A stretch of 64,000 nt of DNA from Collinsella sp. AF20-14LB. Its GTDB lineage: Bacteria; Actinomycetota; Coriobacteriia; Coriobacteriales; Coriobacteriaceae. Under the pieces are notes generated by a model. It was not told where the DNA came from and ran no database searches. It worked only from the letters and a program-made list of their open reading frames with translations. Of the stretch, positions 1 to 64,000 are shown piece after piece. Positions within the stretch are counted from its first letter, which is position 1, and every line of letters begins with the position of its first letter. The stretch is from the NCBI RefSeq assembly GCF_003459505.1, contig NZ_QRWD01000012.1, positions 9,810 to 73,809 of the forward strand. The letters are read 5' to 3'. A program made the translations under genes and the position numbers.

Positions 1-835
1 GACTATACGTGCGAGTAAGGGTCGAGATGATCGCGGTGGCGTTTTCCGTCGCGGAGTGCATGGCCTTGCGGCGTGCACCCTGCTCGGCAGCCGCCGAATC
101 GATCAGGGCCTGGTAGATGACCGTCAGGATATACGACGGTACAAGCTTGCCGAGAACATGCTCGGGAGAGGGCACGAACTCGAACGTGGACGAGATGCGC
201 TTAGGGGCGTCGGTCTCGTTCTTACGCGGACCGTGGGCCATAGCGATCATCTCGGGGTCGAGCGGCAACAGATGCTCGACGCGAAGCTCCTGATCCACGC
301 GGTTCTTTGCGTGGTGGTAGACAAGCTCGACACGGTCAAGCTCACCGGCACGATACGCATCGCAGATATGAGAGGAGATCATGCGGGCCTGATTGAAATC
401 GGGCTCAGAGGAGTTGCCCTCAAAGTGCATGATGACGTTTGCGCGGTCGCGAAAATACGTGGCCGGCTTGCGCCCGCACGCGATGATCTCGCACTCGATG
501 CCGTCGTTCGCCCAAGAAGCGGCGAGCTTTTCGGCCGTACGCTCCACCGTCGTATTGAAACCGCCGGCAAGGCCGCGGTCCGAGGCAATGACGACAATCA
601 GGCCATGCTTGACGTTCTCATGCTTCTGCAGCATGGGATCGGTGCCCGAACAGGAGGCGTCGCCGGCGACCGTCAACATGACGTCGGTCAGCGCCTCCTT
701 ATAGGGCTCGGCCTGCTTGGAGCGATCGAGGGCACGACGGATCTTGGCCGTAGAGACCATCTCCATCGTGCGCGTGATCTGCTTGGTCGTGGTAACCGAG
801 GAGATTCGCTTCTTAATGTCGCGAAGGTTGGCCAT
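1..835 (-). CDS. atpG: ATP synthase F1 gamma subunit (partial)
   Basis: Central stalk subunit that turns inside the alpha3beta3 head of F1 and couples proton flow to ATP synthesis. The gene runs leftwards off the window, so only the first 278 codons are present and the C-terminal helix is missing. The product starts MANLRDIKKRISSV, typical of the N-terminal coiled-coil helix, and carries the family motif GLAGGFNT near residue 90. An ATG start at 835 is preceded by a GGAGGAGAA ribosome site that overlaps the end of atpA; only 5 bases separate it from the atpA stop. atpD and atpC would be expected beyond the left edge. Confidence 0.96.
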   Translation of the reverse strand, partial: MANLRDIKKRISSVTTTKQITRTMEMVSTAKIRRALDRSKQAEPYKEALTDVMLTVAGDASCSGTDPMLQKHENVKHGLIVVIASDRGLAGGFNTTVERTAEKLAASWANDGIECEIIACGRKPATYFRDRANVIMHFEGNSSEPDFNQARMISSHICDAYRAGELDRVELVYHHAKNRVDQELRVEHLLPLDPEMIAMAHGPRKNETDAPKRISSTFEFVPSPEHVLGKLVPSYILTVIYQALIDSAAAEQGARRKAMHSATENATAIISTLTRTYS

Positions 836-840
836 AGGGC

Positions 841-2439
841 TTAGTTCTCCTCTGATCCAGAAACATCCGAATGGTGCTTGGCCATGAACTGCTGCTTAAA
901 GTCGCCGATGACGCGCAAGAGCTCAGCCTTGGTGTCATCATCGATCTTCTTGGCGCGAACCTTGTCGAGCAGCAAGCCAAAGCCATTGTCCATGTACTCG
1001 ATGAGCTCGGCACGGAAAGGCAGCACGTCGGCGATCTCCAGGTCGTCCAGGAAGCCCTCGTTGCCAGCGAACAGCGCAACGATCTGCTCGCCAACCTCAA
1101 ATGGTTTATAACGCGGCTGCTTCAGGAGCTCGGTCATGCGGGCACCATGGGTCAGCTGCTTCTGAGTAGCCTCGTCAAGGTCGGAGCCGAACTGCGTAAA
1201 GCCGGCGAGCTCCTGATACGAAGCGAGGTCTAGACGGAGGTTGCCGGCGACCTGCTTCATGGCCTTGGTCTGCGCGTCGCCACCAACGCGGGACACGGAA
1301 ATGCCCACGTCGACTGCCGGGCGCTGACCCTGGAAGAAGAGCTCGGACTGCAGGTAGATCTGACCATCGGTAATGGAAATGACGTTGGTCGGAATGTAGG
1401 CCGAGACATCGCCGTCCTGGGTCTCGATGATCGGCAGTGCCGTCATGGAGCCGTAGCCGTTCTTCTTGGACATCTTGACGGCGCGCTCGAGCAGACGAGA
1501 GTGCAGGTAGAAGATATCGCCAGGATAGGCCTCGCGTCCGGGCGGACGATGCAGCGTCAGCGACATCTGACGGTAGGCCACAGCCTGCTTAGACAGGTCG
1601 TCGTAGATGACGAGCACGTGACCGCCGGGGTTGGTCTCGCTGGCGGGCTTACCATCCTCGCCGTTGTACATAAAGAATTCGCCGATAGCGGCACCGGCCA
1701 TAGGCGCGATGTACTGCATAGGGGCGGAATCGGCAGCGGTGGCCGAAACGATGATGGTGTAGTCGAGCGCACCGTGCTGAGCGAGGGTCTCGCGGATGTT
1801 GGCAACCGTGGAGGCCTTCTGGCCGATGGCGACATAGATGCAGACCATGCCCTTGCCGCGCTGATTGAGGATAGCGTCGATTGCGATGGCGGTCTTACCG
1901 GTCTTACGGTCGCCGATGATGAGCTCACGCTGACCGCGGCCAATAGGCACCATAGAGTCGATAGCGAGCAGACCGGTCTGAACCGGCTCGCACACCGGGG
2001 TACGGTCGATGACGCCGGGGGCCTTGAACTCGATGGGGCGACGGTGCGTGGCGACGATGTCGCCCAGGCCATCGATGGGCTGGCCGAGCGGATTGACGAC
2101 GCGGCCAAGCATAGCACGGCTCACAGGGATATCCATAATGCGGCCAGTGGTGCGGCACTCGTCGCCTTCCTTGATGGAGTCGACGGCACCAAACAGAACG
2201 GCGCCGACCTCGTCACGGTCAAGGTTCTGGGCAAGGCCGAAGACGGTCTCACCGGTATCGGAGCTCTTGAACTCCAGAAGCTCGCCTGCCATGGCGCTCT
2301 TGAGGCCGGAGACGCGCGCGATGCCGTCGCCTACCTCGTCGACCGTTGAAACCTCATGCGTATCGACCGTCGCGGAGAGACTCGTGAGCTGCTCCTGCAG
2401 TTTCTTGGCGATATCCTGGGCATTGAGGGTTTCGGACAT
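841..2439 (-). CDS. atpA: ATP synthase F1 alpha subunit
   Basis: Non-catalytic nucleotide-binding subunit of F1, 532 residues, a normal family length. The Walker A loop GDRKTGKT lies at residues 176-183, and the segment around [20 protein letters not shown] carries the conserved alpha-subunit signature. The N-terminal crown domain (residues 1 to about 95) and the C-terminal helical domain are both present. Its ATG overlaps the atpH stop as TAATG, so the two genes are probably translationally coupled. It sits in the standard delta-alpha-gamma order of bacterial atp operons. Confidence 0.98.
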
Positions 2440-2915
2440 TAGGCTTCACCTCCGTACGAATTAGCAGAGTTTGCGAGGGTCTCCTGCGCGATGCGCAGCT
2501 GCGTCTTGACGGAAATGTCACGACGCTCGCCGCGGGCCTCGAGCACCAGGCCGCCCACGATAGACGGGTCGACCTGCTCGATAAGGAATACCTTGCGGCA
2601 GAAATCCTGCTCGCATTTCTTAGTGATGGTTTGACGCAGCTCGTCGTCGAGCGGGATCGCCGTGGTGACGGTCACGCCCACTACATCCTCGTCTTCCTCG
2701 GCAACATACTTAAAGGCAGCTGCCACCTTGGGAAGAAGGTCGAGCTGATCGCGCTTGGACATGGTGTCGAGCACGGCGATGATCTCGGGGCTGGCAGAAG
2801 CCAAGCGCTCGATCATCTCGAGGTCCTCGAACACATGGTTCTCGGCCTTGGCGGCTTCCAGAAGGGAGCGCGCATAGGTCTCGAGCACCTTGTCCTGATA
2901 GCGGCTAGTCGGCAT
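2439..2915 (-). CDS. atpH: ATP synthase F1 delta subunit
   Basis: Peripheral stalk subunit that joins the b subunits to the top of F1. The product has 158 residues, a little short of the usual 170-180. It begins with the family pattern [10 protein letters not shown] and ends with the conserved strand and helix around [19 protein letters not shown]. It overlaps atpF by 11 bases upstream and atpA by one base downstream, so the three genes form a tightly coupled translational unit. Confidence 0.95.
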
Positions 2916-3507
2916 TCAGGCTACCTGCTTCCTGGATGTAGCGCTCGATGAGCTTCTTCTGCTCGGCCTCGTCCTCGAGTGCCTCGCCCACGATCTTGGT
3001 GGCGACGGCAACGGACAGGTCGGCGATGGAGCTCGCGGCACCGGCGTAGATGGACTTGCGCTCGTCCTCGACAGTCGTATGGGCCTTGGCGATGATCTCC
3101 TCTGCCTCCTTGTGAGCAGCCTCGATGATACGGGCGCGCTCGGACTCGGCGTCCTTACGGGCCTCGAGAACGATGTCGGCAGCCTGACGACGGGCGTCGG
3201 TGACGATCGAGTCGGACTCAGCGCGCTTGGCGATAGCCTCCTGCTTGGTCTTCTCGGCCTCGTCGAGGCTCTCCTCGATCTTCTTGCCGCGCTCCTCCAT
3301 GGTTTTCATGATGCCCGGCAGGGCGACCTTGGCCAGCACGATCCAGATAATCAGGAAGGCGATAAGCGCCGGGATGAACTCCGCCATCTTAGGGATGAGG
3401 ATGTCCGCACCGGCAGCGCCGTCCTCGGCGAACGCGGAAACCGGCATGAGCAGCGCGGCCGCGGACGCGGAGAGTGCGATCGCGCTCTTCTGGGATGAAA
3501 GATTCAT
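2905..3507 (-). CDS. atpF: ATP synthase F0 b subunit
   Basis: Membrane-anchored peripheral stalk subunit, 200 residues. After a membrane helix at about 43-63 (FIPALIAFLIIWIVLAKVAL) comes a long charged helix rich in Ala, Glu, Lys and Arg that should form the b dimer coiled coil. The first 28 residues look like an extra signal peptide (SASAAALLMPVSAFA), which many b subunits lack. I infer either a cleaved leader or a second N-terminal membrane segment. It is followed by atpH with an 11-base overlap and preceded by atpE with a 15-base gap. Confidence 0.94.
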   Translation of the reverse strand: MNLSSQKSAIALSASAAALLMPVSAFAEDGAAGADILIPKMAEFIPALIAFLIIWIVLAKVALPGIMKTMEERGKKIEESLDEAEKTKQEAIAKRAESDSIVTDARRQAADIVLEARKDAESERARIIEAAHKEAEEIIAKAHTTVEDERKSIYAGAASSIADLSVAVATKIVGEALEDEAEQKKLIERYIQEAGSLNAD

Positions 3508-3522
3508 ACTTGACGCTCCGTG

Positions 3523-3717
3523 CTATTTAACGATCAGCGCGACAACGAAGCCGATCAGAGCCAGAGCCTCGCCGAAGGCGGAGCCCATGATGAAGACGGT
3601 GAACACGCGGCCTTGGACCTCAGGCTGACGGGCCATAGCACCCGTAGCACCCAGAGCAGACAGGCCGATAGCAAGACCAGCGCCGATAACACCGAGACCG
3701 TAACCGATAACTCCCAC
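3523..3717 (-). CDS. atpE: ATP synthase F0 c subunit
   Basis: Proteolipid that forms the rotating c-ring. The 64 residues make two hydrophobic helices joined by the conserved polar loop RQPE, and the second helix carries the ion-binding Glu in SAFGEALALIG. The residues after that Glu are Ala-Leu rather than Ser/Thr, which favours proton over sodium coupling (inference). The start is GTG at 3717, four bases after a strong AAAGGAGG site, and an in-frame stop upstream rules out an earlier start. The protein is short for the family (commonly 70-85) because the N-terminal tail is minimal. Confidence 0.94.
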   Translation of the reverse strand: MGVIGYGLGVIGAGLAIGLSALGATGAMARQPEVQGRVFTVFIMGSAFGEALALIGFVVALIVK

Positions 3718-3841
3718 GATTCCTCCTTTGTCGTGCGTGTCTTATTTCACGCAGGATAACCTTTTTATAACTGCCGGGCTCCATGGGTACGGGCACCGGC
3801 GGTTTAACGAATTGCCTTACCTTTAAGACGCGAACGGAAGA

Positions 3842-4645
3842 CTACTCCTCCTCCGCGACCTCCTCTGCCTCGGAGACATACACGGCGGTAAGGACCGTGA
3901 AGACGTAAGCCTGGATGGCACCGACCACAAGCTCGATCGCATAGATCAGGATGAGGATAGCAAGCCAGGCCAGCGAAGGCAGGGCACCGACGGCGTGGGC
4001 CGCGGAAACCTGCTGAAGCAGCGGCTGCATGAACATGCTCGCCATGATGGCGAACGAGCCCATGACCACGTGTCCTGCGAACATGTTGCAGAACAGACGG
4101 ACGGCGAGTGTGATGAGGCGCAGGAAGGTCGAGAAAAGCTCGACGACCCACACAAGCACGTTCATCGGGAAGCTCACGCCCTGCGGGGCGAGGCTCTTGA
4201 TGTAGCCGATCACACCGTGAGCCTTGCATCCGTAGTAGATGAAGTACGAGAAGGCGAAGATGGCGAGCGCGGCGGTGGAGCCGATTGCGCCGGTGCCGGG
4301 CTTCATTCCCGGGATCAGACCGATCATGTTATTGATCAGGATGAACAGGAAAAGCGAGCACAGGAACGGGAAGTGCTTCTTCCAGTTCTCACCCACGACG
4401 CCCTTGCCGATATCGTTCTCGACGTACTCGATGATGTACTCGAAACCGTTGACGAAGAAGCCCTTGGGAACCAGGGTCTGCTTCTTCTTGAACACGGCTA
4501 GGACGATCAGGAGCACGATCGTGGAGACGATCAGCCAAAACGAGTACTGCGTGATGCCGCAGCTCAGATCGCCCACGACGGGGGTGGAGCTGAACTCGCT
4601 AACCAGATGATTAATCTCATCAGGCAGCTTTTCAAAAATTTCCAC
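3842..4645 (-). CDS. atpB: ATP synthase F0 a subunit
   Basis: Stator channel subunit that passes protons to and from the c-ring; 267 residues with five or six predicted membrane helices. The helix LRLITLAVRLFCNMFAG contains the conserved essential Arg. The C-terminal helices have the usual pattern and the tail is very acidic (SEAEEVAEEE). The start is GTG at 4645, after AAAGG, 3 bases beyond the stop of the AtpI-like gene. A 124-base gap to atpE is the longest spacing in the operon and contains a GC-rich inverted segment that may tune c-subunit expression. Confidence 0.96.
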   Translation of the reverse strand: MEIFEKLPDEINHLVSEFSSTPVVGDLSCGITQYSFWLIVSTIVLLIVLAVFKKKQTLVPKGFFVNGFEYIIEYVENDIGKGVVGENWKKHFPFLCSLFLFILINNMIGLIPGMKPGTGAIGSTAALAIFAFSYFIYYGCKAHGVIGYIKSLAPQGVSFPMNVLVWVVELFSTFLRLITLAVRLFCNMFAGHVVMGSFAIMASMFMQPLLQQVSAAHAVGALPSLAWLAILILIYAIELVVGAIQAYVFTVLTAVYVSEAEEVAEEE

Positions 4646-4648
4646 GAC

Positions 4649-4972
4649 TTACCTTTCGACCTCATGAGGATCTCGCAGCGCCTTGGCGACGCGAACCGTG
4701 CAGGCGGCCATAAAGGCCACGAAGCCGATCGCCTCGCCCAGGAGGAACATGCGAAATGCCTCTCCGAACAACACAAACACAACCAAGGTAAAGACGAGCA
4801 GGGCGATTGCCGAGACCGCCAGACTCACCATGCCCTTGAGCATGTCCGCATTCTGCTTATCGTCAAGAACCGGCTTGAGCGTAAAAACAAAGGGAAGAAA
4901 GGCGACCGCGCCCGCGATGACGCCTGCAACGATAGCGAGCAGATCGGCTATCTGAAACACTGGCGTCCTCAC
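4649..4972 (-). CDS. AtpI-like small membrane protein, first gene of the atp operon
   Basis: A 107-residue protein with three hydrophobic segments (roughly residues 8-30, 44-70 and 75-95), placed directly before atpB with a 3-base gap. Position and topology match the poorly conserved AtpI family, proposed to assist c-ring assembly or Mg2+ uptake. Sequence identity to AtpI is too low for me to assert the family by eye. Two GTG starts are possible: 4972, and 4960, which has a better spaced GAGGA site. A promoter-like sequence lies at 5023-5050. Confidence 0.75.
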   Translation of the reverse strand: MRTPVFQIADLLAIVAGVIAGAVAFLPFVFTLKPVLDDKQNADMLKGMVSLAVSAIALLVFTLVVFVLFGEAFRMFLLGEAIGFVAFMAACTVRVAKALRDPHEVER

Positions 4973-5022
4973 TTTCCTTCTTTAACGCTTCCCAGAACAG
5001 TTCCCGCCAAACATTGGTGACT

Positions 5023-5050
5023 ATTTTACGAGCCAATCGCTAAAGTACAA
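5023..5050 (-). promoter_or_regulatory. candidate promoter of the atp operon
   Basis: On the minus strand a TTGTAC -35 box (5045-5050) is followed after 16 bases by a TAAAAT -10 box (5023-5028), about 50 bases before the first atp gene. The rest of the 270-base gap between upp and the atp operon (4973-5241) shows no gene. Confidence 0.5.
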
Positions 5051-5241
5051 CCGAAAAAGCATCGGTTAATACTCACCTGTTCGTTTTCTTAAGACCTTCT
5101 TTATGTCGCAGGTAGGTAATACGTTTTTCTCGAACCCCTCTGGGCTAAACGTCCGTTAACAGGAGTGCGCGTGGACGTCTTTTGCTCGCCCGCGCGCACC
5201 ATTTCTTCGTATTTGTGACCGTAGCCGACAAGGCCCGACGA

Positions 5242-5889
5242 CTAGAGCGTGCCGTAGATGCGGTCGCCGGCGTCGCCCAGGCCGGGAACGATGTAGGCTG
5301 CCTCGTTGAGATGATCGTCGATGGCGCACGTATAAATATGTACGCCGGAGTCCTTTTCGGTCAGCGACTTGAGACCCTCGGGCGCGGCGACGATGCACAG
5401 CATGCGGATGTCCTTGACACCGCGCTCGCGCAGGTAGCTGATGGCCATCTCGGCCGAACCGCCCGTGGCGAGCATGGGGTCGACGACCAGGCAGGTGCGC
5501 TGGTCGATATCCTTGGGCATCTTGCAGTAATACTCGTGCGGCTCGTGGGTAACCTCGTCGCGCTCCATGCCGATGTGGCCCACGCGAGCGGAGGGCACCA
5601 GGTCGAGGATGCCGTCGACCATGCCAAGGCCCGCACGCAGGATGGGCACGATGGCGAGTTTCTTGCCGGCGAGTTGTTTGAACGTGGCGGTAGTGATGGG
5701 GGTCTCGACCTCGACGTCTTCCATAGGCAGGTCGCGCATGGCCTCGTAGCCGTCAAAAAGCGCGAGTTCGCGCACGAGCTGGCGGAACTGGTTGGTGCCG
5801 GTGTTTTTGTCGCGCAGGATCGACAGCTTGTGCTGGACGAGCGGGTGATCGACAAGCGTCACACGGGACGCGTCGTAGGTGACGGTCAT
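5242..5889 (-). CDS. upp: uracil phosphoribosyltransferase
   Basis: Salvage enzyme that joins uracil to PRPP to give UMP in the cytoplasm; 215 residues with the ATG at 5889. The family segment [20 protein letters not shown] is present, as is the PRPP loop [12 protein letters not shown] and the C-terminal uracil-binding segment [15 protein letters not shown] chose MTVTYDAS as the start because it matches the usual N-terminus and follows a GAAAGGGG site; a longer reading frame upstream has no family similarity. It appears to be a single-gene unit upstream of the atp operon and in the same direction. Confidence 0.97.
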
Positions 5890-6012
5890 GGGTTGATTGC
5901 CCCTTTCGTTGCGGCCGCAAAACGGCCTTGCTGACAAGGCGCGCAGCAATGTTGCCGCCGAACGCCATGCATTAGTTTAGCGGTTTATTGTATCGAGCAG
6001 CCCATCGCAGCC

Positions 6013-7554
6013 CTACTGTGCGGTACTGAGCGAGCGCTTGACTGCATCACGCCAGCCCGCAAGGTTTTGCTCGCGGCGCTCGGCAGACATGTGGGGAAGG
6101 AAGGTCCTAACGATCTGGGCATTTTGCTCCAGCTCTTCTAGGTCTTCCCAATAGCCGACGGCAAGACCCGCCAAGTACGCGGCACCGATTGCCGTGGTCT
6201 CCACCGTCTCGCATTGCAGCACGGGGATATCCAGCAGGTCGGCCTGGAATTGCATGATGAACTCGTTGCGCGAGGCACCGCCATCGACAGACAGGCGCTC
6301 GATCGAAAGCCCCACGTCCTGCTCCATGGCGCGCAGCACGTCGTAGCTCTGATATGCCATGGATTCGCAGGCGGCGCGTACGATGGTCGCACGGCTCGAG
6401 GCGCCGGTCAGACCGCACACGATACCGCGGGCATGCGGGTCCCACCAGGGAGCACCCAAACCCGCAAAGGCGGGAACGAAGTAGCATCCCTCGTTGTCGT
6501 TAATCGAAGCGGCGAGTTGTGCCGCCTCGCTCACGCTCGAGATGATGCCCATGTTGTTGCGAAGCCAGTTCATGGTGGAGCCGGCAGCGAAGATGGAGCC
6601 CTCGAGTGCATAGCTGATCTTCCCGTTCGCAGCGATACCGATGGTGGAGACCAGGCCGTTCTTGGATTCGACGATCTCGTCGCCGGTGTTCATGAGCATA
6701 AAGCAACCCGTGCCATAGGTGTTTTTGGTCTGGCCGGGACGGAAACAGCAGTGACCGAACAGCGACGCCTGCTGGTCGCCCGCCACGCCCATGATGGGCG
6801 GCGTGTTGGTCATGATGTCGCTCGCGACGCGGCCGTAGTCGCCCGAGCTCCAGCGAACCTCGGGCATCATGGAACGTGGAACGTCAAAGAGCGCCAGCAG
6901 GTCGTCGTCCCAATCGAGCGTATGGATATTAAAGAGCGCCGTGCGGCTGGCATTGGTGTAGTCGGTGGCAAAGATCTGGCCACCGGTGAGGTTGTAGATG
7001 AGCCAGGTGTCGATGGTGCCAAACATGAGGTCGCCCGCCGCCGCGCTCTCGCGTGCGCCGTCGACGTTGTCGAGAATCCACTGCACCTTGGAGGCCGAGA
7101 AATACGGGTCGAGCGTGAGTCCCGTGCGGGAGCGCACCAACTCCTCGCAACCCTGTTCAACCAACGCGTCGATTGCCGGCGCGGTACGGCGGCACTGCCA
7201 TACGATGGCGTTATAGATCGGCTGACCGCTCACGCGGTCCCAGACCACCGTGGTCTCGCGCTGGTTGGAGATGCCGATGGCGGCAATGCGGTCGGAGTGG
7301 ATACCGCTCTTAAACTGGACTTCCATCATGACGGCGATTTGACTGGCGAGGACCGCCATGGGGTCTTGCTCTACCCAACCGGGACGCGGAAAACTGGTTT
7401 TGACGCTGCGACGCGCCTGCGCGACGATGCATCCGTACTCGTCGACGATGGTCGCAAGTACCGAGGTGGTGCCGCAGTCGAGCGCCATGATGTAGGAACC
7501 GCCAAAGTTAAACGAAGCATCTTCCATGCCCAGGCTGCCCAGATTCAACGACAT
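6013..7554 (-). CDS. glpK: glycerol kinase
   Basis: FGGY-family kinase that phosphorylates glycerol to sn-glycerol 3-phosphate; 513 residues. The N-terminal phosphate loop reads LDCGTTS at residues 25-31, where most glycerol kinases have LDQGTTS. The substrate segment SNQRETTVVWDR, the FGGY signature region VDGGASRNEFIMQFQADLL and the C-terminal QCETVETTAIGAAYLAG are conserved. About 20 residues precede the usual start, but the upstream ATG has a good GAAAGG site. It is separated by 13 bases from tsaC and probably co-transcribed with it. No glpF or glpD is next to it, so regulation is unclear. Confidence 0.95.
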   Translation of the reverse strand: MSLNLGSLGMEDASFNFGGSYIMALDCGTTSVLATIVDEYGCIVAQARRSVKTSFPRPGWVEQDPMAVLASQIAVMMEVQFKSGIHSDRIAAIGISNQRETTVVWDRVSGQPIYNAIVWQCRRTAPAIDALVEQGCEELVRSRTGLTLDPYFSASKVQWILDNVDGARESAAAGDLMFGTIDTWLIYNLTGGQIFATDYTNASRTALFNIHTLDWDDDLLALFDVPRSMMPEVRWSSGDYGRVASDIMTNTPPIMGVAGDQQASLFGHCCFRPGQTKNTYGTGCFMLMNTGDEIVESKNGLVSTIGIAANGKISYALEGSIFAAGSTMNWLRNNMGIISSVSEAAQLAASINDNEGCYFVPAFAGLGAPWWDPHARGIVCGLTGASSRATIVRAACESMAYQSYDVLRAMEQDVGLSIERLSVDGGASRNEFIMQFQADLLDIPVLQCETVETTAIGAAYLAGLAVGYWEDLEELEQNAQIVRTFLPHMSAERREQNLAGWRDAVKRSLSTAQ

Positions 7555-7567
7555 CGCTTACACCTTT

Positions 7568-8311
7568 CTATTGCATCGGGTCGGACAGGACCCGTTCGAT
7601 CTCTGATGCGGGAAGTGCGCCTTGGCGCAGGATCTGGAGCCCGCCGTGCTGGAACGACACGATGGTCGAGGCGTCGCGACACGGGGTCTCACCGGCGTCG
7701 ACGGCAACATCGACCCCCTCCAGGATGCGACCCTCGACGGCGGCAAAGCTTGCCGGCGAGGGCGCGCCGTGCGTATTGGCGCTCGTGCAGGCAAGGGGAC
7801 TGCCGCAGGCGCGGATGAGCGCCTGGACCACAGGAGAGGCCGAAGCGCGCAGGGCCACGGTGTCGTCGGCAGCGCGCATAAAGGTCGGCACGCAGGGGGC
7901 TGCCTTAATCACGATAGTCAGGGCTCCCGGCCAGCATCGTCGCGCGAGTACGCGGGCATCTTCCGGGATATCCACGCCATAGCGGTCGAGCGCTTCGACG
8001 CCATCGACCAGCCAAGCGACGGTTTGCGTGAGTTCACGTTGCTTGAGAGTGAAGATGCGGCGGTAGCCGGTACCGAGCGCAGGGACCGCGGCGCCATTGA
8101 CGGTGGCTTGCGGGTCGCATGACCACGACGGGAACTCGCTTGTATCTTGGGGGACGGCATCGGAGAAGGCTTTAACTGCCACGGCGACACCGTAGACAGT
8201 CTCGGTCGGGATCAAGGCCAGGCCGCCGCGGCCGAGCCCCTCGGCAGTGCGCTCGACGGCAAGCCGATGCGGCTCGCGCGCTCCCTCGTATACCCGATAG
8301 ACCGTCTGCAT
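7568..8311 (-). CDS. tsaC: threonylcarbamoyl-AMP synthase family protein (Sua5/YrdC/YciO)
   Basis: Uses threonine, bicarbonate and ATP to make threonylcarbamoyl-AMP, the first step of t6A37 modification of ANN-decoding tRNAs. The 247-residue product carries the YrdC-domain markers GGLALIPTETVYGVAV near the start, RRCWPGALTIV in the middle and LACTSANTHGAPSP. It lacks the C-terminal Sua5 domain, so it is TsaC-like in size. An insertion of about 40 residues between the first two motifs is longer than in typical TsaC. The neighbouring glpK lies 13 bases downstream. YciO-type paralogues share the fold, so the exact function is inferred. Confidence 0.85.
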   Translation of the reverse strand: MQTVYRVYEGAREPHRLAVERTAEGLGRGGLALIPTETVYGVAVAVKAFSDAVPQDTSEFPSWSCDPQATVNGAAVPALGTGYRRIFTLKQRELTQTVAWLVDGVEALDRYGVDIPEDARVLARRCWPGALTIVIKAAPCVPTFMRAADDTVALRASASPVVQALIRACGSPLACTSANTHGAPSPASFAAVEGRILEGVDVAVDAGETPCRDASTIVSFQHGGLQILRQGALPASEIERVLSDPMQ

Positions 8312-8445
8312 GTGTATGCCAGCCCCTTACGCTCTGGTGCAAGTTTGTTTACTGTGGGGCATTCTCGCACGAAACGTTCAACCTATTTGTCCAGAGCGCA
8401 TGTTGGTTTGGTGAGCGGCTCTAGTAGTCGGTGAAAGTGAGGGGG

Positions 8446-8892
8446 TTATTGGACTGCGACGAACTTCTTTGGCCTGCCGGCATGGCGTTCTTGGGCGGCG
8501 TAGCGCTCGATGCTGTCTATCGTTATCATCCGACGGCCGTCGACGAGTTCAACATCGAGCTTTCCGGCTTTGACCAGCGCGGTGATCCGCGGAGCGGAGA
8601 CTTTGAGGTCCAGCGCTGCGTCTTTAAATGTCCGGCACGCCGCTTCCCGAGCGTCCTCGTGGTCGATTTCGACTGAAAGGGCCACGACCTCGGCCGAGCG
8701 TTCGTACCCTGCCGGAGTCAAACCGTTGTTGAGGTCGTCGGCTAAAAACGCCATCAGCGCCTCGGTGGCATGGGCAATCGCTTCTTCGCGCGTATCGCCA
8801 TCGGCAAAGGCGCCGGGAATCTGCGGGAAGCTGGCACAGTAACCGTCGTCTTCTTTTATGAGAACGCAATCATAGGTAAATCGATGCCTCAT
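8446..8892 (-). CDS. hicB: HicB-family antitoxin
   Basis: Antitoxin partner of HicA; 148 residues from the ATG at 8892, which follows GGAGG. Residues 1-55 form the HicB partial RNase H-like fold, with the signature DDGYCASFPQIPGAFADGDT followed by EEAIAHATEAL. The C-terminal half (about 90-148) is helical and basic at the end, and could be the DNA-binding part used for autoregulation. It starts 11 bases after hicA. A palindrome before hicA (9114-9135) is a likely operator. Gene order toxin-antitoxin is normal for HicAB. Confidence 0.88.
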   Translation of the reverse strand: MRHRFTYDCVLIKEDDGYCASFPQIPGAFADGDTREEAIAHATEALMAFLADDLNNGLTPAGYERSAEVVALSVEIDHEDAREAACRTFKDAALDLKVSAPRITALVKAGKLDVELVDGRRMITIDSIERYAAQERHAGRPKKFVAVQ

Positions 8893-8903
8893 TTTGCCTC
8901 CAA

Positions 8904-9089
8904 CTACCATCCAGCTTGGCGACGAATACTTGCCCACGTGCCCTTCTTTGGTCGATCACCACCAGAGCCGTTCACGGCGACAACACGGCCACCAGAAACA
9001 TACTTAGCATGACTACCGACTTGCGCGACCTTCACGAATCCATCGTGCTTGAGTAGGGCAATGATTTCCCGAAAGGTAGGAGGTTGCAT
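8904..9089 (-). CDS. hicA: HicA-family mRNA interferase toxin
   Basis: A 61-residue protein with the double-stranded RNA-binding-like HicA fold: REIIALLKHDGFVKVAQVGSHAKY, in which His27 is the expected catalytic residue of the GSH motif. HicA toxins cleave mRNA and tmRNA when free of HicB. The sequence then shows the usual basic segment and the GTWASIRRQAGW end. The ATG at 9089 has a TGACAGAGG site upstream. It lies directly before hicB on the same strand, so the pair forms a complete type II toxin-antitoxin module. Confidence 0.88.
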   Translation of the reverse strand: MQPPTFREIIALLKHDGFVKVAQVGSHAKYVSGGRVVAVNGSGGDRPKKGTWASIRRQAGW

Positions 9090-9113
9090 GGGCCGACCTC
9101 TGTCAGCCGTCCT

Positions 9114-9135
9114 AATTATAAACTACTTTATAATT
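9114..9135. promoter_or_regulatory. palindromic operator/promoter of hicAB
   Basis: A perfect 9-bp inverted repeat, AATTATAAA and TTTATAATT around a 4-base centre, lies 25 bases before hicA. The minus strand reads TATAAT inside it, so it may contain the -10 box and be covered by the HicAB complex, as in autoregulated toxin-antitoxin operons. Confidence 0.6.
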
Positions 9136-9157
9136 TTTGCTAACCAGTTAATAAATA

Positions 9158-10408
9158 TTACTGGCGCTGTTTGGGCTCGGTGACGATGGCCCGAACGATG
9201 CGGGGGCGATCGGTGAGATCGCGGACGACGCGCACATCCGAAAGGCCCGCTTGGCGGCAGAGTTCGGCGGCGGCGTCGAGGGCACCCTCGTAGAGCTCGC
9301 AGGCAAAGAGTCCGCCGGCACGCAGCATATAGGGTGCCGCATTGAGCAGGCGGCGGAAAATGTCCAGGCCATCGGCACCGCCCTCGAGCGCTAAATCGGG
9401 CTCGAAGTCCTTGACCTCGTGCGGCAGCGAGCGCATAACGTCGGTCGGGATGTAAGGCGGGTTGGAGACGAGCACGTCGAAGGTGCCCCACTCGTCGTGG
9501 GGAATGGAGCTCACCAGGTTGGTGAGGCTGAAGGCAACCTCATCTGCCGTGAGGCCGAGCGCGTCGCGGTTTTTGGTGGCCAGATCAATGGCACGCGGCT
9601 CGATATCGGTAGCGGTGCAGGTAACGTGGCCGCGGCGCTCCCAAGCAAGGGAGAGCGAGATGCAGCCCGTGCCGCAGCCGACCTCGAGAACGCGAGCAGT
9701 GCGGGGCTCGGCTGGGGCAGGCGCAGCGGCATCCTGAGCTGAAGCCGTCTCCTGGTCGGCACCCTCGATGGCGATGCCGTATTCGTCGAGCTCGGGCTCA
9801 GCAGCTTCCGCAGTCTCGGCTTCCGCTGCCTGCGCGGCGGCTTCCTCGGCCTCGCGGTCGGCCAGTTCCTCGGCATAGGCACGGCTACCCAGCACGTCGC
9901 TGCCTAGCGCCGCCTCATCGGCAGCCGTCAGGTTAGCGGCACGGCGCTCGGCGGTCGCGCGTTCGTCTGCCAGCGCGGCCTCGGCTTTGCGGGCCTGCTC
10001 GACCTCATCGTTCCAAGGCAGCTCAACACGCTGACGGGCAGCAGCCTCGGGGCTCAGCACCTCGGCATCCAGATAATTGAGGACTTCCTCGACGAGCATC
10101 TCGGTCTCGGGGCGCGGAATGAGCACACCGGGGGCGCACGCGACGTCGATCATGCGAAACTGCGTGCTGCCCGTGATGTATTGCAGCGGCTCGCCCTTAG
10201 CGCGGCGGACAACGGCCGCGTGCATGGTCTCGAGCTGGGCCGCGTTAAGCATCTCGTCCATGCGCATATATAAGTCGATGCGTGCCAAACCCGTGGCAGC
10301 GCACAGCAGCCACTCAGCAGAAAGACGGGGGTGCTCCTCGCCACGCTCGGCTAGGTACTCCTTGGTCCACTCAAGACAACGCTTGATGGTCCAGATCTCG
10401 TTTGCCAT
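9158..10408 (-). CDS. prmC: peptide chain release factor N5-glutamine methyltransferase with Ala/Glu-rich insert
   Basis: Methylates the GGQ glutamine of release factors 1 and 2. From the ATG at 10408 (site GGGGAGGG) it has 416 residues, about 130 more than usual. The N-terminal helical domain (about 1-95) and the Rossmann methyltransferase domain are clear: LEVGCGTGCISLSL near residue 240 binds SAM and SNPPYIP near residue 316 is the catalytic NPPY. Between them, about residues 118-235 are low complexity, rich in Ala, Glu and Asp, with no family counterpart. It lies downstream of prfA in the same direction, but a gap of about 800 bases filled with repeats separates them. Confidence 0.93.
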   Translation of the reverse strand: MANEIWTIKRCLEWTKEYLAERGEEHPRLSAEWLLCAATGLARIDLYMRMDEMLNAAQLETMHAAVVRRAKGEPLQYITGSTQFRMIDVACAPGVLIPRPETEMLVEEVLNYLDAEVLSPEAAARQRVELPWNDEVEQARKAEAALADERATAERRAANLTAADEAALGSDVLGSRAYAEELADREAEEAAAQAAEAETAEAAEPELDEYGIAIEGADQETASAQDAAAPAPAEPRTARVLEVGCGTGCISLSLAWERRGHVTCTATDIEPRAIDLATKNRDALGLTADEVAFSLTNLVSSIPHDEWGTFDVLVSNPPYIPTDVMRSLPHEVKDFEPDLALEGGADGLDIFRRLLNAAPYMLRAGGLFACELYEGALDAAAELCRQAGLSDVRVVRDLTDRPRIVRAIVTEPKQRQ

Positions 10409-10800
10409 GGGGCCCTCCCCTCTTAAGCGCCGGGCGGCGCGCGAATGTCGGAGCAGATTGTACGCGAGGCCAGCGTTTGGCAAGGGACGATTGAAGGCGA
10501 TTATCGACAATCAGCCCAGATTTTTACTTGGAACCTGCCCGAAGTGTTCATTCGTCGACGTCTAAATCTGCATCCGTCAAGTTTTTGGCAAGGTTGCCCC
10601 AAAACTGACCAATATCTAACCAAGAACTTGCCAAATCACTTGACGCGCGACGCATCAAAAAATGCACTGCAGCTTCTTGGACGATTTTTTGAGCAATATT
10701 TTCGGCAGAAGATGCACGCCGCAATTTCTTTGAGCAGGTAGCTGGCTTAATGGCCATCAAAGCCGATTGAATAACATCTCAAAGCAATGTGCCCAACCCA

Positions 10801-10987
10801 GTCATTGGGGACGTTCTTAAACGACTAGCTATCGGGGACAGTCTTCGCAGCCAGCCGCGAAGGACCGTCCCCATCTGCCGGCCTTTAGGGACAGTCCCCA
10901 ACTGCCGGCACAAAAGGAGCGTCCCCAACTGCCAGGTGCCGCAAGAATATCCCTTTTGACTAGTCATTTAAGAACGTCCCCAATGAC
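10801..10987. repeat. nested inverted-repeat element built on GGGGAC motifs
   Basis: Outer arms at 10801-10828 and 10960-10987 are complementary with one mismatch and start GTCATTGGGGACGTTCTTAA. Between them are a second imperfect hairpin (10834-10873) and further copies of GGGACAGTCCCC or GCGTCCCC followed by AACTGCC. The end motif recurs at 16980-16995 as GTCATTGGGAACGTC, next to another repeat. Confidence 0.75.
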
Positions 10988-11044
10988 TACCTTGGAAACC
11001 CCGCAGGTTGAGCATACCGCATCCGGAGCAAGGCAACGCTGCAG

Positions 11045-11202
11045 GTAGAGGACGGACAGCGAGCGACGTCCAGGGCGAACAAGTTGGCATGAAAAAGGCA
11101 AGGCATAGACCTTCTGGTCATGCCTTGCCTTTTGAATGACAAATTGTCGCCCTGGGCGGCGCGCAGCGTCGGCTGGTCCGCCGTTCGGTAGAACGGCGGA
11201 AC
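11045..11202 (-). repeat. multi-hairpin 3-prime module, copy 1 (after prfA)
   Basis: Read on the minus strand, directly after the prfA stop, comes a short hairpin (CCGCCGTTC/GAACGGCGG), then a long hairpin whose tip is the strong stem GGCAAGGCAT/ATGCCTTGCC with T-rich flanks. The tip can serve as a rho-independent terminator in either direction. A near copy follows the epimerase gene at 17003-17160. Confidence 0.8.
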
Positions 11203-12270
11203 CTACACAGCTTGTGCCAGCTTCTCGGCTCGCTCGGCGGCGGCGAGCGCCTCGATGACGGTGCCGAGTTGATCGCCCAGAAGGACGCCGTTGTAGGTGG
11301 AGTTGAAACCGATGCGGTGATCGGTCACGCGGTCCTGGGGCTGGTTGTAGGTACGGATCTTCTCGGAACGGTTGCCGTGGCCGATCTGGCTCTGGCGCTC
11401 GGCACCGAGCTCTGCCTGCTGCTTCTCGAGCTCCATCTCGTACAGACGGGCACGTAGCATCTGCATGCAGACCTCGCGGTTCTGGATCTGGGAACGCTGC
11501 TCCTGCGACTGCACCACGGTGTTGGTGGGCAGGTGGGTGATGCGCACGGCGGAGTAGGTAGTGTTAACGCACTGACCGCCAGGGCCGGAGGCGCAGTAGG
11601 TGTCGATGCGCAGGTCGGACTGGTTGATCTGAACGTCGATCTCCTCGGCCTCGGGAAGCACGGCGACGGTCGCCGTGGAGGTCTGGATACGGCCCTGGGA
11701 CTCGGTCTTGGGAACGCGCTGGACGCGGTGCACGCCGGACTCGAACTTCATGACGGAGTAGACGCGGTCGCCCTCGACCTTGAACTCAATGGACTTAAAG
11801 CCGCCGGCCTCGCTGGGACTAGAGTCGAGCACGGTGGTCTTCCAGCCGCGCGACTCGCAGAAGCGCTGGTACATCTTGTACAGGTCGCCGGCGAAGATGG
11901 CGGCCTCGTCGCCACCGGCGGCGGAGCGGATCTCGACGATAGTGTTCTTGTCGTCGTTGGGGTCACTCGGGATGAGCATGTACTTGATGTCTTCCTCGAG
12001 CTGGGGAAGCTTCTCCTCGTTCTCGGAGATGTCCATCTGGAGCATCTCCTTCTCGTCCGCGTCGGTCGTGTCGCGGAGCATTTCCTTGGCAGCCTCGATG
12101 TCATCGAGCGCACCGATGTACTCGCGCGAGGCGGCGATGAGGTCGGACTGGTGCGCATACTCCTTGTTGAGACGCGTGAACTCCTTAATATCGGAGGCGA
12201 CGGCCGGGTCGGAGAGTTTCTTCTCGAGCTCCTCGTAGGCCTTGATAATCTTTTCGAGCTTGTCGCGCAT
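11203..12270 (-). CDS. prfA: peptide chain release factor 1
   Basis: Recognises UAA and UAG stop codons and triggers peptide release on the ribosome. It has 355 residues, the standard length. The anticodon-like tripeptide of RF1 is PKT at residues 187-189 within HRVQRVPKTESQGR, and the catalytic GGQ is at 231-233 in SGPGGQCVNTT. The residue after GGQ is Cys rather than the usual His. The ATG has a strong AAAGGAG site. Its methylating enzyme gene prmC lies downstream beyond a repeat-filled gap. Confidence 0.97.
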   Translation of the reverse strand: MRDKLEKIIKAYEELEKKLSDPAVASDIKEFTRLNKEYAHQSDLIAASREYIGALDDIEAAKEMLRDTTDADEKEMLQMDISENEEKLPQLEEDIKYMLIPSDPNDDKNTIVEIRSAAGGDEAAIFAGDLYKMYQRFCESRGWKTTVLDSSPSEAGGFKSIEFKVEGDRVYSVMKFESGVHRVQRVPKTESQGRIQTSTATVAVLPEAEEIDVQINQSDLRIDTYCASGPGGQCVNTTYSAVRITHLPTNTVVQSQEQRSQIQNREVCMQMLRARLYEMELEKQQAELGAERQSQIGHGNRSEKIRTYNQPQDRVTDHRIGFNSTYNGVLLGDQLGTVIEALAAAERAEKLAQAV

Positions 12271-12465
12271 GGCGGGACTCCTTTATATGCGTGAAGGTGA
12301 AAATCGGCAGAATTGATGGGGCGCGGGGCGCCGCTGCGGGGGTAAGCCCGGCTAGAACATGTCGATCTTCAGATACATGCGCATCCCTTCGCGTATGGGG
12401 TACATAGTTGCGGTCTAACCCATACATGATAGCGTGCGCAGGCAAACCTGCATATAACCCGCACG

Positions 12466-12500
12466 GAATGTGACAAAGGGACAGTCCCTTTGTCACATTC
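12466..12500. repeat. 35-bp palindromic repeat, copy 1
   Basis: Perfect 17-bp arms starting GAATGTGACAAAGGGAC surround a single A. It begins at the last base of the M20 peptidase stop codon. Three more copies lie at 19206, 30719 and 44363. It lacks a T tract, so it is a poor intrinsic terminator. The remaining 12271-12465 before prfA shows no gene. Confidence 0.85.
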
Positions 12501-13915
12501 TAGAGTGTTTGAAGCAGAGCAATGAGAAAACGAATGCCCTGGAGGTAGGCTCGGTGGGTGATGCGCTCGTTGGTGCCGTGGACGCCGCGGTCGCACTCGT
12601 CATCGTCGACCACAAATGCCGAAAAACGAATGCATTCAGAGCAAATGCGCTGGTAGTTGGCAGCGTCGGTCGCGCCAATCACGGTCGAGGGCACAATTGC
12701 CACTGGCTCGAATGATCCGTTTTCCTCCATCCCCTTTGGATCACGGAAATAACGGGCGGCGATGGTGCGAACGGCCTCGAGGCCCGGCCCGCCGATGCGC
12801 GGGGACGGCGAGGGCTCGGAGCTGCCGGGGCCCAGCTCCACTTCGACACGACCGGCAAGGTCCGCCCCGGCAACCGCTTCACGGCAGCGCGCCACAACGT
12901 CGGACACGCTCGTGCCCTCGAGCATGCGGAAGTTAATGTTTGCCCACATATCCTGCGGCATCACGTTAGCACCGGTGCTACCGCCCTCAATTTGGGTCGG
13001 TGCACAAGTGGTGGTCACGAGCGGATAGAGCTTCTTGCTGGCGAGGCACTCGCGCACGATGGCGTCCTTGTTGGCGGCAATTTCATCGGCCGTGTAGAGC
13101 CCCAACTCGACGAGCTGGGCGGCAAGCAAGTCGGTCACACGCGTCGGCCATTCGATATCGCAAATTGCGGCGATGGCGCGGCTCAGCATCTCGAGTGACG
13201 TGCCGCCGTAGGGGTTGGAAGAATGCCCACCCGCGCTCTTTGTCTTGAGAACAATGTCGGCATAACCTTTCTCAGCCAGGTCGGCGTGCATGAGCCAACC
13301 CTCGCCCGCGCTGTACTCGGCAGCCGGAGCGATGCGGTAATCGCCCTCATCGATCAGGTACTCAAGCTCAATGCCGCGCTCCTCGAGCACGCGACCGATC
13401 GCCCCCGCGCCGCACTGCGTAGTTTCCTCGTCCTGGCCAAAGGCCAGGAGCAGCGTGCGCTCGTGCTCCCAGCCGTGCGCCAGCGCATACTCAACTGCCT
13501 CGAGAATGCCTGCGACCTGGTCCTTCATGTCGACAGCGCCGCGACCCCAGATGTAGGTATCGTCCACGTGCCCGCTAAAGGGGGCGTGCGTCCAGTCGGC
13601 CTCGGTACCCGGCACCACGGGGACCACGTCCATGTGGCCCATGAACATAACGGGCTTGAGAGCGGGGTCGGAGCCGGCAAGCGTCACCAACAGCGAATGG
13701 CCGATGAGCTCGACCTCGCCCGCCGCAAACACGCGCGGCCAGGCCTGCTGCATATAGGCGCGCAGGTCGTCGAACGGTTGCCAGTCCACCGCCTCGGCAT
13801 CCATGCTCGAGATGGTCGGAAACGACAGCACGCGACCCAAGCGCTCGCTCGCGCCAGCTTCGTCCAAATCGGCAAAATCATCCTCATGCGCAAAGAAGCG
13901 CCAAACCTCGGCCAT
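12500..13915 (-). CDS. M20-family metallopeptidase
   Basis: Dinuclear zinc peptidase or deacylase of the M20/ArgE/DapE/carboxypeptidase superfamily, 471 residues from the ATG at 13915 (site AAAGGAT). Metal-binding positions are visible: His in MFMGHMDVVPV, bridging Asp in GRGAVDMKDQ and the catalytic Glu pair in GQDEETTQ. AGGHSSNPYGG marks the dimerisation domain. It resembles the carboxypeptidase S/PM20D1 type more than DapE, but the substrate cannot be told from sequence. It lies 72 bases upstream of, and is read away from, no co-oriented partner except the ABC genes on the same strand. Confidence 0.9.
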   Translation of the reverse strand: MAEVWRFFAHEDDFADLDEAGASERLGRVLSFPTISSMDAEAVDWQPFDDLRAYMQQAWPRVFAAGEVELIGHSLLVTLAGSDPALKPVMFMGHMDVVPVVPGTEADWTHAPFSGHVDDTYIWGRGAVDMKDQVAGILEAVEYALAHGWEHERTLLLAFGQDEETTQCGAGAIGRVLEERGIELEYLIDEGDYRIAPAAEYSAGEGWLMHADLAEKGYADIVLKTKSAGGHSSNPYGGTSLEMLSRAIAAICDIEWPTRVTDLLAAQLVELGLYTADEIAANKDAIVRECLASKKLYPLVTTTCAPTQIEGGSTGANVMPQDMWANINFRMLEGTSVSDVVARCREAVAGADLAGRVEVELGPGSSEPSPSPRIGGPGLEAVRTIAARYFRDPKGMEENGSFEPVAIVPSTVIGATDAANYQRICSECIRFSAFVVDDDECDRGVHGTNERITHRAYLQGIRFLIALLQTL

Positions 13916-13987
13916 GACATCCTTTCGATTGTGGTGACGAGGGCCGCCCCACCGGAGCGGCCCTGCCACATAAGCGTTTGCGATCGG

Positions 13988-14773
13988 TTATTTGTCCTCA
14001 AGATAGCGCGAGAGGAACTCGCGGGTGCGCTGGTGTTTGGGGTTGCCGAAGAGCTCGGCCGGTGCCGCATCCTCGAGCACCACGCCCTGGTCCATAAAGA
14101 CCACGCGGTCGGACACCGTGCGGGCAAAGGCCATCTCGTGCGTGACGACGACCATGGTCATGCCGTCGGCAGCGAGCTTGCGCATGACCTCGAGCACCTC
14201 TCCCACGATCTCGGGGTCGAGTGCGGAGGTCGGCTCGTCGAACAGCATGATCTGCGGATTCATGCAGAGGGCACGGGCTATGGCCACACGCTGCTTTTGG
14301 CCGCCGGACAGACGACCCACGGCGGCGTGCGCGAACTTTTCGAGCCCCACGCTCGTCAGATGCTCCATCGCGACTTTCTCGGCCTCGGTCTTGCTCATCT
14401 TTTTGAGCGTGACGGGCGCGAGCGTGCAGTTGTCGAGCACATCCATGTTGCTGAACAGGTTAAAGCCCTGGAACACCATGCCGATGTCCTCGCGCAGCTT
14501 GTTGATGTTGCAGCGCTCGGCCGTGAGGTCCTGGCCATGGAACCAGATATGGCCCGCGTCCGGGGTCTCGAGCAGGTTGAGGCAGCGCAGGAAGGTCGAC
14601 TTACCCGAACCCGAGGCGCCGATGATGGTGACGACCTCGCCGGGATTAACGGACAGGTCGATGCCCTTGAGCACCTCGAGCGAGCCGAAGCTCTTGCGCA
14701 GGCCCTCGACGCGGATAAGCGGCTCATTTGTCTGTGCGGCGGCCGCAACGCCGGTAGTGGCGGTATCTGCCAT
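13988..14773 (-). CDS. polar amino acid ABC transporter, ATP-binding protein
   Basis: ATPase of a GlnQ/HisP-type importer, 261 residues from the ATG at 14773, which follows GAGGAG. Motifs in order: Walker [11 protein letters not shown]-loop in [11 protein letters not shown], signature LSGGQKQR, Walker [13 protein letters not shown] and the switch His in [10 protein letters not shown]. Together with the permease 22 bases upstream and the binding lipoprotein it forms a complete importer; the ligand is probably a polar amino acid, unassigned. Confidence 0.95.
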
Positions 14774-14795
14774 GATGATTCTCCTCGTCTTGAGC

Positions 14796-15944
14796 CTAGT
14801 TGGAGCTGGGCAGCGTTGCCGGGGCCTCGGCGCCGAGCTTTTTGCCAAAGGCCTCGAGCAGGCGGCTCGCCACGAGCGTCAGGATCAGGTAGACCACAAG
14901 CGCCACGCAGTAGACCTCCATCTGGCGGTAGTACACGCCGGCGACGGTAGTGGTGGCGTACATGAGGTCGAACACGCCGATGACCGAGAGCACCGACGAG
15001 TCCTTGATGTTGATGATGAGCTCGTTGGTGAGCGCCGGGATCGCGTTTTTAATGCCCTGGGGAAACACAACTTTGCGCATGGCCTGCCACTGCGACAGAC
15101 CCAGCGAGCGCGCCGCCTCGGCCTGACCGGGGTCGATCGACTCGATGCCGCCGCGCAGGACCTCCATCATATAGGCGGTGGAGTTGAGCGAGATGGTGAC
15201 GAGGCCGGCGGTGAAGGTACTCCAGATCTGGTTGGCCTGGGCAGTCTCGAAGCCCATGCCGCGCAAAACGGTGAAGCCCGCGTAATAGATGAGCAGGCCC
15301 TGGACCATCATGGGCGTGCCGCGCACGATGGTGGAGTAGACGGTCGTAAAGCCGCGGCCGATGCTCTTAAAGAAGCGCACCAGGTCGTTATCCACGCGAT
15401 CGAACGTCTGAATACGCAGGAACACAAAGAGCAGTGCCAGGAAAAAGGCGATGGCGGTGCCGAAGGTGGCAAGCGCGATGGTGATCTCGATACCGCGGAT
15501 AAAGAAGTCGCCGCTCTTGTAGGTCATGTAGACCAAGCTCGACAGAAAGTCGCTGGGATTGGAGTCCGAGACAATGCTCACCTGCACCAGGTCGATAAAC
15601 GACATGACGCAACGGTCGATAAAGAAGATCGCCGCGATGGCAACCACGACATAGCTGCCCAGGCGCGCGCCGCGGCGGCAACGCTCGGATGCAAACGGCG
15701 ACTTTTGGCGATAGTCATTCCAATGCATGAGCTTGGTGACGAGCGCTGCCGCCGATACGACAATCCAAGCCCACAGAATCGCCCAGAGGCAGTCTTGGAA
15801 CACGCCCGTGGGTGCCAAGAAGCTCAGCGGCGTGGGGTTGCGCTGGCTAAACGCCAGACCGAGCGCCGCGATAGCGCTCGTGCCCAGATACACATAACGG
15901 TGGTCGGCCTTGATAAAGGAGGCCAGACGATTGATGGCTTTCAT
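14796..15944 (-). CDS. polar amino acid ABC transporter, permease with N-terminal extension
   Basis: Membrane subunit of a HisM/GlnP-type importer, 382 residues. The C-terminal 220 residues carry the permease domain with the EAA loop [22 protein letters not shown] that docks on the ATPase. The first 150 residues add about three membrane helices and a charged loop, so the protein is about 150 residues longer than usual single-domain permeases. Such extended forms exist in Gram-positive bacteria. The ATG has a GGGAGA site. It is in an operon between the binding protein and the ATPase. Confidence 0.93.
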
Positions 15945-15953
15945 GCTGTCTCC

Positions 15954-16880
15954 CTATGCCGGCTGACGGTCGAGGCACGCGTCCCACATCTGGTCGCGCT
16001 CCTCTTGGCTAATGCCCTTGAGCGTCTTATTGATAAGTTTGAGCAGCTTGTCCGAGCCCTTGCGGCAGCCGACGTTTGCCGTAACCTCCTGCTTAAAGCC
16101 CTCGCCCTCGGCAAAATGAATGGGGACGATACCGGGATTTTGGGCCATATAGCCCTTCTCGTTCTCGGTATTGTAGGTCACGGCGTCGCAGGTGCCCTGC
16201 AGCAGGTTCGAAAACACCGTGGGAACCGAATCGACCGGGTTCTTGTGGACGACGCCCGGGATCTCGTCGATGACGGTGTCGAGCATGGTGTCCTTTTGGC
16301 CGAGCACCGTGGCACCACTGAAGTCGCTGAGCTTGGTGGCGTTTTGGTAGGGCGAGCCCTCTTTTACGAACAGGCCAAAGTAGCCAATGAAGTACGGGTC
16401 GGAGAAGCCGACCGACTCCTCACGCTCGGGCGTAGCGCTCATGCCGGCGATGATGAGGTCGATCTGGCCGTTGTTGAGCGAATCGATGAGGCCCGAGAAG
16501 CTCTGCTTGACGGCAACGGGCTCGCCGCCAAGGGCCTTGCAGAGGATCTTTGCGATCTGAACATCGTAGCCATCGGCGTAAGCGCCCTGCACGTTGTCGA
16601 TGGGGATGGTGTACTCGCTGGCCTCGGAGACCTGCCAGTTGTATGGGGCGTAGGCCGCCTCCATGCCGATGCGGATCTTCTCCTTGCCGATCACGGAATC
16701 GGACAGGTCGTCGCGACCGCCGCCCGTGGTGGGCTGGACCACCTTGAGCGTGGACGGGCGCTGGCAGCCGGCAAGCGCGCCGGCGACGACGGAAGCACTC
16801 GCAGCGAGGGCGCTACCCAGGAAGATGCGACGACTGCACACCGGCTGGGCCTGCGCGTCGCGCTGATGGGAAGAATGCAT
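15954..16880 (-). CDS. polar amino acid ABC transporter, substrate-binding lipoprotein
   Basis: Extracellular ligand-binding protein (SBP family 3), 308 residues from the ATG at 16880 with a GGAAGG site. The leader has a twin-arginine motif SRRIFLG at residues 16-22 and a lipobox ending LAGC with Cys39, so it is probably exported folded by Tat and then lipidated. The mature part shows IRIGMEAAYAPYNWQ and DLIIAGMSATPEREESVGFSDPYF, the standard binding-protein signature. It is first in the three-gene importer operon, 9 bases before the permease. Confidence 0.94.
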   Translation of the reverse strand: MHSSHQRDAQAQPVCSRRIFLGSALAASASVVAGALAGCQRPSTLKVVQPTTGGGRDDLSDSVIGKEKIRIGMEAAYAPYNWQVSEASEYTIPIDNVQGAYADGYDVQIAKILCKALGGEPVAVKQSFSGLIDSLNNGQIDLIIAGMSATPEREESVGFSDPYFIGYFGLFVKEGSPYQNATKLSDFSGATVLGQKDTMLDTVIDEIPGVVHKNPVDSVPTVFSNLLQGTCDAVTYNTENEKGYMAQNPGIVPIHFAEGEGFKQEVTANVGCRKGSDKLLKLINKTLKGISQEERDQMWDACLDRQPA

Positions 16881-17002
16881 AATCTGCCTTCCCTGTTGAA
16901 TCGTATGCTGACGACTTAACAGGATATACGCCAGCGACCAGCAGCGCAGCACAAGCTCGAAAAATTAATAGACACACGGTAGTCATTGGGAACGTCGATG
17001 TT

Positions 17003-17160
17003 TTGGCAATGCCAGCGAGCGCCGCCCAGAGCGAACAAGTTGGCATGAAAAAGGCAAGGCATAGACCTTCTGGTCATGCCTTGCCTTTTGAATGACAAAT
17101 TGTCGCTCTGGGTGGCGCGCAGCGTCGACCGGCCCGCCGTTCGCTAGAACGGCGGAACCT
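17003..17160 (-). repeat. multi-hairpin 3-prime module, copy 2 (after the epimerase gene)
   Basis: Same architecture and position as the copy at 11045-11202: a short hairpin with CCGCCGTTC and GAACGGCGG directly after the stop codon, then a long hairpin with the tip stem GGCAAGGCAT/ATGCCTTGCC. Where copy 1 pairs CCAGGGCGA with TCGCCCTGG, copy 2 pairs CCAGAGCGA with TCGCTCTGG, a compensated change. GTCATTGGGAACGTC at 16980 adjoins it. The rest of 16881-17002 is featureless. Confidence 0.8.
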
Positions 17161-18054
17161 CTAGAGCAGGGTAACGCTAAAGGAGCGCTCGTCGGTGGCG
17201 CCGGGGGCCAAGACGATGGTGTTGACCTTGTGCTCAAAGACGTCGTCCTCGGTGTCCATGGTGGTGTGACCGGTCCAAGGCTCGAGCGCCACAAACGGGG
17301 CGTCGTTGGCGGCAGACCACACGCCGATGTACTTAAAGCCCTCAAAGTCGATCTTGACGCCGTGACCCGACTTGCAACCGCGCAGCGTGAGCGTGGAGCC
17401 CGGGGTATCGGTGAACATGATGGCGTCGTTATCGAAGCTGCGGTGCGTGATGGGCAGCACGTCCGAGTTATCGGGGGCCTTGTAGCTGCCCTCGAACGTC
17501 ATAAGGCCATCGGGCGTGATGACGGGGGCCTCGTTAGTCCAGGCCTCGGTAAACGCCAGCTCGTAATCCTCGAACGCCTCGTCCTCGACACCGGGGGCGG
17601 GCACGTTAAATGCGGGGTGGCCGCCCACCGAGAACGGCAGGTCCACGTCGCCGGTGTTGGTGACGGCAAAGGTCTGCGTGAGGGTGGCGTCGCCGGTCAG
17701 GGCATAGGTCATGTTGAGCTTAAAGTGGAACGGGAACGCCTTGAGCGACTCGGGCGTGTCGGTAATCTCGTAGGTGACAGACGAGCCGTCCTCAGAGACC
17801 TCGACCAGCTTGTGCTCGACAATGCGCGCGAGTCCGTGGCGCGGCATCTCGCAGGTGCCGGCCGCAGACGTTGCCGTGTTGTTGCGCAGCGAGCCCACAA
17901 TGGGGAACAGGATGGGCGCATGCTTGCCCCAAAAGGCGGGGTCGCCCTGCCACAGATACTCGTTGCCGTCGAGAGCAAGGCTCGTGAGCTGGGCTCCCAT
18001 GGAATCGATGGCCGCGGTGAGGCCGCCGCGCTTGATGGTAGTGACGGTGGACAT
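17161..18054 (-). CDS. aldose 1-epimerase family protein (LacX-like)
   Basis: Galactose mutarotase-like beta-sandwich protein, 297 residues from the ATG at 18054, which has a GGAGGA site. Family features: GAQLTSLALDGNEYLWQGDPAFW near the start, PRHGLAR with a conserved His, PFSVGGHPAFNVP, and ALEPWTGHTTMD near the end with the catalytic-type Glu. It is most like the LacX/YeaD branch, whose substrates are often unknown sugars or sugar phosphates. It is flanked by unrelated genes and followed by a multi-hairpin module. Confidence 0.88.
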   Translation of the reverse strand: MSTVTTIKRGGLTAAIDSMGAQLTSLALDGNEYLWQGDPAFWGKHAPILFPIVGSLRNNTATSAAGTCEMPRHGLARIVEHKLVEVSEDGSSVTYEITDTPESLKAFPFHFKLNMTYALTGDATLTQTFAVTNTGDVDLPFSVGGHPAFNVPAPGVEDEAFEDYELAFTEAWTNEAPVITPDGLMTFEGSYKAPDNSDVLPITHRSFDNDAIMFTDTPGSTLTLRGCKSGHGVKIDFEGFKYIGVWSAANDAPFVALEPWTGHTTMDTEDDVFEHKVNTIVLAPGATDERSFSVTLL

Positions 18055-18167
18055 GCTACTTCCTCCAAAAATAAACAATAGTGTCGAGGGCTATTGTCCC
18101 ACTCTTGGCGGCGGGACGGGACGGCAGGCGATTATTGAGTAGCCATAGCGGAATGAGCGGCAAACGC

Positions 18168-19037
18168 CTACTGGGTATCCACGTAAAGGTCGAACCCGCC
18201 CTGCGGCGTGGTGTCGACCGTATCGGGCGCCTGCGAGTTAAAGCTCACGGGAACCATGCGCTTTGAGGCGCGGAAACGCGTACCGTCGGTGGCGACGGGC
18301 GGCTCATCGACCGTGAGCTCGTAGTCACCAGGCTTGAGCTCGATACCGTCACCTTCGGAATTGACGTATTGGTACTCGTCGACCGCTTGCCCCTTGAGCG
18401 TACGACCCACAATATGGACGAGCATCTGGCTGTCGCCGCGCGCAGTGTCCCACGTCGCGCCGTCCTTGACCTCGACCGACACATGTACCGAGCGCGTGCG
18501 GCCGAGCGATTGCTCGACAGACATCTCGACCTTGGCGGCGTCTCTTCGCTGTTGTTCAACATGGCTCCAAACGCTACCAATTACCGAGCATGCGATAACG
18601 CCGGCCATGAAGGCGATAAGGATGGGGCCAAGCGGCGAGCGACGTCCCGCATCTTCCTCGTGAGACAGATTGGGGCGACGTGTGGGCGCGAGCGCCTGGG
18701 CACCCTGCGAGGGCACGTCGAGAATGCTGAAGGATGCCGTGCTGTCGGGGTCGATGGTGTGGCGCGGCTGCGGGGTCTTTGCCGGCGAGATCGACATGTC
18801 GGCTGGCTCACCCAGCGTGGCCGTGGCATCGGCCTTTGCCTCGTCGGCCTCGGCCTGGGCCCAGGCCTGCTCGAAGGTCAGGGGCTCGGCGGCATCGGAG
18901 GCGGCTTCAGGCTCGACAGCGGCATCGTTGCCGGTCTCGTCCTCGTCGCTCGACACGTCACGCGGCACGGGCTCGTCCCACTCTTCGTCCGGAGCCTCGC
19001 CCTCGCTATACCACCACTCAAAGGTATCGATATCCAT
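18168..19037 (-). CDS. hypothetical single-pass membrane protein with acidic cytoplasmic N-terminus
   Basis: A 289-residue protein of no family I recognise. Residues 1 to about 135 are acidic and low complexity (Glu, Asp, Ala), probably disordered and cytoplasmic. A single hydrophobic helix at about 140-165 (PILIAFMAGVIACSVIGSVWS) precedes an extracytoplasmic domain of about 120 residues with alternating beta pattern, including KPGDYELTVDEPP. The ATG at 19037 has an AAGGGGG site. It is transcribed away from the MFS gene, with two palindromes in the shared upstream region. A surface-exposed sensor or wall-associated role is possible but not shown. Confidence 0.75.
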   Translation of the reverse strand: MDIDTFEWWYSEGEAPDEEWDEPVPRDVSSDEDETGNDAAVEPEAASDAAEPLTFEQAWAQAEADEAKADATATLGEPADMSISPAKTPQPRHTIDPDSTASFSILDVPSQGAQALAPTRRPNLSHEEDAGRRSPLGPILIAFMAGVIACSVIGSVWSHVEQQRRDAAKVEMSVEQSLGRTRSVHVSVEVKDGATWDTARGDSQMLVHIVGRTLKGQAVDEYQYVNSEGDGIELKPGDYELTVDEPPVATDGTRFRASKRMVPVSFNSQAPDTVDTTPQGGFDLYVDTQ

Positions 19038-19122
19038 ACGGGGCGCCCCCTTGGCCTCGCAAATAAACACTTGCTAGCCTTATACCCCCAGACGGCACAG
19101 CGGCTCGCCGGCACAGATAGGA

Positions 19123-19187
19123 AAACCATCACAACATTCGACGCTTTTCCTCGTTTTCGAGATTTTCATCGAATGTTGTGACGGTTT
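19123..19187. repeat. long hairpin in a divergent promoter region
   Basis: Arms of 19 bp at 19123-19141 and 19169-19187 (CACAACATTCGA and its complement, one mismatch overall) enclose a T- and C-rich 27-base loop. It lies between two divergent genes, 18 bases from copy 2 of the 35-bp palindrome. Confidence 0.7.
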
Positions 19188-19205
19188 GGGCGGCAGCCAC
19201 GCCGC

Positions 19206-19240
19206 GAATGTGACAAAGGAACTGTACCTTTGTCACATTC
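19206..19240. repeat. 35-bp palindromic repeat, copy 2
   Basis: GAATGTGACAAAGGAAC faces its complement around a central T, with one arm mismatch. It lies 56 bases before the MFS gene start, so this copy is at a 5-prime rather than a 3-prime position. Confidence 0.8.
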
Positions 19241-19296
19241 TGTTAGAGTTGCAGGGATTGAATCCCGCTTATTCATGCGACATTGGAGTTACAACC

Positions 19297-20532
19297 TTGA
19301 CCGCCGCAACCACGCCTAAAAGTAAGTCAACCGCCGCCGCGCTCTCCCCCGCGCGCACCAAGCTCTGCCTGGCGCTGCTCGTGCTGTTGGGATTCTCGCT
19401 CGGCTGCTCCGAGTTCGTGGTCATCGGCATCGAAAGCGACCTGGCGACGGAGCTCGGCATCTCGCTTGCCACAGCGGGCCAGCTCATCAGCGTGTTCGCA
19501 CTCGTCTACGCCATCGCTACGCCGGTGCTTGCGCTCAGCACGGGACGCTTCCGCCGCTACCGGCTGCTCGTGTGCTACAGCATCGTCTTTGTGCTCGGCA
19601 ACCTGGTCATGGCGTTGGCGCCCAACTTCCAGGTACTGTTTATCTCGCGCATTGTCCTGGGCTCTGTCTCGGGCGCACTGCTCGCCGTGGGCGTGACGTA
19701 CATCCCCGAGCTGCTGTCCCCGCAGCAAACTTCGCTTGCCATCTCGGTGGTGTACGGTGCGTTTTCCGTGGCGATGGTCTTTGTCACTTCGATCGGCAAG
19801 TTTGTGGCCGACACGCTCGATTGGCACATGGCCATGTACGGCACGCTGACCTTTGCCGTTCTAATCTGCGGAGCGCTCGTGGCGTTTATGCCGCGCGCTG
19901 GGCAGACCGATGAGCCCGCCACCTTCCGCGAGCAGGCGGGTCTGCTACGCGAGCCGAGCATCATCACCGGCATGCTCATCTTTTTGTTTGGCGTGGGCTC
20001 GGTCTACGTATTCTACGGCTACGTGACGCCTTATCTTGAGCAGGTGCTGGGCATGGGCACGGTCGAAGCCAGTACCACGCTTATGGCCTACGGCGTGTTC
20101 TGCCTGATCTCGAACATCCTGGGCGGATGGATCGACGCGCGTTTTGGCATGAAGGCACTGCTTGTGACGTTTGTGCTGCAGGCCGCGGCGTTACTCGGGC
20201 TGTTTGCCGTGGGCGGCACCATGCCGCTCGCGCTGGTCTTTGTCTTTAGCTTGGCGCTGCTCATGTACCTGTTCTCGGTGTCATGCATCACGCACTTTAT
20301 GGACGTGGCTCGCAGCCGCCATCCCAAGTCGATGGTACTCGCAAGTTCGGTTGAGCCCATGGCGTTTAACGTCGGCATCTCGTTTGGCACCGCAGTGGGC
20401 GGCGCCGTGGTAAACGGAATTGGCATTGCGTACGTGGGTGCCGTGGGCGCCGCATTCTCACTTGTGGCCTGGGCGCTCACGCTGGCGACGATTAAGTTGG
20501 CTCGCTGGGAGCGCAGGCGGGCGAGGGCGTAA
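19297..20532 (+). CDS. MFS transporter, DHA1-type drug/arabinose efflux family
   Basis: Twelve-helix proton-coupled exporter, 411 residues. The loop between helices 2 and 3 reads STGRFRRYRLL, the MFS signature position, and GCSEFVVIGIESDLATELGIS in helix 1 is the hallmark of the AraJ/YdhP/SotB branch. The start is TTG at 19297, eight bases after GGAG; reading frame continues upstream through a palindromic repeat, which would make an unlikely leader. Substrate unknown. It is followed within 51 bases by a phosphatase gene on the same strand. Confidence 0.9.
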   Translation: MTAATTPKSKSTAAALSPARTKLCLALLVLLGFSLGCSEFVVIGIESDLATELGISLATAGQLISVFALVYAIATPVLALSTGRFRRYRLLVCYSIVFVLGNLVMALAPNFQVLFISRIVLGSVSGALLAVGVTYIPELLSPQQTSLAISVVYGAFSVAMVFVTSIGKFVADTLDWHMAMYGTLTFAVLICGALVAFMPRAGQTDEPATFREQAGLLREPSIITGMLIFLFGVGSVYVFYGYVTPYLEQVLGMGTVEASTTLMAYGVFCLISNILGGWIDARFGMKALLVTFVLQAAALLGLFAVGGTMPLALVFVFSLALLMYLFSVSCITHFMDVARSRHPKSMVLASSVEPMAFNVGISFGTAVGGAVVNGIGIAYVGAVGAAFSLVAWALTLATIKLARWERRRARA

Positions 20533-20583
20533 GCGCAGATGCGATACTCGAGCTCGATGATGGCGATCGAAAGGAAACCGCGT

Positions 20584-21030
20584 ATGCAACGCGTGCTGTT
20601 TATCTGTCACGGCAACATCTGTCGCTCGACGATGGCTGAGTCGGTGTTTACTGAGCTGGTGCGCCGTGCCGGGCGCGCGGGCGAGTTTGTCATCGATTCC
20701 GCTGCGACCTCGACTGAGGAGATCGGCAACCCGCCGCATCACGGCACCGTCGCCAAGCTGCGCGAGGTCGGGATTCCCGTCGTAGCACATCGCGCGCGCC
20801 AGGTGCGTCGCGCGGAGTATGGCGACTGGGATCACATTGTCTATATGGATGCTGAGAACGCGCGCGGCCTGCGTCGCATCTTTGGCGACGACCCCGACGG
20901 CAAGATTACGCGCTTGCTCGATTGGACCGAGCGCCCCGGCGACGTGGCCGATCCCTGGTACACCGGCAACTTCGATGCCACCTACCGCGGCGTACTCGAC
21001 GGTTGCACTGCTATGCTCGAGCAGCTGTAA
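20584..21030 (+). CDS. low molecular weight protein-tyrosine phosphatase
   Basis: Cysteine-dependent phosphatase of 148 residues. The P-loop CHGNICRS at residues 8-15 supplies the nucleophile Cys8 and Arg14, and the general acid Asp is in DPWY near residue 125. The ATG at 20584 follows GAAAGGA. These enzymes often counter bacterial tyrosine kinases that control capsule or exopolysaccharide; no such kinase is in view. It may share a transcript with the MFS gene. Confidence 0.93.
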   Translation: MQRVLFICHGNICRSTMAESVFTELVRRAGRAGEFVIDSAATSTEEIGNPPHHGTVAKLREVGIPVVAHRARQVRRAEYGDWDHIVYMDAENARGLRRIFGDDPDGKITRLLDWTERPGDVADPWYTGNFDATYRGVLDGCTAMLEQL

Positions 21031-21162
21031 TCGATGAAATGCAGAGTTTTTAGAGCCATAAATCGGATGAAATGTAGAAATTTGACCTTACTCGCGCACA
21101 GCACAACGACGACAACGCCTAAGCATAGGCATAAGCGAAGTCGGAATTCCCATATACAAATC

Positions 21163-21256
21163 GAGCGTGGTTTTTCTCCCACTTTGAGCGTTCAAGTGCG
21201 CTCTAAACGGGAGAAAATCCACGCTCATTTTCTCGGCGGGAGATAATCCACGCTCA
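21163..21256. repeat. hairpin with a third partial copy between convergent genes
   Basis: Arms at 21163-21180 and 21209-21226 (GAGCGTGGTTTTTCTCCC and near complement) enclose a smaller TTTGAGCG/CGCTCTAAA stem. A further copy of the right arm follows at 21238-21256. A 17-base direct repeat, GATGAAATG(C/T)AGA, lies just before at 21034-21083. The position suggests a two-way terminator. Confidence 0.65.
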
Positions 21257-21257
21257 A

Positions 21258-21593
21258 CTACTCGTCGACGATCTCGGCAAGCCAGACGTTCAGAGTATCG
21301 ACCTCGGGGCAGCAGAACTTTGCCGTACCGGGCTCGTTTCCAGGCACGGTTCCGCCGTAGCGCAGGATATCGATATAGGGAAAGCCCACGTGGCAGGCCA
21401 TGGAGCACATCTTGCTGCGATCGCGGTCGAAGTCAAAAACGTCGCCCGGCTTGTGACCGTGGTGGCAGCGGCACGTCCCCAGCTGGTCCACGCAGCTCAC
21501 GCGGATACGCGGCCGCTTGCCACGCGGCGCGCCGAGCGGCCTGTTCTCGCCCGCAGGCTTGACGCCGTCCTCGCCAGCATTACTCATGGTCAA
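21258..21593 (-). CDS. TIGR04076-like cysteine-rich small protein
   Basis: A 111-residue protein with seven cysteines and the pattern of the uncharacterised TIGR04076 family: a strand with CRCHHGHKPGDVFDFD, then KMCSMACHVGFPYIDILRYGG and a C-terminal PGTAKFCCPE. The cysteines suggest a metal site, but no function is known. The start is ATG at 21593, or ATG at 21587, both overlapping the end of the pyridoxamine kinase gene, so the two genes are translationally coupled. A link to vitamin B6 metabolism is only implied by this coupling. Confidence 0.7.
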   Translation of the reverse strand: MTMSNAGEDGVKPAGENRPLGAPRGKRPRIRVSCVDQLGTCRCHHGHKPGDVFDFDRDRSKMCSMACHVGFPYIDILRYGGTVPGNEPGTAKFCCPEVDTLNVWLAEIVDE

Positions 21594-22404
21594 TCACATC
21601 CAGGCAGGCCTCGATGGGAAGGCCAGCCGACTTGTCCTCTTGGTCGGCATTGCGCTCGATAAGCTCAGCCACCACACGCATGGCATCGGACGTCGCGCGC
21701 TGCAGACTCCAACCTGCCATAACGCGGCCGACGAGCACCGCCGAAAACGTGTCGCCCGTGCCCGGGAAATAGACCGGAATGAGCTCAAAGGGAATCGTGA
21801 AGTACTCCCCCGCCACATGGTCGTAACCGATAACCGCGTTCGTGCCATTGACCACGGCGCTCGTAATGACCACCGACTTGGCACCCAGCTCGCGCACGGC
21901 GTCCACAAGGGCGCGGGCCTCATCGGGCGTGATCTGTTCTGCAATAGGCGTATCGGTGAGCAGACAGGCCTCGGTGTAGTTGGGCACCGCGTAGTCTGCG
22001 CACTCCAGCAGGTGCCGCATAAGGCCAATCGTGGACTCGGGCACACCGGCATAGAGCTTGCCGTTGTCGCCCATGATGGGGTCGACGAACACCTTGGTGC
22101 CCTTTTGCGCACGGCGGTGGCAAAAGTCCGAGATGATGCGCGTCTCTTCCTCGGTCACGATAAAGCCGGTCGAGATGGCGTCGAACTCAAAGCCGAGCTC
22201 CTCCCAGATAGCAAGGCTTTGGCGCACGTACTCGGTGGTGTCGTGGATGTAGAACTTGGGGTAGTTGAGCGTATCGGAAACGAGGGCCGTCGGCAGGTTG
22301 TGGATGCGATAGCCCATGTGCGACAGCACTGGCAGCATGGCAGAAAGCGCGACCTTGCCGTAACCGCACATATCGTTAATCAGCAGCAGCTGAGTATTCT
22401 TCAT
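21580..22404 (-). CDS. pdxY: pyridoxamine/pyridoxal kinase
   Basis: PfkB/ribokinase-superfamily kinase that phosphorylates B6 vitamers; 274 residues from the ATG at 22404 (site GGGAGA). It shows LLLINDMCGYGKVALSAMLP at the N-terminus, VFVDPIMGDNGKLY in the middle and the anion-hole motif GTGDTFSAVLVG with the catalytic Asp near residue 220. It is followed by the overlapping cysteine-rich gene. The upstream region contains an inverted-end element at 22585-22736. Confidence 0.9.
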   Translation of the reverse strand: MKNTQLLLINDMCGYGKVALSAMLPVLSHMGYRIHNLPTALVSDTLNYPKFYIHDTTEYVRQSLAIWEELGFEFDAISTGFIVTEEETRIISDFCHRRAQKGTKVFVDPIMGDNGKLYAGVPESTIGLMRHLLECADYAVPNYTEACLLTDTPIAEQITPDEARALVDAVRELGAKSVVITSAVVNGTNAVIGYDHVAGEYFTIPFELIPVYFPGTGDTFSAVLVGRVMAGWSLQRATSDAMRVVAELIERNADQEDKSAGLPIEACLDVIDHE

Positions 22405-22584
22405 GAGGGTCTCCCTTGGTTCGGGCACGGCGCAGCAGCGCCACAGTGCGACTAAGTGTAGCGCAGGAGGCGTTGTGGGCGGGCGGTGGCGCCGTGGAGG
22501 TCAAATTGTTGCGGAAAGGTTTCGGAAATGGGGGCTGTTTGCTCCATAGCGGCCTAGTTGATGCTACTCATATAGCGCCATTTC

Positions 22585-22736
22585 AAAACTATGCCTATTT
22601 ACTACGTTTAACCGCCCGCCTCCAACCACAACGAATTTCTCTCCAACAAAACCGCAGGTAGATAGTTTGCGTTTTTTCAGAAACAGCTGTTGTGGTCAGC
22701 GATGCTGGATTCATCGTAGTAATTAGGCATAGTTTT
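22585..22736 (+). repeat. MITE-like structured element, copy 1
   Basis: Ends of 22 bp (ACTATGCCTA.TTACTACG, one mismatch) are inverted at 22585-22606 and 22715-22736. Inside is an inner stem AACCACAAC/GTTGTGGT and the conserved block AAAACCGCAGGTAGA. A related element lies at 31992-32148 with different but still complementary arms. It has no coding capacity. Confidence 0.75.
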
Positions 22737-22885
22737 TGGCAAGGCCGCTTCGAAAGGCATCATCGCAGCCCAAAACGATACCTTTTCCTTCGTCCCCAAG
22801 GGATCAGATTGCCGCTTAGGAGCGTTTGCAGCGTCGAGCGGTTACGGCGTTTGGTAAAACGCCGTAACTTAATAAGTTTGGTACC

Positions 22886-22948
22886 TTGACATTTATTTCT
22901 TGCACTCCTAAATTAGTTAGGCACAAAACAATTGCACTACCTAACTAA
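22886..22948 (+). promoter_or_regulatory. promoter and MarR operator of the exporter operon
   Basis: TTGACA at 22886-22891 and TAAATT at 22909-22914 are 17 bases apart, a near-consensus promoter. The inverted pair TTAGTTAGG (22913-22921) and CCTAACTAA (22940-22948) overlaps the -10 box and extends past the likely transcription start, 17 bases before the marR ATG. It is well placed for repression by the MarR product. Confidence 0.75.
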
Positions 22949-22964
22949 AGAAAGGAGCGACACC

Positions 22965-23471
22965 ATGTGCGATGACCACATCGGCCTCTGCCCCCACACG
23001 CCGGGCGGCGACCCCCATGAACCCGCAGATGCGCCCGCGGCACAGTCCCAATCAGACGCGCTCGCCAAGCACATCCTAAACGGGCTGGGCTTCTGCGGCC
23101 ACTTTCTGCACTTTCACGGCGGCGGCGCCTCGGGAAAGGCCCCCATCGTCTGCTTGCTCGCCAAGCAGCCAAACGGCGAGATGTCACAGCAGGAACTAGG
23201 CCTGCACTTTGATCTTAAGCCCGGTTCGCTTTCCGAGATTCTCTCCAAGATCGAATGCGCCGGCCTTATCGAGCGCAGCCGCAATCCCAAAGACCGGCGG
23301 CAGCTCACCATTCGCCTGACCGAAGCGGGATGGGAAAAGGCCCACGTAGAGCAGGCAGCCCGCATCCGCTTTAGAGAACGGGCCTTTAGCGCGCTCACCC
23401 ACGACGAGCGCGAGGACCTCGCCGAAATGCTCGATAAAATCCGCGTAACCTGGGAGGAACTGGATGATTAA
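22965..23471 (+). CDS. MarR-family transcriptional regulator
   Basis: A 168-residue winged-helix regulator; ATG at 22965 after AAAGGAG. The recognition region reads MSQQELGLHFDLKPGSLSEILSKIECAGLIERSRNPKDRRQLTIRLT in two parts: helix-turn-helix, then the Asp-Arg-Arg wing. The N-terminal 35 residues are His-, Pro- and Asp-rich and could bind metal. The stop overlaps the ATG of the first exporter gene by 8 bases. It probably represses its own operon through the inverted repeat overlapping the promoter. Confidence 0.92.
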   Translation: MCDDHIGLCPHTPGGDPHEPADAPAAQSQSDALAKHILNGLGFCGHFLHFHGGGASGKAPIVCLLAKQPNGEMSQQELGLHFDLKPGSLSEILSKIECAGLIERSRNPKDRRQLTIRLTEAGWEKAHVEQAARIRFRERAFSALTHDEREDLAEMLDKIRVTWEELDD

Positions 23472-25278
23472 AACCCTCATGGGCAGCATCCGCGACTATA
23501 TGAAAGTCACCGTTGCTACGCCGTTGCTTGTGCTTGGCGAGGTGCTCTGCGAGATGCTGATTCCATTTATCACTGCCAACCTGATCGACGCCATCAAAGA
23601 CGGCGCCACCGTAGCCGAGATGCTTCCCACCGCAGGCTTTTTGGTGCTCATCGCGCTGACGTCGCTTGCTTTTGGTGCCGCTGCCGGCGTCACCTGCAGC
23701 CATGCGAGCTGCGGGTTCGCCAAGAACCTGCGTCACGACCTGTTCTACAAGATCCAGACGTTCAGCTTTGCCAACATCGATGAGTTCTCGAGCTCCTCGC
23801 TCGTCACGCGCCTGACCACCGATATCAACAACGTGCAGCAGGCCTTTATGATGATCATCCGTATCGCCGTGCGCGCGCCGCTGGTATTGATCTTCGCCTT
23901 TACCATGGCGTTTATCATGGGCGGCAGCGTCGCCATGGTCTACCTGGTCATCATTCCGCTGCTGGGCTTTGGACTGTTCTTTATCATCTTTAAGGTGCGC
24001 CCCATCTTCTCGCGCGTGTTCCACAAGTACGATGCCCTTAACGAGTCCGTCGAGGAAAACGTCACCGGCATGCGCGTGGTCAAGAGCTATGTGCGCGAAG
24101 ACTTTGAGAAGGAGAAGTTCGCGACCGCCGCGCGCGACGTCCAGATGGACTTCACCCGCGCCGAGAAGCTGCTCGCCTTTAACAACCCCATGATGAACAT
24201 CTGCGTCAACGGCGCGTTTGTCGTCATCATCTACCTGGGCTCCAAGCTCATCATCACGAGCCAGGGCACGCTGTTCGACGTGGGCCAGCTCTCCTCGACC
24301 TTTACCTATGGTTTCCAGATTCTCATGAGCCTGATGCAGCTGTCGATGATCTTTGTCATGGTGACCATGGCCGACGAATCGGCACACCGCATTGCCGAGG
24401 TGCTGGCCGCCGAGCCCACGATCGCCGATCCCGCCGAGCCCGTGCTCGAGGTTGCCGACGGTTCCATCGACTTTGACCACGTGAGCTTTAAGTATTCCAA
24501 GCATGCGAAGCGCCAGGCGCTCGACGATATCGACCTGCACATTACGAGCGGCGAGACCATCGGCATCATCGGCGGCACCGGCTCGGCCAAGTCCACGCTC
24601 GTTAACCTCATCGCCCGCCTGTACGACACCACCGAAGGCGCTGTGCGCGTGGGCGGCGTGGACGTGCGCGACTACGACCTGGACGCACTGCGCCACCAGG
24701 TCGCCATGGTGCTGCAGAAAAACGTGCTGTTTAGCGGCACCATCGCCGAGAATCTGCGCTGGGGCGACCCGAACGCCACCGACGAGGAAGTCCGCGAGGC
24801 GGCACATCTGGCCTGCGCCGATGAGTTTGTCGACGGCTTCCCCAAGGGCTACGACACCTGGATCGAACAGGGCGGCTCTAATGTTTCGGGCGGTCAGAAG
24901 CAGCGCCTGTGCATTGCACGCGCCCTGCTGCGTCGCCCCAAGATCTTGATCCTGGACGACTCCACCAGCGCCGTCGACACCAAGACCGACGCTAAGATCC
25001 GCGCAGGGCTGGCAAGCTATCTGCCCAACACGACCAAGATCATCATCGCCCAGCGCATCAGCTCCGTGCAGGACGCAGACCGCATCATTGTCATGGAGGG
25101 CGGCCGCATCGCACAGATCGGCAACCACGAAGAGCTGCTCAAGACGAGTGAGATCTACCGAGAGACCTTTACCTCGCAAAACAAGATGTCTGCCGAGGGC
25201 GAAGGGGCCGTCGAGGCCGACACCGAGGCATCCGCAACGCAAGCTCAGACCCAGGAAGGAGGCGAGGCACATGAGTAA
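23464..25278 (+). CDS. ABC exporter half-transporter, degenerate ATPase site partner
   Basis: Type IV (multidrug-like) exporter subunit, 604 residues: six membrane helices (about 15-310) then an ATPase domain. Walker A reads GGTGSAKST, with Ala for the usual Gly; the signature is VSGGQKQR; Walker B ends ILDDSTSAVD, with Asp where the catalytic Glu is expected. This is the pattern of the inactive half in heterodimeric exporters such as TM287/TM288. It overlaps marR and the second exporter gene by 8 bases at each end, so the three genes are coupled. The C-terminal tail is Glu- and Ala-rich. Confidence 0.93.
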   Translation: MIKTLMGSIRDYMKVTVATPLLVLGEVLCEMLIPFITANLIDAIKDGATVAEMLPTAGFLVLIALTSLAFGAAAGVTCSHASCGFAKNLRHDLFYKIQTFSFANIDEFSSSSLVTRLTTDINNVQQAFMMIIRIAVRAPLVLIFAFTMAFIMGGSVAMVYLVIIPLLGFGLFFIIFKVRPIFSRVFHKYDALNESVEENVTGMRVVKSYVREDFEKEKFATAARDVQMDFTRAEKLLAFNNPMMNICVNGAFVVIIYLGSKLIITSQGTLFDVGQLSSTFTYGFQILMSLMQLSMIFVMVTMADESAHRIAEVLAAEPTIADPAEPVLEVADGSIDFDHVSFKYSKHAKRQALDDIDLHITSGETIGIIGGTGSAKSTLVNLIARLYDTTEGAVRVGGVDVRDYDLDALRHQVAMVLQKNVLFSGTIAENLRWGDPNATDEEVREAAHLACADEFVDGFPKGYDTWIEQGGSNVSGGQKQRLCIARALLRRPKILILDDSTSAVDTKTDAKIRAGLASYLPNTTKIIIAQRISSVQDADRIIVMEGGRIAQIGNHEELLKTSEIYRETFTSQNKMSAEGEGAVEADTEASATQAQTQEGGEAHE

Positions 25279-27190
25279 GGCAACGACCGCCGAGCGCGCG
25301 CTCAACCGTAAGGGCGGCACCATGTCGCGCCTCATCAAGACGCTCTTTGGCTTCTATCCCGTGCTTTTGCCCCTTGTCGTCGCCGGCGTGGTGCTCTGCG
25401 CCATCATCAACTCCATCGGCGCGACCTTCCTGCAGAGCGCCCTGCAGATTATTAGCGAATCGTGGCAGTCGGGCGATTGGGAAGCCGCACAGCCCAAGAT
25501 TCTGCAGCTCGTGACCACCCTCGCCTGCATCTACGGCGTCGGTGTCCTGTCCTCGCTCTTCTGGAACCGCGCCATGGCTATCGTCACGCAGGGCTCGCTC
25601 GAGAAGCTGCGCGAGATGATGTTCAACCGCATGCAGGACCTGCCGATCCGCTACTTCGACACGCACCAGCGCGGCGATATCATGAGCCACTACACCAACG
25701 ACATCGATACGCTGCGCCAGATGATCAGTCAGTCGCTGCCCAACCTGCTCATGACGATCATCATCATCGTCACGGTGTTCTTTATCATGCTGTACTACAG
25801 CGTGTGGATGTGCCTGGTCATCATCGCCGGCGTCGCCTTTATGACCTTTATGACCAAGCTGCTCGGCTCCAATTCCGCGCGTTTCTTCATTGCGCAGCAG
25901 ACCGAGCTCGGCGTGGTCGAGGGCCATATCGAGGAAGTCATGAACGGTCAGAAGGTCGTCAAGGCGTTCTGCCACGAGTCTGCCGCCGAGGCCGATTTTG
26001 ACGAGCGCAACGAAAAGCTCTTCGAGGTCTCACAGAAGGCCAACATGTACGCCAACATCCTCATGCCCATCCTTATGAACCTGGGCAACTTGCTCTACGT
26101 GCTGGTGGCCCTTGCCGGCGGCATTTTCCTGGCGCTGGGCGTGCCCAACCTGAGCATCTCGGGCATGGCGCTGTCGATCGCCGTCGTGGTGCCGTTCCTC
26201 AACATGACCAAGCAGTTCTGCGGACAGATCGGCCAGATCTCGCAGCAGATCAACGCCGTGGTCATGGGCCTCGCCGGCGCCGACCGTATCTTTGAGCTCA
26301 TCGACGAGAAGCCCGAAGCCGACGAAGGCTATGTGACGCTCGTCAACGCGCAGGTCAACCCCGATACCTGGCAGCTCGAGGAGGCTGACCACCACACCGG
26401 CATGTGGGCGTGGAAACATCCGCACCGCGCAACCGGCGAGATCGAGTACGTGCCGCTGCGTGGCGACCTGGTCATGGACAACGTCGACTTTGGCTACACG
26501 CCCGACCACGAAGTGCTGCACGGCGTGTCCGTGTTTGCCAAGCCGGGCCAGAAAGTCGCGTTTGTCGGCGCCACCGGTGCGGGCAAGACGACCATCACCA
26601 ACCTCATCAACCGCTTCTATGACATTGCCGACGGCAAGATTCGCTACGACGGCATCAACGTCAACAAGATCCGCAAGGCCGACCTGCGCCGAAGCCTGGG
26701 CGTCGTGCTGCAGGACGTGAACCTGTTCACCGGCACCGTGATGGATAACATCCGCTACGGCAACCTGGATGCCACCGACGAGGAGTGCATCGCGGCGGCC
26801 AAGCTCGCGGGCGCGGACGACTTTATCACCCGCCTGCCCGACGGCTACGACACCATGCTCACCGGCAACGGCGCCCAGCTGTCGCAGGGCCAGCGCCAGC
26901 TGATTTCGATCGCCCGCGCCGCCGTCGCCGATCCGCCGGCAATGATTCTGGACGAGGCAACGTCGAGCATCGACACCCGCACCGAGGCCATCGTTCAGGC
27001 GGGCATGGATAAGCTCATGGAGGGCCGCACGACGTTTGTCATCGCGCACCGCCTGTCCACCGTACGTAACTCCGATGCGATCATCTGTCTGGACCACGGC
27101 CGCATCATCGAGCGCGGCAACCACGACGAGCTGATCGCCAAGCGCGGATATTACTACCAGCTCTACACGGGTGCGTTTGAGCTGGAGTAG
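25271..27190 (+). CDS. ABC exporter half-transporter, catalytic ATPase partner
   Basis: Second half of the heterodimer, 639 residues from the ATG at 25271, which overlaps the previous stop within ATGAGTAA. Six membrane helices precede the ATPase domain with Walker A GATGAGKTT, a non-standard signature LSQGQRQL and a canonical Walker B ILDEATSSID. An insertion of about 35 residues between the membrane and ATPase domains (around VNPDTWQLEEADHHTGMWAW) is unusual. The pairing of one DD and one DE Walker B supports a heterodimer. Substrate unknown; drug or lipid export is typical. Confidence 0.93.
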   Translation: MSKATTAERALNRKGGTMSRLIKTLFGFYPVLLPLVVAGVVLCAIINSIGATFLQSALQIISESWQSGDWEAAQPKILQLVTTLACIYGVGVLSSLFWNRAMAIVTQGSLEKLREMMFNRMQDLPIRYFDTHQRGDIMSHYTNDIDTLRQMISQSLPNLLMTIIIIVTVFFIMLYYSVWMCLVIIAGVAFMTFMTKLLGSNSARFFIAQQTELGVVEGHIEEVMNGQKVVKAFCHESAAEADFDERNEKLFEVSQKANMYANILMPILMNLGNLLYVLVALAGGIFLALGVPNLSISGMALSIAVVVPFLNMTKQFCGQIGQISQQINAVVMGLAGADRIFELIDEKPEADEGYVTLVNAQVNPDTWQLEEADHHTGMWAWKHPHRATGEIEYVPLRGDLVMDNVDFGYTPDHEVLHGVSVFAKPGQKVAFVGATGAGKTTITNLINRFYDIADGKIRYDGINVNKIRKADLRRSLGVVLQDVNLFTGTVMDNIRYGNLDATDEECIAAAKLAGADDFITRLPDGYDTMLTGNGAQLSQGQRQLISIARAAVADPPAMILDEATSSIDTRTEAIVQAGMDKLMEGRTTFVIAHRLSTVRNSDAIICLDHGRIIERGNHDELIAKRGYYYQLYTGAFELE

Positions 27191-27204
27191 GAACGATTAC
27201 TGAC

Positions 27205-27311
27205 GGAGGGTTCCCCGGGGCGGCGGGGTAATTCCTCCGTGCTCAAACATTCTCGCTGCGCTGCGAAACTGCGCGCGGAGGAAATACACCGCCGTCCACG
27301 GGGCACCCTCC
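27205..27311. repeat. long imperfect hairpin after the exporter operon
   Basis: GGAGGGTTCCCCGGGGCGG near 27205 pairs with the complement at 27290-27311. An inner stem uses ATTCCTCCG and CGGAGGAAAT. It starts 15 bases after the exporter stop codon. Confidence 0.6.
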
Positions 27312-27354
27312 TACGCGTGATCAGCCCGTCGTTTAAAACGGAATAAAGGTTAGT

Positions 27355-27387
27355 GAGGCCCTGGCCGTTTGGCCAGGGCCTCGTTTT
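27355..27387. terminator. intrinsic terminator between convergent genes
   Basis: A 12-bp perfect stem GAGGCCCTGGCC with a GTTT loop is followed by GTTTTGTG on the plus strand, seven bases before the stop of the LysR gene. It should end transcripts from the left; from the right the T tract is weak. Confidence 0.8.
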
Positions 27388-27394
27388 GTGTGAG

Positions 27395-28273
27395 CTACTT
27401 GAGGAGTTGGGCAATGGCGTTGACGAATTTTTGGACTTGGAGGGTGGGCTCGAGCGGGTAGTGCAAATAGACCGGCACCTCGCGGCCGCACAAAAACGGT
27501 ACGCCCACAAAGGCCGGGTGCACGCCCGACCACGCTCCGCAGGTGAGCACCGCGTCGCCCTTTTCCTCCGCCTCGTTAAAAAGCGCAAAGTCAAAGCTGT
27601 CCACGTCGATCACGTCCACGCCGCCGTCGGCCAAAAGATCGATACGCAGGCTGTCCATGGCGTCGTTGCCGTGACGAAGCACGCGCAGGCGCATACCCTC
27701 CAGGTCGGCAACCGTGATGCGCGTCTTGCGCGCGAGTCGGCTTGTGCGCGGCACGTCGATATAAAACGGCACGGTAACGATGCGAAGCTTTTGGCAGGCG
27801 TCTCCCCAGCGCGGGGTCGAAAAACTCGACTGCACCACGTCGACCTCGCGTCCCAGACTGCGCATAACGGTCTCGTGCTCATCGTAAAGGTCCCCCACCG
27901 GCACAATCTCAAAACGCAAACGCGGTTCCATGTCGTGCAGCTGCGGCCATAGCGCGAGTGTATGGCGCCCCGGGCACATCATCGACACACCCAGGCGCAC
28001 GGCGCCGCCATCGCCCGCCGCGCGTCGGGCACGACGCAGTGCGTCCTCGGACTGGCGCATGATCGAGCGCGCGTCGTCCACCAGCAGAGCACCCGCCGGC
28101 GTCACCTTGACGCCCGAATGCGAGCGCTCGAACAGCGTGATGCCGAACTCGGCCTCGAAGCCCGAAACCTGCTTGACGAGTGCCGGCGTCGACACGCGCA
28201 GCTTTGCCGCGGCACGCGAGAAACTTCCCAGCTCCGCGGCGGCCGAAATAGCGTCAAGTCGTCGATCGTACAC
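27395..28273 (-). CDS. LysR-family transcriptional regulator
   Basis: A 292-residue regulator with an N-terminal winged helix (DAISAAAELGSFSRAAAKLRVSTPALVKQVSGFEAEFGITLF, in two helices) and a C-terminal periplasmic-binding-like effector domain. I chose GTG at 28273, six bases after GGGAG, because it aligns with usual LysR starts; a GTG at 28306 would add 11 residues. It is divergent from the SDR-MFS-oxidoreductase genes, the standard arrangement for a LysR activator of a catabolic operon. The ligand is unknown. Confidence 0.92.
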   Translation of the reverse strand: MYDRRLDAISAAAELGSFSRAAAKLRVSTPALVKQVSGFEAEFGITLFERSHSGVKVTPAGALLVDDARSIMRQSEDALRRARRAAGDGGAVRLGVSMMCPGRHTLALWPQLHDMEPRLRFEIVPVGDLYDEHETVMRSLGREVDVVQSSFSTPRWGDACQKLRIVTVPFYIDVPRTSRLARKTRITVADLEGMRLRVLRHGNDAMDSLRIDLLADGGVDVIDVDSFDFALFNEAEEKGDAVLTCGAWSGVHPAFVGVPFLCGREVPVYLHYPLEPTLQVQKFVNAIAQLLK

Positions 28274-28453
28274 GTCAATCTCCCGTTTTCGCACGCGCGG
28301 GCCCACAGCACCGCAGGGGGTCGTTTTCGCAGGTCACGCGCTCAATTGAGAACAAACCTCAATGTACAGTGTAAACCTACGGTTAACGTCATTCTAACAA
28401 ATATGCAATTCACCTGCGCGAACGCTAAGCATACGATAACCAGCGAAAACCAC

Positions 28454-28480
28454 GTGGGTCGGTTAATGGGAGCGACCCAC
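28454..28480 (+). promoter_or_regulatory. hairpin in the leader of the SDR gene
   Basis: GTGGGTCG and CGACCCAC pair perfectly around an 11-base loop, ending 26 bases before the SDR start codon and just ahead of its ribosome site. It lies in the 230-base divergent region where LysR binding is expected. Confidence 0.45.
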
Positions 28481-28506
28481 CGGGAGGCACAAGAAGGGAA
28501 GTTCCT

Positions 28507-29388
28507 ATGAGCAACTGGCTTAAGCTCGAGGGCGATGTCTGCGCCGTGACCGGCGCACTCGGCGGTATGGGCGTCGAGATTTGCCGCGAGTTCGCCCGCA
28601 ACGGCGCCAACGTCGTCCTGCTCGATCTGGACGAGGAAAAGGTCAAGGCCGCAGCCGCTGACCTCGCCGCTGAGTTTGGCATCCACGCCGAGGGCTACAA
28701 GATGAACGCCACCGACGAGGCCGAGGTTCAGGCCGCCGTCGATGCCACCATCGCCAACTTCGGCCGTGTCGACGTCCTCGTCAACACCGCCGGTATCCTG
28801 CGCTTCGCCGCCATGGAGGACCTGCCGCTCTCCGACTGGAACGAGGTCATCAACGTCAACCTCACCGGCTACTTCATCACCTCGCAGCGCTTTGGTCGCG
28901 AGATGATCAAGGCCGGCCAGGGCCGCCTGGTGCACATCTCCACCGTCGCCAGCCACTCCCCCGAGACGTTCTCGGGCGTGTACAGCTCCACCAAGGCCGG
29001 CGTCAACATGATGTCCAAGATGCTCGCCGCCGAGTGGGGCCCCTACGGCGTGCGCTCCAACTGCGTCGAGCCCTGCTTCGTTAAGACCCCGATGTCGGCC
29101 AACTTCTACGCCGACCCCGAGGTCGAGAAGAGCCGCAGCCGCCTGATCGCCACGCGCCGCATCGGCGAGGTCAGCGATATCGCCAACGCCGTCATGTTCC
29201 TGGCGTCCACGCGCTCGGACTTTACCACCGGCGACGCCATCAAGGTCGACGGCGGCTTCTCCAATATGATGGGCGACCTCACCGCCAAGCCCGGCGGCCG
29301 TCGCGCATACGCCGACAACTACCTTAAGAACAAGGGTGTCGAGCTTTGGTCCGACGAGTCCGGCGTCGCAAAGCCGACCGATCAGTAA
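28507..29388 (+). CDS. short-chain dehydrogenase/reductase
   Basis: NAD(P)-dependent oxidoreductase of 293 residues. The Rossmann loop TGALGGMG is at 15-22, the structural NTAG at 93-96 and the catalytic Tyr159-x-x-x-Lys163 in GVYSSTKAG with Ser upstream at about 145. It resembles the gluconate/sorbitol and related polyol dehydrogenases, with an extra 35-residue C-terminal tail. The acidic residue after the second strand (LLDLD) favours NAD. First gene of a plus-strand run with an MFS carrier and a Gfo/Idh/MocA enzyme, divergent from LysR. Confidence 0.93.
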   Translation: MSNWLKLEGDVCAVTGALGGMGVEICREFARNGANVVLLDLDEEKVKAAAADLAAEFGIHAEGYKMNATDEAEVQAAVDATIANFGRVDVLVNTAGILRFAAMEDLPLSDWNEVINVNLTGYFITSQRFGREMIKAGQGRLVHISTVASHSPETFSGVYSSTKAGVNMMSKMLAAEWGPYGVRSNCVEPCFVKTPMSANFYADPEVEKSRSRLIATRRIGEVSDIANAVMFLASTRSDFTTGDAIKVDGGFSNMMGDLTAKPGGRRAYADNYLKNKGVELWSDESGVAKPTDQ

Positions 29389-29454
29389 ACCAGCCCGACT
29401 GGGAGGCCCCGCGGACGCGCCCCTCCCTCCCCCGTATCGATTAGAAAGAGTCCA

Positions 29455-30711
29455 ATGGCTTCCACCAACTCCAATAAGGGTCGCGCCGTCGTGCTTTCTG
29501 CCGCGTGCGTCACCATGTTCTTCATCAGCTCCATCGCGCTGTACTCCGTCGTGTCCAAGAATCTGCTCGCCGTCTACCCCGAGTGGTCCAGCGCACTTAC
29601 CTGGGCTTTCCCGGTCTTCCAGACCATCATGGCCGTGACGGGCATCTTCGCCGGCCGTATCTCCGACAAGATCGGCCCCCGCAACGTCGTGATCGCCGCC
29701 GCCGTGTGCTACGGCGTGGGCTGGTTCATGTCCGGCACCGTCACCGAGCCGTGGCAGTTCTACCTGTGGTTCTCGCTCGTCGCCGCCATCGGCAACGGTC
29801 TGGGTTACAACCCCGCGCTCACCACCGGCCAAAAGTGGTTCATCGACAAGAAGGGTCTCGCCTCCGGCATCACCCTTGCCGCTTCGACCGCCGGCCCCGC
29901 CGTGCTGTCCCCGGTGCTCGCCTCACTGCTCATCCCGAGCCTGGGCATCTTTGGCGCCCTCAAGGCACTCGGCGTCATCTTCTTTGTGACGATCGCCGCC
30001 TCCGCCCTGTTCCTGAAGGCCCCCGAGGCCGGCTGGCTGCCCGAGGGCTTCGAGGCCCCCAAGGGCGGAGCGCACGCCGGCACCTTCGGTGACCTCACTC
30101 CGGGCGAGATGGTCAAGACCCCGCGCTTCTGGGTCCTCATCGTCACCTTCGCCTTTGCCGCCACCGCGGGTACCCTGCTCGTAGGCAAGGTTGCCTCCAT
30201 CGCCGCCGTCCAGCTCTTCGCCGACCCCACGAGCGCCGCAGCTGTCGCCCTCGGCGGCGTGGTGGTCTCCGTCAACACCTGCGCCAACCTGGTCGGTCGC
30301 CTGTCCTTTGGTCAGATCATCGACAAGCTCGGCGCCTATAAGTCGCTGCTCATCAGCCTTGTCGTCACCATCGTCGCGCTCGTCATCATGTCGATGAGCT
30401 TTACGCAGAGCATGTTCTTTGTGGCACTCGCCCTGCTCGGCTTTAGCTTTGGCGCCCTGCTCGTCATCTACCCGCCGCTCACTGGTGGCGCCTTTGGCAC
30501 CAGCAACATCGGCGTCAACTACGGCATCATGTTCCTGGGCTATGCCGCTTCCACCTGGATCAGCCAGCCCATCACCGCCGTGCTGTATCACGCCGAGGCC
30601 GGCAGCGCCGCCTACCAGCAGTCCTTCTACGGCGCCATCGTGATCGCCGCCACCGCCGTCGTGCTCACCGTCTATATGATGGTCTCCGACAGCAAGAAGA
30701 AGTCCGCTTAG
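29455..30711 (+). CDS. MFS transporter, OFA (oxalate/formate antiporter) type
   Basis: Twelve-helix carrier, 418 residues. The MFS loop 2-3 motif reads GRISDKIGPRNV, and the helix 4-5 region GNGLGYNPALTTGQKWFIDKKGLASG is characteristic of the OFA and monocarboxylate-type branch. It begins 66 bases after the SDR gene with a GAAAGAG site. Family members move organic anions such as oxalate, formate, lactate or pyruvate; context suggests uptake of an acid or sugar-acid that the neighbouring oxidoreductases process. Confidence 0.9.
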   Translation: MASTNSNKGRAVVLSAACVTMFFISSIALYSVVSKNLLAVYPEWSSALTWAFPVFQTIMAVTGIFAGRISDKIGPRNVVIAAAVCYGVGWFMSGTVTEPWQFYLWFSLVAAIGNGLGYNPALTTGQKWFIDKKGLASGITLAASTAGPAVLSPVLASLLIPSLGIFGALKALGVIFFVTIAASALFLKAPEAGWLPEGFEAPKGGAHAGTFGDLTPGEMVKTPRFWVLIVTFAFAATAGTLLVGKVASIAAVQLFADPTSAAAVALGGVVVSVNTCANLVGRLSFGQIIDKLGAYKSLLISLVVTIVALVIMSMSFTQSMFFVALALLGFSFGALLVIYPPLTGGAFGTSNIGVNYGIMFLGYAASTWISQPITAVLYHAEAGSAAYQQSFYGAIVIAATAVVLTVYMMVSDSKKKSA

Positions 30712-30718
30712 TCGTATC

Positions 30719-30752
30719 GATGTGACAAAGGGACAGCCCCTTTGTCACATTC
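30719..30752. repeat. 35-bp palindromic repeat, copy 3
   Basis: GATGTGACAAAGGGAC faces CCCCTTTGTCACATTC. It sits 8 bases after the MFS stop, between two genes of the same operon, where a strong hairpin could limit read-through or protect the upstream mRNA. Confidence 0.8.
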
Positions 30753-30780
30753 GGCAGCCACCAATTATTAAGGAGTCGAA

Positions 30781-31821
30781 ATGTCTGAGCTCAACCCCGT
30801 CCGCATTGCCGTTATCGGCGCCGGCGCCATGGGCCGCAACCACATCCGCTTTGTCACCGAGGAGCCCGAGGCCGAGCTCGTCGCCATCGCCGACGCCTTT
30901 GAGGGCGCCCGCGCCACGGCCGAGTCCGCCGGCGTGCCGTTTTACACCGATCCTGCCCAGATGATGGACGAGGTCAAGCCCGAGGCCGTCATTATCGCCA
31001 CCCCCAACGACCTGCACCTGGGCGTTGCCCGCGAGGCTGTGAAGCGCAACATCGTGCCGCTGGTCGAAAAGCCGATCTCCAACGATCTCGAGGATGCCCA
31101 GGCCTTCGCCGCCGAGGCCGAGACCGCCGGCGTGCCCGTGCTCGTGGGCCAGCACCGTCGCCACAACCCGTTTGTGAACAAGGCCAAGGAGATCATCGAG
31201 TCCGGCGAGCTGGGCAAGCTCACCGTGTCGAGCTTCCACTATATGATCTATAAGAACGACGAGTACTTCGATGTCGAGTGGCGCCGCAAGAAGGGTGCCG
31301 GCCCGATCCTGGTTAACCTGGTTCACGACGTCGACCTGCTCCGCTATCTGCTGGGCGAGCCCGTTGCCGTCCAGGGTATGCAGTCCAGCGCCGCCCGCGG
31401 TTTTGAGACCGAGGACTCCGCCGTGGTCAACGTTCGCTTTGCCGATGGCGCGCTCGCGAGCATGACCATCTCCGACGCCACCGCCAGCCCCTGGAACTGG
31501 GAGGCGACTGCTCGCGAGGACCCGCAGTACCGCCCCTTCGACGCCGATGCCTACTTTATCGGTGGCACCAAGGGCGCACTGTCGCTGCCCCGCCTGCACC
31601 AGTTCTCCTACGACGGCGCCTCCAACTGGCACAAGCCGCTGCAGATGGAGATTCCGGCCGTCGACCCGGCACTGCCGCACAAGATGCAGCTCAAGCACTT
31701 TGTGAAGGTCGTCCGCCGCGAGGTCGAGCCCGTCGTGACCCCCGCCGACAACGTTAAGACGCTCACGCTGCTTAACGCCATCAAGGAGGCCGCCGAGACC
31801 GGCCAGCTCGTCGAGCTGTAA
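30781..31821 (+). CDS. Gfo/Idh/MocA-family oxidoreductase
   Basis: Dehydrogenase of 346 residues with an N-terminal Rossmann domain (GAGAMG at 13-18), the family EKP motif at 96-98 and a C-terminal beta-sheet domain. The segment LVNLVHDVDLLRYLLG holds the catalytic-type His and Asp. Members oxidise sugars, inositol or related cyclic polyols with NAD(P). The ATG follows AAGGAG. It is the last gene before a strong terminator, and its place with SDR and OFA carrier suggests a shared polyol or sugar-acid pathway. Confidence 0.92.
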   Translation: MSELNPVRIAVIGAGAMGRNHIRFVTEEPEAELVAIADAFEGARATAESAGVPFYTDPAQMMDEVKPEAVIIATPNDLHLGVAREAVKRNIVPLVEKPISNDLEDAQAFAAEAETAGVPVLVGQHRRHNPFVNKAKEIIESGELGKLTVSSFHYMIYKNDEYFDVEWRRKKGAGPILVNLVHDVDLLRYLLGEPVAVQGMQSSAARGFETEDSAVVNVRFADGALASMTISDATASPWNWEATAREDPQYRPFDADAYFIGGTKGALSLPRLHQFSYDGASNWHKPLQMEIPAVDPALPHKMQLKHFVKVVRREVEPVVTPADNVKTLTLLNAIKEAAETGQLVEL

Positions 31822-31893
31822 TGCCTTAAGAGCGGCCGCGGCAGAAACCCCATGCCGAGTCCCTCGGTCCGTCACAAATAAGCCCCTCTTCTT

Positions 31894-31929
31894 TGCCCCG
31901 CGAGCAGCCTCCTGCCCGCGGGGCATTTT
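31894..31929 (+). terminator. intrinsic terminator of the SDR-MFS-oxidoreductase operon
   Basis: TGCCCCGCG pairs with CGCGGGGCA and is followed by TTTTG, 73 bases after the last stop codon. Confidence 0.85.
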
Positions 31930-31991
31930 GCTACCTTGCCGACGATTTTTCTGGAGCAGGAGCCATTTTGTACCTCAGATTGATTCGTTCG

Positions 31992-32148
31992 CCACGAAAT
32001 GGGCCTATCTACTACGTTTAACCGATTGCCCTCAACCATGCCAAATTTCGAGAAATAAAAACCGCAGGTAGACAGGTTGCGCGTTCTCGGAAAACCGGGG
32101 ATGGTCGACCCATACGGTTCAAACGTAGTAGATAGGCCGCTTTCGTGG
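31992..32148 (+). repeat. MITE-like structured element, copy 2
   Basis: Arms at 31992-32022 and 32117-32148 (CCACGAAA..GGCCTATCTACTACGTTT and near complement) enclose the block AAAACCGCAGGTAGA seen in copy 1 at 22585. The inner stem is AACCATGCC/GGGATGGT here and AACCACAAC/GTTGTGGT there, so pairing is kept while bases differ. It lies before tex. Confidence 0.75.
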
Positions 32149-32240
32149 TCCCGCGCCAAAACAGTCTTTTTTGAGCGAAGTGGCAGGTGGTATCCTTGGT
32201 AGCTCTGTGCTGCAAACGCACCTCAAACGCAAGGAGTCCC

Positions 32241-34388
32241 ATGGATCTTATCGCCCAGCTCGCGCGCGAGCTCAACCTTAAGGCCGCCAACGTCGAGGCG
32301 GCCGTCAAGCTCATCGACGAGGGAAACACCATTCCCTTTATCTCGCGCTACCGCAAGGAAGCCACGGGCGGCATGGACGATGTCGCCCTGCGCGCGCTCG
32401 ACGAGCGCCTGTCCTACCTGCGTAATCTTGAGCAGCGCAAAGAGGACGTCATTCTGCTCATCGGCGCCCAGGGCAAACTCACGCCCGAACTCGAGCAACA
32501 GATTCGCGAGGCCACACAGCTCCAGCGTGTCGAGGACCTCTACAAGCCCTACCGCAAAAAGCGCATGACCCGCGCGCAGAAGGCACGCGAGGCCGGCCTG
32601 GAGCCGCTCGCCAACATGATCATCATGCAGGCCTCGGCCAAGGGCAGCGCACTCGACGCCGCCGCGGCATACGTCAACGAGGAGGCCGGCTTCGACACGC
32701 CCGAGAAGGCGCTCGCCGGCGCCGCCGACATCGTGGCCGAGACGGTGGCCGAGGACCCCGAGAACGTCGCCGACCTGCGCGCCTTTACGCAAAACACCGC
32801 CGACATCGTCGTCGAGGCCACCGACCCCGCCGAGAAGACCCCCTACGAGCCGTACTACAGCTATGATGAGCCGCTGCGTCGCATCCCCAACCACCGTGTA
32901 CTGGCTATCGACCGCGGTGAGCGTGAGGGCAAGCTCCGCGTGCGCGTGAACGTCGACGGCGCTGCCGCTACGGCACGCCTCGGCAGCCGCTGGCCCCGTC
33001 GCCAGGGCGTGTTTGCTCCCGTCTTTGACGCCGCCATCGCCGATGGCTACAAGCGCCTCATGGCCCCCTCGCTGGAGCGCGAGGCCCGCGCCAAACTCAC
33101 CGTTCGTGCCCAGACCGAGGCCATCAACGTCTTTGCCAAGAATCTCGAGGGCTTGCTCTCGGCGCGCCCCGTGCGCGGCGCCCGCGTGCTCGCGCTCGAT
33201 CCGGGCTACCGCACCGGCTGCAAGGTCGCCGTCATGGACGAGACCGGCAAGCTACTCGACCACGGCGTGGTCTATCCCACCAAGCCGCGCCACGACGTCG
33301 CCGGCACCAAGCGCGAGCTCGCCCGCCTCGTCAAGAAGGACGGCGTCAACACCATCGTCATCGGCAACGGCACCGCCAGCCGCGAGACCGAGGAAGTCGT
33401 CTCGGAGTTCATTACCGAGCAGGCGCCCAGCCTTCGCTACACCATCGTCAACGAAGCCGGCGCGTCGGTGTACTCGGCCTCCGAGCTCGCGAGCCAAGAG
33501 TATCCCGACCTGGACGTCACCGTGCGTGGCGCCATGAGCCTGGGCCGCCGTCTGCAAGACCCGCTGGCAGAGCTCGTCAAGATTCCGCCCCAGTCCATCG
33601 GCGTGGGCCAGTACCAGCACGACCTTGACCAGGCCGAGCTTTCGCGCACCCTGGGCCACGTGGTGGAAGACGTCGTCAACCGTGTGGGCGTCGACGTCAA
33701 CACCGCGAGCGCAAGCCTGCTGGGCTACGTGTCGGGCATTACGCCAAGCGTAGCCAAAAACATCGTGGCCTACCGCGAGGAAAACGGCGCCTTTACCGAT
33801 CGCCGCCAGCTCAAGAAGGTCCCCAAGCTGGGACCCAAGGCGTACCTCAACGCCGCGGGCTTCCTGCGCATCAGCGGCGGCAAAAACCCGCTCGACGCGA
33901 CAAGCGTCCACCCCGAGAGCTACGAGGTGGCCACGTCCGTCCTAGAGCGCGCAGGCGTTAAAGCCAGCGAGCTCAGCCGCGGTGGCGTGCCCGACATCGA
34001 GCGCCGCCTGGGCAGCATCTCGGCGCTGGCAAGCGACCTGGACTGTGGCACCCTGACGCTCATCGACATTGTCAACGAGCTCAAGAAGCCCGGTCGCGAC
34101 CCGCGCGACGACGCGCCCGAGGTGGTCTTTAGCCGCTCGGCACTTTCTATTGACGACCTGGAGCCCGGCATGGAGCTCAAGGGCACGGTGCGCAACGTCG
34201 TCGACTTTGGCGCCTTCGTCGACGTGGGCGTGCACCAGGACGGCCTCGTGCACATCTCCAAGCTGGCCAGCCGCTTCGTCAAGCACCCCAGCGACGTGGT
34301 GCGCGTCGGCGACACGGTGAAGGTATGGGTAGAAAAGGTCGATCGCGACCGCAAAAAGATCTCCCTCACCATGGTGCGGGGCAAATAA
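32241..34388 (+). CDS. tex: Tex-family RNA-binding transcription accessory protein
   Basis: Nucleic-acid-binding protein of 715 residues, related to the core of eukaryotic Spt6. Domains in order: helical Tex-N (1 to about 190), YqgF/RNase H-like domain with LALDPGYRTGCKVAVMD, helix-hairpin-helix pair (VASLLGYVSGITPSVAKNIV is the DNA-binding part, given in shortened form), and a C-terminal S1 domain starting ELKGTVRNVVDFGAFVDVG. The ATG at 32241 has an AAGGAG site. It is a single-gene unit with its own terminator. Confidence 0.96.
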   Translation: MDLIAQLARELNLKAANVEAAVKLIDEGNTIPFISRYRKEATGGMDDVALRALDERLSYLRNLEQRKEDVILLIGAQGKLTPELEQQIREATQLQRVEDLYKPYRKKRMTRAQKAREAGLEPLANMIIMQASAKGSALDAAAAYVNEEAGFDTPEKALAGAADIVAETVAEDPENVADLRAFTQNTADIVVEATDPAEKTPYEPYYSYDEPLRRIPNHRVLAIDRGEREGKLRVRVNVDGAAATARLGSRWPRRQGVFAPVFDAAIADGYKRLMAPSLEREARAKLTVRAQTEAINVFAKNLEGLLSARPVRGARVLALDPGYRTGCKVAVMDETGKLLDHGVVYPTKPRHDVAGTKRELARLVKKDGVNTIVIGNGTASRETEEVVSEFITEQAPSLRYTIVNEAGASVYSASELASQEYPDLDVTVRGAMSLGRRLQDPLAELVKIPPQSIGVGQYQHDLDQAELSRTLGHVVEDVVNRVGVDVNTASASLLGYVSGITPSVAKNIVAYREENGAFTDRRQLKKVPKLGPKAYLNAAGFLRISGGKNPLDATSVHPESYEVATSVLERAGVKASELSRGGVPDIERRLGSISALASDLDCGTLTLIDIVNELKKPGRDPRDDAPEVVFSRSALSIDDLEPGMELKGTVRNVVDFGAFVDVGVHQDGLVHISKLASRFVKHPSDVVRVGDTVKVWVEKVDRDRKKISLTMVRGK

Positions 34389-34397
34389 GCCGCTGCA

Positions 34398-34430
34398 GGC
34401 GCTCGGCGGGCCCCATTCCGCCGAGCGCCT
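34398..34430 (+). terminator. terminator hairpin of tex
   Basis: A 12-bp perfect stem GGCGCTCGGCGG with an 8-base loop, followed by a pyrimidine-rich tail TCTCCTTCT, begins 10 bases after the tex stop. Confidence 0.75.
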
Positions 34431-34503
34431 CTCCTTCTAAAACGATTTGGCGATATCCCGAAGTGCGAGACGCCGTTTCCGCTAATCATCACCTGCAATT
34501 ATT

Positions 34504-34672
34504 GAGATATTCGGCCTCGCTGGGCCGCGATAACACTTCTTCAAAGTGCAAGCTCAACAAATAGGCATCAGATATTCCACAAACGTCCCATATCTGCACC
34601 CGCAGAGGTGCGGTACGGGACGTTTTTCAGCCATATTGGCAATCTTGACGGCACTCTGAGGCCGAATATCTC
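34504..34672. repeat. small inverted-repeat-bounded insert with internal hairpin
   Basis: The 15-bp ends GAGATATTCGGCCTC (34504-34518) and its exact complement (34658-34672) bound about 170 bases. A hairpin with AAACGTCCC and GGGACGTTTTT at 34581-34627 looks like a terminator. The right end falls inside the avd-like gene at the point where it stops matching its family. Confidence 0.6.
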
Positions 34673-34862
34673 GATTTCTGTTGGTGGGACACTTATGGGC
34701 ACGAGCCGCAAAGACCTCGTTTGCCCGGTAGAGCTGTTCAACCACGTCAAGCATGAGATCTTGCATGCGCGGAACAAAGGATAATCGAAGGGTCTTGGGC
34801 GACTTGCGCGTCGCCCCGAACACATAGCCGGCAGGGTCCTTTGCCTTGGCGATGACTGCCAA
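34554..34862 (-). pseudogene. truncated four-helix-bundle (Avd-like) protein
   Basis: The first 50 residues, with KAKDPAGYVFGATRKSPK and MQDLMLDVVEQLYRANEV, match by eye the four-helix-bundle proteins that accompany diversity-generating retroelements (bAvd-like; family usually 110-130 residues). After about residue 60 the match is lost, and the last 25 residues are read through the hairpin of a small repeat. No ATG is available; the frame opens at a TTG with no ribosome site. I therefore read it as a decayed gene. Upstream on the same strand is a fragment like a retroelement target gene, and no reverse transcriptase is present. Confidence 0.6.
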
Positions 34863-34912
34863 CTCGGGGCCGGATCGTTTTCGATACTTGATAGATATGG
34901 ATTAGAAGATCA

Positions 34913-35104
34913 TTAGATTACAGGTTGATCCATAATGCGGAACCGCGTTGTCCACGCGATGCCGTCGGAGCCCACGCCGCCGTCCGAGGTGACGCCGGCC
35001 GCGTAACACGAATCGTCATCCGGCGAACGAAGCCGCCAGTGGCACGCGGCGTTGCCATCCGAGCCCAGCCCCATTACTGCCCGAGACAGTTGGCGGGGTA
35101 GCAC
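34913..35104 (-). pseudogene. C-terminal fragment of a lectin-fold (DUF6273/FGE-like) target protein
   Basis: The 63-residue frame ends with HWRLRSPDDDSCYAAGVT, SDGGVGSDGIAW and TTRFRI, which follows the pattern WLRSP..(A)..V.SDG.V.....V...RPAFRI at the end of C-type-lectin-fold proteins. That is the usual place of the variable repeat in diversity-generating retroelements. It has no start of its own and no N-terminal domain; another frame upstream (YLYSDGG) hints at a frameshifted remainder. It stops 50 bases before the avd-like gene, the order seen in retroelement cassettes. Confidence 0.5.
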
Positions 35105-35170
35105 TGTCGACCCCCATCGGAATAAAGGTAGCGATTCAGCTCAGGACCTACCGACGGGTTCGTGTCGGCA

Positions 35171-35242
35171 GCCCCGGCCTTTTCTTTGCCTAGCGCGACC
35201 CTCGCGAAGCGCGTGAGCGATAGGGAAAGGAAAGGCCGGGGC
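35171..35242. terminator. long hairpin downstream of transaldolase
   Basis: Arms of 22 bp (GCCCCGGCCTTTTCTTTGCC and complement with two mismatches) at 35171-35192 and 35221-35242 enclose GC-rich sequence. It starts 31 bases beyond the transaldolase stop. There is no long T tract, so termination by it is only probable. Confidence 0.55.
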
Positions 35243-35272
35243 GAACAACCCGCGGCGCAGCCAGTGTTCGCG

Positions 35273-35977
35273 TTACGGCAGGATATGGAAGCCTAGCGAG
35301 GCGATATCCTTGGCAAAACCGCGCACGGTATCGAGCGAGACCTCGTACGGATCGCGACCGATGTTCTTGCGCTTGGCCAGGATGCCGTTGGGCACCGTGA
35401 TGATCTGACAGCCGCAGGCCTGCGCCTGGTAAATGTTGATAAGCTCGCGCGTGGACGCCCACAGGACCTCGCAGTTGGGCTTGGCGGCGGCCTTCTTGAC
35501 CGACTCCGTCATAAACGGAATGGGATCGACACCCGTGTCGGCGATACGGCCGGCAAAGAGCGAGATGATGGACGGCGTCTCGGCGTCGACAGCGTCGACC
35601 ATCTCGTCGACCTGCGCAGGCGTAAAGATGGTGGTGACGTTGACCTTAATGCCGTCGGCGGAAAGCTTGCGCACCAACTCGGCCGTGGACTCGCCCTTGG
35701 TGGTCACGCACGGAATCTTGACATAGACGTTCTCGGCCCAGGTAGCGATCTCGCGGGCCTCGATCTCCATGGTCTCGACGTCGTCGGCAAAGACCTCAAA
35801 CGACACAGACACATCGGTGATATGGGCCAGGACCTCCTTGGCAAAGGCGCGGTAATCCGTCACGCCGCCCTTTTTCATAAGGGACGGGTTGGTCGTGAAA
35901 CCCTGAACGTTGCCGTTCTCGTACATGTCGAGCATGCCCTCGAGGTTTGCACCGTCAGCGAACACCTTGATTGCCAT
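35273..35977 (-). CDS. transaldolase / fructose-6-phosphate aldolase-like protein
   Basis: Class I aldolase of the small transaldolase (TalC/MipB) subfamily, 234 residues from the ATG at 35977. The Schiff-base lysine is Lys87 in ENVYVKIPCVT. FADGANLEGM and GFTTNPSLMKKGG near the start and CGCQIITVPNGIL near the end match the family. It probably links pentose phosphate and glycolytic sugars; fructose-6-phosphate aldolase activity cannot be excluded. Monocistronic, with an upstream region (36002-36170) that contains no gene. Confidence 0.93.
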   Translation of the reverse strand: MAIKVFADGANLEGMLDMYENGNVQGFTTNPSLMKKGGVTDYRAFAKEVLAHITDVSVSFEVFADDVETMEIEAREIATWAENVYVKIPCVTTKGESTAELVRKLSADGIKVNVTTIFTPAQVDEMVDAVDAETPSIISLFAGRIADTGVDPIPFMTESVKKAAAKPNCEVLWASTRELINIYQAQACGCQIITVPNGILAKRKNIGRDPYEVSLDTVRGFAKDIASLGFHILP

Positions 35978-36170
35978 CTGCCTGATTCCTTTCGCTTGCA
36001 CACGGGCGTTAAACTGCTAAACACTTTACCTACGTTTATCAAGGCGTGAACTGCGGTTTTTTATCTTCTCGGCGAACGGTATAATCGCTTCAGTGTTTGG
36101 ATTGATAAATCGATTGAGCATGCAAAAGCAAAGAGTCGCAGTTTGAGCAAACGTCAGAAGGCGAGATTCA

Positions 36171-36998
36171 TTAGATGAGGCCGAAATGTTGCATCGCGGT
36201 GACGGTGCCGTCGTTCGCGACGTCGTCGGTCACGTAGTCGGCGACCGCCTTGACCTCGGGCATGGCGTTGCCCATGGCCACGGCCGTCTCGACCGCAGCG
36301 AGCATGCCCAGGTCGTTGCCCGAATCGCCAAAGCCAAAGGTGCGCGCGTTGCCGGTGCGACCCAGGTATTCCAGCGCTCGCGCCACGCCCACGCCCTTGT
36401 CGATGCCCTTGGGGCTCAGCTCGCGATTCTGGCCACCGGTGTTGCACAGCTCAAACTCGCGATCGATAAAGCCGTCATCGTTGGCTACGCGAGCCAGGTC
36501 GCTCGCGTTAATGCACACCTTGCCTACGCGCAAGCGGCCATCGACGCGCATCTGATCAACGCCATGCACCACGCCGGCGCCTAGCAGAAATGACTGTTCG
36601 ACACCAACTGGCTCAAGTGAATAGGTGGCACCGTTCGTCTCGAACAACGCCTCACCGCCCGCCACAATAATGCGACGCGCAAGCTCCTCGACAATGCCCC
36701 CGTCAATGCAATCCTCGTGCACCACACGCCCCTCGACCTCGAGCGTGGCGCCCGCCATGGCCACGACACCCGCAGGGTCGAGCGCGCGCAGGCTGTCCGC
36801 AATCAGCCACAAGGGACGACCCGTGCAGATAAACGCCTTGTGCCCCGCATCGCGCAGGCGATGAAACGCCTCGATGACCGCCTGCGAGGGACGCACCGCC
36901 GAGAAGTCCTTATCGGTCATATCGTCGGGGTCGAACGACGTCAGCGTGCCGTCCACGTCAAAAAAGAGCACAGCGGAATCGGGGCACGCATCAATCAT
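36171..36998 (-). CDS. HAD-superfamily Cof-type phosphatase
   Basis: Hydrolase of 275 residues from the ATG at 36998 (site AAAGGAA). Motif I is FFDVDGTLTSF with nucleophile Asp14 and acid Asp16, motif II is ICTGRP, motif III is the Lys in SPKGIDKG, and motif IV is FGFGDSGNDLGML. The cap between motifs II and III is of the Cof C2 type. Substrates are usually sugar phosphates or cofactors. It is divergent from the rRNA methyltransferase gene, with 75 bases between the two start codons. Confidence 0.93.
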   Translation of the reverse strand: MIDACPDSAVLFFDVDGTLTSFDPDDMTDKDFSAVRPSQAVIEAFHRLRDAGHKAFICTGRPLWLIADSLRALDPAGVVAMAGATLEVEGRVVHEDCIDGGIVEELARRIIVAGGEALFETNGATYSLEPVGVEQSFLLGAGVVHGVDQMRVDGRLRVGKVCINASDLARVANDDGFIDREFELCNTGGQNRELSPKGIDKGVGVARALEYLGRTGNARTFGFGDSGNDLGMLAAVETAVAMGNAMPEVKAVADYVTDDVANDGTVTAMQHFGLI

Positions 36999-37073
36999 AT
37001 GGGTTCCTTTCGAGGTCGATGGCAAACGAAGCATCCATCATATAATGGAGCGACGCAACCAGAGAGGTCACCC

Positions 37074-39638
37074 ATGGAATTTTATGCAAGCTGCCCCGAG
37101 GGCTTTGAATCCGCACTCGCCGACGAGCTCAAGTGGCTCGGGCTTTCGCATGTCCGCCGCCTGAAGGGCCGCGCTACGTTTGAGGGCGAGCTCGAAGAAG
37201 GCTACCGCGCCTGTCTGTGGTCGCGCCTGGCCAGCCGCGTGTTTGTGGTGCTCGGACGCTTTGAGGCACAGGATGCCGACGAGCTGTACGATGCCGTTTA
37301 CGACATTGCCTGGGAAAACATCGTCCGCTGCGGCGCCACCATTGCCATCACTGCCCGTGGTGTGACCGAGCAGCTGCGCAACACGCGCTTCTCTGCCCTG
37401 CGCGCCAAGGACGCATTGTGCGATCGCCTGGCCGAGACCACAGGCCGTCGCGCCGATGTCGATGCTGCCGACCCCGATGTCCACCTGCTGCTTTCGCTAC
37501 GCCAGCGCCGTGCGAGCATAAGCCTGGACCTTTCGGGCGACCCGCTGTTCAAGCGCCTGCCGCCCGCCGCGACTCGCGCCGGCGAGGGCGCGCACGTGCT
37601 ACGCCCCGACTACGCCGCCCTGGTGTTGGCGCAGGTCGGCTGGACCGCGCTGTGCGAGCGCGAGCTGACGGCCGACGACTACGAAAACGAGGCCCTACCT
37701 ACGCTGATCGACGCCTCGTGCGCCGGCGGCGGCCTGCTGCTGGAGGCCGTGAACATTCTGACCGACCGCGCCCCGAGCGCCGCACGCGAGCGCTGGGGCT
37801 TTGAGGGCTGGCAGCTGCACGACGCCACTCTGTGGGAGCAGCTGCTCGCCGAGGCACGCGAGCGCGAGGCGGCGGCGCGCGAGCGCCAGGCGCGCATCGT
37901 TGCCGTAGACATCGACCCCGCCGCCCGCAAAACCGCCGAGTGCATGGTCAAGTGCGCCGGCTACAAGCGCTTTGTCGATTTTTGCGCCGCCAAATCTGCC
38001 ACCGTACTGGACCACGCGGGCGCCGTCGCCGGTGCCGTCCTCGTCGCGGATACGACCGAGACACCGCTGTCGCTTATGCATGACGCCATGACGCTGGTCG
38101 GCGAGCTGCGCCGCGCGCCCGAGCTTGCTTCGGCACCGGTCGCCGCGCTCACCCGCGACGGCCTGCTGGCCCGCGCGCTCCATGCCGAGCCCGCGCGCTC
38201 CATTGCCGTCATGCCCAACAACGAAGAGGCGACTATCGAGGTTTGGCCCTCGCTCGACCACGCCGCCGCAGCGTTTGAAGCTGCGACCAGCGCGGATGCC
38301 GAGGAGCAGACCGCGGTCGCCGACGACGTCATCGGCGACGAAGCCCCCGCCATGCCCGAGCCCGCTGCCACGCTCGACCTGGGCGACGGCAAGCCGCTGC
38401 CCGTGCTCATCCCCGAGTCCGAGCAGTTCGCCAACCGCCTGCGCAAGAACGCACGCCTGCGCCGCAAGTGGGCCAAGCGCGAGGGCGTGAGCTGCTACCG
38501 CGTCTACGATGCCGACCTGCCCGATTACTCCGCCGCCATCGACCTGTACGAGGGCTGCCCGCAGACACCGGGCCGTTGGCTCGTCATCGCCGAATACGCC
38601 GCACCCAAGACCATCGACCCGGCGCTGGCCCAGGCCCGCATGCTCGATATCTTGGCCATCGCGCCGCGCATCCTGGATGTTCCGGCCGAGCACGTGCACG
38701 CCAAGGCACGCATGCGTTCGCGCGGCGGCTCGCAGTACGGCAAGCAGGGCGCCGGCAAGGGCGGCTCGGGCGAGCGCGCCAACATCGCGCGCCGTCGCCT
38801 GCCGCTCATCGAGGAAGGCGGTCTTACCTTTGCCGTCAACTTTGACGACTACCTGGACGTGGGCATCTTCTTGGACCACCGCGTCACGCGCGATCTGGTG
38901 CGCGAGCACGCCAAGCAGGCACGCCGCTTCCTCAACCTGTTCGCCTACACCGGCACCGCTACCTGCTATGCGGCCGACGGCGGCGTCGAGGAAACCGTGA
39001 CGGTCGACCTCTCCAACACCTACCTGGACTGGGCCGAGCGCAACATGCGCCAGAACGGCTTTGTGGGTCCGCAGCATCACTTTGTGCGCGACGACGTGCT
39101 CGCCTGGATTCGCGACCAGCGCCAGACGCGCAACCGCTGGGACCTGATTTTTGTCGATCCGCCCACGTTCTCGAACTCGTCCAAGATGGGCCGCCGCACC
39201 TGGGATGTCCAGCGCGACCATGTTGAGCTGTTGGCCGGCGTATCGCGCCTGCTCGCACAGGGCGGCCATGCCATCTTTAGCTGCAACCTGCGAGGCTTCC
39301 GCCCCGAGACACGCAAGCTCGCACGCGCGGGCGTGGTGCTGGAGGACATTACGGCGCAGACCATCCCCGAGGACTTCGCACGCAACCAGAAGGTGCACCA
39401 TTGCTATATCGTGCGCCGCCTGCCCATCGAGGACGCCATGGCCGAGGTCGGCTTTAGCGCCGAGGAAATTGCCGAGCGAACCGAGGAGCTGCGCAACCCC
39501 GAGGCCCGCAAGCCCCGTGCGGCAGTACCCGCGCACGCGCAGGCCGGCAACGGCAAGTCCAACTTTGCCGGCAAACCCTCCCCCGCCGGCAAGCCCAAAA
39601 AGAAGAAGTTCTACGCCAGCAAGCCTAAGGGCAGATAA
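37074..39638 (+). CDS. rlmL: RlmKL-like 23S rRNA methyltransferase with degenerate N-terminal half
   Basis: The E. coli homologue makes m2G2445 (RlmL half) and m7G2069 (RlmK half) in 23S rRNA. This 854-residue product starts with a THUMP domain (about 1-150). The first SAM loop reads LIDASCAGGGLLLEAV near residue 207 and the catalytic NPPY of RlmL is not found; the equivalent region reads VLVADTTETPLS near 321. The second half is intact: LNLFAYTGTATCYAADGG near 620 and FVDPPTFSNSSKMG near 693. A low-complexity Ala/Glu linker (about 400-440) joins the halves, and the tail is Lys- and Pro-rich. The ATG at 37074 has an AGAGAGG site. Confidence 0.9.
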   Translation: MEFYASCPEGFESALADELKWLGLSHVRRLKGRATFEGELEEGYRACLWSRLASRVFVVLGRFEAQDADELYDAVYDIAWENIVRCGATIAITARGVTEQLRNTRFSALRAKDALCDRLAETTGRRADVDAADPDVHLLLSLRQRRASISLDLSGDPLFKRLPPAATRAGEGAHVLRPDYAALVLAQVGWTALCERELTADDYENEALPTLIDASCAGGGLLLEAVNILTDRAPSAARERWGFEGWQLHDATLWEQLLAEAREREAAARERQARIVAVDIDPAARKTAECMVKCAGYKRFVDFCAAKSATVLDHAGAVAGAVLVADTTETPLSLMHDAMTLVGELRRAPELASAPVAALTRDGLLARALHAEPARSIAVMPNNEEATIEVWPSLDHAAAAFEAATSADAEEQTAVADDVIGDEAPAMPEPAATLDLGDGKPLPVLIPESEQFANRLRKNARLRRKWAKREGVSCYRVYDADLPDYSAAIDLYEGCPQTPGRWLVIAEYAAPKTIDPALAQARMLDILAIAPRILDVPAEHVHAKARMRSRGGSQYGKQGAGKGGSGERANIARRRLPLIEEGGLTFAVNFDDYLDVGIFLDHRVTRDLVREHAKQARRFLNLFAYTGTATCYAADGGVEETVTVDLSNTYLDWAERNMRQNGFVGPQHHFVRDDVLAWIRDQRQTRNRWDLIFVDPPTFSNSSKMGRRTWDVQRDHVELLAGVSRLLAQGGHAIFSCNLRGFRPETRKLARAGVVLEDITAQTIPEDFARNQKVHHCYIVRRLPIEDAMAEVGFSAEEIAERTEELRNPEARKPRAAVPAHAQAGNGKSNFAGKPSPAGKPKKKKFYASKPKGR

Positions 39639-39641
39639 CAA

Positions 39642-39708
39642 AGTTGCGGTGGAATACGGACTGTTTTGCCTGGAATTAGGCAAATTTAGACCGTATTTCA
39701 CCGCAACT
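39642..39708. terminator. long hairpin between convergent genes
   Basis: AGTTGCGGTGGAATACGG and its near complement form arms of about 30 bp around the short loop GGAATT. It fills the gap between the stop of the methyltransferase gene and the stop of the response regulator gene and probably works as a two-way terminator. Confidence 0.65.
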
Positions 39709-39732
39709 CATATTGGGATGGTGGTTGGCGAT

Positions 39733-40446
39733 CTAGCCTTGGGTGACCAGGCGATAGCCGATACCCACGTGCGTCTGGATATAGCGCGGGTGCGCGGGAT
39801 CGGACTCGATCTTTTTGCGCAGCGTACCCATAAAGACGCGCAGGCTCGCCAGGTCGCTCTTGGTCGCCGTGCCCCAGATCTCGTGCAGGATAAATTGGTG
39901 CGTCAGCACCTTGTCGGCGTTGTGCGCCAGCAAGCAGAGCAACTTATACTCGATCGGCGTCAGATGCAGCTCCTCGCCATCCATCGTGGCGATGCCGGCA
40001 TCAAAATCGATATGCAACTCGCCGGTATCGAACGAGCCCTCGGAGACAACACCGCCCGCCTGCGCATACGAAAGGCGCCTGAGCGTGGTGCGAATGCGCG
40101 CGAGCAGCTCCTCGACCGAAAACGGCTTAGTCAGGTAGTCATCGGCGCCGGCATCGAGCGCTCGGATCTTGTCCGCGTCCTCGCTGCGCGCCGAAACCAC
40201 GATGATCGGCATGCCCGACCACGCGCGCACCGACTCCACCACCTTGACGCCGTCCATATCGGGCAGGCCCAGATCGAGCAGCACAATGCTCGGCGCCTGC
40301 GACGAAGCGGCGGCGATGGCGGCGTGGGCGGTCTCCACAGCCATATGGCGCAAACCGTGCGCCTCGAGCGCGGCGACGATAAGGTTGCGGACGGCGGGAT
40401 CGTCCTCAACGACCAAGATGAGCGGTTTCACGGCAGAGTTCGGCAC
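39733..40446 (-). CDS. kdpE: KdpE-like response regulator
   Basis: OmpR/PhoB-type regulator, 237 residues from the GTG at 40446 (site AAGGAG). The receiver domain has the acidic pocket VVEDD at 12-16, phospho-Asp58 in LLDLGLPDMDG and Lys in YLTKPF. The winged helix covers about 140-235 with the recognition segment FILHEIWGTATKSDLASLRVFMGTLRK (split across two helices). It starts 4 bases after the kinase stop, so the two are coupled. The Kup potassium transporter lies upstream of the pair, which supports potassium control. Confidence 0.9.
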   Translation of the reverse strand: MPNSAVKPLILVVEDDPAVRNLIVAALEAHGLRHMAVETAHAAIAAASSQAPSIVLLDLGLPDMDGVKVVESVRAWSGMPIIVVSARSEDADKIRALDAGADDYLTKPFSVEELLARIRTTLRRLSYAQAGGVVSEGSFDTGELHIDFDAGIATMDGEELHLTPIEYKLLCLLAHNADKVLTHQFILHEIWGTATKSDLASLRVFMGTLRKKIESDPAHPRYIQTHVGIGYRLVTQG

Positions 40447-40450
40447 AGCG

Positions 40451-42076
40451 CTACTCCTTATCAAACGAAACGTCGGCGGCGGGAAGCTCAATCGTAAAGA
40501 CCGAACCGTGCGGGTCCGCCGCGGTAACCTCTATGCTACCGCCATGTGCCAGCGCAATGGAGCGGCAGAGCGAAAGCCCCAAGCCCACACTGCGGCAGCT
40601 GTCGGCCAGGCCATGGTTGGCGGTGTAGAACGACTCAAAGATTCGCTCGCGGTCCTCGGGCGCAATGCCCGGGCCATCATCAGCAACCGAGCACGCCACG
40701 CATCCATCATGGACGCCAATCGAGATCACGATATGCGAGCCGGCGGGCGTATAGGTGATGGCGTTGTTCACCAGATTGACCACCAGCTGCACCATCAGGC
40801 GCGCGTCGACGTTGACGAGCGCCGGCTCATCGCACGCCACTACCTTAAGGTCATGCTCGCGCACAGCCGGATTTACGTGACGCAGCGCCTCCTCGACGAT
40901 ATCGTCCATGAGCTCGAGCGTGGTCGACAGGTGCATGCCGCCGCCCTCGAGCTTGGTAATGGCGAGCAGATTCTCGACAGTGGCGTTGAGCCATTGCGCG
41001 TCCGAGCGAATGGATAGGAGCATGCCGCGGCGTGTCTGGTCGTCGAGCACGGCCGTGCCGGTCGAGCCCTGGTCGAGCAACACGTCGGCATTACCCGAAA
41101 TACTGGTAAGCGGCGTGCGCAGGTCGTGCGAGATGGAGCGCAGTAAGTTGGCACGCAGCTGTTCGTTTTTGGCGAGCACCGCCGCTTCCTCGCGAGCCTC
41201 CATGGCGCGGGCGCGATCGAGCGCCAGCTCGCCTTCGCTCACGATGGCATCGGCAAGCGTCCGCTCCTCGGGCGTCAGCGCATCGGGCTCGGCGACAATG
41301 GCGAACACCCCCACCACCGAGGCAGGATCGCCTGCGCGCACCATGGTATCGCCCGAGCGCACGGTCAGGTATATGCCGTAGAACGCCGAGGCGCCATAGG
41401 TGGCATCGAGCGGCGTTCCCACATAGGCGGACGCCGAGAGCCGCGGCGGCATCTGCGGCACCAGCTGGTGTACCGGCGCGGCATCGCCCACGGCCGTGTA
41501 CGTCGTGCGCGGCAGCAGGTCATCGTTATCGACATCGGCGCTATACCACACGACCGGACAGTCCGAAAGACGCGCCAGCTGCGTTGCCATAGCGTGCACA
41601 ATCTGTTGCTGATCGCCACACCGCTGCAGCATGCGGTTGGTCTCGAGCACCATCTGCGTGCGACGGTCGCTGGCGGCAGCCTGCGCCAAGGCGCGGCGCA
41701 GGGCCAGCGCGATTGAGCTCGACACGAGCGAGACCGCAAACATAATGAAGAACATGCCGGGATAGGCGCGGTCGATAAACGACAGCGCGTAGCGCGGGTC
41801 GACAAACAAGAAGTTGTAGAGCGCCACGGCGGCAGCCGAGCTCAGCAGGCAGTACAGGCGGCTCCAGGTAAAGAAAGCGCACAGCTGCACGGCGAACACA
41901 TAGACGATCATGATGCTCGGCGCGAGCCCCGGATGGTCGAGCAGCGCGCCCACAATCGTCGCCGCGGCTAGCAGCCCCGCCGATACGCAGGCGTCATACA
42001 GAGGGCTGCGACGCGTCAGCGTTGTACGCCGCCACCAAAAGTTCTCGGCAATATCGCCGTCCGCACGGACGTCCAT
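40451..42076 (-). CDS. kdpD: KdpD-like sensor histidine kinase lacking the N-terminal KdpD domain
   Basis: Membrane kinase of 541 residues; full KdpD has about 890. The N-terminal KdpD and universal-stress-type input domains are absent and the protein begins just before the four-helix DUF4118 membrane domain (about 28-125). A GAF-like domain spans about 140-290. The phospho-accepting His317 is in SISHDLRTPLTS, and the ATPase boxes NLVNNAITYTP, DDGPGIAPEDRERIF and GLGLSLCRSIALAHGG follow. Turgor or potassium sensing is inferred from the KdpE partner and the adjacent kup gene. No kdpFABC genes are seen in this window. Confidence 0.9.
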   Translation of the reverse strand: MDVRADGDIAENFWWRRTTLTRRSPLYDACVSAGLLAAATIVGALLDHPGLAPSIMIVYVFAVQLCAFFTWSRLYCLLSSAAAVALYNFLFVDPRYALSFIDRAYPGMFFIMFAVSLVSSSIALALRRALAQAAASDRRTQMVLETNRMLQRCGDQQQIVHAMATQLARLSDCPVVWYSADVDNDDLLPRTTYTAVGDAAPVHQLVPQMPPRLSASAYVGTPLDATYGASAFYGIYLTVRSGDTMVRAGDPASVVGVFAIVAEPDALTPEERTLADAIVSEGELALDRARAMEAREEAAVLAKNEQLRANLLRSISHDLRTPLTSISGNADVLLDQGSTGTAVLDDQTRRGMLLSIRSDAQWLNATVENLLAITKLEGGGMHLSTTLELMDDIVEEALRHVNPAVREHDLKVVACDEPALVNVDARLMVQLVVNLVNNAITYTPAGSHIVISIGVHDGCVACSVADDGPGIAPEDRERIFESFYTANHGLADSCRSVGLGLSLCRSIALAHGGSIEVTAADPHGSVFTIELPAADVSFDKE

Positions 42077-42104
42077 CAGCGCCCCGCCCCTCTCTCAAAA
42101 ACAA

Positions 42105-42160
42105 AAACCACCACAAAGGGGACTGGCACCTTTGCGGTGGTGGCCTCCTTGTGGTGGTTT
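42105..42160. terminator. nested hairpin between kup and kdpD
   Basis: AAACCACCACAA (42105-42116) pairs with TTGTGGTGGTTT (42149-42160), and inside it AAAGGGGACTGGCACCTTT can form a second stem. The centre resembles that of the 35-bp palindrome family. It lies 52 bases after the kup stop and 29 bases before the kdpD start. Confidence 0.65.
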
Positions 42161-42212
42161 CAAGTGTATAGCCTTTGCAGCCTGCGGTCGCTAGACAAAC
42201 AGCAGACGTCGA

Positions 42213-44240
42213 CTACGGACGCTCGTCGGGAGCCAGGCGCTGCATCTTGCTCACGGCCTTAAACTTGGTGAACAGCGGCACGTACTCAAAGCTCACGTTG
42301 GAGTTCTCCAGGCCGTACCAGCGCGCAGGCGTGCCGGCGGCGCGGCGGATGATGTACTTGAGCGTGATGGCCGTACGCTCGCTGGGCTCCACGTCGCTTT
42401 CGGGCGCCAGCAGCTTGCGGATCATGACGAACTTAAACGTACCGATGTTGCCCGGGTCCTTGTAGACCGAGTAATCGTGCGTCTGCGCCGGCAGCTCGCC
42501 GCTGGCAGCCAGGTCCTGAACAACCTGGCGCAGGTAAGCATTGACGCGCTGGTTGATCTTATAGCCCAGGTACAGATGCACGCGGAATACGTAGTCGGTG
42601 CCGAACGTCTCGACCGAGTAGGCAAAGGTATGCGGCTCCTCCATGGTCTCGACATTCACGAACCACCAGGCGCGAGCGCGCTTGGGGTGCTTATCCAAAA
42701 TCGAGTAGACGATATCGCGGTCGATATAGTCGGTGTTGGTGTCCTTGGTCAGGTACACGATGTTGTCGCTCATGAGCTCGTAGCGATCGTCGTCGCGCAG
42801 GCGTTTGAGCTGCGGCAGATAGCTGCGCAGCGGCAGCAGCGTAAACTGACGTTGCTCGACCGCCGTGCCGTTGTACCAGCACACCATAATGCCCATGATG
42901 AGTGCGGCCATAAGGATGGTGAAGTAGCCGCCGTGGAAGAACTTGGTGAGCGAGCTCACAAAGAAGAAACCCTCGAGCAAAAGGAAGAAGGCGGCAAAGA
43001 TCCACGGCGCGACCTTGAGATTGCGCTCCACGTGCAGATAGAAGAAGAGCAGCATTGTCGTGCACATCATGGTCAGGGTAATGGCCAGGCCGTACGCGGC
43101 CTCCATGTGCGCCGAGTTCTGGAACAGCAGCACCACGACGACGCAGCCCACGAGCATGACGTTGTTGACCATGGGGATGTAGAGCTGGCCCTTGGTCTCG
43201 GCAGGATAGAAGACCTGCATATGCGGCATGAGGTCCAGGCGGCTGGCCTCGGACACCAGCGAGAATGCGCCGGTGATGAGCGCCTGCGAGGCGATGATGG
43301 CCGCGACGGTGGAAAGGCCGACGGCAAAGGGGCGCAGACCCGGGGCGAGCATCTGGTAGAAGGGGTTGAGGTCGGCGATACCCATGAGCTCCGGGTTGCC
43401 GGCGTTGTTGATAAGCCACGCGCCCTGGCCCATGTAGGACAGCAGCAGGCAGCACTTAACGAACGGCCAGGTGGCATAAATGTTGCCGCGACCCACATGG
43501 CCCATGTCGGAGTAGAGCGCCTCGGCACCGGTGGTGGCGAGGAAGCAGCTGCCCAGAATCATGATGCCCGCGTGGTTGTTGGGGCTCAGCAAAAAGGCGA
43601 TGCCGCGCACCGGGTTGAGGCACAGCAGCACGGCGGGGTGCTGGAAGACAAAGAACAGACCCGTGCCGCCCAGGAACAGGAACCACAGCGTCATGATGGG
43701 GCCAAAGGCGTGACCGATCTTGGCCGTGCCGATGCGCTGCACCAAGAAGAGCGCAATGATGATGGCGAGCGTGATGGCGACAACGCGGCCCTGGTCATCC
43801 CCGAGCACGGCGTGGACCGCCGGAATGGTGCGCAGGCCCTCGATGGCCGTGGTAACGGTAACAGCCGGCGTCAGGATGCCGTCGGCGAGCAGCGCGGCGC
43901 CACCCAGCATGGCGGGGATGATAAGCCACTTGCCGCAACGCTTGACCAGGCTGTACAGGGCAAAGATACCGCCCTCGCCGTGGTTGTCGGCGCGCAGCGA
44001 GATCAGCACGTACTTGACGGTCGTCAGCAGCGTGACCGTCCACACGACAAGAGAGAGCGCGCCGAGCACGAACTCCTCCGTCACGCTTCCGATGCCGCCG
44101 TTGCCGGCAACGAGCGCCTTAGTTACATACATGGGGCTGGTGCCGATGTCGCCGTACACCACGCCCAGCGTGACGAGCATCGCCGAGATGCTCACAGGAA
44201 TCGCAGCGTGCGAGGCTGCCTCCTTGGCCTTTTGTTCCAT
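42213..44240 (-). CDS. kup: Kup-family potassium uptake transporter
   Basis: Proton-coupled potassium symporter, 675 residues from the ATG at 44240, which follows GGGAGGAAA. About 12 membrane helices occupy residues 15-450, starting with the family hallmark GVVYGDIGTSPMYV. ALSLVVWTVTLLTTVKYVLI, RADNHGEGGIFALYSLV and the loop around MGQGAWLIN are conserved. The C-terminal 200 residues are a cytoplasmic domain. It lies upstream of the kdpDE-like pair on the same strand, a likely potassium homeostasis cluster. Confidence 0.96.
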   Translation of the reverse strand: MEQKAKEAASHAAIPVSISAMLVTLGVVYGDIGTSPMYVTKALVAGNGGIGSVTEEFVLGALSLVVWTVTLLTTVKYVLISLRADNHGEGGIFALYSLVKRCGKWLIIPAMLGGAALLADGILTPAVTVTTAIEGLRTIPAVHAVLGDDQGRVVAITLAIIIALFLVQRIGTAKIGHAFGPIMTLWFLFLGGTGLFFVFQHPAVLLCLNPVRGIAFLLSPNNHAGIMILGSCFLATTGAEALYSDMGHVGRGNIYATWPFVKCCLLLSYMGQGAWLINNAGNPELMGIADLNPFYQMLAPGLRPFAVGLSTVAAIIASQALITGAFSLVSEASRLDLMPHMQVFYPAETKGQLYIPMVNNVMLVGCVVVVLLFQNSAHMEAAYGLAITLTMMCTTMLLFFYLHVERNLKVAPWIFAAFFLLLEGFFFVSSLTKFFHGGYFTILMAALIMGIMVCWYNGTAVEQRQFTLLPLRSYLPQLKRLRDDDRYELMSDNIVYLTKDTNTDYIDRDIVYSILDKHPKRARAWWFVNVETMEEPHTFAYSVETFGTDYVFRVHLYLGYKINQRVNAYLRQVVQDLAASGELPAQTHDYSVYKDPGNIGTFKFVMIRKLLAPESDVEPSERTAITLKYIIRRAAGTPARWYGLENSNVSFEYVPLFTKFKAVSKMQRLAPDERP

Positions 44241-44362
44241 AAGCCGGTTTCCTCCCAACTTTAATGTTCGAAGGGATTATAGGCAATCGGCCCATGTTTT
44301 AATGCACTGTTTTCCCAGCTAAATAAACATTTATACGGCCTTTAGGCCACCTCGGCGATATG

Positions 44363-44396
44363 GAATGTGACAAAGGGACTGTCCCTTTGTCACATC
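44363..44396. repeat. 35-bp palindromic repeat, copy 4
   Basis: GAATGTGACAAAGGGACT faces GTCCCTTTGTCACATC. It begins 11 bases beyond the nitroreductase stop (44407) and lies between it and the kup start, so this copy is downstream of a minus-strand gene. Confidence 0.85.
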
Positions 44397-44406
44397 ACCG
44401 CATTCG

Positions 44407-45276
44407 TTACTTGCCGAGCCAGTTTTTGAACCACCACTCCATGGAGCGGCTCATCTCGGCCATAAAGGGGCTCGTGTGCTTGCGGGTGTAGATATCCACG
44501 ACGCGCTCCCCCACCTCGCGGGCATGCGGACGGAACATCGCGTCCATCTCGGCCACCTGCGCGTCCATGGTCGCGGCATCCGCACGGCAGTAGCGTTCCT
44601 CGTGCACCAGGTTCACTACGGGATGCGCAATGGCCGGGCGCTCCTTACGGGGCGTGCCGATGATGAGCATCGACAGCGGCATGGTATAGGGCGGCAAGTC
44701 CAGCAGCGCGGCGACTTCCTCGGCGTTCTCGACGATATCACCGATGTAGCAGCTCCCCAGCCCCAAGGCCTCGGCGGCAACCACGGCGTTTTGCGCAGCG
44801 ATCACGGCGTCCTGGGCCGCGATGGCAAAGTCGCCCAGGCCCGGCGCACGACGGGGCGACTTGCCCGTGCGCTCGACAAACTCGGGCTCAAAGCAACCCA
44901 CATGCTCAAACAGATCGATCCACTTGGCATAGTCGACTACAAATATGAGTGCCCAGGGCGCCTTGGCGATCATGGGCTGATGATCGCACAGGTCGGCCAG
45001 GCGGTCCAATGTGGCCTGCTCACGAATGCTCACGATGGAATACATCATCATGGCGCCTGCCGACGGCGCACGGCTCGCCGCATGCAGAATCGCCGCCCGC
45101 TGTTCGTCGGTCACCGCCACGGGACGATCGCTGTCATCGCGCGCAAAAGCGCGCGTGGAGGAACGGTGCTCCAACGTGTCCAGCACCGCACTGCCCGTGG
45201 TCTCGACCGGATAGCCGCACGTATCGATCGCCGCTCCATCGCCGCCCATGTCCGCCTTGCAAACCTGCTCGTTCAT
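44407..45276 (-). CDS. nitroreductase-family FMN protein
   Basis: Probable FMN-dependent NAD(P)H oxidoreductase, 289 residues. The FMN-binding N-terminal pattern HRSSTRAF is clear, as are AASRAPSAGAMMMYSIVSI, the middle motif VVAAEALGLGSCYIGDI and PPYTMPLSMLIIGTP. A 30-residue N-terminal and a 65-residue C-terminal extension make it longer than usual nitroreductases (about 200). The substrate is unknown; gut relatives reduce nitroaromatics, quinones or bile-related compounds. It has its own GAGG site and no operon partner. Confidence 0.9.
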   Translation of the reverse strand: MNEQVCKADMGGDGAAIDTCGYPVETTGSAVLDTLEHRSSTRAFARDDSDRPVAVTDEQRAAILHAASRAPSAGAMMMYSIVSIREQATLDRLADLCDHQPMIAKAPWALIFVVDYAKWIDLFEHVGCFEPEFVERTGKSPRRAPGLGDFAIAAQDAVIAAQNAVVAAEALGLGSCYIGDIVENAEEVAALLDLPPYTMPLSMLIIGTPRKERPAIAHPVVNLVHEERYCRADAATMDAQVAEMDAMFRPHAREVGERVVDIYTRKHTSPFMAEMSRSMEWWFKNWLGK

Positions 45277-45489
45277 CGCCTCATCCTCGCTAATTCTTTA
45301 AGAAGCCTTTACGTTTCCGTGTAATTCCCGTCCATTATCGCGCAGGTCGCCGCTACATTGCGCAACACCGCCACGCACGCGCGTTATTATGGCTGGTTGT
45401 TGTGCGCAGTCACCAAATGCGGCGCATATCTTGGTAACAATCGGGTAAACCCCCGCTTTCGTAGGTTTTAGTTTGTGAGGAGTCTCAGC

Positions 45490-47790
45490 ATGTTCGCTGC
45501 CGCCATCTCGCTCGTCGGTCTTGCGGCGACCGTCTACCTTGTCTTGCGCGAGGCCAAGGCCATTCGCGCTCAGTCGGGCACCGTTGCCAAAAGCGCTCTT
45601 GGGTGGAGCGTCGCCTTCGGCCTGTTCCAGCTCTTTTTGATCATTTGGGGTGCCATTGGCCTCGTCGCCCAAAACGAGCCGCTCGCCTTTGTGATGCTCA
45701 TCCTGACCAACGCCATCCTCACCGGCTGCGCTTGGGCCAGCATCGCCCGCGACCGCATCGCCCCGCGCGTCTTTGCGTTCGCCGAGCCCGACGCCCCCGC
45801 CCCCACCGGCAAGCTCGCTCGCCTGCGCGGCGCCTTTGTGGGCAAACCGCTCGTCGCCGCCGTCCTGTGCCTGCTGCTCGCCGGCGTCTTTGCGCTGCTG
45901 GGCATGGAGGTCTCGTCCAACCACGACTTTACCTGGGTCTACCCCCTGTGTATCCTGCTCGAGTGGGCCATCATCACCACGCTCATGGCCGGCTTGTTCT
46001 TCCTGTTCCAGCGCCACGGCGCAGCCCCCGCCGTCCTGGCCTTTGCCCTCTTTATCCTGGGCATTGCCGAGTTCTTCGTCATCACGTTTAAATCCATGCC
46101 CATCCAGCCGGGCGACCTTTCGGCCATCTCCACCGCCGCCGCGGTCGCCGGCAACGGCTACACCTTCTCCATCTCGCTGTTCTGCGTGCTGTCCATGGGC
46201 TTTACCGCCATCGCCATGCTGCTGTGCGAGTACGCCGGCCTGGTGGCACCGCACCGCCAGAAGGGCGCCGCCAACGCCAAGCGCATGCTGCTCACCAACC
46301 TGCTCGTGGCGGTGCTATGCCTGGGCGGCGTGACCGCGCATGTCACGCTCATCGACTACTACAACACCCTCGGCATCACCGTCTACACCTGGCGTCCGCT
46401 CGAGAGCTACTGGCGCGAGGGCTACCTGCCTGCCTTTATTAGTGCGGCGCAGTCCATCAAGCCGCCCAAACCCGCCGACTACTCCGTCGACGATGCCAAG
46501 GCCACGCTCAAAAAGTACGCCAAGGCCTACGACAAGTCCGATGCCGCCAAGAGTGACGAGCGCACCGCCGCAAAGGAGCAATTCGACAGCGAGAAGCCCA
46601 CGGTCATCGCCATCATGAACGAGACCTTCTCGGATCTGTCGATCTACCAGAACATGCGCGCCGGCTACGAGGGTCCGCAGTACTTTAAGAGCCTGTCCAA
46701 CTGCCTCAGCCGCGGCAAGCTCTACGTGAGCGCCTACGGCGGCGGTACCGCCAATACCGAGTTTGAGTTTATGACCGGCAACTCCATGGCCAACCTGGGC
46801 TCGGGCGTGTACCCCTACACCATCTACAACATGGAAACGACTGGGAACCTGGCAGAGCAGTTCAAGTCGCTCGGATATTCCACCACGGCCATGCACCCCA
46901 ACCACGCAACCAACTGGAACCGCGAGAACGTCTACAAGGACTTTGGCTTTGACCAGTTCCTGTCCATCAACGACTTCCAGGGTGCCGATACCCTGCGCGG
47001 CATGGTGACCGACCAGGCAACCTACGACAAGATTCTTGAGCTGCTCGACCAGAACGCCGACCCGCAGTTTATCTTCGATGTGACCATGCAGAACCACTCG
47101 GGCTACGACACGGGCCTGCTGCCGGTCGACAAGCAGATGCACCTGAACATCGACACGACCGACCTGGACGCCAAGACCGTCGAGGACGGCACGCTCTCCG
47201 ATGTCGATGAATATGTCTCGTGCATCGAACAGTCCGACCAGGCGCTGCGCTACTTCCTCAACGCCCTGAGCAAGCTCGACCGCAAGGTAGTCGTGGTGTT
47301 CTGGGGCGACCACCAGCCGTTCTTCCCGTCCAAGTTCAATGACAAGTGGTTTACCGGCGAGGACGACGCCACCCACCAGGAGCGTTTGTGGCAGACCGAC
47401 TACATCATCTGGGCCAACTACGACGTTGCCGGCTGCGACCAGACGAGCGAGGTCGACGACCTGTCCACCAACTACCTGTCCACCCAGCTGATGCAACTGA
47501 TCGGCGCACCGCTGACCGACTACCAGAAAGCGCACATGACGCTGCGCGAGTCGCTGCCCGCCATCAACTCCGTGGGCTACGAGGACGCCAGCCTGCGCTG
47601 GGCGCTCTCCTCCAACGTCACCGGTGACGACGCCGCTGCCGCAGCCGCCACCAAGGCGCGCGAGGATTACGCCAAGATGCAGTACTACGAGATGTTCCGC
47701 GACGGCAAGAACGTGTATACCGAGCACTTCCAGACCGAGGCCAACGAGACCGACCCCAACCTGGCGCCGGGTACGACCAAGATCAAATAG
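45490..47790 (+). CDS. LTA-synthase-like membrane sulfatase-fold phosphoglycerol transferase
   Basis: Membrane enzyme of the LtaS/MdoB alkaline phosphatase superfamily, 766 residues from the ATG at 45490 (site GAGGAG). Seven or eight membrane helices (about 1-300) precede the extracellular catalytic domain. Catalytic and metal residues fit LtaS: Glu in IMNETFSDLSIY, Thr in GGTANTEFEFMTGN and Asp-His in FWGDHQPFF. It probably transfers glycerol phosphate to a wall or membrane polymer. It is convergent with the surface-protein operon, and a structured 3-prime element follows the stop. The 212 bases upstream show no gene. Confidence 0.9.
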   Translation: MFAAAISLVGLAATVYLVLREAKAIRAQSGTVAKSALGWSVAFGLFQLFLIIWGAIGLVAQNEPLAFVMLILTNAILTGCAWASIARDRIAPRVFAFAEPDAPAPTGKLARLRGAFVGKPLVAAVLCLLLAGVFALLGMEVSSNHDFTWVYPLCILLEWAIITTLMAGLFFLFQRHGAAPAVLAFALFILGIAEFFVITFKSMPIQPGDLSAISTAAAVAGNGYTFSISLFCVLSMGFTAIAMLLCEYAGLVAPHRQKGAANAKRMLLTNLLVAVLCLGGVTAHVTLIDYYNTLGITVYTWRPLESYWREGYLPAFISAAQSIKPPKPADYSVDDAKATLKKYAKAYDKSDAAKSDERTAAKEQFDSEKPTVIAIMNETFSDLSIYQNMRAGYEGPQYFKSLSNCLSRGKLYVSAYGGGTANTEFEFMTGNSMANLGSGVYPYTIYNMETTGNLAEQFKSLGYSTTAMHPNHATNWNRENVYKDFGFDQFLSINDFQGADTLRGMVTDQATYDKILELLDQNADPQFIFDVTMQNHSGYDTGLLPVDKQMHLNIDTTDLDAKTVEDGTLSDVDEYVSCIEQSDQALRYFLNALSKLDRKVVVVFWGDHQPFFPSKFNDKWFTGEDDATHQERLWQTDYIIWANYDVAGCDQTSEVDDLSTNYLSTQLMQLIGAPLTDYQKAHMTLRESLPAINSVGYEDASLRWALSSNVTGDDAAAAAATKAREDYAKMQYYEMFRDGKNVYTEHFQTEANETDPNLAPGTTKIK

Positions 47791-47818
47791 CGACTAGCTG
47801 CGAGTTCATAACTGAAAC

Positions 47819-47946
47819 GTCTGTCCGGGCGGAGGCATATAAGGTTCCCTGCTCGGACAGTCCTGCGCAAGACGGAGGCCACATTAAGTGGCCTCCTTTG
47901 CGTGCGGAACTCGCGATGAACCTTATATGCCTCCGCCCGGACAGAC
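47819..47946 (+). repeat. hairpin element A with 29-bp perfect arms
   Basis: Arms at 47819-47847 and 47918-47946 are exactly complementary over 29 bp (they start GTCTGTCCGGGCGGAGGC). The core holds the stem GGAGGCCAC/GTGGCCTCC and flanking GCGCAAGAC and GTGCGGAACTCGCGATG. It starts 28 bases after the stop of the LTA-synthase-like gene. Element B (48356-48482) repeats the core in the opposite orientation. Confidence 0.85.
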
Positions 47947-48002
47947 GCCTTGTTGTTGGAGCACGGCTTGTCATGGGGGTATCCGCTGAACATATATAAG
48001 TT

Positions 48003-48025
48003 GAAGGCCACATTAAGTGGCCTTC
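48003..48025 (+). repeat. short core hairpin copy
   Basis: GAAGGCCAC and GTGGCCTTC around ATTAA, followed by TTTGT: the central stem of elements A and B without their arms, directly before the first 62-nt array. It could act as a terminator. Confidence 0.7.
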
Positions 48026-48034
48026 TTTGTATTC

Positions 48035-48352
48035 GGAAAGTGTGTCCCGGAATCTGCCTTCGGAATGGGACGCAGTTTCCGCTTGAGGGCCTGTTGGGAA
48101 AGCGCATCCCACTTCAAGAGTAAATTCCGGGTCGCACTTTCCGCTAAGGCTCTCAACCGGAAAGTGCATCCCATTCCAAGCCTTAATTCCGGGACATAGT
48201 TTCCGGACAAGACATCAACCGGAAAGTGGGGACCACTCTGAGCGCCGATTCTGGGACACACTTTCCGAAACACCGCCCATCCGGAAAGCCCGTCCCGCTC
48301 TGAATACATCCGGGCATGGAATATCCGCTTATTAGGCCTTCCGTCAATAAAG
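48035..48352 (+). repeat. tandem hairpin array 1: five units, 62-nt period
   Basis: Units start at 48035, 48097, 48159, 48221 and 48283, exactly 62 bases apart. Each has a left arm like GGAAAGTGCATCCCA and a right arm like TGGGACGCAGTTTCC about 16 bases later, with another spacer of about 16 bases before the next unit, so arms can pair within or between units. The fifth unit is degenerate and runs into a tail, CTTATTAGGCCTTCC then TCAATAAAGGGGCGCC, shared with array 2 at 57724. No coding frame explains it. Arrays 1 and 2 have the same orientation and bracket the surface operon. Confidence 0.9.
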
Positions 48353-48355
48353 GGG

Positions 48356-48482
48356 CGCCCTCCCGAGCGGCGGGCTCGAAGTTCATCGCGAGTTCCGCAC
48401 GCAAAGAAGGCCACTTAATGTGGCCTTCGTCTTGCGCAGGACTGTAGAGCAGGGAACTTCGTGCCCGCCGCCCGGGAGGGCG
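48356..48482 (-). repeat. hairpin element B with 29-bp arms
   Basis: Arms at 48356-48384 and 48454-48482 (CGCCCTCCCG.GCGGCGGGC, two mismatches) are unrelated in sequence to those of element A but equal in length. The core, read on the minus strand, matches element A, with the stem changed to GAAGGCCAC/GTGGCCTTC on both sides. It starts 19 bases after the stop of the LAATG surface gene, so both elements sit downstream of a gene in the same sense. Confidence 0.85.
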
Positions 48483-48501
48483 TTGCGTTTAGAAGATGAA
48501 C

Positions 48502-49200
48502 CTAGCGCTTATCCCTCCGGGACAAAAGAAGTGCGGCTATAAATGCGATGATTGCAAGTGTCAGCAACACCAAAAGCAACGTGAGCGTGTTGTCGCCCGT
48601 TGCCGCCAGACCAAGCAAGCCGAGCTTCTTGCTGTCAGCAGACTGCACGGGAATCTTCTCGCCATCGTCCTCGGCGGTAATCTCCCAGCGAATGGTCTTG
48701 TTTGCGTCGGCAACCTCGTTGCCCACCGATGTCGGAACGTTTAGCTGCAAATTAAGCACCGTGCTGCCATCGCTCGTAAACGTGGCGATTTGCGTGGGAT
48801 AAGCGAACGCGCTGCCCGGTGTTCCTGTCTGGAGCCAACCTGCAGAGCCATCGCCCGCCGACGCCGTTAGGGTAATGGGCGACAGCAGGCGTGCCGTCTC
48901 GTGATCGACAACGGCACGCACAAACACGCGCACCTGGGACTTTACGCCCGTGGCACGAATCTCTATCTGCTGATCACGCACATCGCCAGGCATCAGATCT
49001 TTAAAGGCCAAAAACAGATCGGGCTCCCCCGAGGAGTCCGTCGCCCCCGAGACCGTCAGCTGACGCGCATTTCCGTCATAGGCAATCGCGGGAGTATCGG
49101 CAAACGCACGGGCGGGAACAGCGAGCGCGACCACGCAGAAAATGGCCGCGACCATGCAACGCAAGGAGCGCGCAACACCTTTACGAATCGGGAACGCCAT
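48502..49200 (-). CDS. secreted protein with LAATG sorting-type signal, last gene of the surface operon
   Basis: A 232-residue protein with a Sec signal peptide (cleavage likely after ARAFA, near residue 34), a beta-rich domain of about 140 residues and a C-terminal wall-sorting module: GLAATGDN, a hydrophobic helix (TLLLVLLTLAIIAFIAALLL) and the basic tail SRRDKR. The motif LAATG deviates from LPXTG, so a non-standard or class-specific sortase would be needed; none is visible here. It starts 2 bases after the preceding gene. I infer a wall anchor or base for the fibre-like proteins encoded upstream. Confidence 0.8.
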   Translation of the reverse strand: MAFPIRKGVARSLRCMVAAIFCVVALAVPARAFADTPAIAYDGNARQLTVSGATDSSGEPDLFLAFKDLMPGDVRDQQIEIRATGVKSQVRVFVRAVVDHETARLLSPITLTASAGDGSAGWLQTGTPGSAFAYPTQIATFTSDGSTVLNLQLNVPTSVGNEVADANKTIRWEITAEDDGEKIPVQSADSKKLGLLGLAATGDNTLTLLLVLLTLAIIAFIAALLLSRRDKR

Positions 49201-49202
49201 AC

Positions 49203-49784
49203 TTACGCACCTCCATGCGGCGGCACCAGCACGTCATTCTCGACCGAGCAACCCCATGCGTCGTGCACGGCCTCATCGGGCGTCGCCTGGACCGCCTGAG
49301 TGGAGATATCCACGACAAGATTGCGACCTTCGGTTGCCTTGAGCTCGGTAACCCTATTAATGAGCACGCCGGTTTCCGCGCCGGGAGCGACGGGCGACGT
49401 CCAGTAATAGAACCCGTCGCTCGCCTTAACCCAGTTATAAGCCGAGTTCGCGCCCGAGGCATCAGCCACGCTCCACGCAATCTCGTAATCCGCCTCACCC
49501 TTCGGCTCCTCCTTCGGCTCATCCCACAGGCGTGCGCCATCCTGGTCCTGCCAGTAGATATCCACTGCAGCACGAATATAGGCGGGCGCGGTACCCGTGT
49601 TCTTCGCCTTGACATCGCTTTTCACTTTGCCGTTGAGCGTTTCCTGAACCGATGGCGTCACCGACCCGATGCCGAACTGGTTGACCAGCACGCCCGTAAC
49701 CGAAAGCCAGGCCAACGTGCCTGCCGTACCGGCCAGGAGGATAACCCCCACCAGCAAGGCGATGATGCGCTTGCGCTTGGACAT
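49203..49784 (-). CDS. TasA/camelysin-like secreted protein 3
   Basis: A 193-residue protein with a SipW-type leader: basic start MSKRKRI, a hydrophobic helix ending LAGTAGTLAWLSVTG and then a soluble beta-rich domain. The pattern VKAKNTGTAPAYIRAAVDIYWQD resembles the conserved strand of TasA/camelysin and of the paralogue two genes upstream. It has no anchor of its own. Its ATG lies one base after the stop of the giant surface gene, so they are translated together. TasA-type proteins build extracellular fibres in Bacillus; that role here is inferred from the leader and from the SipW gene. Confidence 0.8.
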   Translation of the reverse strand: MSKRKRIIALLVGVILLAGTAGTLAWLSVTGVLVNQFGIGSVTPSVQETLNGKVKSDVKAKNTGTAPAYIRAAVDIYWQDQDGARLWDEPKEEPKGEADYEIAWSVADASGANSAYNWVKASDGFYYWTSPVAPGAETGVLINRVTELKATEGRNLVVDISTQAVQATPDEAVHDAWGCSVENDVLVPPHGGA

Positions 49785-49785
49785 G

Positions 49786-52700
49786 CTAATCCTCCTTCTT
49801 TGCTACGTTGCCGTTGCTCCAAACGTTATGGGCACGCTTGCTGCCGTCGATCCATTTGTCGTTCACACGCGTGTTCGTGCAGGTGAACGTGGCATCGTTC
49901 GCGCTCGATGCAGCGGAGATAGTCGCCTGCGCCTTATCGCCCGGCTGCTTGCCAGGGACGCCGATTTTGTTGCTGTAGCGCCATGCCCACGCTGAGTCCT
50001 CCTCGACGGTGTAGATACCCGCCGGGACCGCAAGCTCGATAGCGCCGGAGTACCAGGCGGAACCGTCCTTCAGCTGCGCATCCGATGACACCGTTACCTC
50101 AACCGTACGCTCCTCCAAGGCGTTGCCGTCCATGCCGGCCCGGGAAACCTTGAAGCGGAACGTCTTGCCCTTCGCCCAGTTATCCTGGGTTTGCTTGACG
50201 ATCTTGAGCGTATGCGTAGCGGCGAAATCGAACACCGCATTGCCATCGCTCTGAGTGCCGTCGCCCGTGAGCTTGTAGTCCAAACGATTCGTCAGCTCAA
50301 ACGAGCCCTCGCCTGAACCCGAACTGTAAAGCGAGACATACTTCCCGTTGACAGGCGCAGGAGTCTGGCCAGGAAGACCATAGCCCACGCGGTCAACGTG
50401 CACCGTCAGTTGCGTGCCCATGAAGGGCTTTGCAAAGCAAGCCTTGAACGGCGCCTTATCGCTCTTGTCATCTATCGTGTTCGCGGCATTGGGATCAAGC
50501 AACCACTTGAGCTGCCCGGTCACATTCTTAGGGCTCGCATCGTCCGATGTGTCGTTAGCGACGACCCTATACGTCACCGGATACAAATCCATGTTGGCTG
50601 TAACCGGTTTACCCTTGAAGTCGCTCCACGCCACAGCTTTGTCGCCATTAACCCACTGCCACTCCAAGAACAACTCCTTCAAGCTGCTATCCGCTCGCTC
50701 GCCCAGGAATGCGACGATTGCGGAGTAGGCTTCGGGATCGTAGGCCACTTCCTTTGGCTCCATGACGGGTTCACCCTTGTCGTCATAGACCGGGTTGCCG
50801 TTCTCGTACATCTTGGGCACCTTAACTGTCTGAACAAAGCCGGCATTGCCATCCTGGCCACGCAGAACACTCGTATCGTTCGGGTCTACCGTAGCGGTGT
50901 AGATGACGTTGCCTTCGGTGTCGTGATAGCGCACTTTAAGCGGCGTCTTCTTGTACACCGCAGTGTAGGTCACGCTCTCAAAGGGCTCGCTGCCCTCGAG
51001 GGGATACTTCTCATCGTCAGTCATCAGGGTGTACTGCCCGTCATTGACATAATCGCGCGACCAGCCGACAAAGTCGTACTTGGTGCCGTCAATGCCCACA
51101 ACCTCCTTGACAGCCTTGACCTCAAGAGAGATCTGGTCGCCGGAATCAGTACGGCCGAGACCGCGGACAAGAGCAGGATTCGCGAGATTTAAGTCGATGT
51201 TCGATTGAACGGTAACCAGGCTGGGACGGTAGACCGGGTACAGCTCCATGGGGGCCCTGACCACGGTAGAAGCACTCACCATGCGGATACCCTCCGACCA
51301 AGCGACATAGCCCTTGACAGGTGCCGGCTTGGCTTCCGTCCAGCCCACGAAGGCGTTGAACGCACCTCCTGTATCCCTATCGATAGCGCTGACGTCATAA
51401 GTGGGCTTCGGGATGCCGCCATCAAGGTTGCCGAGCATATCGCCTTGCTGAGCAACTTTGCCGTCAACATCTTTGGCATTGAGATGGTACACGACCGCCA
51501 ACGGCGAATAGTACGCCACAAATGTATAGGCCCCGCCGGGTTCCACCTGATGGGAATACGAGTTATCGCCGTTAGGTTCGATCTCTTCAACTTCGCCATT
51601 CGGAAGCTCGATCTCAACCTTCTGCAACTTATACAGCTCACCGCCTGCTTTATAAACCGGAGTCGTGACGTCAGGGGTCACCGTTGCCGTAGCAGGGTCG
51701 GTGCCCGCGTTGATAACGGGATCGATGTCGTACCTAGGCACATTGACCTTGTCCGTGCCCTTAAAACCGGCGCGATACAGGTTGGTGGTGTACCTAACAT
51801 CGTACTTCGCGTACACCGGATAGGCATCCTGCCACTGGGTGACCTTAAAATCTGGTTTCACCAGATACGGTTCGGCCTTATCCGGGTCAGAAGTGGTGAA
51901 GGAATCGCCGGCGACGTCGTAGATATAGTTCCAGACGGCAGAATCCTTCTGGACCTCGGCAGTCGAAATCCAGCCCAAGAACTTATAACCCGGCACCGCC
52001 ATCTCCGCATCGGTCGGAGAAGACTCAAGGGTCAAGGGGCTTTCATAAGAACCAGTTAGCCCGTCCTGCGGCTTTCCTTTTGCCTCAACCGAGGTGTTCA
52101 CATGCGGGTAGTAATACGTGAACGTCGGATCCGCCCCGTTCACCTTGGCCTGCAGCAAGTTACTCTCATAGCGCCGCGTGGCAGTCCTCACGACATTATC
52201 GCCCTTGTTGTAGAAATTAACGTCCGTGGTAATCATCGCGCGAACGTAGTACTTCTTATCTGTACGCACCATGCTCTCGATGGGATTTTTCACATATGTC
52301 CAATATTCACCATCGCGCTCAAGCGTCCAGAAATTCAGGCGATAGCGATCATTCACCGGTTTGACCGTTACGTTCAGCGAAGCCGAAGTCCAAGTATCGC
52401 TTAGCGTTGCAGCGCCTGGAAAATCGGTATCGGCATAGAGGTTTTTTAGAGTATCGGCTCCCGTATCGTTTTTAACGTTGTGCGAGTACGCGTTAAGGGG
52501 ACTCACGACAAGGGTTTCCTTCGTGAAGCGCGTGCCACACGTTTCATAACTATCCTTTATACCGTGGTCAACATGCTCCGGGCCCCAGTGGACGACGTTT
52601 TCACGCACGAAGGTACTACCGACGTTTTCCTCAAAGGGCGTTTGATAGCGATTCCAAACGGAACAAAGTAGCTTGCTGTCCGTAAACTCATGGTTGGTAT

Positions 52701-55257
52701 AAGCCCGAACGTAATAATCCACTCGGTACTCAAAGCGGGCGATGTAGGTATGCGGCGCGGTTAAATCGACATCGGCGGGGAGCGTATAGCTGGGGTCGCG
52801 GCTTACGCGCACCTCGAGCGGGGCATCCTCGGTTCCCTTGTTTTCATACCAACCCAGGAAACGATAGCCGTCGGGCAGCTGGCCCTCCTCGGATATAGCT
52901 TTACCGGATACGTCGAGCACCTGTACGGTATACGCGCTTGTGCCATCTTCTGCAGTCTCAACCTTAACGTCAGTTTTGCCCACACCGTCGCGCCGAGTCT
53001 GATCGTCGGTTGCATCCTGCTCATTGCCCTCAAACACCGTCATGATGTTCGACACATAGTCGGTGTACACCGGATAAAAATCGGTAGGGCCAAGCACAGT
53101 GATCTCGGTGCCGGCAGGATAGAACGCACCGGCGTTTTTTAACTCGGCAAGCTCAGGCGAGGTGATGGCCGCGTAACCGCCATGCATCCCGGCCTCGCCA
53201 CTCGGCTGCGTCGTCCAACCGATAAAGGTGGCGCTGGCAGAAAGAGTGCCGCGGTCCGCAGGGGCAGCCGGCGTTAAACCGACGCCATAGCGGTACCAGT
53301 CCGTCGACTTGTCGTGCTCCTCGCCGCTCTGCCACGCGAGCGTCTCGCCCTTGACGTTATAGAACAGTACCTGCGCCTCGTACGAAGCAATAAACAGGTC
53401 GTTGCCCTTAAAGGCCTCGGCCCCCTTCGCGTTATCGGCGGTATAGCTCGACGTTATCTCGTGCGCTTCGTTCTTCTGGACCTGCTTGCCAGCCTTAACG
53501 GCATCGGCATCGGTCTTGCCGTTAAACCAGGCGTTATCGGCATCGATACGGTTCACATTGACTCCGGGCTCACGGAACCAGCCCATAAAGCGGTAGCCGC
53601 CGTTGGCCTCGGTCAAACCCTCTGGCTTTGCGGAGGTATCCTGCTTAAACGTTACCGATGTATCGCCCTGGGCCAGGCCTTGGGCCGTTCCCGCCAGCAC
53701 GGCGCTCACGGCAAAGGCGTACGGATCCGAGGTCGCCTGGTCTTTGCCAAGTTTGGTCTTCTCGATTGTCGCGGTGCCCGCACCGGGAAAATCGATCGTC
53801 GCCTTAACGCTCTGGCCATGCACAGGAATATTCAGCTTGTAATCCATCGCCCACTCATTGAAGTGCGAGCCACCCAAGGCCCCGTTGTTAGCAGTCGAGC
53901 GCTTGGTGCCGGCACAAAAGTCGTAGTCGTGCTCTTCCCACAGCTCGCGCGTGGTGTAGCGCTCGTCATCCCATGGACCATAGCCATCACCCTTGGTGGT
54001 GTCATCGCCGCCAAACGAGGGGATTTTCTTTTTGGCAGGGTTGCCCTGGCTGTTGCCAGAAAGGCTCACGCTCGGCTTAAAGTAGCACTCGGTGACCGTG
54101 GCATCATCCTTGTTGGCACGCGCGGCAATTCCGCCCAGGTTCACATCGTTTTGAATGATGGGGATCACGGCGATGGGATTGTACTGACGCGAGCTCAAGT
54201 CACCCGCAAAATGGCTTCGAACGAGCTCGTTGCCCTTTTCGGTTAGAATACGACCCGCCAAGCCACCCGTCCACGCGCGCGTCACGGCGACGACGCCCAC
54301 GTACGACGCGGCATAGCTGTAGCACTGCGCCGTCGAGAAGCAGTCGATAATCTTGGCCTCGCCCGCCATGCAGCCCACAAAACCCGAGGCGTACACGTTG
54401 TTGCCGCCCAGGGCGCCAATGGCCACGTCGTACTTATTGGTGACGTCGGTCATGCCCTTCTCGGCAATCGAGCCGTCGTCCTTACGCGTCGGCGTCACGC
54501 GACAGTACTCGATAGTCGAGTTCTTAACGTAGCCGGCAAACGCCGCCATATACAGACCCTCACCGCCGAGCGCCTGCACGCCCGAGGTCGTATTGTTGAC
54601 GGCACGGCCGCCACGGACCTCGCAGTTGTAGAGGGTGCAGCCGTCGAGCTCGCCGGCGATGAGACCGCCCTCAAAGCCTGCGTTGGTAATGAGGTTGAGA
54701 GCATTGTTGGCGCAGGTCACGTGCAGCGTGCTCTCCATGACCATAACGTTTTCGAAACGCGTTTTGACGGCCTTGCCCACGATAATGCCACCGCGGAAGT
54801 CCGCCCACACGTTGGCGTCCTTGACCAGGAAGTTTTTGATGGTGGCGCCGTTGGTCTCGGCAAAAAATCCCGTATCGCGCTCGGGGTCAAAAGCGTCTTT
54901 ATCGTAGTTCAGGCCCTCAACGGCGTGGTTTTGACCATCGAACACGCCCTTAAACGGATGCTCCTTGTTGCCAAACGACAGATGCTTAACGGTGTCTGCA
55001 ACGATGGTTTTCATGTCGTCGCTGTCGAGCTCAATGTCGTTATCGAGATAAACGTGCCAGCCGGACGTATCGCGCTCGCGCGACAGCGCCACACACGACA
55101 AAAAGTCAGCCTCGTTTTTGATGTGGAATTCGATTTTGGCCTCGGGCACATCCTCGGCATGCACCACCGTTGGCAGCGCCATAACGCAGCAAAGGGCAAT
55201 CGCTGCGACGGCAACCAGCCTGCTAAGCATACCCCGGTTCATATTCTTGATCTTCAT
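49786..55257 (-). CDS. 1823-residue repeat surface protein with InlB-type and GLUG-like repeats
   Basis: Large secreted protein with a Sec leader cut near VVHA (residue 34). Residues about 100-400 contain GLUG-like turns (GGLIAGELDGCTLYNCEV, GFVGCMAGEAKIIDCFST), suggesting a beta-solenoid. From about 500 to 1550 there are at least seven F-x-GW units (YRFMGWFREPG, ATFIGWTTQPSG, YRFLGWYENKG, YKFLGWISTAEV, NAFVGWTEAKP, YDFVGWSRDYV) of the Listeria-Bacteroides/InlB B-repeat type. The last 150 residues resemble Cna-B/DUF5979 folds (TFRFKVSRAG, AGIYTVEED). It ends KKED with neither sorting motif nor membrane helix, so attachment must come from partners. Adhesion is inferred. Confidence 0.85.
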   Translation of the reverse strand: MKIKNMNRGMLSRLVAVAAIALCCVMALPTVVHAEDVPEAKIEFHIKNEADFLSCVALSRERDTSGWHVYLDNDIELDSDDMKTIVADTVKHLSFGNKEHPFKGVFDGQNHAVEGLNYDKDAFDPERDTGFFAETNGATIKNFLVKDANVWADFRGGIIVGKAVKTRFENVMVMESTLHVTCANNALNLITNAGFEGGLIAGELDGCTLYNCEVRGGRAVNNTTSGVQALGGEGLYMAAFAGYVKNSTIEYCRVTPTRKDDGSIAEKGMTDVTNKYDVAIGALGGNNVYASGFVGCMAGEAKIIDCFSTAQCYSYAASYVGVVAVTRAWTGGLAGRILTEKGNELVRSHFAGDLSSRQYNPIAVIPIIQNDVNLGGIAARANKDDATVTECYFKPSVSLSGNSQGNPAKKKIPSFGGDDTTKGDGYGPWDDERYTTRELWEEHDYDFCAGTKRSTANNGALGGSHFNEWAMDYKLNIPVHGQSVKATIDFPGAGTATIEKTKLGKDQATSDPYAFAVSAVLAGTAQGLAQGDTSVTFKQDTSAKPEGLTEANGGYRFMGWFREPGVNVNRIDADNAWFNGKTDADAVKAGKQVQKNEAHEITSSYTADNAKGAEAFKGNDLFIASYEAQVLFYNVKGETLAWQSGEEHDKSTDWYRYGVGLTPAAPADRGTLSASATFIGWTTQPSGEAGMHGGYAAITSPELAELKNAGAFYPAGTEITVLGPTDFYPVYTDYVSNIMTVFEGNEQDATDDQTRRDGVGKTDVKVETAEDGTSAYTVQVLDVSGKAISEEGQLPDGYRFLGWYENKGTEDAPLEVRVSRDPSYTLPADVDLTAPHTYIARFEYRVDYYVRAYTNHEFTDSKLLCSVWNRYQTPFEENVGSTFVRENVVHWGPEHVDHGIKDSYETCGTRFTKETLVVSPLNAYSHNVKNDTGADTLKNLYADTDFPGAATLSDTWTSASLNVTVKPVNDRYRLNFWTLERDGEYWTYVKNPIESMVRTDKKYYVRAMITTDVNFYNKGDNVVRTATRRYESNLLQAKVNGADPTFTYYYPHVNTSVEAKGKPQDGLTGSYESPLTLESSPTDAEMAVPGYKFLGWISTAEVQKDSAVWNYIYDVAGDSFTTSDPDKAEPYLVKPDFKVTQWQDAYPVYAKYDVRYTTNLYRAGFKGTDKVNVPRYDIDPVINAGTDPATATVTPDVTTPVYKAGGELYKLQKVEIELPNGEVEEIEPNGDNSYSHQVEPGGAYTFVAYYSPLAVVYHLNAKDVDGKVAQQGDMLGNLDGGIPKPTYDVSAIDRDTGGAFNAFVGWTEAKPAPVKGYVAWSEGIRMVSASTVVRAPMELYPVYRPSLVTVQSNIDLNLANPALVRGLGRTDSGDQISLEVKAVKEVVGIDGTKYDFVGWSRDYVNDGQYTLMTDDEKYPLEGSEPFESVTYTAVYKKTPLKVRYHDTEGNVIYTATVDPNDTSVLRGQDGNAGFVQTVKVPKMYENGNPVYDDKGEPVMEPKEVAYDPEAYSAIVAFLGERADSSLKELFLEWQWVNGDKAVAWSDFKGKPVTANMDLYPVTYRVVANDTSDDASPKNVTGQLKWLLDPNAANTIDDKSDKAPFKACFAKPFMGTQLTVHVDRVGYGLPGQTPAPVNGKYVSLYSSGSGEGSFELTNRLDYKLTGDGTQSDGNAVFDFAATHTLKIVKQTQDNWAKGKTFRFKVSRAGMDGNALEERTVEVTVSSDAQLKDGSAWYSGAIELAVPAGIYTVEEDSAWAWRYSNKIGVPGKQPGDKAQATISAASSANDATFTCTNTRVNDKWIDGSKRAHNVWSNGNVAKKED

Positions 55258-55260
55258 AGG

Positions 55261-55908
55261 CTAGTTCGCCTCCGGCCAACCCACAACGTCAAGTACGTCG
55301 AGGGCGGTATCGCTTGTCTGCTGGTTTTTGGCCTGCACGGCCTGAACATCGATATCGAGCTTGAATGAGCCGCCGCGCGCGGCATCGTGGTAGTCGCCCA
55401 CAAATCGCAGCGAGTCCATAAGGCTTTCCGTCATGGCGCCGGGGTCGAGCATGCCGCCACGCCCGGCCAATCCACGGTAGTAGTACCACCCATCGCCGCC
55501 GTCGATCCACGGGGACCCCTCGCCCGCGTCCACATGAAACGCAACGTTGCCCGAGGCATCCGCGCACGAGCCGTCGGGTGCCACTGACTTCATGCGCAGG
55601 CGCGCGCGAACGTACTCAGGCTGCGAGCCGACGTTCTCCACGCGCACAATGCGGCTGATGTCAGAACCCCCGGCTTTGGTGTCGGGATAGTCCCCGTGCT
55701 CGTTGGGCTCAAACGGAATCTCCTCGCCCTGCTCGTTTAGGGTGTATTCGCAGACTCGTACCTTCACGCTGCCAAACGATAGAACGTTGTTCGCCGGAAC
55801 CATATCAACAGTAAAAGCCAGCGTGCCGCACAGGCACGCCAGGGCCAACAGCGCCATCGCGGCAAGCGCCAAGGTGCGTTTCTGATTGTCGGAAAGATTA
55901 TTGAGCAT
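55261..55908 (-). CDS. TasA/camelysin-like secreted protein 2
   Basis: A 215-residue protein from the ATG at 55908. The leader LSDNQKRTLALAAMALLALACLCGTLAFTVD fits the SipW class in having a long helix and a cut site near TLA. The mature part has RIVRVENVGSQPEYVRARLRM, the same strand as in the paralogue at 49203, and GWYYYRGLAGRGG near the middle. A reading frame extends 64 codons further upstream but overlaps the previous gene and looks spurious. Its ribosome site is weak. It is followed 3 bases later by the giant surface gene. Confidence 0.78.
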   Translation of the reverse strand: MLNNLSDNQKRTLALAAMALLALACLCGTLAFTVDMVPANNVLSFGSVKVRVCEYTLNEQGEEIPFEPNEHGDYPDTKAGGSDISRIVRVENVGSQPEYVRARLRMKSVAPDGSCADASGNVAFHVDAGEGSPWIDGGDGWYYYRGLAGRGGMLDPGAMTESLMDSLRFVGDYHDAARGGSFKLDIDVQAVQAKNQQTSDTALDVLDVVGWPEAN

Positions 55909-56005
55909 TACGTTCGCCAGTCGTCGATAAAAAGGGGGACCGAGATCCCGACCCGAAAATGGGGATGGGGAGCGGGCCGGGATCTCGGTAGAGGGGGTGG
56001 GATTA

Positions 56006-56692
56006 CTACAGGTCCTTAGCCCAATTCTTGGCAGCAGCCAAAGCAGACGCAGACGAACCCTCAGCGGTATTGTCTGCCGCGTAAATGAAGCAGTTGACAT
56101 CCATCGTGGCAGAATTGGCGAAATCCTTTTGCTCGGTGTCCTTGGGCGTAGTCACCTGGCTGAACAGCTCGCCAGTCCACTTATCCTCATTCTTGCTGGC
56201 AATAAGCGGGGTAGCCTCGGTTCCTTCGCCAACATAAACGAAAAGGCCACCGAGATAATGAGTCGGCTCGCCCTCAACGGCGGTCGCATCAACGGCCTTC
56301 CAGCCAGAGTTAATGGTGAAGTAAGTCGTCTTGGAATGATCGGCCCCGGCAGACGCCGTCTTGTTGTTCACGAAGACGTACACATATGCATCCTCGGATC
56401 CCTTGCCGATACCGACATTAGGATTCTTGGGTACAGACACGCCAGGGGCGAGCTTAGAGTCCTTAACCCATTTGGTCTCGGTCAGGTTGCCGTTGACCTT
56501 ATTGTTATCATCCGGAAGCGGCTGATTCGGATGGTCGGGATCGGTAGTGGGCTTGTTGATGCCCGCAGTGGTGAAGTTGTTGGTCAGGCTCGACTGCGCC
56601 GTCAGCCAGGCGTAGGTACCCACGCCGGCAGCCAGCACCAACAGCAGCAGGGCGGCAATGATGCCGTAGCGCTTTTTCTTCTTGTTTTCCAT
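56006..56692 (-). CDS. TasA/camelysin-like secreted protein 1, probable main fibre subunit
   Basis: A 228-residue protein; ATG at 56692 after GAAAGGAAGAG, the best ribosome site in the operon. The basic start MENKKKKRYG leads into the helix IIAALLLLVLAAGVGTYAWL, a SipW-class signal peptide. The mature domain is rich in Asn, Lys, Thr and Asp, with a central strand DAYVYVFVNNK and CFIYAADNT near the end, like camelysin/CalY proteins. Strong translation and first place after the peptidase gene suggest the most abundant subunit (inference). Confidence 0.82.
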   Translation of the reverse strand: MENKKKKRYGIIAALLLLVLAAGVGTYAWLTAQSSLTNNFTTAGINKPTTDPDHPNQPLPDDNNKVNGNLTETKWVKDSKLAPGVSVPKNPNVGIGKGSEDAYVYVFVNNKTASAGADHSKTTYFTINSGWKAVDATAVEGEPTHYLGGLFVYVGEGTEATPLIASKNEDKWTGELFSQVTTPKDTEQKDFANSATMDVNCFIYAADNTAEGSSASALAAAKNWAKDL

Positions 56693-56762
56693 CGTTCTCT
56701 TCCTTTCGAGAATCGTCTTCCCCGGCAACGGCCCCTACCGCCGCCGACGTTTTTCCCTGCCG

Positions 56763-57320
56763 CTATGAACGCCGCTCCCTCGCATGCACGCGGGTATGCT
56801 TGCCCGCAGGCTCGTCGGGAACCATCCGATCGAGCACTATCGACGCCGTGATCAGCAGCGCCAGAACGGCCACCACAACAAGCAAACCGGGCATCGTCGT
56901 GCAATATGCGTTAACGAAGCCCAGGTAAGGGACACAAAAAGAAACAGTGCCGATAACACTCGAAAAAGGCGTGTGCTCGGCATCGTGCATGATGCTTCCG
57001 TCTGCATTTTTGTTCGCAATTCCCTGCGTGCCGATCATCTGCGCCACAGGGTCGATCTGATACACCTGGTGCGTCACCACGGCGCCGTCCGATCGGTAAA
57101 AGGTTGCATTGTCGCCCACGGCAATATCCGTTGGCTCAACCTGGCGGACAAACACCATGGAGCCAACGGGAAGCTCGGGTTCCATAGAGCCCGAAAGCAC
57201 AGCAAAGGGCGTGTATCCAAATGCGCGAGGCACAAAAGAAACAACGGCAAGGGCTATGACAAGCGCGAACGCCAAGCTACTCAAAAGCGTAATAAATCGT
57301 TTGAGTCTACGCGCCGTCAA
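56763..57320 (-). CDS. sipW: SipW-type signal peptidase I
   Basis: Membrane signal peptidase of the ER/SipW class, 185 residues, with N-terminal (10-32) and C-terminal (143-163) membrane helices. The nucleophile is Ser45 in LSGSMEPEL, and the general base position holds His84 in VVTHQV instead of the Lys of ordinary bacterial SPase I, which is diagnostic for SipW. It is the first gene of the surface operon and should process the three short secreted proteins encoded downstream. A promoter-like sequence lies at 57447-57475. Confidence 0.93.
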   Translation of the reverse strand: MTARRLKRFITLLSSLAFALVIALAVVSFVPRAFGYTPFAVLSGSMEPELPVGSMVFVRQVEPTDIAVGDNATFYRSDGAVVTHQVYQIDPVAQMIGTQGIANKNADGSIMHDAEHTPFSSVIGTVSFCVPYLGFVNAYCTTMPGLLVVVAVLALLITASIVLDRMVPDEPAGKHTRVHARERRS

Positions 57321-57446
57321 AGTGATAATTCATCCCCCTTGAGGACCTATTCGACCCATCCAAAGGTCAGCAAGTTTCAACAGGAACCGCAAGGCGCTTG
57401 AAAAGTGAGTTCGAAATAAGCCAATTTGGAATCTTTTCCTAATAAA

Positions 57447-57488
57447 AACATAGCGATGTGCTACATATTTTTCAATGTTTTATCGCTA
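57447..57488 (-). promoter_or_regulatory. candidate promoter and inverted repeat for the surface operon
   Basis: On the minus strand TTGAAA (57470-57475) and TATGTT (57447-57452) are 17 bases apart, 127 bases before sipW. The inverted pair TAGCGAT (57451-57457) and ATCGCTA (57482-57488) brackets the promoter and could be an operator. The surrounding 57380-57660 is clearly richer in A and T than the neighbourhood. Confidence 0.5.
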
Positions 57489-57618
57489 AATGCTACTTAT
57501 TTTGGCGTAAGTGGTCATTTATCCCCAAATTAGTCTGTTTTATCCAATACTTACGACTAACCCCCTACGCAACTTCCCCATAGAAGGTTCGTTTTTTGCG
57601 AAACTAAAATAATGGTAC

Positions 57619-57627
57619 CCCCCCCCC
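57619..57627. repeat. poly-C tract of nine in the upstream region of the surface operon
   Basis: Nine consecutive C on the plus strand lie about 150 bases upstream of the candidate promoter. Tracts of this kind can change length by slippage. No gene is seen in 57321-57723. Confidence 0.6.
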
Positions 57628-57723
57628 ACATTAAAACAAACTACTGGAAGTGTCATTTATTTCCGACCCCCCTTTGCCGGAGTTTTATGACAGCCCCATG
57701 TAGTTCGCAGCCCATAATCCTCT

Positions 57724-58048
57724 GAGAACCGTGTCCCAGAATTCGCTTGCGAAATGGGATGCGGTTTCCGCTTGTGGCCCCGTTGGGAAACCACATCCCA
57801 CTCCGATCGCAAATTCCGGATCGCACTTTCCGCCAAGACCCTCAACCGGAAACGGCATCCCATTTCTCGGCCGAAAACTGGGATGCGGTTTCCACAGAGC
57901 CCCTCAACGGGAAACCGCATCCCATTCCAAAGGCAAATTCCGGGACGCAGCTTCCGCAACCCCACCCATCCGGAAATCCCATCCCACTCCGCACACATCC
58001 GGGCATAGAACAATCAGCTTATTAGGCCTTCCATCAATAAAGGGGCGC
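57724..58048 (+). repeat. tandem hairpin array 2: five units, 62-nt period
   Basis: Units start at 57724, 57786, 57848, 57910 and 57972, again exactly 62 bases apart, with arms such as GGAAACCGCATCCCA and TGGGATGCGGTTTCC. The right arm of unit 3 is a perfect complement of the left arm of unit 4, showing that pairing between neighbours is possible. The tail CTTATTAGGCCTTCC then TCAATAAAGGGGCGCC matches array 1. It lies between the start region of the surface operon and the flavodoxin terminator. Confidence 0.9.
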
Positions 58049-58060
58049 CCTCGTGTCACG

Positions 58061-58088
58061 AAAAAAGCCTCGAGAATCTCGAGGCTTT
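58061..58088 (-). terminator. intrinsic terminator of the flavodoxin-like gene
   Basis: GCCTCGAGA and TCTCGAGGC form a near-perfect stem; on the minus strand it is followed by six T, 36 bases after the stop codon. Confidence 0.85.
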
Positions 58089-58123
58089 CACGTTTGTGTT
58101 ATCTCGAGCGCGAGGCGACACGC

Positions 58124-58681
58124 CTACTCGCCCAGCACGGCCTTTTTGGCGGCTGCGGTCATGTTGTCCAGGTCCTCCTTGGTGGGGTGATCCTTTGCGG
58201 CAACCCAGTTGTCGAGCAGCATCTTAAATCGGGCGTTTTCGGGATCTTGCTCGAGCATGGCCTCGTAGCGCTGCTTAACCGCGGGACCCATCTTGCCCTG
58301 GCACATCGCCCAGCCCGCAAGCTCGGCATCCTCGGCCAGATTGGAAGTTACGCGGTCGACAATCTGCTGGTAATAGCTCTGGTCGGCCCCAAAGCCGCAG
58401 GTGCCAAACAGGAACACGCGCTTGCCGTGCAAGGCGGAGAGCAACGCCGCCACCGAGGGCGTGCAGGCACCCTTGTCGCACCAAAAACCGACAAGCACCG
58501 TATCGGCAGCGCAGGCACCCTCTGCCTCGTGCGCGACCTGCTCCGGATCTGCATCATCGCTCAGCGCGGCGGCATGGATAAACTCGACGCCTGCAGCCTG
58601 CAGGGCGCGCTTGATCGCCCCCGAAACCATCCTGGTATTACCGCTCTTGCTGTTAACCACCATAGAGCATGTCATAGTCAC
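58124..58681 (-). CDS. flavodoxin-family protein
   Basis: FMN-binding electron carrier of 185 residues. The phosphate loop reads VVNSKSGNTRMVSGAI in the first 22 residues, VLVGFWCDKGACTPSVAALL and LFGTCGFGADQSYYQQI supply the isoalloxazine-side loops. The extra C-terminal 50 residues are helical and charged. The start is GTG at 58681 or ATG at 58675. Redox partner and role are unknown; it has its own terminator and no operon partner. Confidence 0.85.
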   Translation of the reverse strand: MTMTCSMVVNSKSGNTRMVSGAIKRALQAAGVEFIHAAALSDDADPEQVAHEAEGACAADTVLVGFWCDKGACTPSVAALLSALHGKRVFLFGTCGFGADQSYYQQIVDRVTSNLAEDAELAGWAMCQGKMGPAVKQRYEAMLEQDPENARFKMLLDNWVAAKDHPTKEDLDNMTAAAKKAVLGE

Positions 58682-58786
58682 GTTGCCTCGTTTCCCCCGA
58701 AACTCGAGCCATTAATGCAATTTGTTAAAAGCATATCTTAGTACTAACGACGCAGATGTAAACCATCTGCCGCTAATCGGCAGCCC

Positions 58787-60646
58787 CTACTGGGCAAACT
58801 GGCTGCGGTAGAGCTCGGCGTAGAAGCCGCCTGCCGCTAGCAACTCGTCGTGCGTGCCGCGCTCGATAATCTGGCCGTCGCGCATAACCAGAATGCAGTC
58901 GGCATTGCGGATCGTCGACAGGCGGTGCGCCACCACAAAGCTCGTGCGGCCAGCCATGAGCTCGTCGAATGCCGCCTGCACCTGCAGCTCGGTACGCGTA
59001 TCGATGCTCGACGTTGCCTCGTCCAGCAGCAGAATCGCCGGATCGGTGAGCATGACGCGCGCGATGCACAGCAGTTGTTTTTGACCCTGGCTAAACGTGC
59101 CGCCGTCCTCGCCGATTACCGTATCGTAGCCGCCTGGCAGCTGCACGATAAACTTGTGCGCGTGCGCGCGCTTGGCCGCCTCGATAACCTGCTCGCGCGT
59201 GGCATCTGGGCAACCGTAAGCGATGTTTTCCGCCACCGTGCCCTCGAACAGCCAGGTGTCCTGCAGCACCATGCCAAAGGCGCGACGCAGGCTCGAGCGC
59301 GTGTAGTCGCGCGACGAACGCCCGTCTACCGAGATGCGGCCGGCATCGATATCGTAAAAACGCAGCAGCAGGTTGATGAGCGTCGTCTTGCCGCAGCCCG
59401 TAGGACCGACCAGGGCAAAGCGCATGCCGGGCTTGGCATCGATGCAGATATCCTGCAGCAGTTTGCGGTCGGGCACGTAGCTAAAGTCCACATGCTCAAA
59501 GGCGACCTCGCCCTTCGGGGCGGCGAGCTCTACGGCGTCCGACGCGTCGGGCTCCTGCTCGCGCGCATCGAGCAGCGCAAACATGCGGCGCGCCGAGGCG
59601 TACGCGGTCTGAATTTGCGTAATGACGTTGGTGACCTCGTTGAACGGCTTGGTGTACTGGTTGGCATAGGACAGGAAAATCTGCACGCCGCCCACCGTGA
59701 GCGCCGCGGGCACGCCCGTGATCACGCCCACGCAGCCGATCACAGCGACCACGGCATAGATGATGTTGTTGATAAAGCGCGTGCCGGGGTTGGAGAGCGA
59801 ACCCATAAACTGCGCGCGCTCACCTGCCGTATAAAGCTCGGCGTTGAGGGCATCGAAGCGCTGCTGAGCGTGCGGGCCGTAGGCAAACGCGTCCACGAGC
59901 TTTTGCTCGCCCACATACTCCTCGATGTGGCCACCAAGTTGGCCTTGGATGCGTTGCTGGGCCGTAAAGCTCTTGTTGGAGAGCTTGGCGATGGCGCCGG
60001 CCGCAAAGATGGAAAGCGGCGTGACGAGCACCACCACAAGCGTCATGGTCAGATTGATGGAGAGCATAAACGCAAGCGTGCCCACGATGGTAATAACGCC
60101 GGTAAAGAGCTGCGTAAAGCCCTGCAGCAGGCCGTCGCCCACTTGGTCGACATCGTTGACCACGCGGCTCATAAGGTCGCCGTGGGCATGGCTGTCGATA
60201 AAGCTGAGCGGCATGCGGCTGAGCTTGTCGCTCGCCTCCACGCGCATGTCGCGCACCGTCTCGTAGGACAGGCGGTTGACGCAATAGCCCTGCAGCCACT
60301 GGAAAGCCGCAGCCCCCACCACGACGAGCGCGAGCTTGGTGACAAGCGGCAGCAGTGTATCGAAGTCCACCTGCCCGGTGGCGACGATAAGGTCGATGCC
60401 CTCGCCAATGAGGATGGGCGTGTAGAGCTGCAGGATTACCGAGACGGCGGCGCTCACAAACGACGCCGTAAACGAAATGCGATGCGGACGGACGTAGCCC
60501 AGCAGGCGGCGAGTTACCGCGCCCACGGGGTAGCGCTCGGGGTCGCCGGGCTGACGCGGGCCGTCACCCAAGTCGTTGAGGTTATCGTTGCCGGACACGT
60601 TGGCCGTCATCGTGGCGACCGAACCGGAAGAAGTATACGGATTCAT
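58787..60646 (-). CDS. ABC exporter half-transporter, catalytic ATPase partner (second pair)
   Basis: Type IV exporter subunit of 619 residues: six membrane helices (about 45-340) then the ATPase domain with Walker A GPTGCGKTT, non-standard signature FSQGQKQL, Walker B LLLDEATSSID and switch His in VVAHRLST. Its ATG touches the stop of the partner gene (TAAATG). The combination of a Gln-containing signature and a complete Walker B is the same as in the exporter gene at 25271, so both loci follow one heterodimer scheme. Substrate unknown. Confidence 0.93.
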   Translation of the reverse strand: MNPYTSSGSVATMTANVSGNDNLNDLGDGPRQPGDPERYPVGAVTRRLLGYVRPHRISFTASFVSAAVSVILQLYTPILIGEGIDLIVATGQVDFDTLLPLVTKLALVVVGAAAFQWLQGYCVNRLSYETVRDMRVEASDKLSRMPLSFIDSHAHGDLMSRVVNDVDQVGDGLLQGFTQLFTGVITIVGTLAFMLSINLTMTLVVVLVTPLSIFAAGAIAKLSNKSFTAQQRIQGQLGGHIEEYVGEQKLVDAFAYGPHAQQRFDALNAELYTAGERAQFMGSLSNPGTRFINNIIYAVVAVIGCVGVITGVPAALTVGGVQIFLSYANQYTKPFNEVTNVITQIQTAYASARRMFALLDAREQEPDASDAVELAAPKGEVAFEHVDFSYVPDRKLLQDICIDAKPGMRFALVGPTGCGKTTLINLLLRFYDIDAGRISVDGRSSRDYTRSSLRRAFGMVLQDTWLFEGTVAENIAYGCPDATREQVIEAAKRAHAHKFIVQLPGGYDTVIGEDGGTFSQGQKQLLCIARVMLTDPAILLLDEATSSIDTRTELQVQAAFDELMAGRTSFVVAHRLSTIRNADCILVMRDGQIIERGTHDELLAAGGFYAELYRSQFAQ

Positions 60647-62503
60647 TTAGCAGCCCTCCTTTGCGCGGGCGAAGGCAGTCGGGGCGGGAGCGTTGCTTGG
60701 CGTGGGCGCGGGCGCCGCACTCCCCTGCTGGCCCTCGAGTTCCTCGCGGCGCAGCTGCGACTGGCAAATCTCGCGATAGAGCTGGCAGCTTGCATACAAC
60801 TCGTCATGCGTGCCCAGGCCCGCAACCGAGCCATGGTCGAGTACGCAGATCATGTCGGCATCGCGCACGGTCGAGACGCGCTGGCTCACGATGACGGTCG
60901 TCAGCGGCAGCCCGCCCTCGGCGGCACCGCGCACGCTGCGCTCGCGAATGGCGTGGCGAAGCGCCGCGTCAGTCTTAAAGTCGAGCGCCGAGGCGGAATC
61001 GTCCATGATCAGGACCTGTGGCGAGCCCACCAGGGCGCGCGCGATGGTCAGGCGCTGGCGCTGGCCACCGCTAAAGTTCTTGCCGCCCGCCTCGACCGGG
61101 GCATCGAGCCCCTGCGGCTTGTTGCGCACGAACTCGCTCGCCTGCGCCATGTCGAGCGCCGCCCAGAGCTCCTCGTCGGTTGCCGCCTCGTCGCGCCAGG
61201 TCAGGTTGCTGCGGATGGTGCCGCTCACGAGCGACGCGCGCTGCGGAACGGTCGCGACCACATGGCGCAGCTGGTCGAGCGGCCAGGTGCGCACGTCGGC
61301 GCCCATCACGCTCACGCTGCCGGTGCCCGCATCGTACAGGCGCGGGATAAGCGAGACGAGCGTGGACTTGCCGCTGCCCGTGCCGCCGATGATACCGAGC
61401 GTCTTGCCCAGCGGCAGCTCCAGCGTCACATCGTTGACGGCGTTGGCAGCGCCGGCGCCAAAGGAGAAGCTCGCATGGCTCAAGCTCAGCGCGGGAACTG
61501 GAGCGACATTGCCCGGCTTGGGCAGTGTGACCGGCTCGTTGTCCTCGTCGGTGATGCTCGGCACGCAATTGAGCACCTCGTTGATACGCGACGCACTGGC
61601 GCTCGCCTTGGTAAAGACCACGACCAGGTTGGCAACGTACACGATGGAGGTCAGGGTCTGCGTCATGTAGTTCACAAACGCCATGACCTGACCCTGCGTG
61701 AGCTCGCCCACGTTGACCTGGATGCCGCCCACCCACAGGATGGCGCACACGCCCAGGTTCATCATCAAAAACGTGACGGGGTTGAGAATCGACGAGAGCT
61801 TGCCCACCGCGATGGCAGTATTGGCCTGGTCATCGGCGGCCTGGGCAAAGCGCTCGCGCTCGTGATCTTCGCGCACAAACGCACGGACCACGCGAGCGCC
61901 CGAAAGGCCTTCGCGGCAGATAAGCGCGATGCGGTCGAGCTTTGCCTGTAGCTGCTTGTAGTACGGAATGCAGCGCGCCATGACAACCCAGAACACCAGG
62001 CCGATGGCAGGCGTGCAAATCAAAAAGATGATACCGAGCTTAAGGTCGATGGCAAGGGCCGCAATCATGGAGCCCACCGCCAGGAAAGGCCAGCGGATGA
62101 GCATACGCACGCCCAGCGCCACGGCGAGCTGCACCTGGTTGACGTCGTTGGTAATGCGCGTGATAAGCGACGGCGTGCCAAAGCGGTCGAGTTCGGCATA
62201 GCTCAGCTTGTTGATGTGCTTGTAGAGCGCGCCGCGAATGTCGGTGCCCATGCCCTGCGATGTCAGCGCCGCCATCTTTTGGCAGACGAGCGTAAACGAG
62301 ATGCCGATCACGGCCATGGCGGCAAGCACCATGCCGTAGTGGACGACGGCGTCCACGTCGTGCGAGCCAATGCCCTTATCGATCATCTGGGCAATCACCA
62401 GCGGCGTCAGCAGGTCAAAGATCACTTCGATCAACTTGCACGCAGGGCCGATCACCATATACCGGCGAAACTTACCACCAAAACGCCTGAGCAGCTCAAT
62501 CAT
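60647..62503 (-). CDS. ABC exporter half-transporter, degenerate ATPase site partner (second pair)
   Basis: Partner of the next gene, 618 residues from the ATG at 62503 (site GGGAGCG). Membrane domain about 15-300; ATPase domain with Walker A GGTGSGKST, signature FSGGQRQR and Walker B LIMDDSASALD, where Asp replaces the catalytic Glu. A 35-residue Pro/Ala-rich tail ends the protein. Unlike the first exporter locus no regulator gene is adjacent. Drug, peptide or lipid export is typical for the family. Confidence 0.93.
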   Translation of the reverse strand: MIELLRRFGGKFRRYMVIGPACKLIEVIFDLLTPLVIAQMIDKGIGSHDVDAVVHYGMVLAAMAVIGISFTLVCQKMAALTSQGMGTDIRGALYKHINKLSYAELDRFGTPSLITRITNDVNQVQLAVALGVRMLIRWPFLAVGSMIAALAIDLKLGIIFLICTPAIGLVFWVVMARCIPYYKQLQAKLDRIALICREGLSGARVVRAFVREDHERERFAQAADDQANTAIAVGKLSSILNPVTFLMMNLGVCAILWVGGIQVNVGELTQGQVMAFVNYMTQTLTSIVYVANLVVVFTKASASASRINEVLNCVPSITDEDNEPVTLPKPGNVAPVPALSLSHASFSFGAGAANAVNDVTLELPLGKTLGIIGGTGSGKSTLVSLIPRLYDAGTGSVSVMGADVRTWPLDQLRHVVATVPQRASLVSGTIRSNLTWRDEAATDEELWAALDMAQASEFVRNKPQGLDAPVEAGGKNFSGGQRQRLTIARALVGSPQVLIMDDSASALDFKTDAALRHAIRERSVRGAAEGGLPLTTVIVSQRVSTVRDADMICVLDHGSVAGLGTHDELYASCQLYREICQSQLRREELEGQQGSAAPAPTPSNAPAPTAFARAKEGC

Positions 62504-62671
62504 AAAAAGGCGCTCCCTATCATCATTCACGCTCAATTCGAACCATGATAGTACGGTGAGCCCATAATTGCGTAAGCAGCTCGTCATTTCTAATGGGATT
62601 CGGTTTCCAGAGAAGGGTTTCCAGAGAAGCGGAGAGGCACGCGCACACCCAGCCAGTGTCGGGTCAACTAG

Positions 62672-62700
62672 CTTGGTATACTTACATTAGTGCTACCAAG
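62672..62700 (+). promoter_or_regulatory. inverted repeat around a TATACT box
   Basis: CTTGGTA (62672-62678) and TACCAAG (62694-62700) flank TATACT at 62677-62682, 50 bases before the LANTG protein start. It could be a -10 box with an operator; no good -35 box is seen. A 14-base tandem duplication GGTTTCCAGAGAAG precedes it near 62602-62629. Confidence 0.4.
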
Positions 62701-62732
62701 TTAGTCGCCGACCCTTGAAATGAGGTGCCGAG

Positions 62733-63703
62733 ATGAACGACATTCTCGCAAGAAGAGCAAGACGAGCAACTGTGGGCATCGCCCTTTCCGCGGCGCTTGT
62801 CGCGGGAATCGCCCCCCCGTAACGGCGATCGCGGCAGAAACCAGTTCCCCCACCGGTGCAGTTGCCTTGCAGACGGAAGATGCGACCGCCGCAAAAGAAA
62901 AAGCGTATGCAGCCATGCAGGAAGCGCTCAAAAACCTCGAGGTCGCAAAAGACGCCGCAAGTCCTGAGAAAATTGCGGTAATCGATGATGACATTGCCGC
63001 TTTTCAAGAGATCTACGACATGGTGGTGACGGAAGCCGCCAAACGGAGGGAACGCCTTCCCGCCATGCAAGCGAACGTCGGTGCAGCCCAAGCCAAATAC
63101 GATGAGGCCCACTACCGGACAAGCGGCCTTCAGACAGAATTAAATAAGGCAATCGACGACGGAGCTTCTAACGAAACTATTAAGCAGTTGCGAAGTGAGA
63201 TCATGTCGGCAGAAAGGCGAAAAAAATCTTGTGAAGATGATCTTCACCACTGCCAACGCCGGCTCGAAAGCCAGGAAAAACAGGTTCAGTATTTCGAAAG
63301 TGAGGCAGAGGAAGCCAAAGCCCACATCGATGAGGACGTAGCCAAGCGAGATGCGCTCCTTAGCGATTTGGAAAAGGCGCAAGCGGCCTATGACGACGCC
63401 TGCAAGGCATACGAAGAGGCAAAGGCCGCGGCGGACAAGACCGCCTCGCCCGAGATAACGCAACCGACCGAGACGACGCCTCCCTCCAACTCGACGCAAC
63501 CGACCGAGACGACGCAGCCCACCGGCTCGCCCGCGACCGGCAAATACGCTCCATCGAGCTCCACCAAGCAAGCAGATACGACCGCCGGCAAGCTCGCAAA
63601 CACGGGCGACACAGCACCGAGCGCAATCGCACTCGTAGCAGTCGCCGCCGCAGGCCTCGGAATAACCGCCACTGCCACACGCCGCATCAAGAACTCAAAA
63701 TAG
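62733..63703 (+). CDS. coiled-coil LANTG surface protein, interrupted by a poly-C frameshift
   Basis: From ATG 62733 (site GAGGTG) the frame gives a signal peptide MNDILARRARRATVGIALSA then ALVAGIAPP and stops at TAA 62820, just after seven C (62812-62818). One extra C would join it to the long frame that continues VTAIAAET to 63703. The mature part is a charged coiled coil (about residues 45-215), a Pro/Thr repeat linker with PTETT and the sorting module KLANTGDTAPS, a hydrophobic helix and the tail RRIKNSK. It is either phase-variable, a pseudogene or a base-calling error. The function is likely wall-attached stalk or adhesin. Confidence 0.75.
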
Positions 63704-63748
63704 CTGCCAGCGGTTATTGTCTTCGCCAATCCACAAGCCCAGAGACAA

Positions 63749-63788
63749 AAAGAGGTCCGTTTCCCCACCTAGGGAAACGGACCTCTTT
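63749..63788 (+). terminator. intrinsic terminator of the LANTG gene
   Basis: AAAGAGGTCCGTTTCCC pairs with GGGAAACGGACCTCTTT around a short loop, 45 bases after the stop. It can work in both directions and lies between convergent genes. Confidence 0.85.
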
Positions 63789-63828
63789 AACTGCAAAAAT
63801 TCAAACAACAGCACCGCCGCCTCTTAAA

Positions 63829-64000
63829 CTACGTAGCCATCAATGCCCAGACAACGCCAGCGAGCAGCAAAAGGCACGGGATTAAATTATTCAGATAAAT
63901 GTGACCCTTCAGGCGGTTTTGGTCGGCTACCCGCGAGTGCCGGCAGGGCGCTTGGTAGTCGAGCGATCCCGCAGGCGAAGCCGAGGACCAGCGAGACACC
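63829..64000 (-). CDS. partial membrane protein, C-terminal end only
   Basis: An open frame entering from the right edge on the minus strand ends at TAG 63829. Its last residues read NRLKGHIYLNNLIPCLLLLA then GVVWALMAT, a polar stretch followed by one hydrophobic helix at the very C-terminus. About 56 residues are visible. No family can be named from this part. Confidence 0.5.
   Translation of the reverse strand, partial: VSRWSSASPAGSLDYQAPCRHSRVADQNRLKGHIYLNNLIPCLLLLAGVVWALMAT

Follow-up and report, generated by a model that had tools for sequence, protein, structure and literature searches.

Phased arrays of an alternating 15-nt motif at intergenic loci of Collinsella, two of them bracketing a surface-protein operon

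What are the two similar repeat arrays that stand on either side of a putative surface-protein operon in Collinsella sp. AF20-14LB? An earlier note on the window (i.e., the whole 64,000-nt stretch of DNA analysed here) described them as twin arrays of five hairpins and offered three ideas: a multi-site protein-binding array, a switchable RNA and a recombination target. We examined the arrays, their relatives in other genomes and the variation among them.

The twin arrays and their building block

The arrays and adjoining features are as follows.

45475..47790, + strand: sulfatase-family gene (PF00884), flanking array 1
47818..47947, + strand: separate hairpin element of ~130 nt, beside array 1, with strong covariation
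48035..48359, no strand: array 1, nine motifs (48035+, 48066-, 48097+, 48128-, 48159+, 48190-, 48221+, 48252-, 48283+), one decayed arm, tail at 48328-48359
48356..48482, - strand: second, inverted copy of the hairpin element, on the opposite side of array 1
48502..57320, - strand: cargo between the arrays, an operon of putative surface proteins
56763-57320, - strand: signal-peptidase-like gene (PF10502), part of the cargo operon
57724..58049, no strand: array 2, nine motifs (57724+, 57755-, 57786+, 57817-, 57848+, 57879-, 57910+, 57941-, 57972+), one decayed arm, same tail as array 1 at 58018-58049
58124..58681, - strand: flavodoxin-domain gene (PF12641), flanking array 2

The unit starts and the exact 62-nt period described earlier were confirmed for both arrays, as was their common tail: within the window, CTTATTAGGCCTTCC and TCAATAAAGGGGCGCC are confined to the two array ends (48328/48344 and 58018/58034). 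The cargo operon holds five further genes, and the four that were scanned had no Pfam match. The true repeat, which refines the 62-nt unit, is a single motif per 31 bp with alternating orientation. This building block of ~15 nt reads GGAAA-S-YRYR-T-CCC-R, and two copies in opposite orientation make up each 62-nt unit. A weight matrix found nine strictly alternating motifs in each array, with 8/8 steps of exactly 31 bp in both; the motif at 48221 drops below the cut-off under a refined matrix, and a tenth, decayed arm ends each array. In ungapped register the arrays are identical at 225/322 positions (70%) and their units match in order, with unit 3 of array 1 slightly nearer units 2 and 4. Given this ordered match and this identity, the two arrays appear to be copies of a single complete array, which would have arisen by its duplication.

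The consensus was built from 266 non-redundant arms, a set collected by weight matrix and so biased towards conserved letters. Head-to-head steps measured 31 bp in 156/160 cases and tail-to-tail steps in 115/133, with 30 bp in 16 more. As 31 bp corresponds to three helical turns, successive motifs lie on one side of the helix. Alternating 31-spaced motif pairs numbered 178 in 454,237 real bases, selected for containing arrays, and 0 in 9,084,740 bases shuffled in 30-base blocks.

Distribution and genomic context

Units were found in other genomes, as the earlier note had proposed to check. Among 65 searched genomes of the bacterial family, 22 carry arrays, all in the genus Collinsella (22 of its 43 genomes), at ~18 distinct loci; counts of arrays and motifs, here and below, are non-independent, as the same loci recur in related genomes. 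Three genomes hold at least 56 motifs in 10 arrays (G007), at least 73 in 12 (G006) and at least 86 in 13 (G029), counted in the stretches around exact-pattern matches only. Nine loci checked in array-free genomes contained no array. A viral or plasmid origin was rejected: viral contigs (searched with the exact pattern) and phages gave no match to the array, and the sole matching plasmid record is a 900-kb C. aerofaciens record.

Array length varies by whole 62-nt units (dyads). At one convergent locus present in 21 genomes, the motif count is 2 in 13 genomes, 4 in 2, 6 in 2 and 8 in 2, with gaps of 101/112, 162/175, 236 and 297 bp, respectively; the other two genomes have nine motifs (irregular) and three (last arm decayed). 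The smallest state, in 13 genomes, is thus one dyad.

None of 51 arrays overlaps a called gene, the calls being based on codon scores that miss RNA genes and small genes. Convergent gene pairs are over-represented around arrays, flanking 21/49 of them as against 23/152 array-free gaps of 150-1000 bp (Fisher p = 1.2e-4). One array group lies elsewhere, ~264 bp upstream of an hsp70 gene and not at a gene end, and transposase genes adjoin some arrays. The view that arrays bracket a surface-protein operon is true in the window but not general: at ~18 loci (30 flanking proteins scanned) the neighbours are mostly housekeeping or metabolic genes, and the arrays are not specific to surface genes.

Conserved blocks and a putative DNA-binding protein

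To locate the conserved positions, we compared 235 aligned array pairs, the majority from locus 1 and including array 1 against array 2. Positions 0-4 and 10-13 of the arm differ in 3-14% of comparisons, the arm middle (5-9) in 23-39% and the remaining positions in 14-34%. Arm middles therefore drift like spacers, whereas GGAAA and TCCC, the two conserved blocks of the 15-bp motif with about one helical turn between them, are held; the contrast is absent from groups 9 and 11, which are small (two arrays each). Purine/pyrimidine class is kept at positions 6, 8, 9 and 14 in 96-100% of 218 arms, and at position 7 in 89%. This pattern of variation suggests a protein reading DNA rather than an RNA that folds. 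Of the three ideas first offered, a multi-site protein-binding array appears to fit best, judged from the two blocks, the 31-bp phasing and the lack of selection on folding described below.

We consider it probable that the arrays are extragenic DNA-binding platforms, whose repeat family was met in a single Collinsella clade within the genomes searched. The data fit, by analogy, a protein-read DNA array on the plan of enterobacterial BIMEs (bacterial interspersed mosaic elements), though one that lacks a palindromic unit, a REP tag and a flanking RAYT gene. Successive motifs would be bound along one face of the DNA by a topoisomerase or by a chromosomal protein acting as a dimer or oligomer. 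In line with proposals for BIMEs, the bound protein may mark or shape the ends of genes, for instance by dealing with supercoils where genes converge or by restricting read-through. Bracketing of exchangeable cargo by the twins would then be secondary and not define the family. A more far-reaching version is offered tentatively: a clade-specific chromosome-organising system in which the putative protein stacks along one DNA face on three-turn-phased alternating motifs at ~18 intergenic addresses, with length set by whole dyads, some platforms now serving as borders for the exchange of surface-gene cargo.

A bias towards the origin would point to a nucleoid role. In three near-complete genomes no placed array is farther from dnaA than 0.74 of the half-chromosome, and four further placed loci lie at 0.19, 0.19, 0.66 and 0.87. 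Clustering near oriC is not significant (mean 0.40, KS p = 0.17, n = 18, with L157 and L163 treated as one locus), which we count against the binding-platform explanation.

Several known systems resemble these arrays in part. BIMEs and REPs usually number >100 copies per genome and are bound by gyrase, IHF or Pol I; REPs are palindromes of 20-40 bp, and RAYT genes are flanked by them. The Collinsella arrays are extragenic like BIME-2, with regularly spaced units of alternating orientation, but their 15-bp unit is non-palindromic and tagless, its spacing is fixed at 31 bp, and no RAYT gene flanked in the REP manner was found for them. BIMEs are extragenic clusters of short units with alternating orientation and regular spacing (PMC2817692), BIME-2 binds DNA gyrase (PMC2817692, PMC6379681) and REP units end in a GTAG/CGTC-type tag (PMC3733652, PMC2817692). 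In REPINs of Pseudomonas fluorescens SBW25, a 16-mer forms inverted doublets that can also stand in tandem clusters (PMC3116915); the two arms of a doublet are separated by 71 or 110 bp and carry compensatory changes. The Collinsella arrays are likewise tandemly clustered inverted doublets of a short motif, but at 31 bp and with no compensation detected in paired arms. With the nucleoid-occlusion sites of Noc and SlmA, which are not known to occur in the terminus, they share the form of scattered short protein sites (putative in Collinsella); to our knowledge phased inverted arrays have not been described for Noc or SlmA, and the origin bias of the Collinsella arrays is not significant. As in CRISPR arrays, repeat and spacer lengths are constant, but here the repeats alternate in orientation and the spacers diverge by drift. 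Searches of open-access literature listings turned up no description of a phased site array of this form.

The arrays are an example of strict site phasing in a bacterium of the human gut, and also provide ready bait DNA for finding the putative reader protein. If the BIME analogy is true, they would be an independent system of BIME type whose units are not palindromes, and would help to tell which BIME features matter, namely phasing and alternation rather than the hairpin.

Mobile elements, RNA and recombination as alternatives

The dyads could instead be copies of a small REP/REPIN-like element that a RAYT-type Y1 transposase mobilises and that has then multiplied on the spot. The alternating order (31/51 arrays run + to - with an even motif count, and 35/51 are even overall), the extragenic position and the presence of Y1 transposases in 8/10 genomes tested are in keeping with this, but Y1 genes also occur in 2/4 array-free genomes tested. 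Twelve of 23 Y1 matches in the 10 genomes were examined with their flanks: 11 had no motif nearby and none was flanked by two units. The twelfth, a 167-aa gene of IS200 type by size and one of four equal-scoring copies in its genome, has an array on one side only. The arms lack an internal palindrome, since the folding energy of 119 distinct arms is no better than that of shuffles (-0.69 vs -0.78 kcal/mol), and GTAG, GTGG or CGTC stands at the arm start or end in 0/119. Little movement is seen, since 25/29 loci from three further genomes were already placed ones. We regard this origin as unlikely.

An RNA element appears quite unlikely. In this reading the hairpins would be transcribed, or arms would switch from their own partner to a neighbour, and transcripts would thereby be protected or ended. 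The predicted folding of both arrays is far stronger than that of shuffles (z -9.0 and -5.3), arrays lie a few bases past stop codons at some convergent loci (46 and 8 bp in L109), and the final dyad at the 21-genome locus is almost perfectly self-complementary in most genomes. Three tests for covariation between paired arms were nevertheless non-significant, and the switchable RNA is not supported. The covariation score was 0.133 vs 0.150 in shuffles (68 hairpins), with stem column 6 unpaired in 37/68. At the majority of variable positions, matches are slightly commoner in true arm pairs than in random ones, and swapping the arms of dyads worsens their folding by ~0.5 kcal/mol, neither effect being significant (p = 0.18 and 0.44). 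No significant folding advantage was found in 109 and 94 dyads. Neighbouring arms are not more alike than arms from other arrays; tail-to-tail neighbours are slightly more alike than shuffles, but 185/2000 shuffles reach the value. There is no Rfam match within the window at gathering scores. Under the same test the neighbouring ~130-nt hairpin element, used as a positive control, covaries strongly. On these grounds, and given arm middles as free as the spacers and blocks that are held, the RNA reading is not supported. The earlier statement that arms stay complementary holds in that each arm keeps to one consensus, but without covariation between pairs, making the complementarity a by-product. 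Ladders of strong predicted hairpins can evidently exist without detectable selection for folding.

We also considered arrays as recombination borders, sites at which gene cassettes are swapped, lost or gained; this seems distinctly improbable. At locus 1, conserved flanks enclose the surface operon, another large gene (a 1,338-aa gene in L032), both, or nothing, and a second locus has genes present or absent between arrays. Gene order is kept over 158/238 array gaps vs 649/831 other gaps of at least 100 bp, although transposase genes beside arrays may account for part of this difference. Exchange via the conserved flanking genes also explains locus 1, elsewhere single arrays stand between housekeeping genes, and twins only 70% identical offer little for homologous recombination. 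The operon-bearing strain L028 is without array 2 and G007 retains one array 1 motif only, so the twins are not needed for cargo. Where locus 1 lacks cargo there is one array, whose sulfatase-side end is mostly that of array 1; its other end differs from array 2, and we do not claim excision by recombination between the twins. For the recombination target first proposed, the 62-nt copy steps and the strain-variable cargo are observed; a dedicated recombination process is hypothetical.

Decayed coding sequence, named earlier as a refutation, is very unlikely: ORFs of 84-336 aa run across array 2, but these overlap one another in several frames of either strand, a step of 31 bp is not divisible by 3 and the mismatch profile tracks the motif.

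In the second copy of the ~130-nt hairpin element, which is inverted, the outer arms differ in sequence yet are self-complementary.

Architecture and conservation of the arrays

Both arrays were re-examined at the level of their individual arms.
48035..48359, array 1
57724..58049, array 2
Each contains nine motifs, one decayed arm and a tail, and the units reported in the earlier note start exactly where it had placed them. The 62-nt period is real, but the true repeat is smaller: a weight matrix built from the arms located nine 15-nt motifs per array, strictly alternating in orientation and all at 31-bp steps, indicating that the repeat is a single motif every 31 bp and that the 62-nt unit is two motifs (a dyad). 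The units of the two arrays match in order (225 of 322 positions agree in the ungapped register), and both arrays share the tail described previously, which occurs nowhere else in the window. Judged from their sequence, the two appear to have arisen by copying of one entire array. Array 1 is introduced by a short GGCCAC...GTGGCC hairpin (47989-48034) with AACATATATAAGTTG in front of it, and this hairpin recurs at the same array end in most of the strains listed.

Direct counting gave steps of 31 bp in 156 of 160 head-to-head cases and of 31 or 30 bp in 131 of 133 tail-to-tail cases, with 7 further steps between like-oriented neighbouring motifs; alternating pairs spaced by 31 were absent from 9.1 Mb of block-shuffled sequence. 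We base the spacing on these counts rather than on alignment gaps. Pairwise array alignments contained 18 internal gaps of 61-62 bases, and the commoner gaps of 1-4 bases (462) are put down to the alignment of diverged arrays. At one convergent locus compared in 21 genomes, 13 carry 2 motifs and two each carry 4, 6 or 8; of the other two, one has an irregular set of 9 and one has 3, its last arm having decayed. The intergenic gap lengthens there by steps of 61-63 bp.

Conservation was measured in 235 aligned array pairs, with most comparisons coming from the sulfatase-flavodoxin interval that holds both window arrays. Mismatches affect 3-14% of comparisons within GGAAA and TCCC, 14-15% at positions 16 and 18, immediately past TCCC, and 23-39% at the five positions between the blocks, making these five as free as most spacer positions. 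Groups 9 and 11 of the 12 (two arrays each) lack any contrast between blocks and arm middle. The 266 non-redundant arms give the consensus GGAAA-S-Y-R-Y-R-T-CCC-R with a weak N-W-N-T after it, and nearly all changes at positions 6, 8, 9 and 14 are C/T or A/G.

Distribution and genomic placing

A covariance-model search of the kind foreseen in the earlier note recovered the array family in other genomes. The model, a 46-nt head-to-head hairpin (E ≤ 0.001, with stricter filters above 40 genomes), matched 22 of 65 genomes of the bacterial family; all 22 belong to a single genus, and the other five genera gave no match. An exact-arm pattern occurred 30, 37, 51 and 44 times in genomes G001, G007, G029 and G006, respectively, and its reversed control once in the four combined. 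Among the matches listed for 8 further or partly overlapping array-bearing genomes, a two-arm pattern (at most one mismatch) occurred 20-40 times per genome and the control pattern not at all. A gene adjoining one array shares 92-100% identity across 21 array-bearing genomes (the 22nd, G038, 72% complete, gave a weak match only), compared with no more than 63% in genomes of the genus that lack arrays, so that the array family marks a tight clade. By record title, the 20 named loci found via the flavodoxin gene comprise 11 from C. aerofaciens, 4 from Collinsella sp. and 5 from uncultured Collinsella; in 16 of them the fetched stretch includes an array with two or more motifs, and of the remaining four stretches, two stop no more than about 150 bases from the gene and two have a single motif. 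A lone motif (GGAAACCACGTCCC) some 5 kb away from dnaA in three genomes (G007 1746083, G029 748419, G006 1729505) is probably a chance match inside a conserved gene.

Flank comparison sorted 71 arrays of at least three motifs into 17 groups, and 25 of 29 stretches fetched around dyads of three further genomes were loci placed before. About 18 distinct loci were observed, including four others placed separately, an observed number rather than a census. No array overlapped a called gene (0 of 51). Of the arrays whose two neighbours are known, 21 of 49 lie between convergent genes; for gaps of 150-1000 bp that hold no array the figure is 23 of 152 (p = 1.2e-4, a value too small because arrays recur across genomes). 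Scanning 26 array loci revealed a tRNA or tmRNA gene in 9, in several of them immediately beside the array, so that some "divergent" placings really lie downstream of an RNA gene. Flanking proteins are mostly housekeeping or metabolic; 26 of 30 scanned have a Pfam match (one, a SIS domain, below cut-off), including hsp70, homoserine dehydrogenase, class II tRNA synthetase, acetate kinase, trigger factor, FeoB, HPr, thiamine synthase and xanthine-dehydrogenase-like proteins, and also an IS110 transposase and an MmeI-type enzyme. One array group, recurring in other genomes, sits some 264 bp upstream of the hsp70 gene (locus L097, array 4973-5080, gene 5344-7236), which counts against a pure gene-end role; a promoter-side placing is possible for this group. 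An IS3-family transposase gene adjoins the array of locus L247 (NZ_OY725717.1, 495320-496159; a 900-kb record labelled as a plasmid of C. aerofaciens), and an IS110-type transposase adjoins another (L123 5574-6539). The arrays may attract insertion sequences.

Variable DNA between arrays

The interval between the sulfatase and flavodoxin genes was tallied in 24 distinct genomes (the window, the 20 named loci, G006, G007 and G029).
45475..47790, forward strand, sulfatase gene
58124..58681, reverse strand, flavodoxin gene
Six carry the surface operon, six a different 1,338-aa gene with a fibronectin type III domain, and one both cargoes; eight have a single array and no cargo (in L046, one motif only), and three stretches are too short for assignment. 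Among the six operon carriers, the window alone holds the whole interval in one stretch, the stretch or contig ending earlier in the others. Arrays of at least three motifs stand on both sides in 8 of 13 cargo carriers; L028 is without array 2, G007 and L041 have a single motif of array 1 and of array 2, respectively, and in L031 and L032 just one side is visible. Bracketing of the surface-protein operon, as previously described, holds in the window but is not general: the flanking proteins scanned across the family's loci are mostly housekeeping or metabolic.

At a second locus, genes are likewise present or absent between arrays. Counted over all loci compared, gene order is kept over 158 of 238 array gaps versus 649 of 831 other gaps of at least 100 bp. 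Together, these observations indicate that arrays are neighbours of variable DNA at some loci; a role for them in a dedicated exchange mechanism is hypothetical and of low probability.

DNA-level and RNA-level readings

In architecture and placing the arrays resemble BIMEs, the interspersed repeats of enterobacteria, as described in PMC2817692 and PMC6379681. However, a palindromic unit (REP), a tag and a flanked RAYT (sought at 12 of 23 Y1 hits from 10 genomes), all BIME traits, were looked for in Collinsella and not found, and we therefore do not file the arrays as BIMEs. They are extragenic alternating-site arrays that probably work like BIME-2, at the DNA level. Against this DNA-level reading, the last dyad at the 21-genome convergent locus is nearly perfectly complementary in most genomes. 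A four-motif array (L079 2259-2366) lies near one of two fetched Y1 transposase genes of genome G012, which has four Y1 copies of equal score. No such repeat in Collinsella or Coriobacteriales was found in the titles and abstract openings of the open-access literature searched, and the words Collinsella and Coriobacteri are absent from the main texts of PMC12306157 and PMC3733652.

The switchable RNA, one of the possibilities raised in the earlier note, gained no significant support: in the covariation, neighbour-arm and folding tests used here the arrays do not behave as RNA hairpins. Covariation in 68 head-to-head hairpins (0.133) was below that of shuffles (0.150). Head-to-head neighbour arms were alike at 3.34 of 6 positions versus 3.36 for arms of different arrays; tail-to-tail neighbours reached 3.58, as did 185 of 2000 shuffles. 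Folding was compared in two sets of non-redundant dyads (109 and 94). Shuffling or swapping the spacers left folding as good or better, and swapping the arms cost about 0.5 kcal/mol, which is not significant (p = 0.18, 0.44); at most variable positions, true arm pairs agreed a little more frequently than random ones. Whole arrays fold strongly because every arm matches one consensus.

A ~130-nt element found to either side of array 1 served as the positive control and passed the covariation test clearly: in 12 sequences chosen by hand, 19 of 44 pairs are changed on both sides, and the score is 0.324 versus 0.155, with no shuffle reaching 0.324. One covariation measure, that of further pair types, lies below shuffles. 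The element has no Rfam match in the window. Its ~70-nt core is conserved, and its ~30-nt outer arms vary from copy to copy and are self-complementary all the same; from its sequence it appears a good candidate for a structured RNA or terminator family. It also lies between array 2 and the flavodoxin gene at four loci that carry the 1,338-aa gene.

Copies of the ~130-nt hairpin element
47818-47947, forward strand, beside array 1, with covariation
48356-48482, reverse strand, inverted copy on the other side of array 1, with covariation
L036 10593-10735, array 2 side
L112 9793-9935, array 2 side
L126 10092-10234, array 2 side
L095 8299-8441, array 2 side
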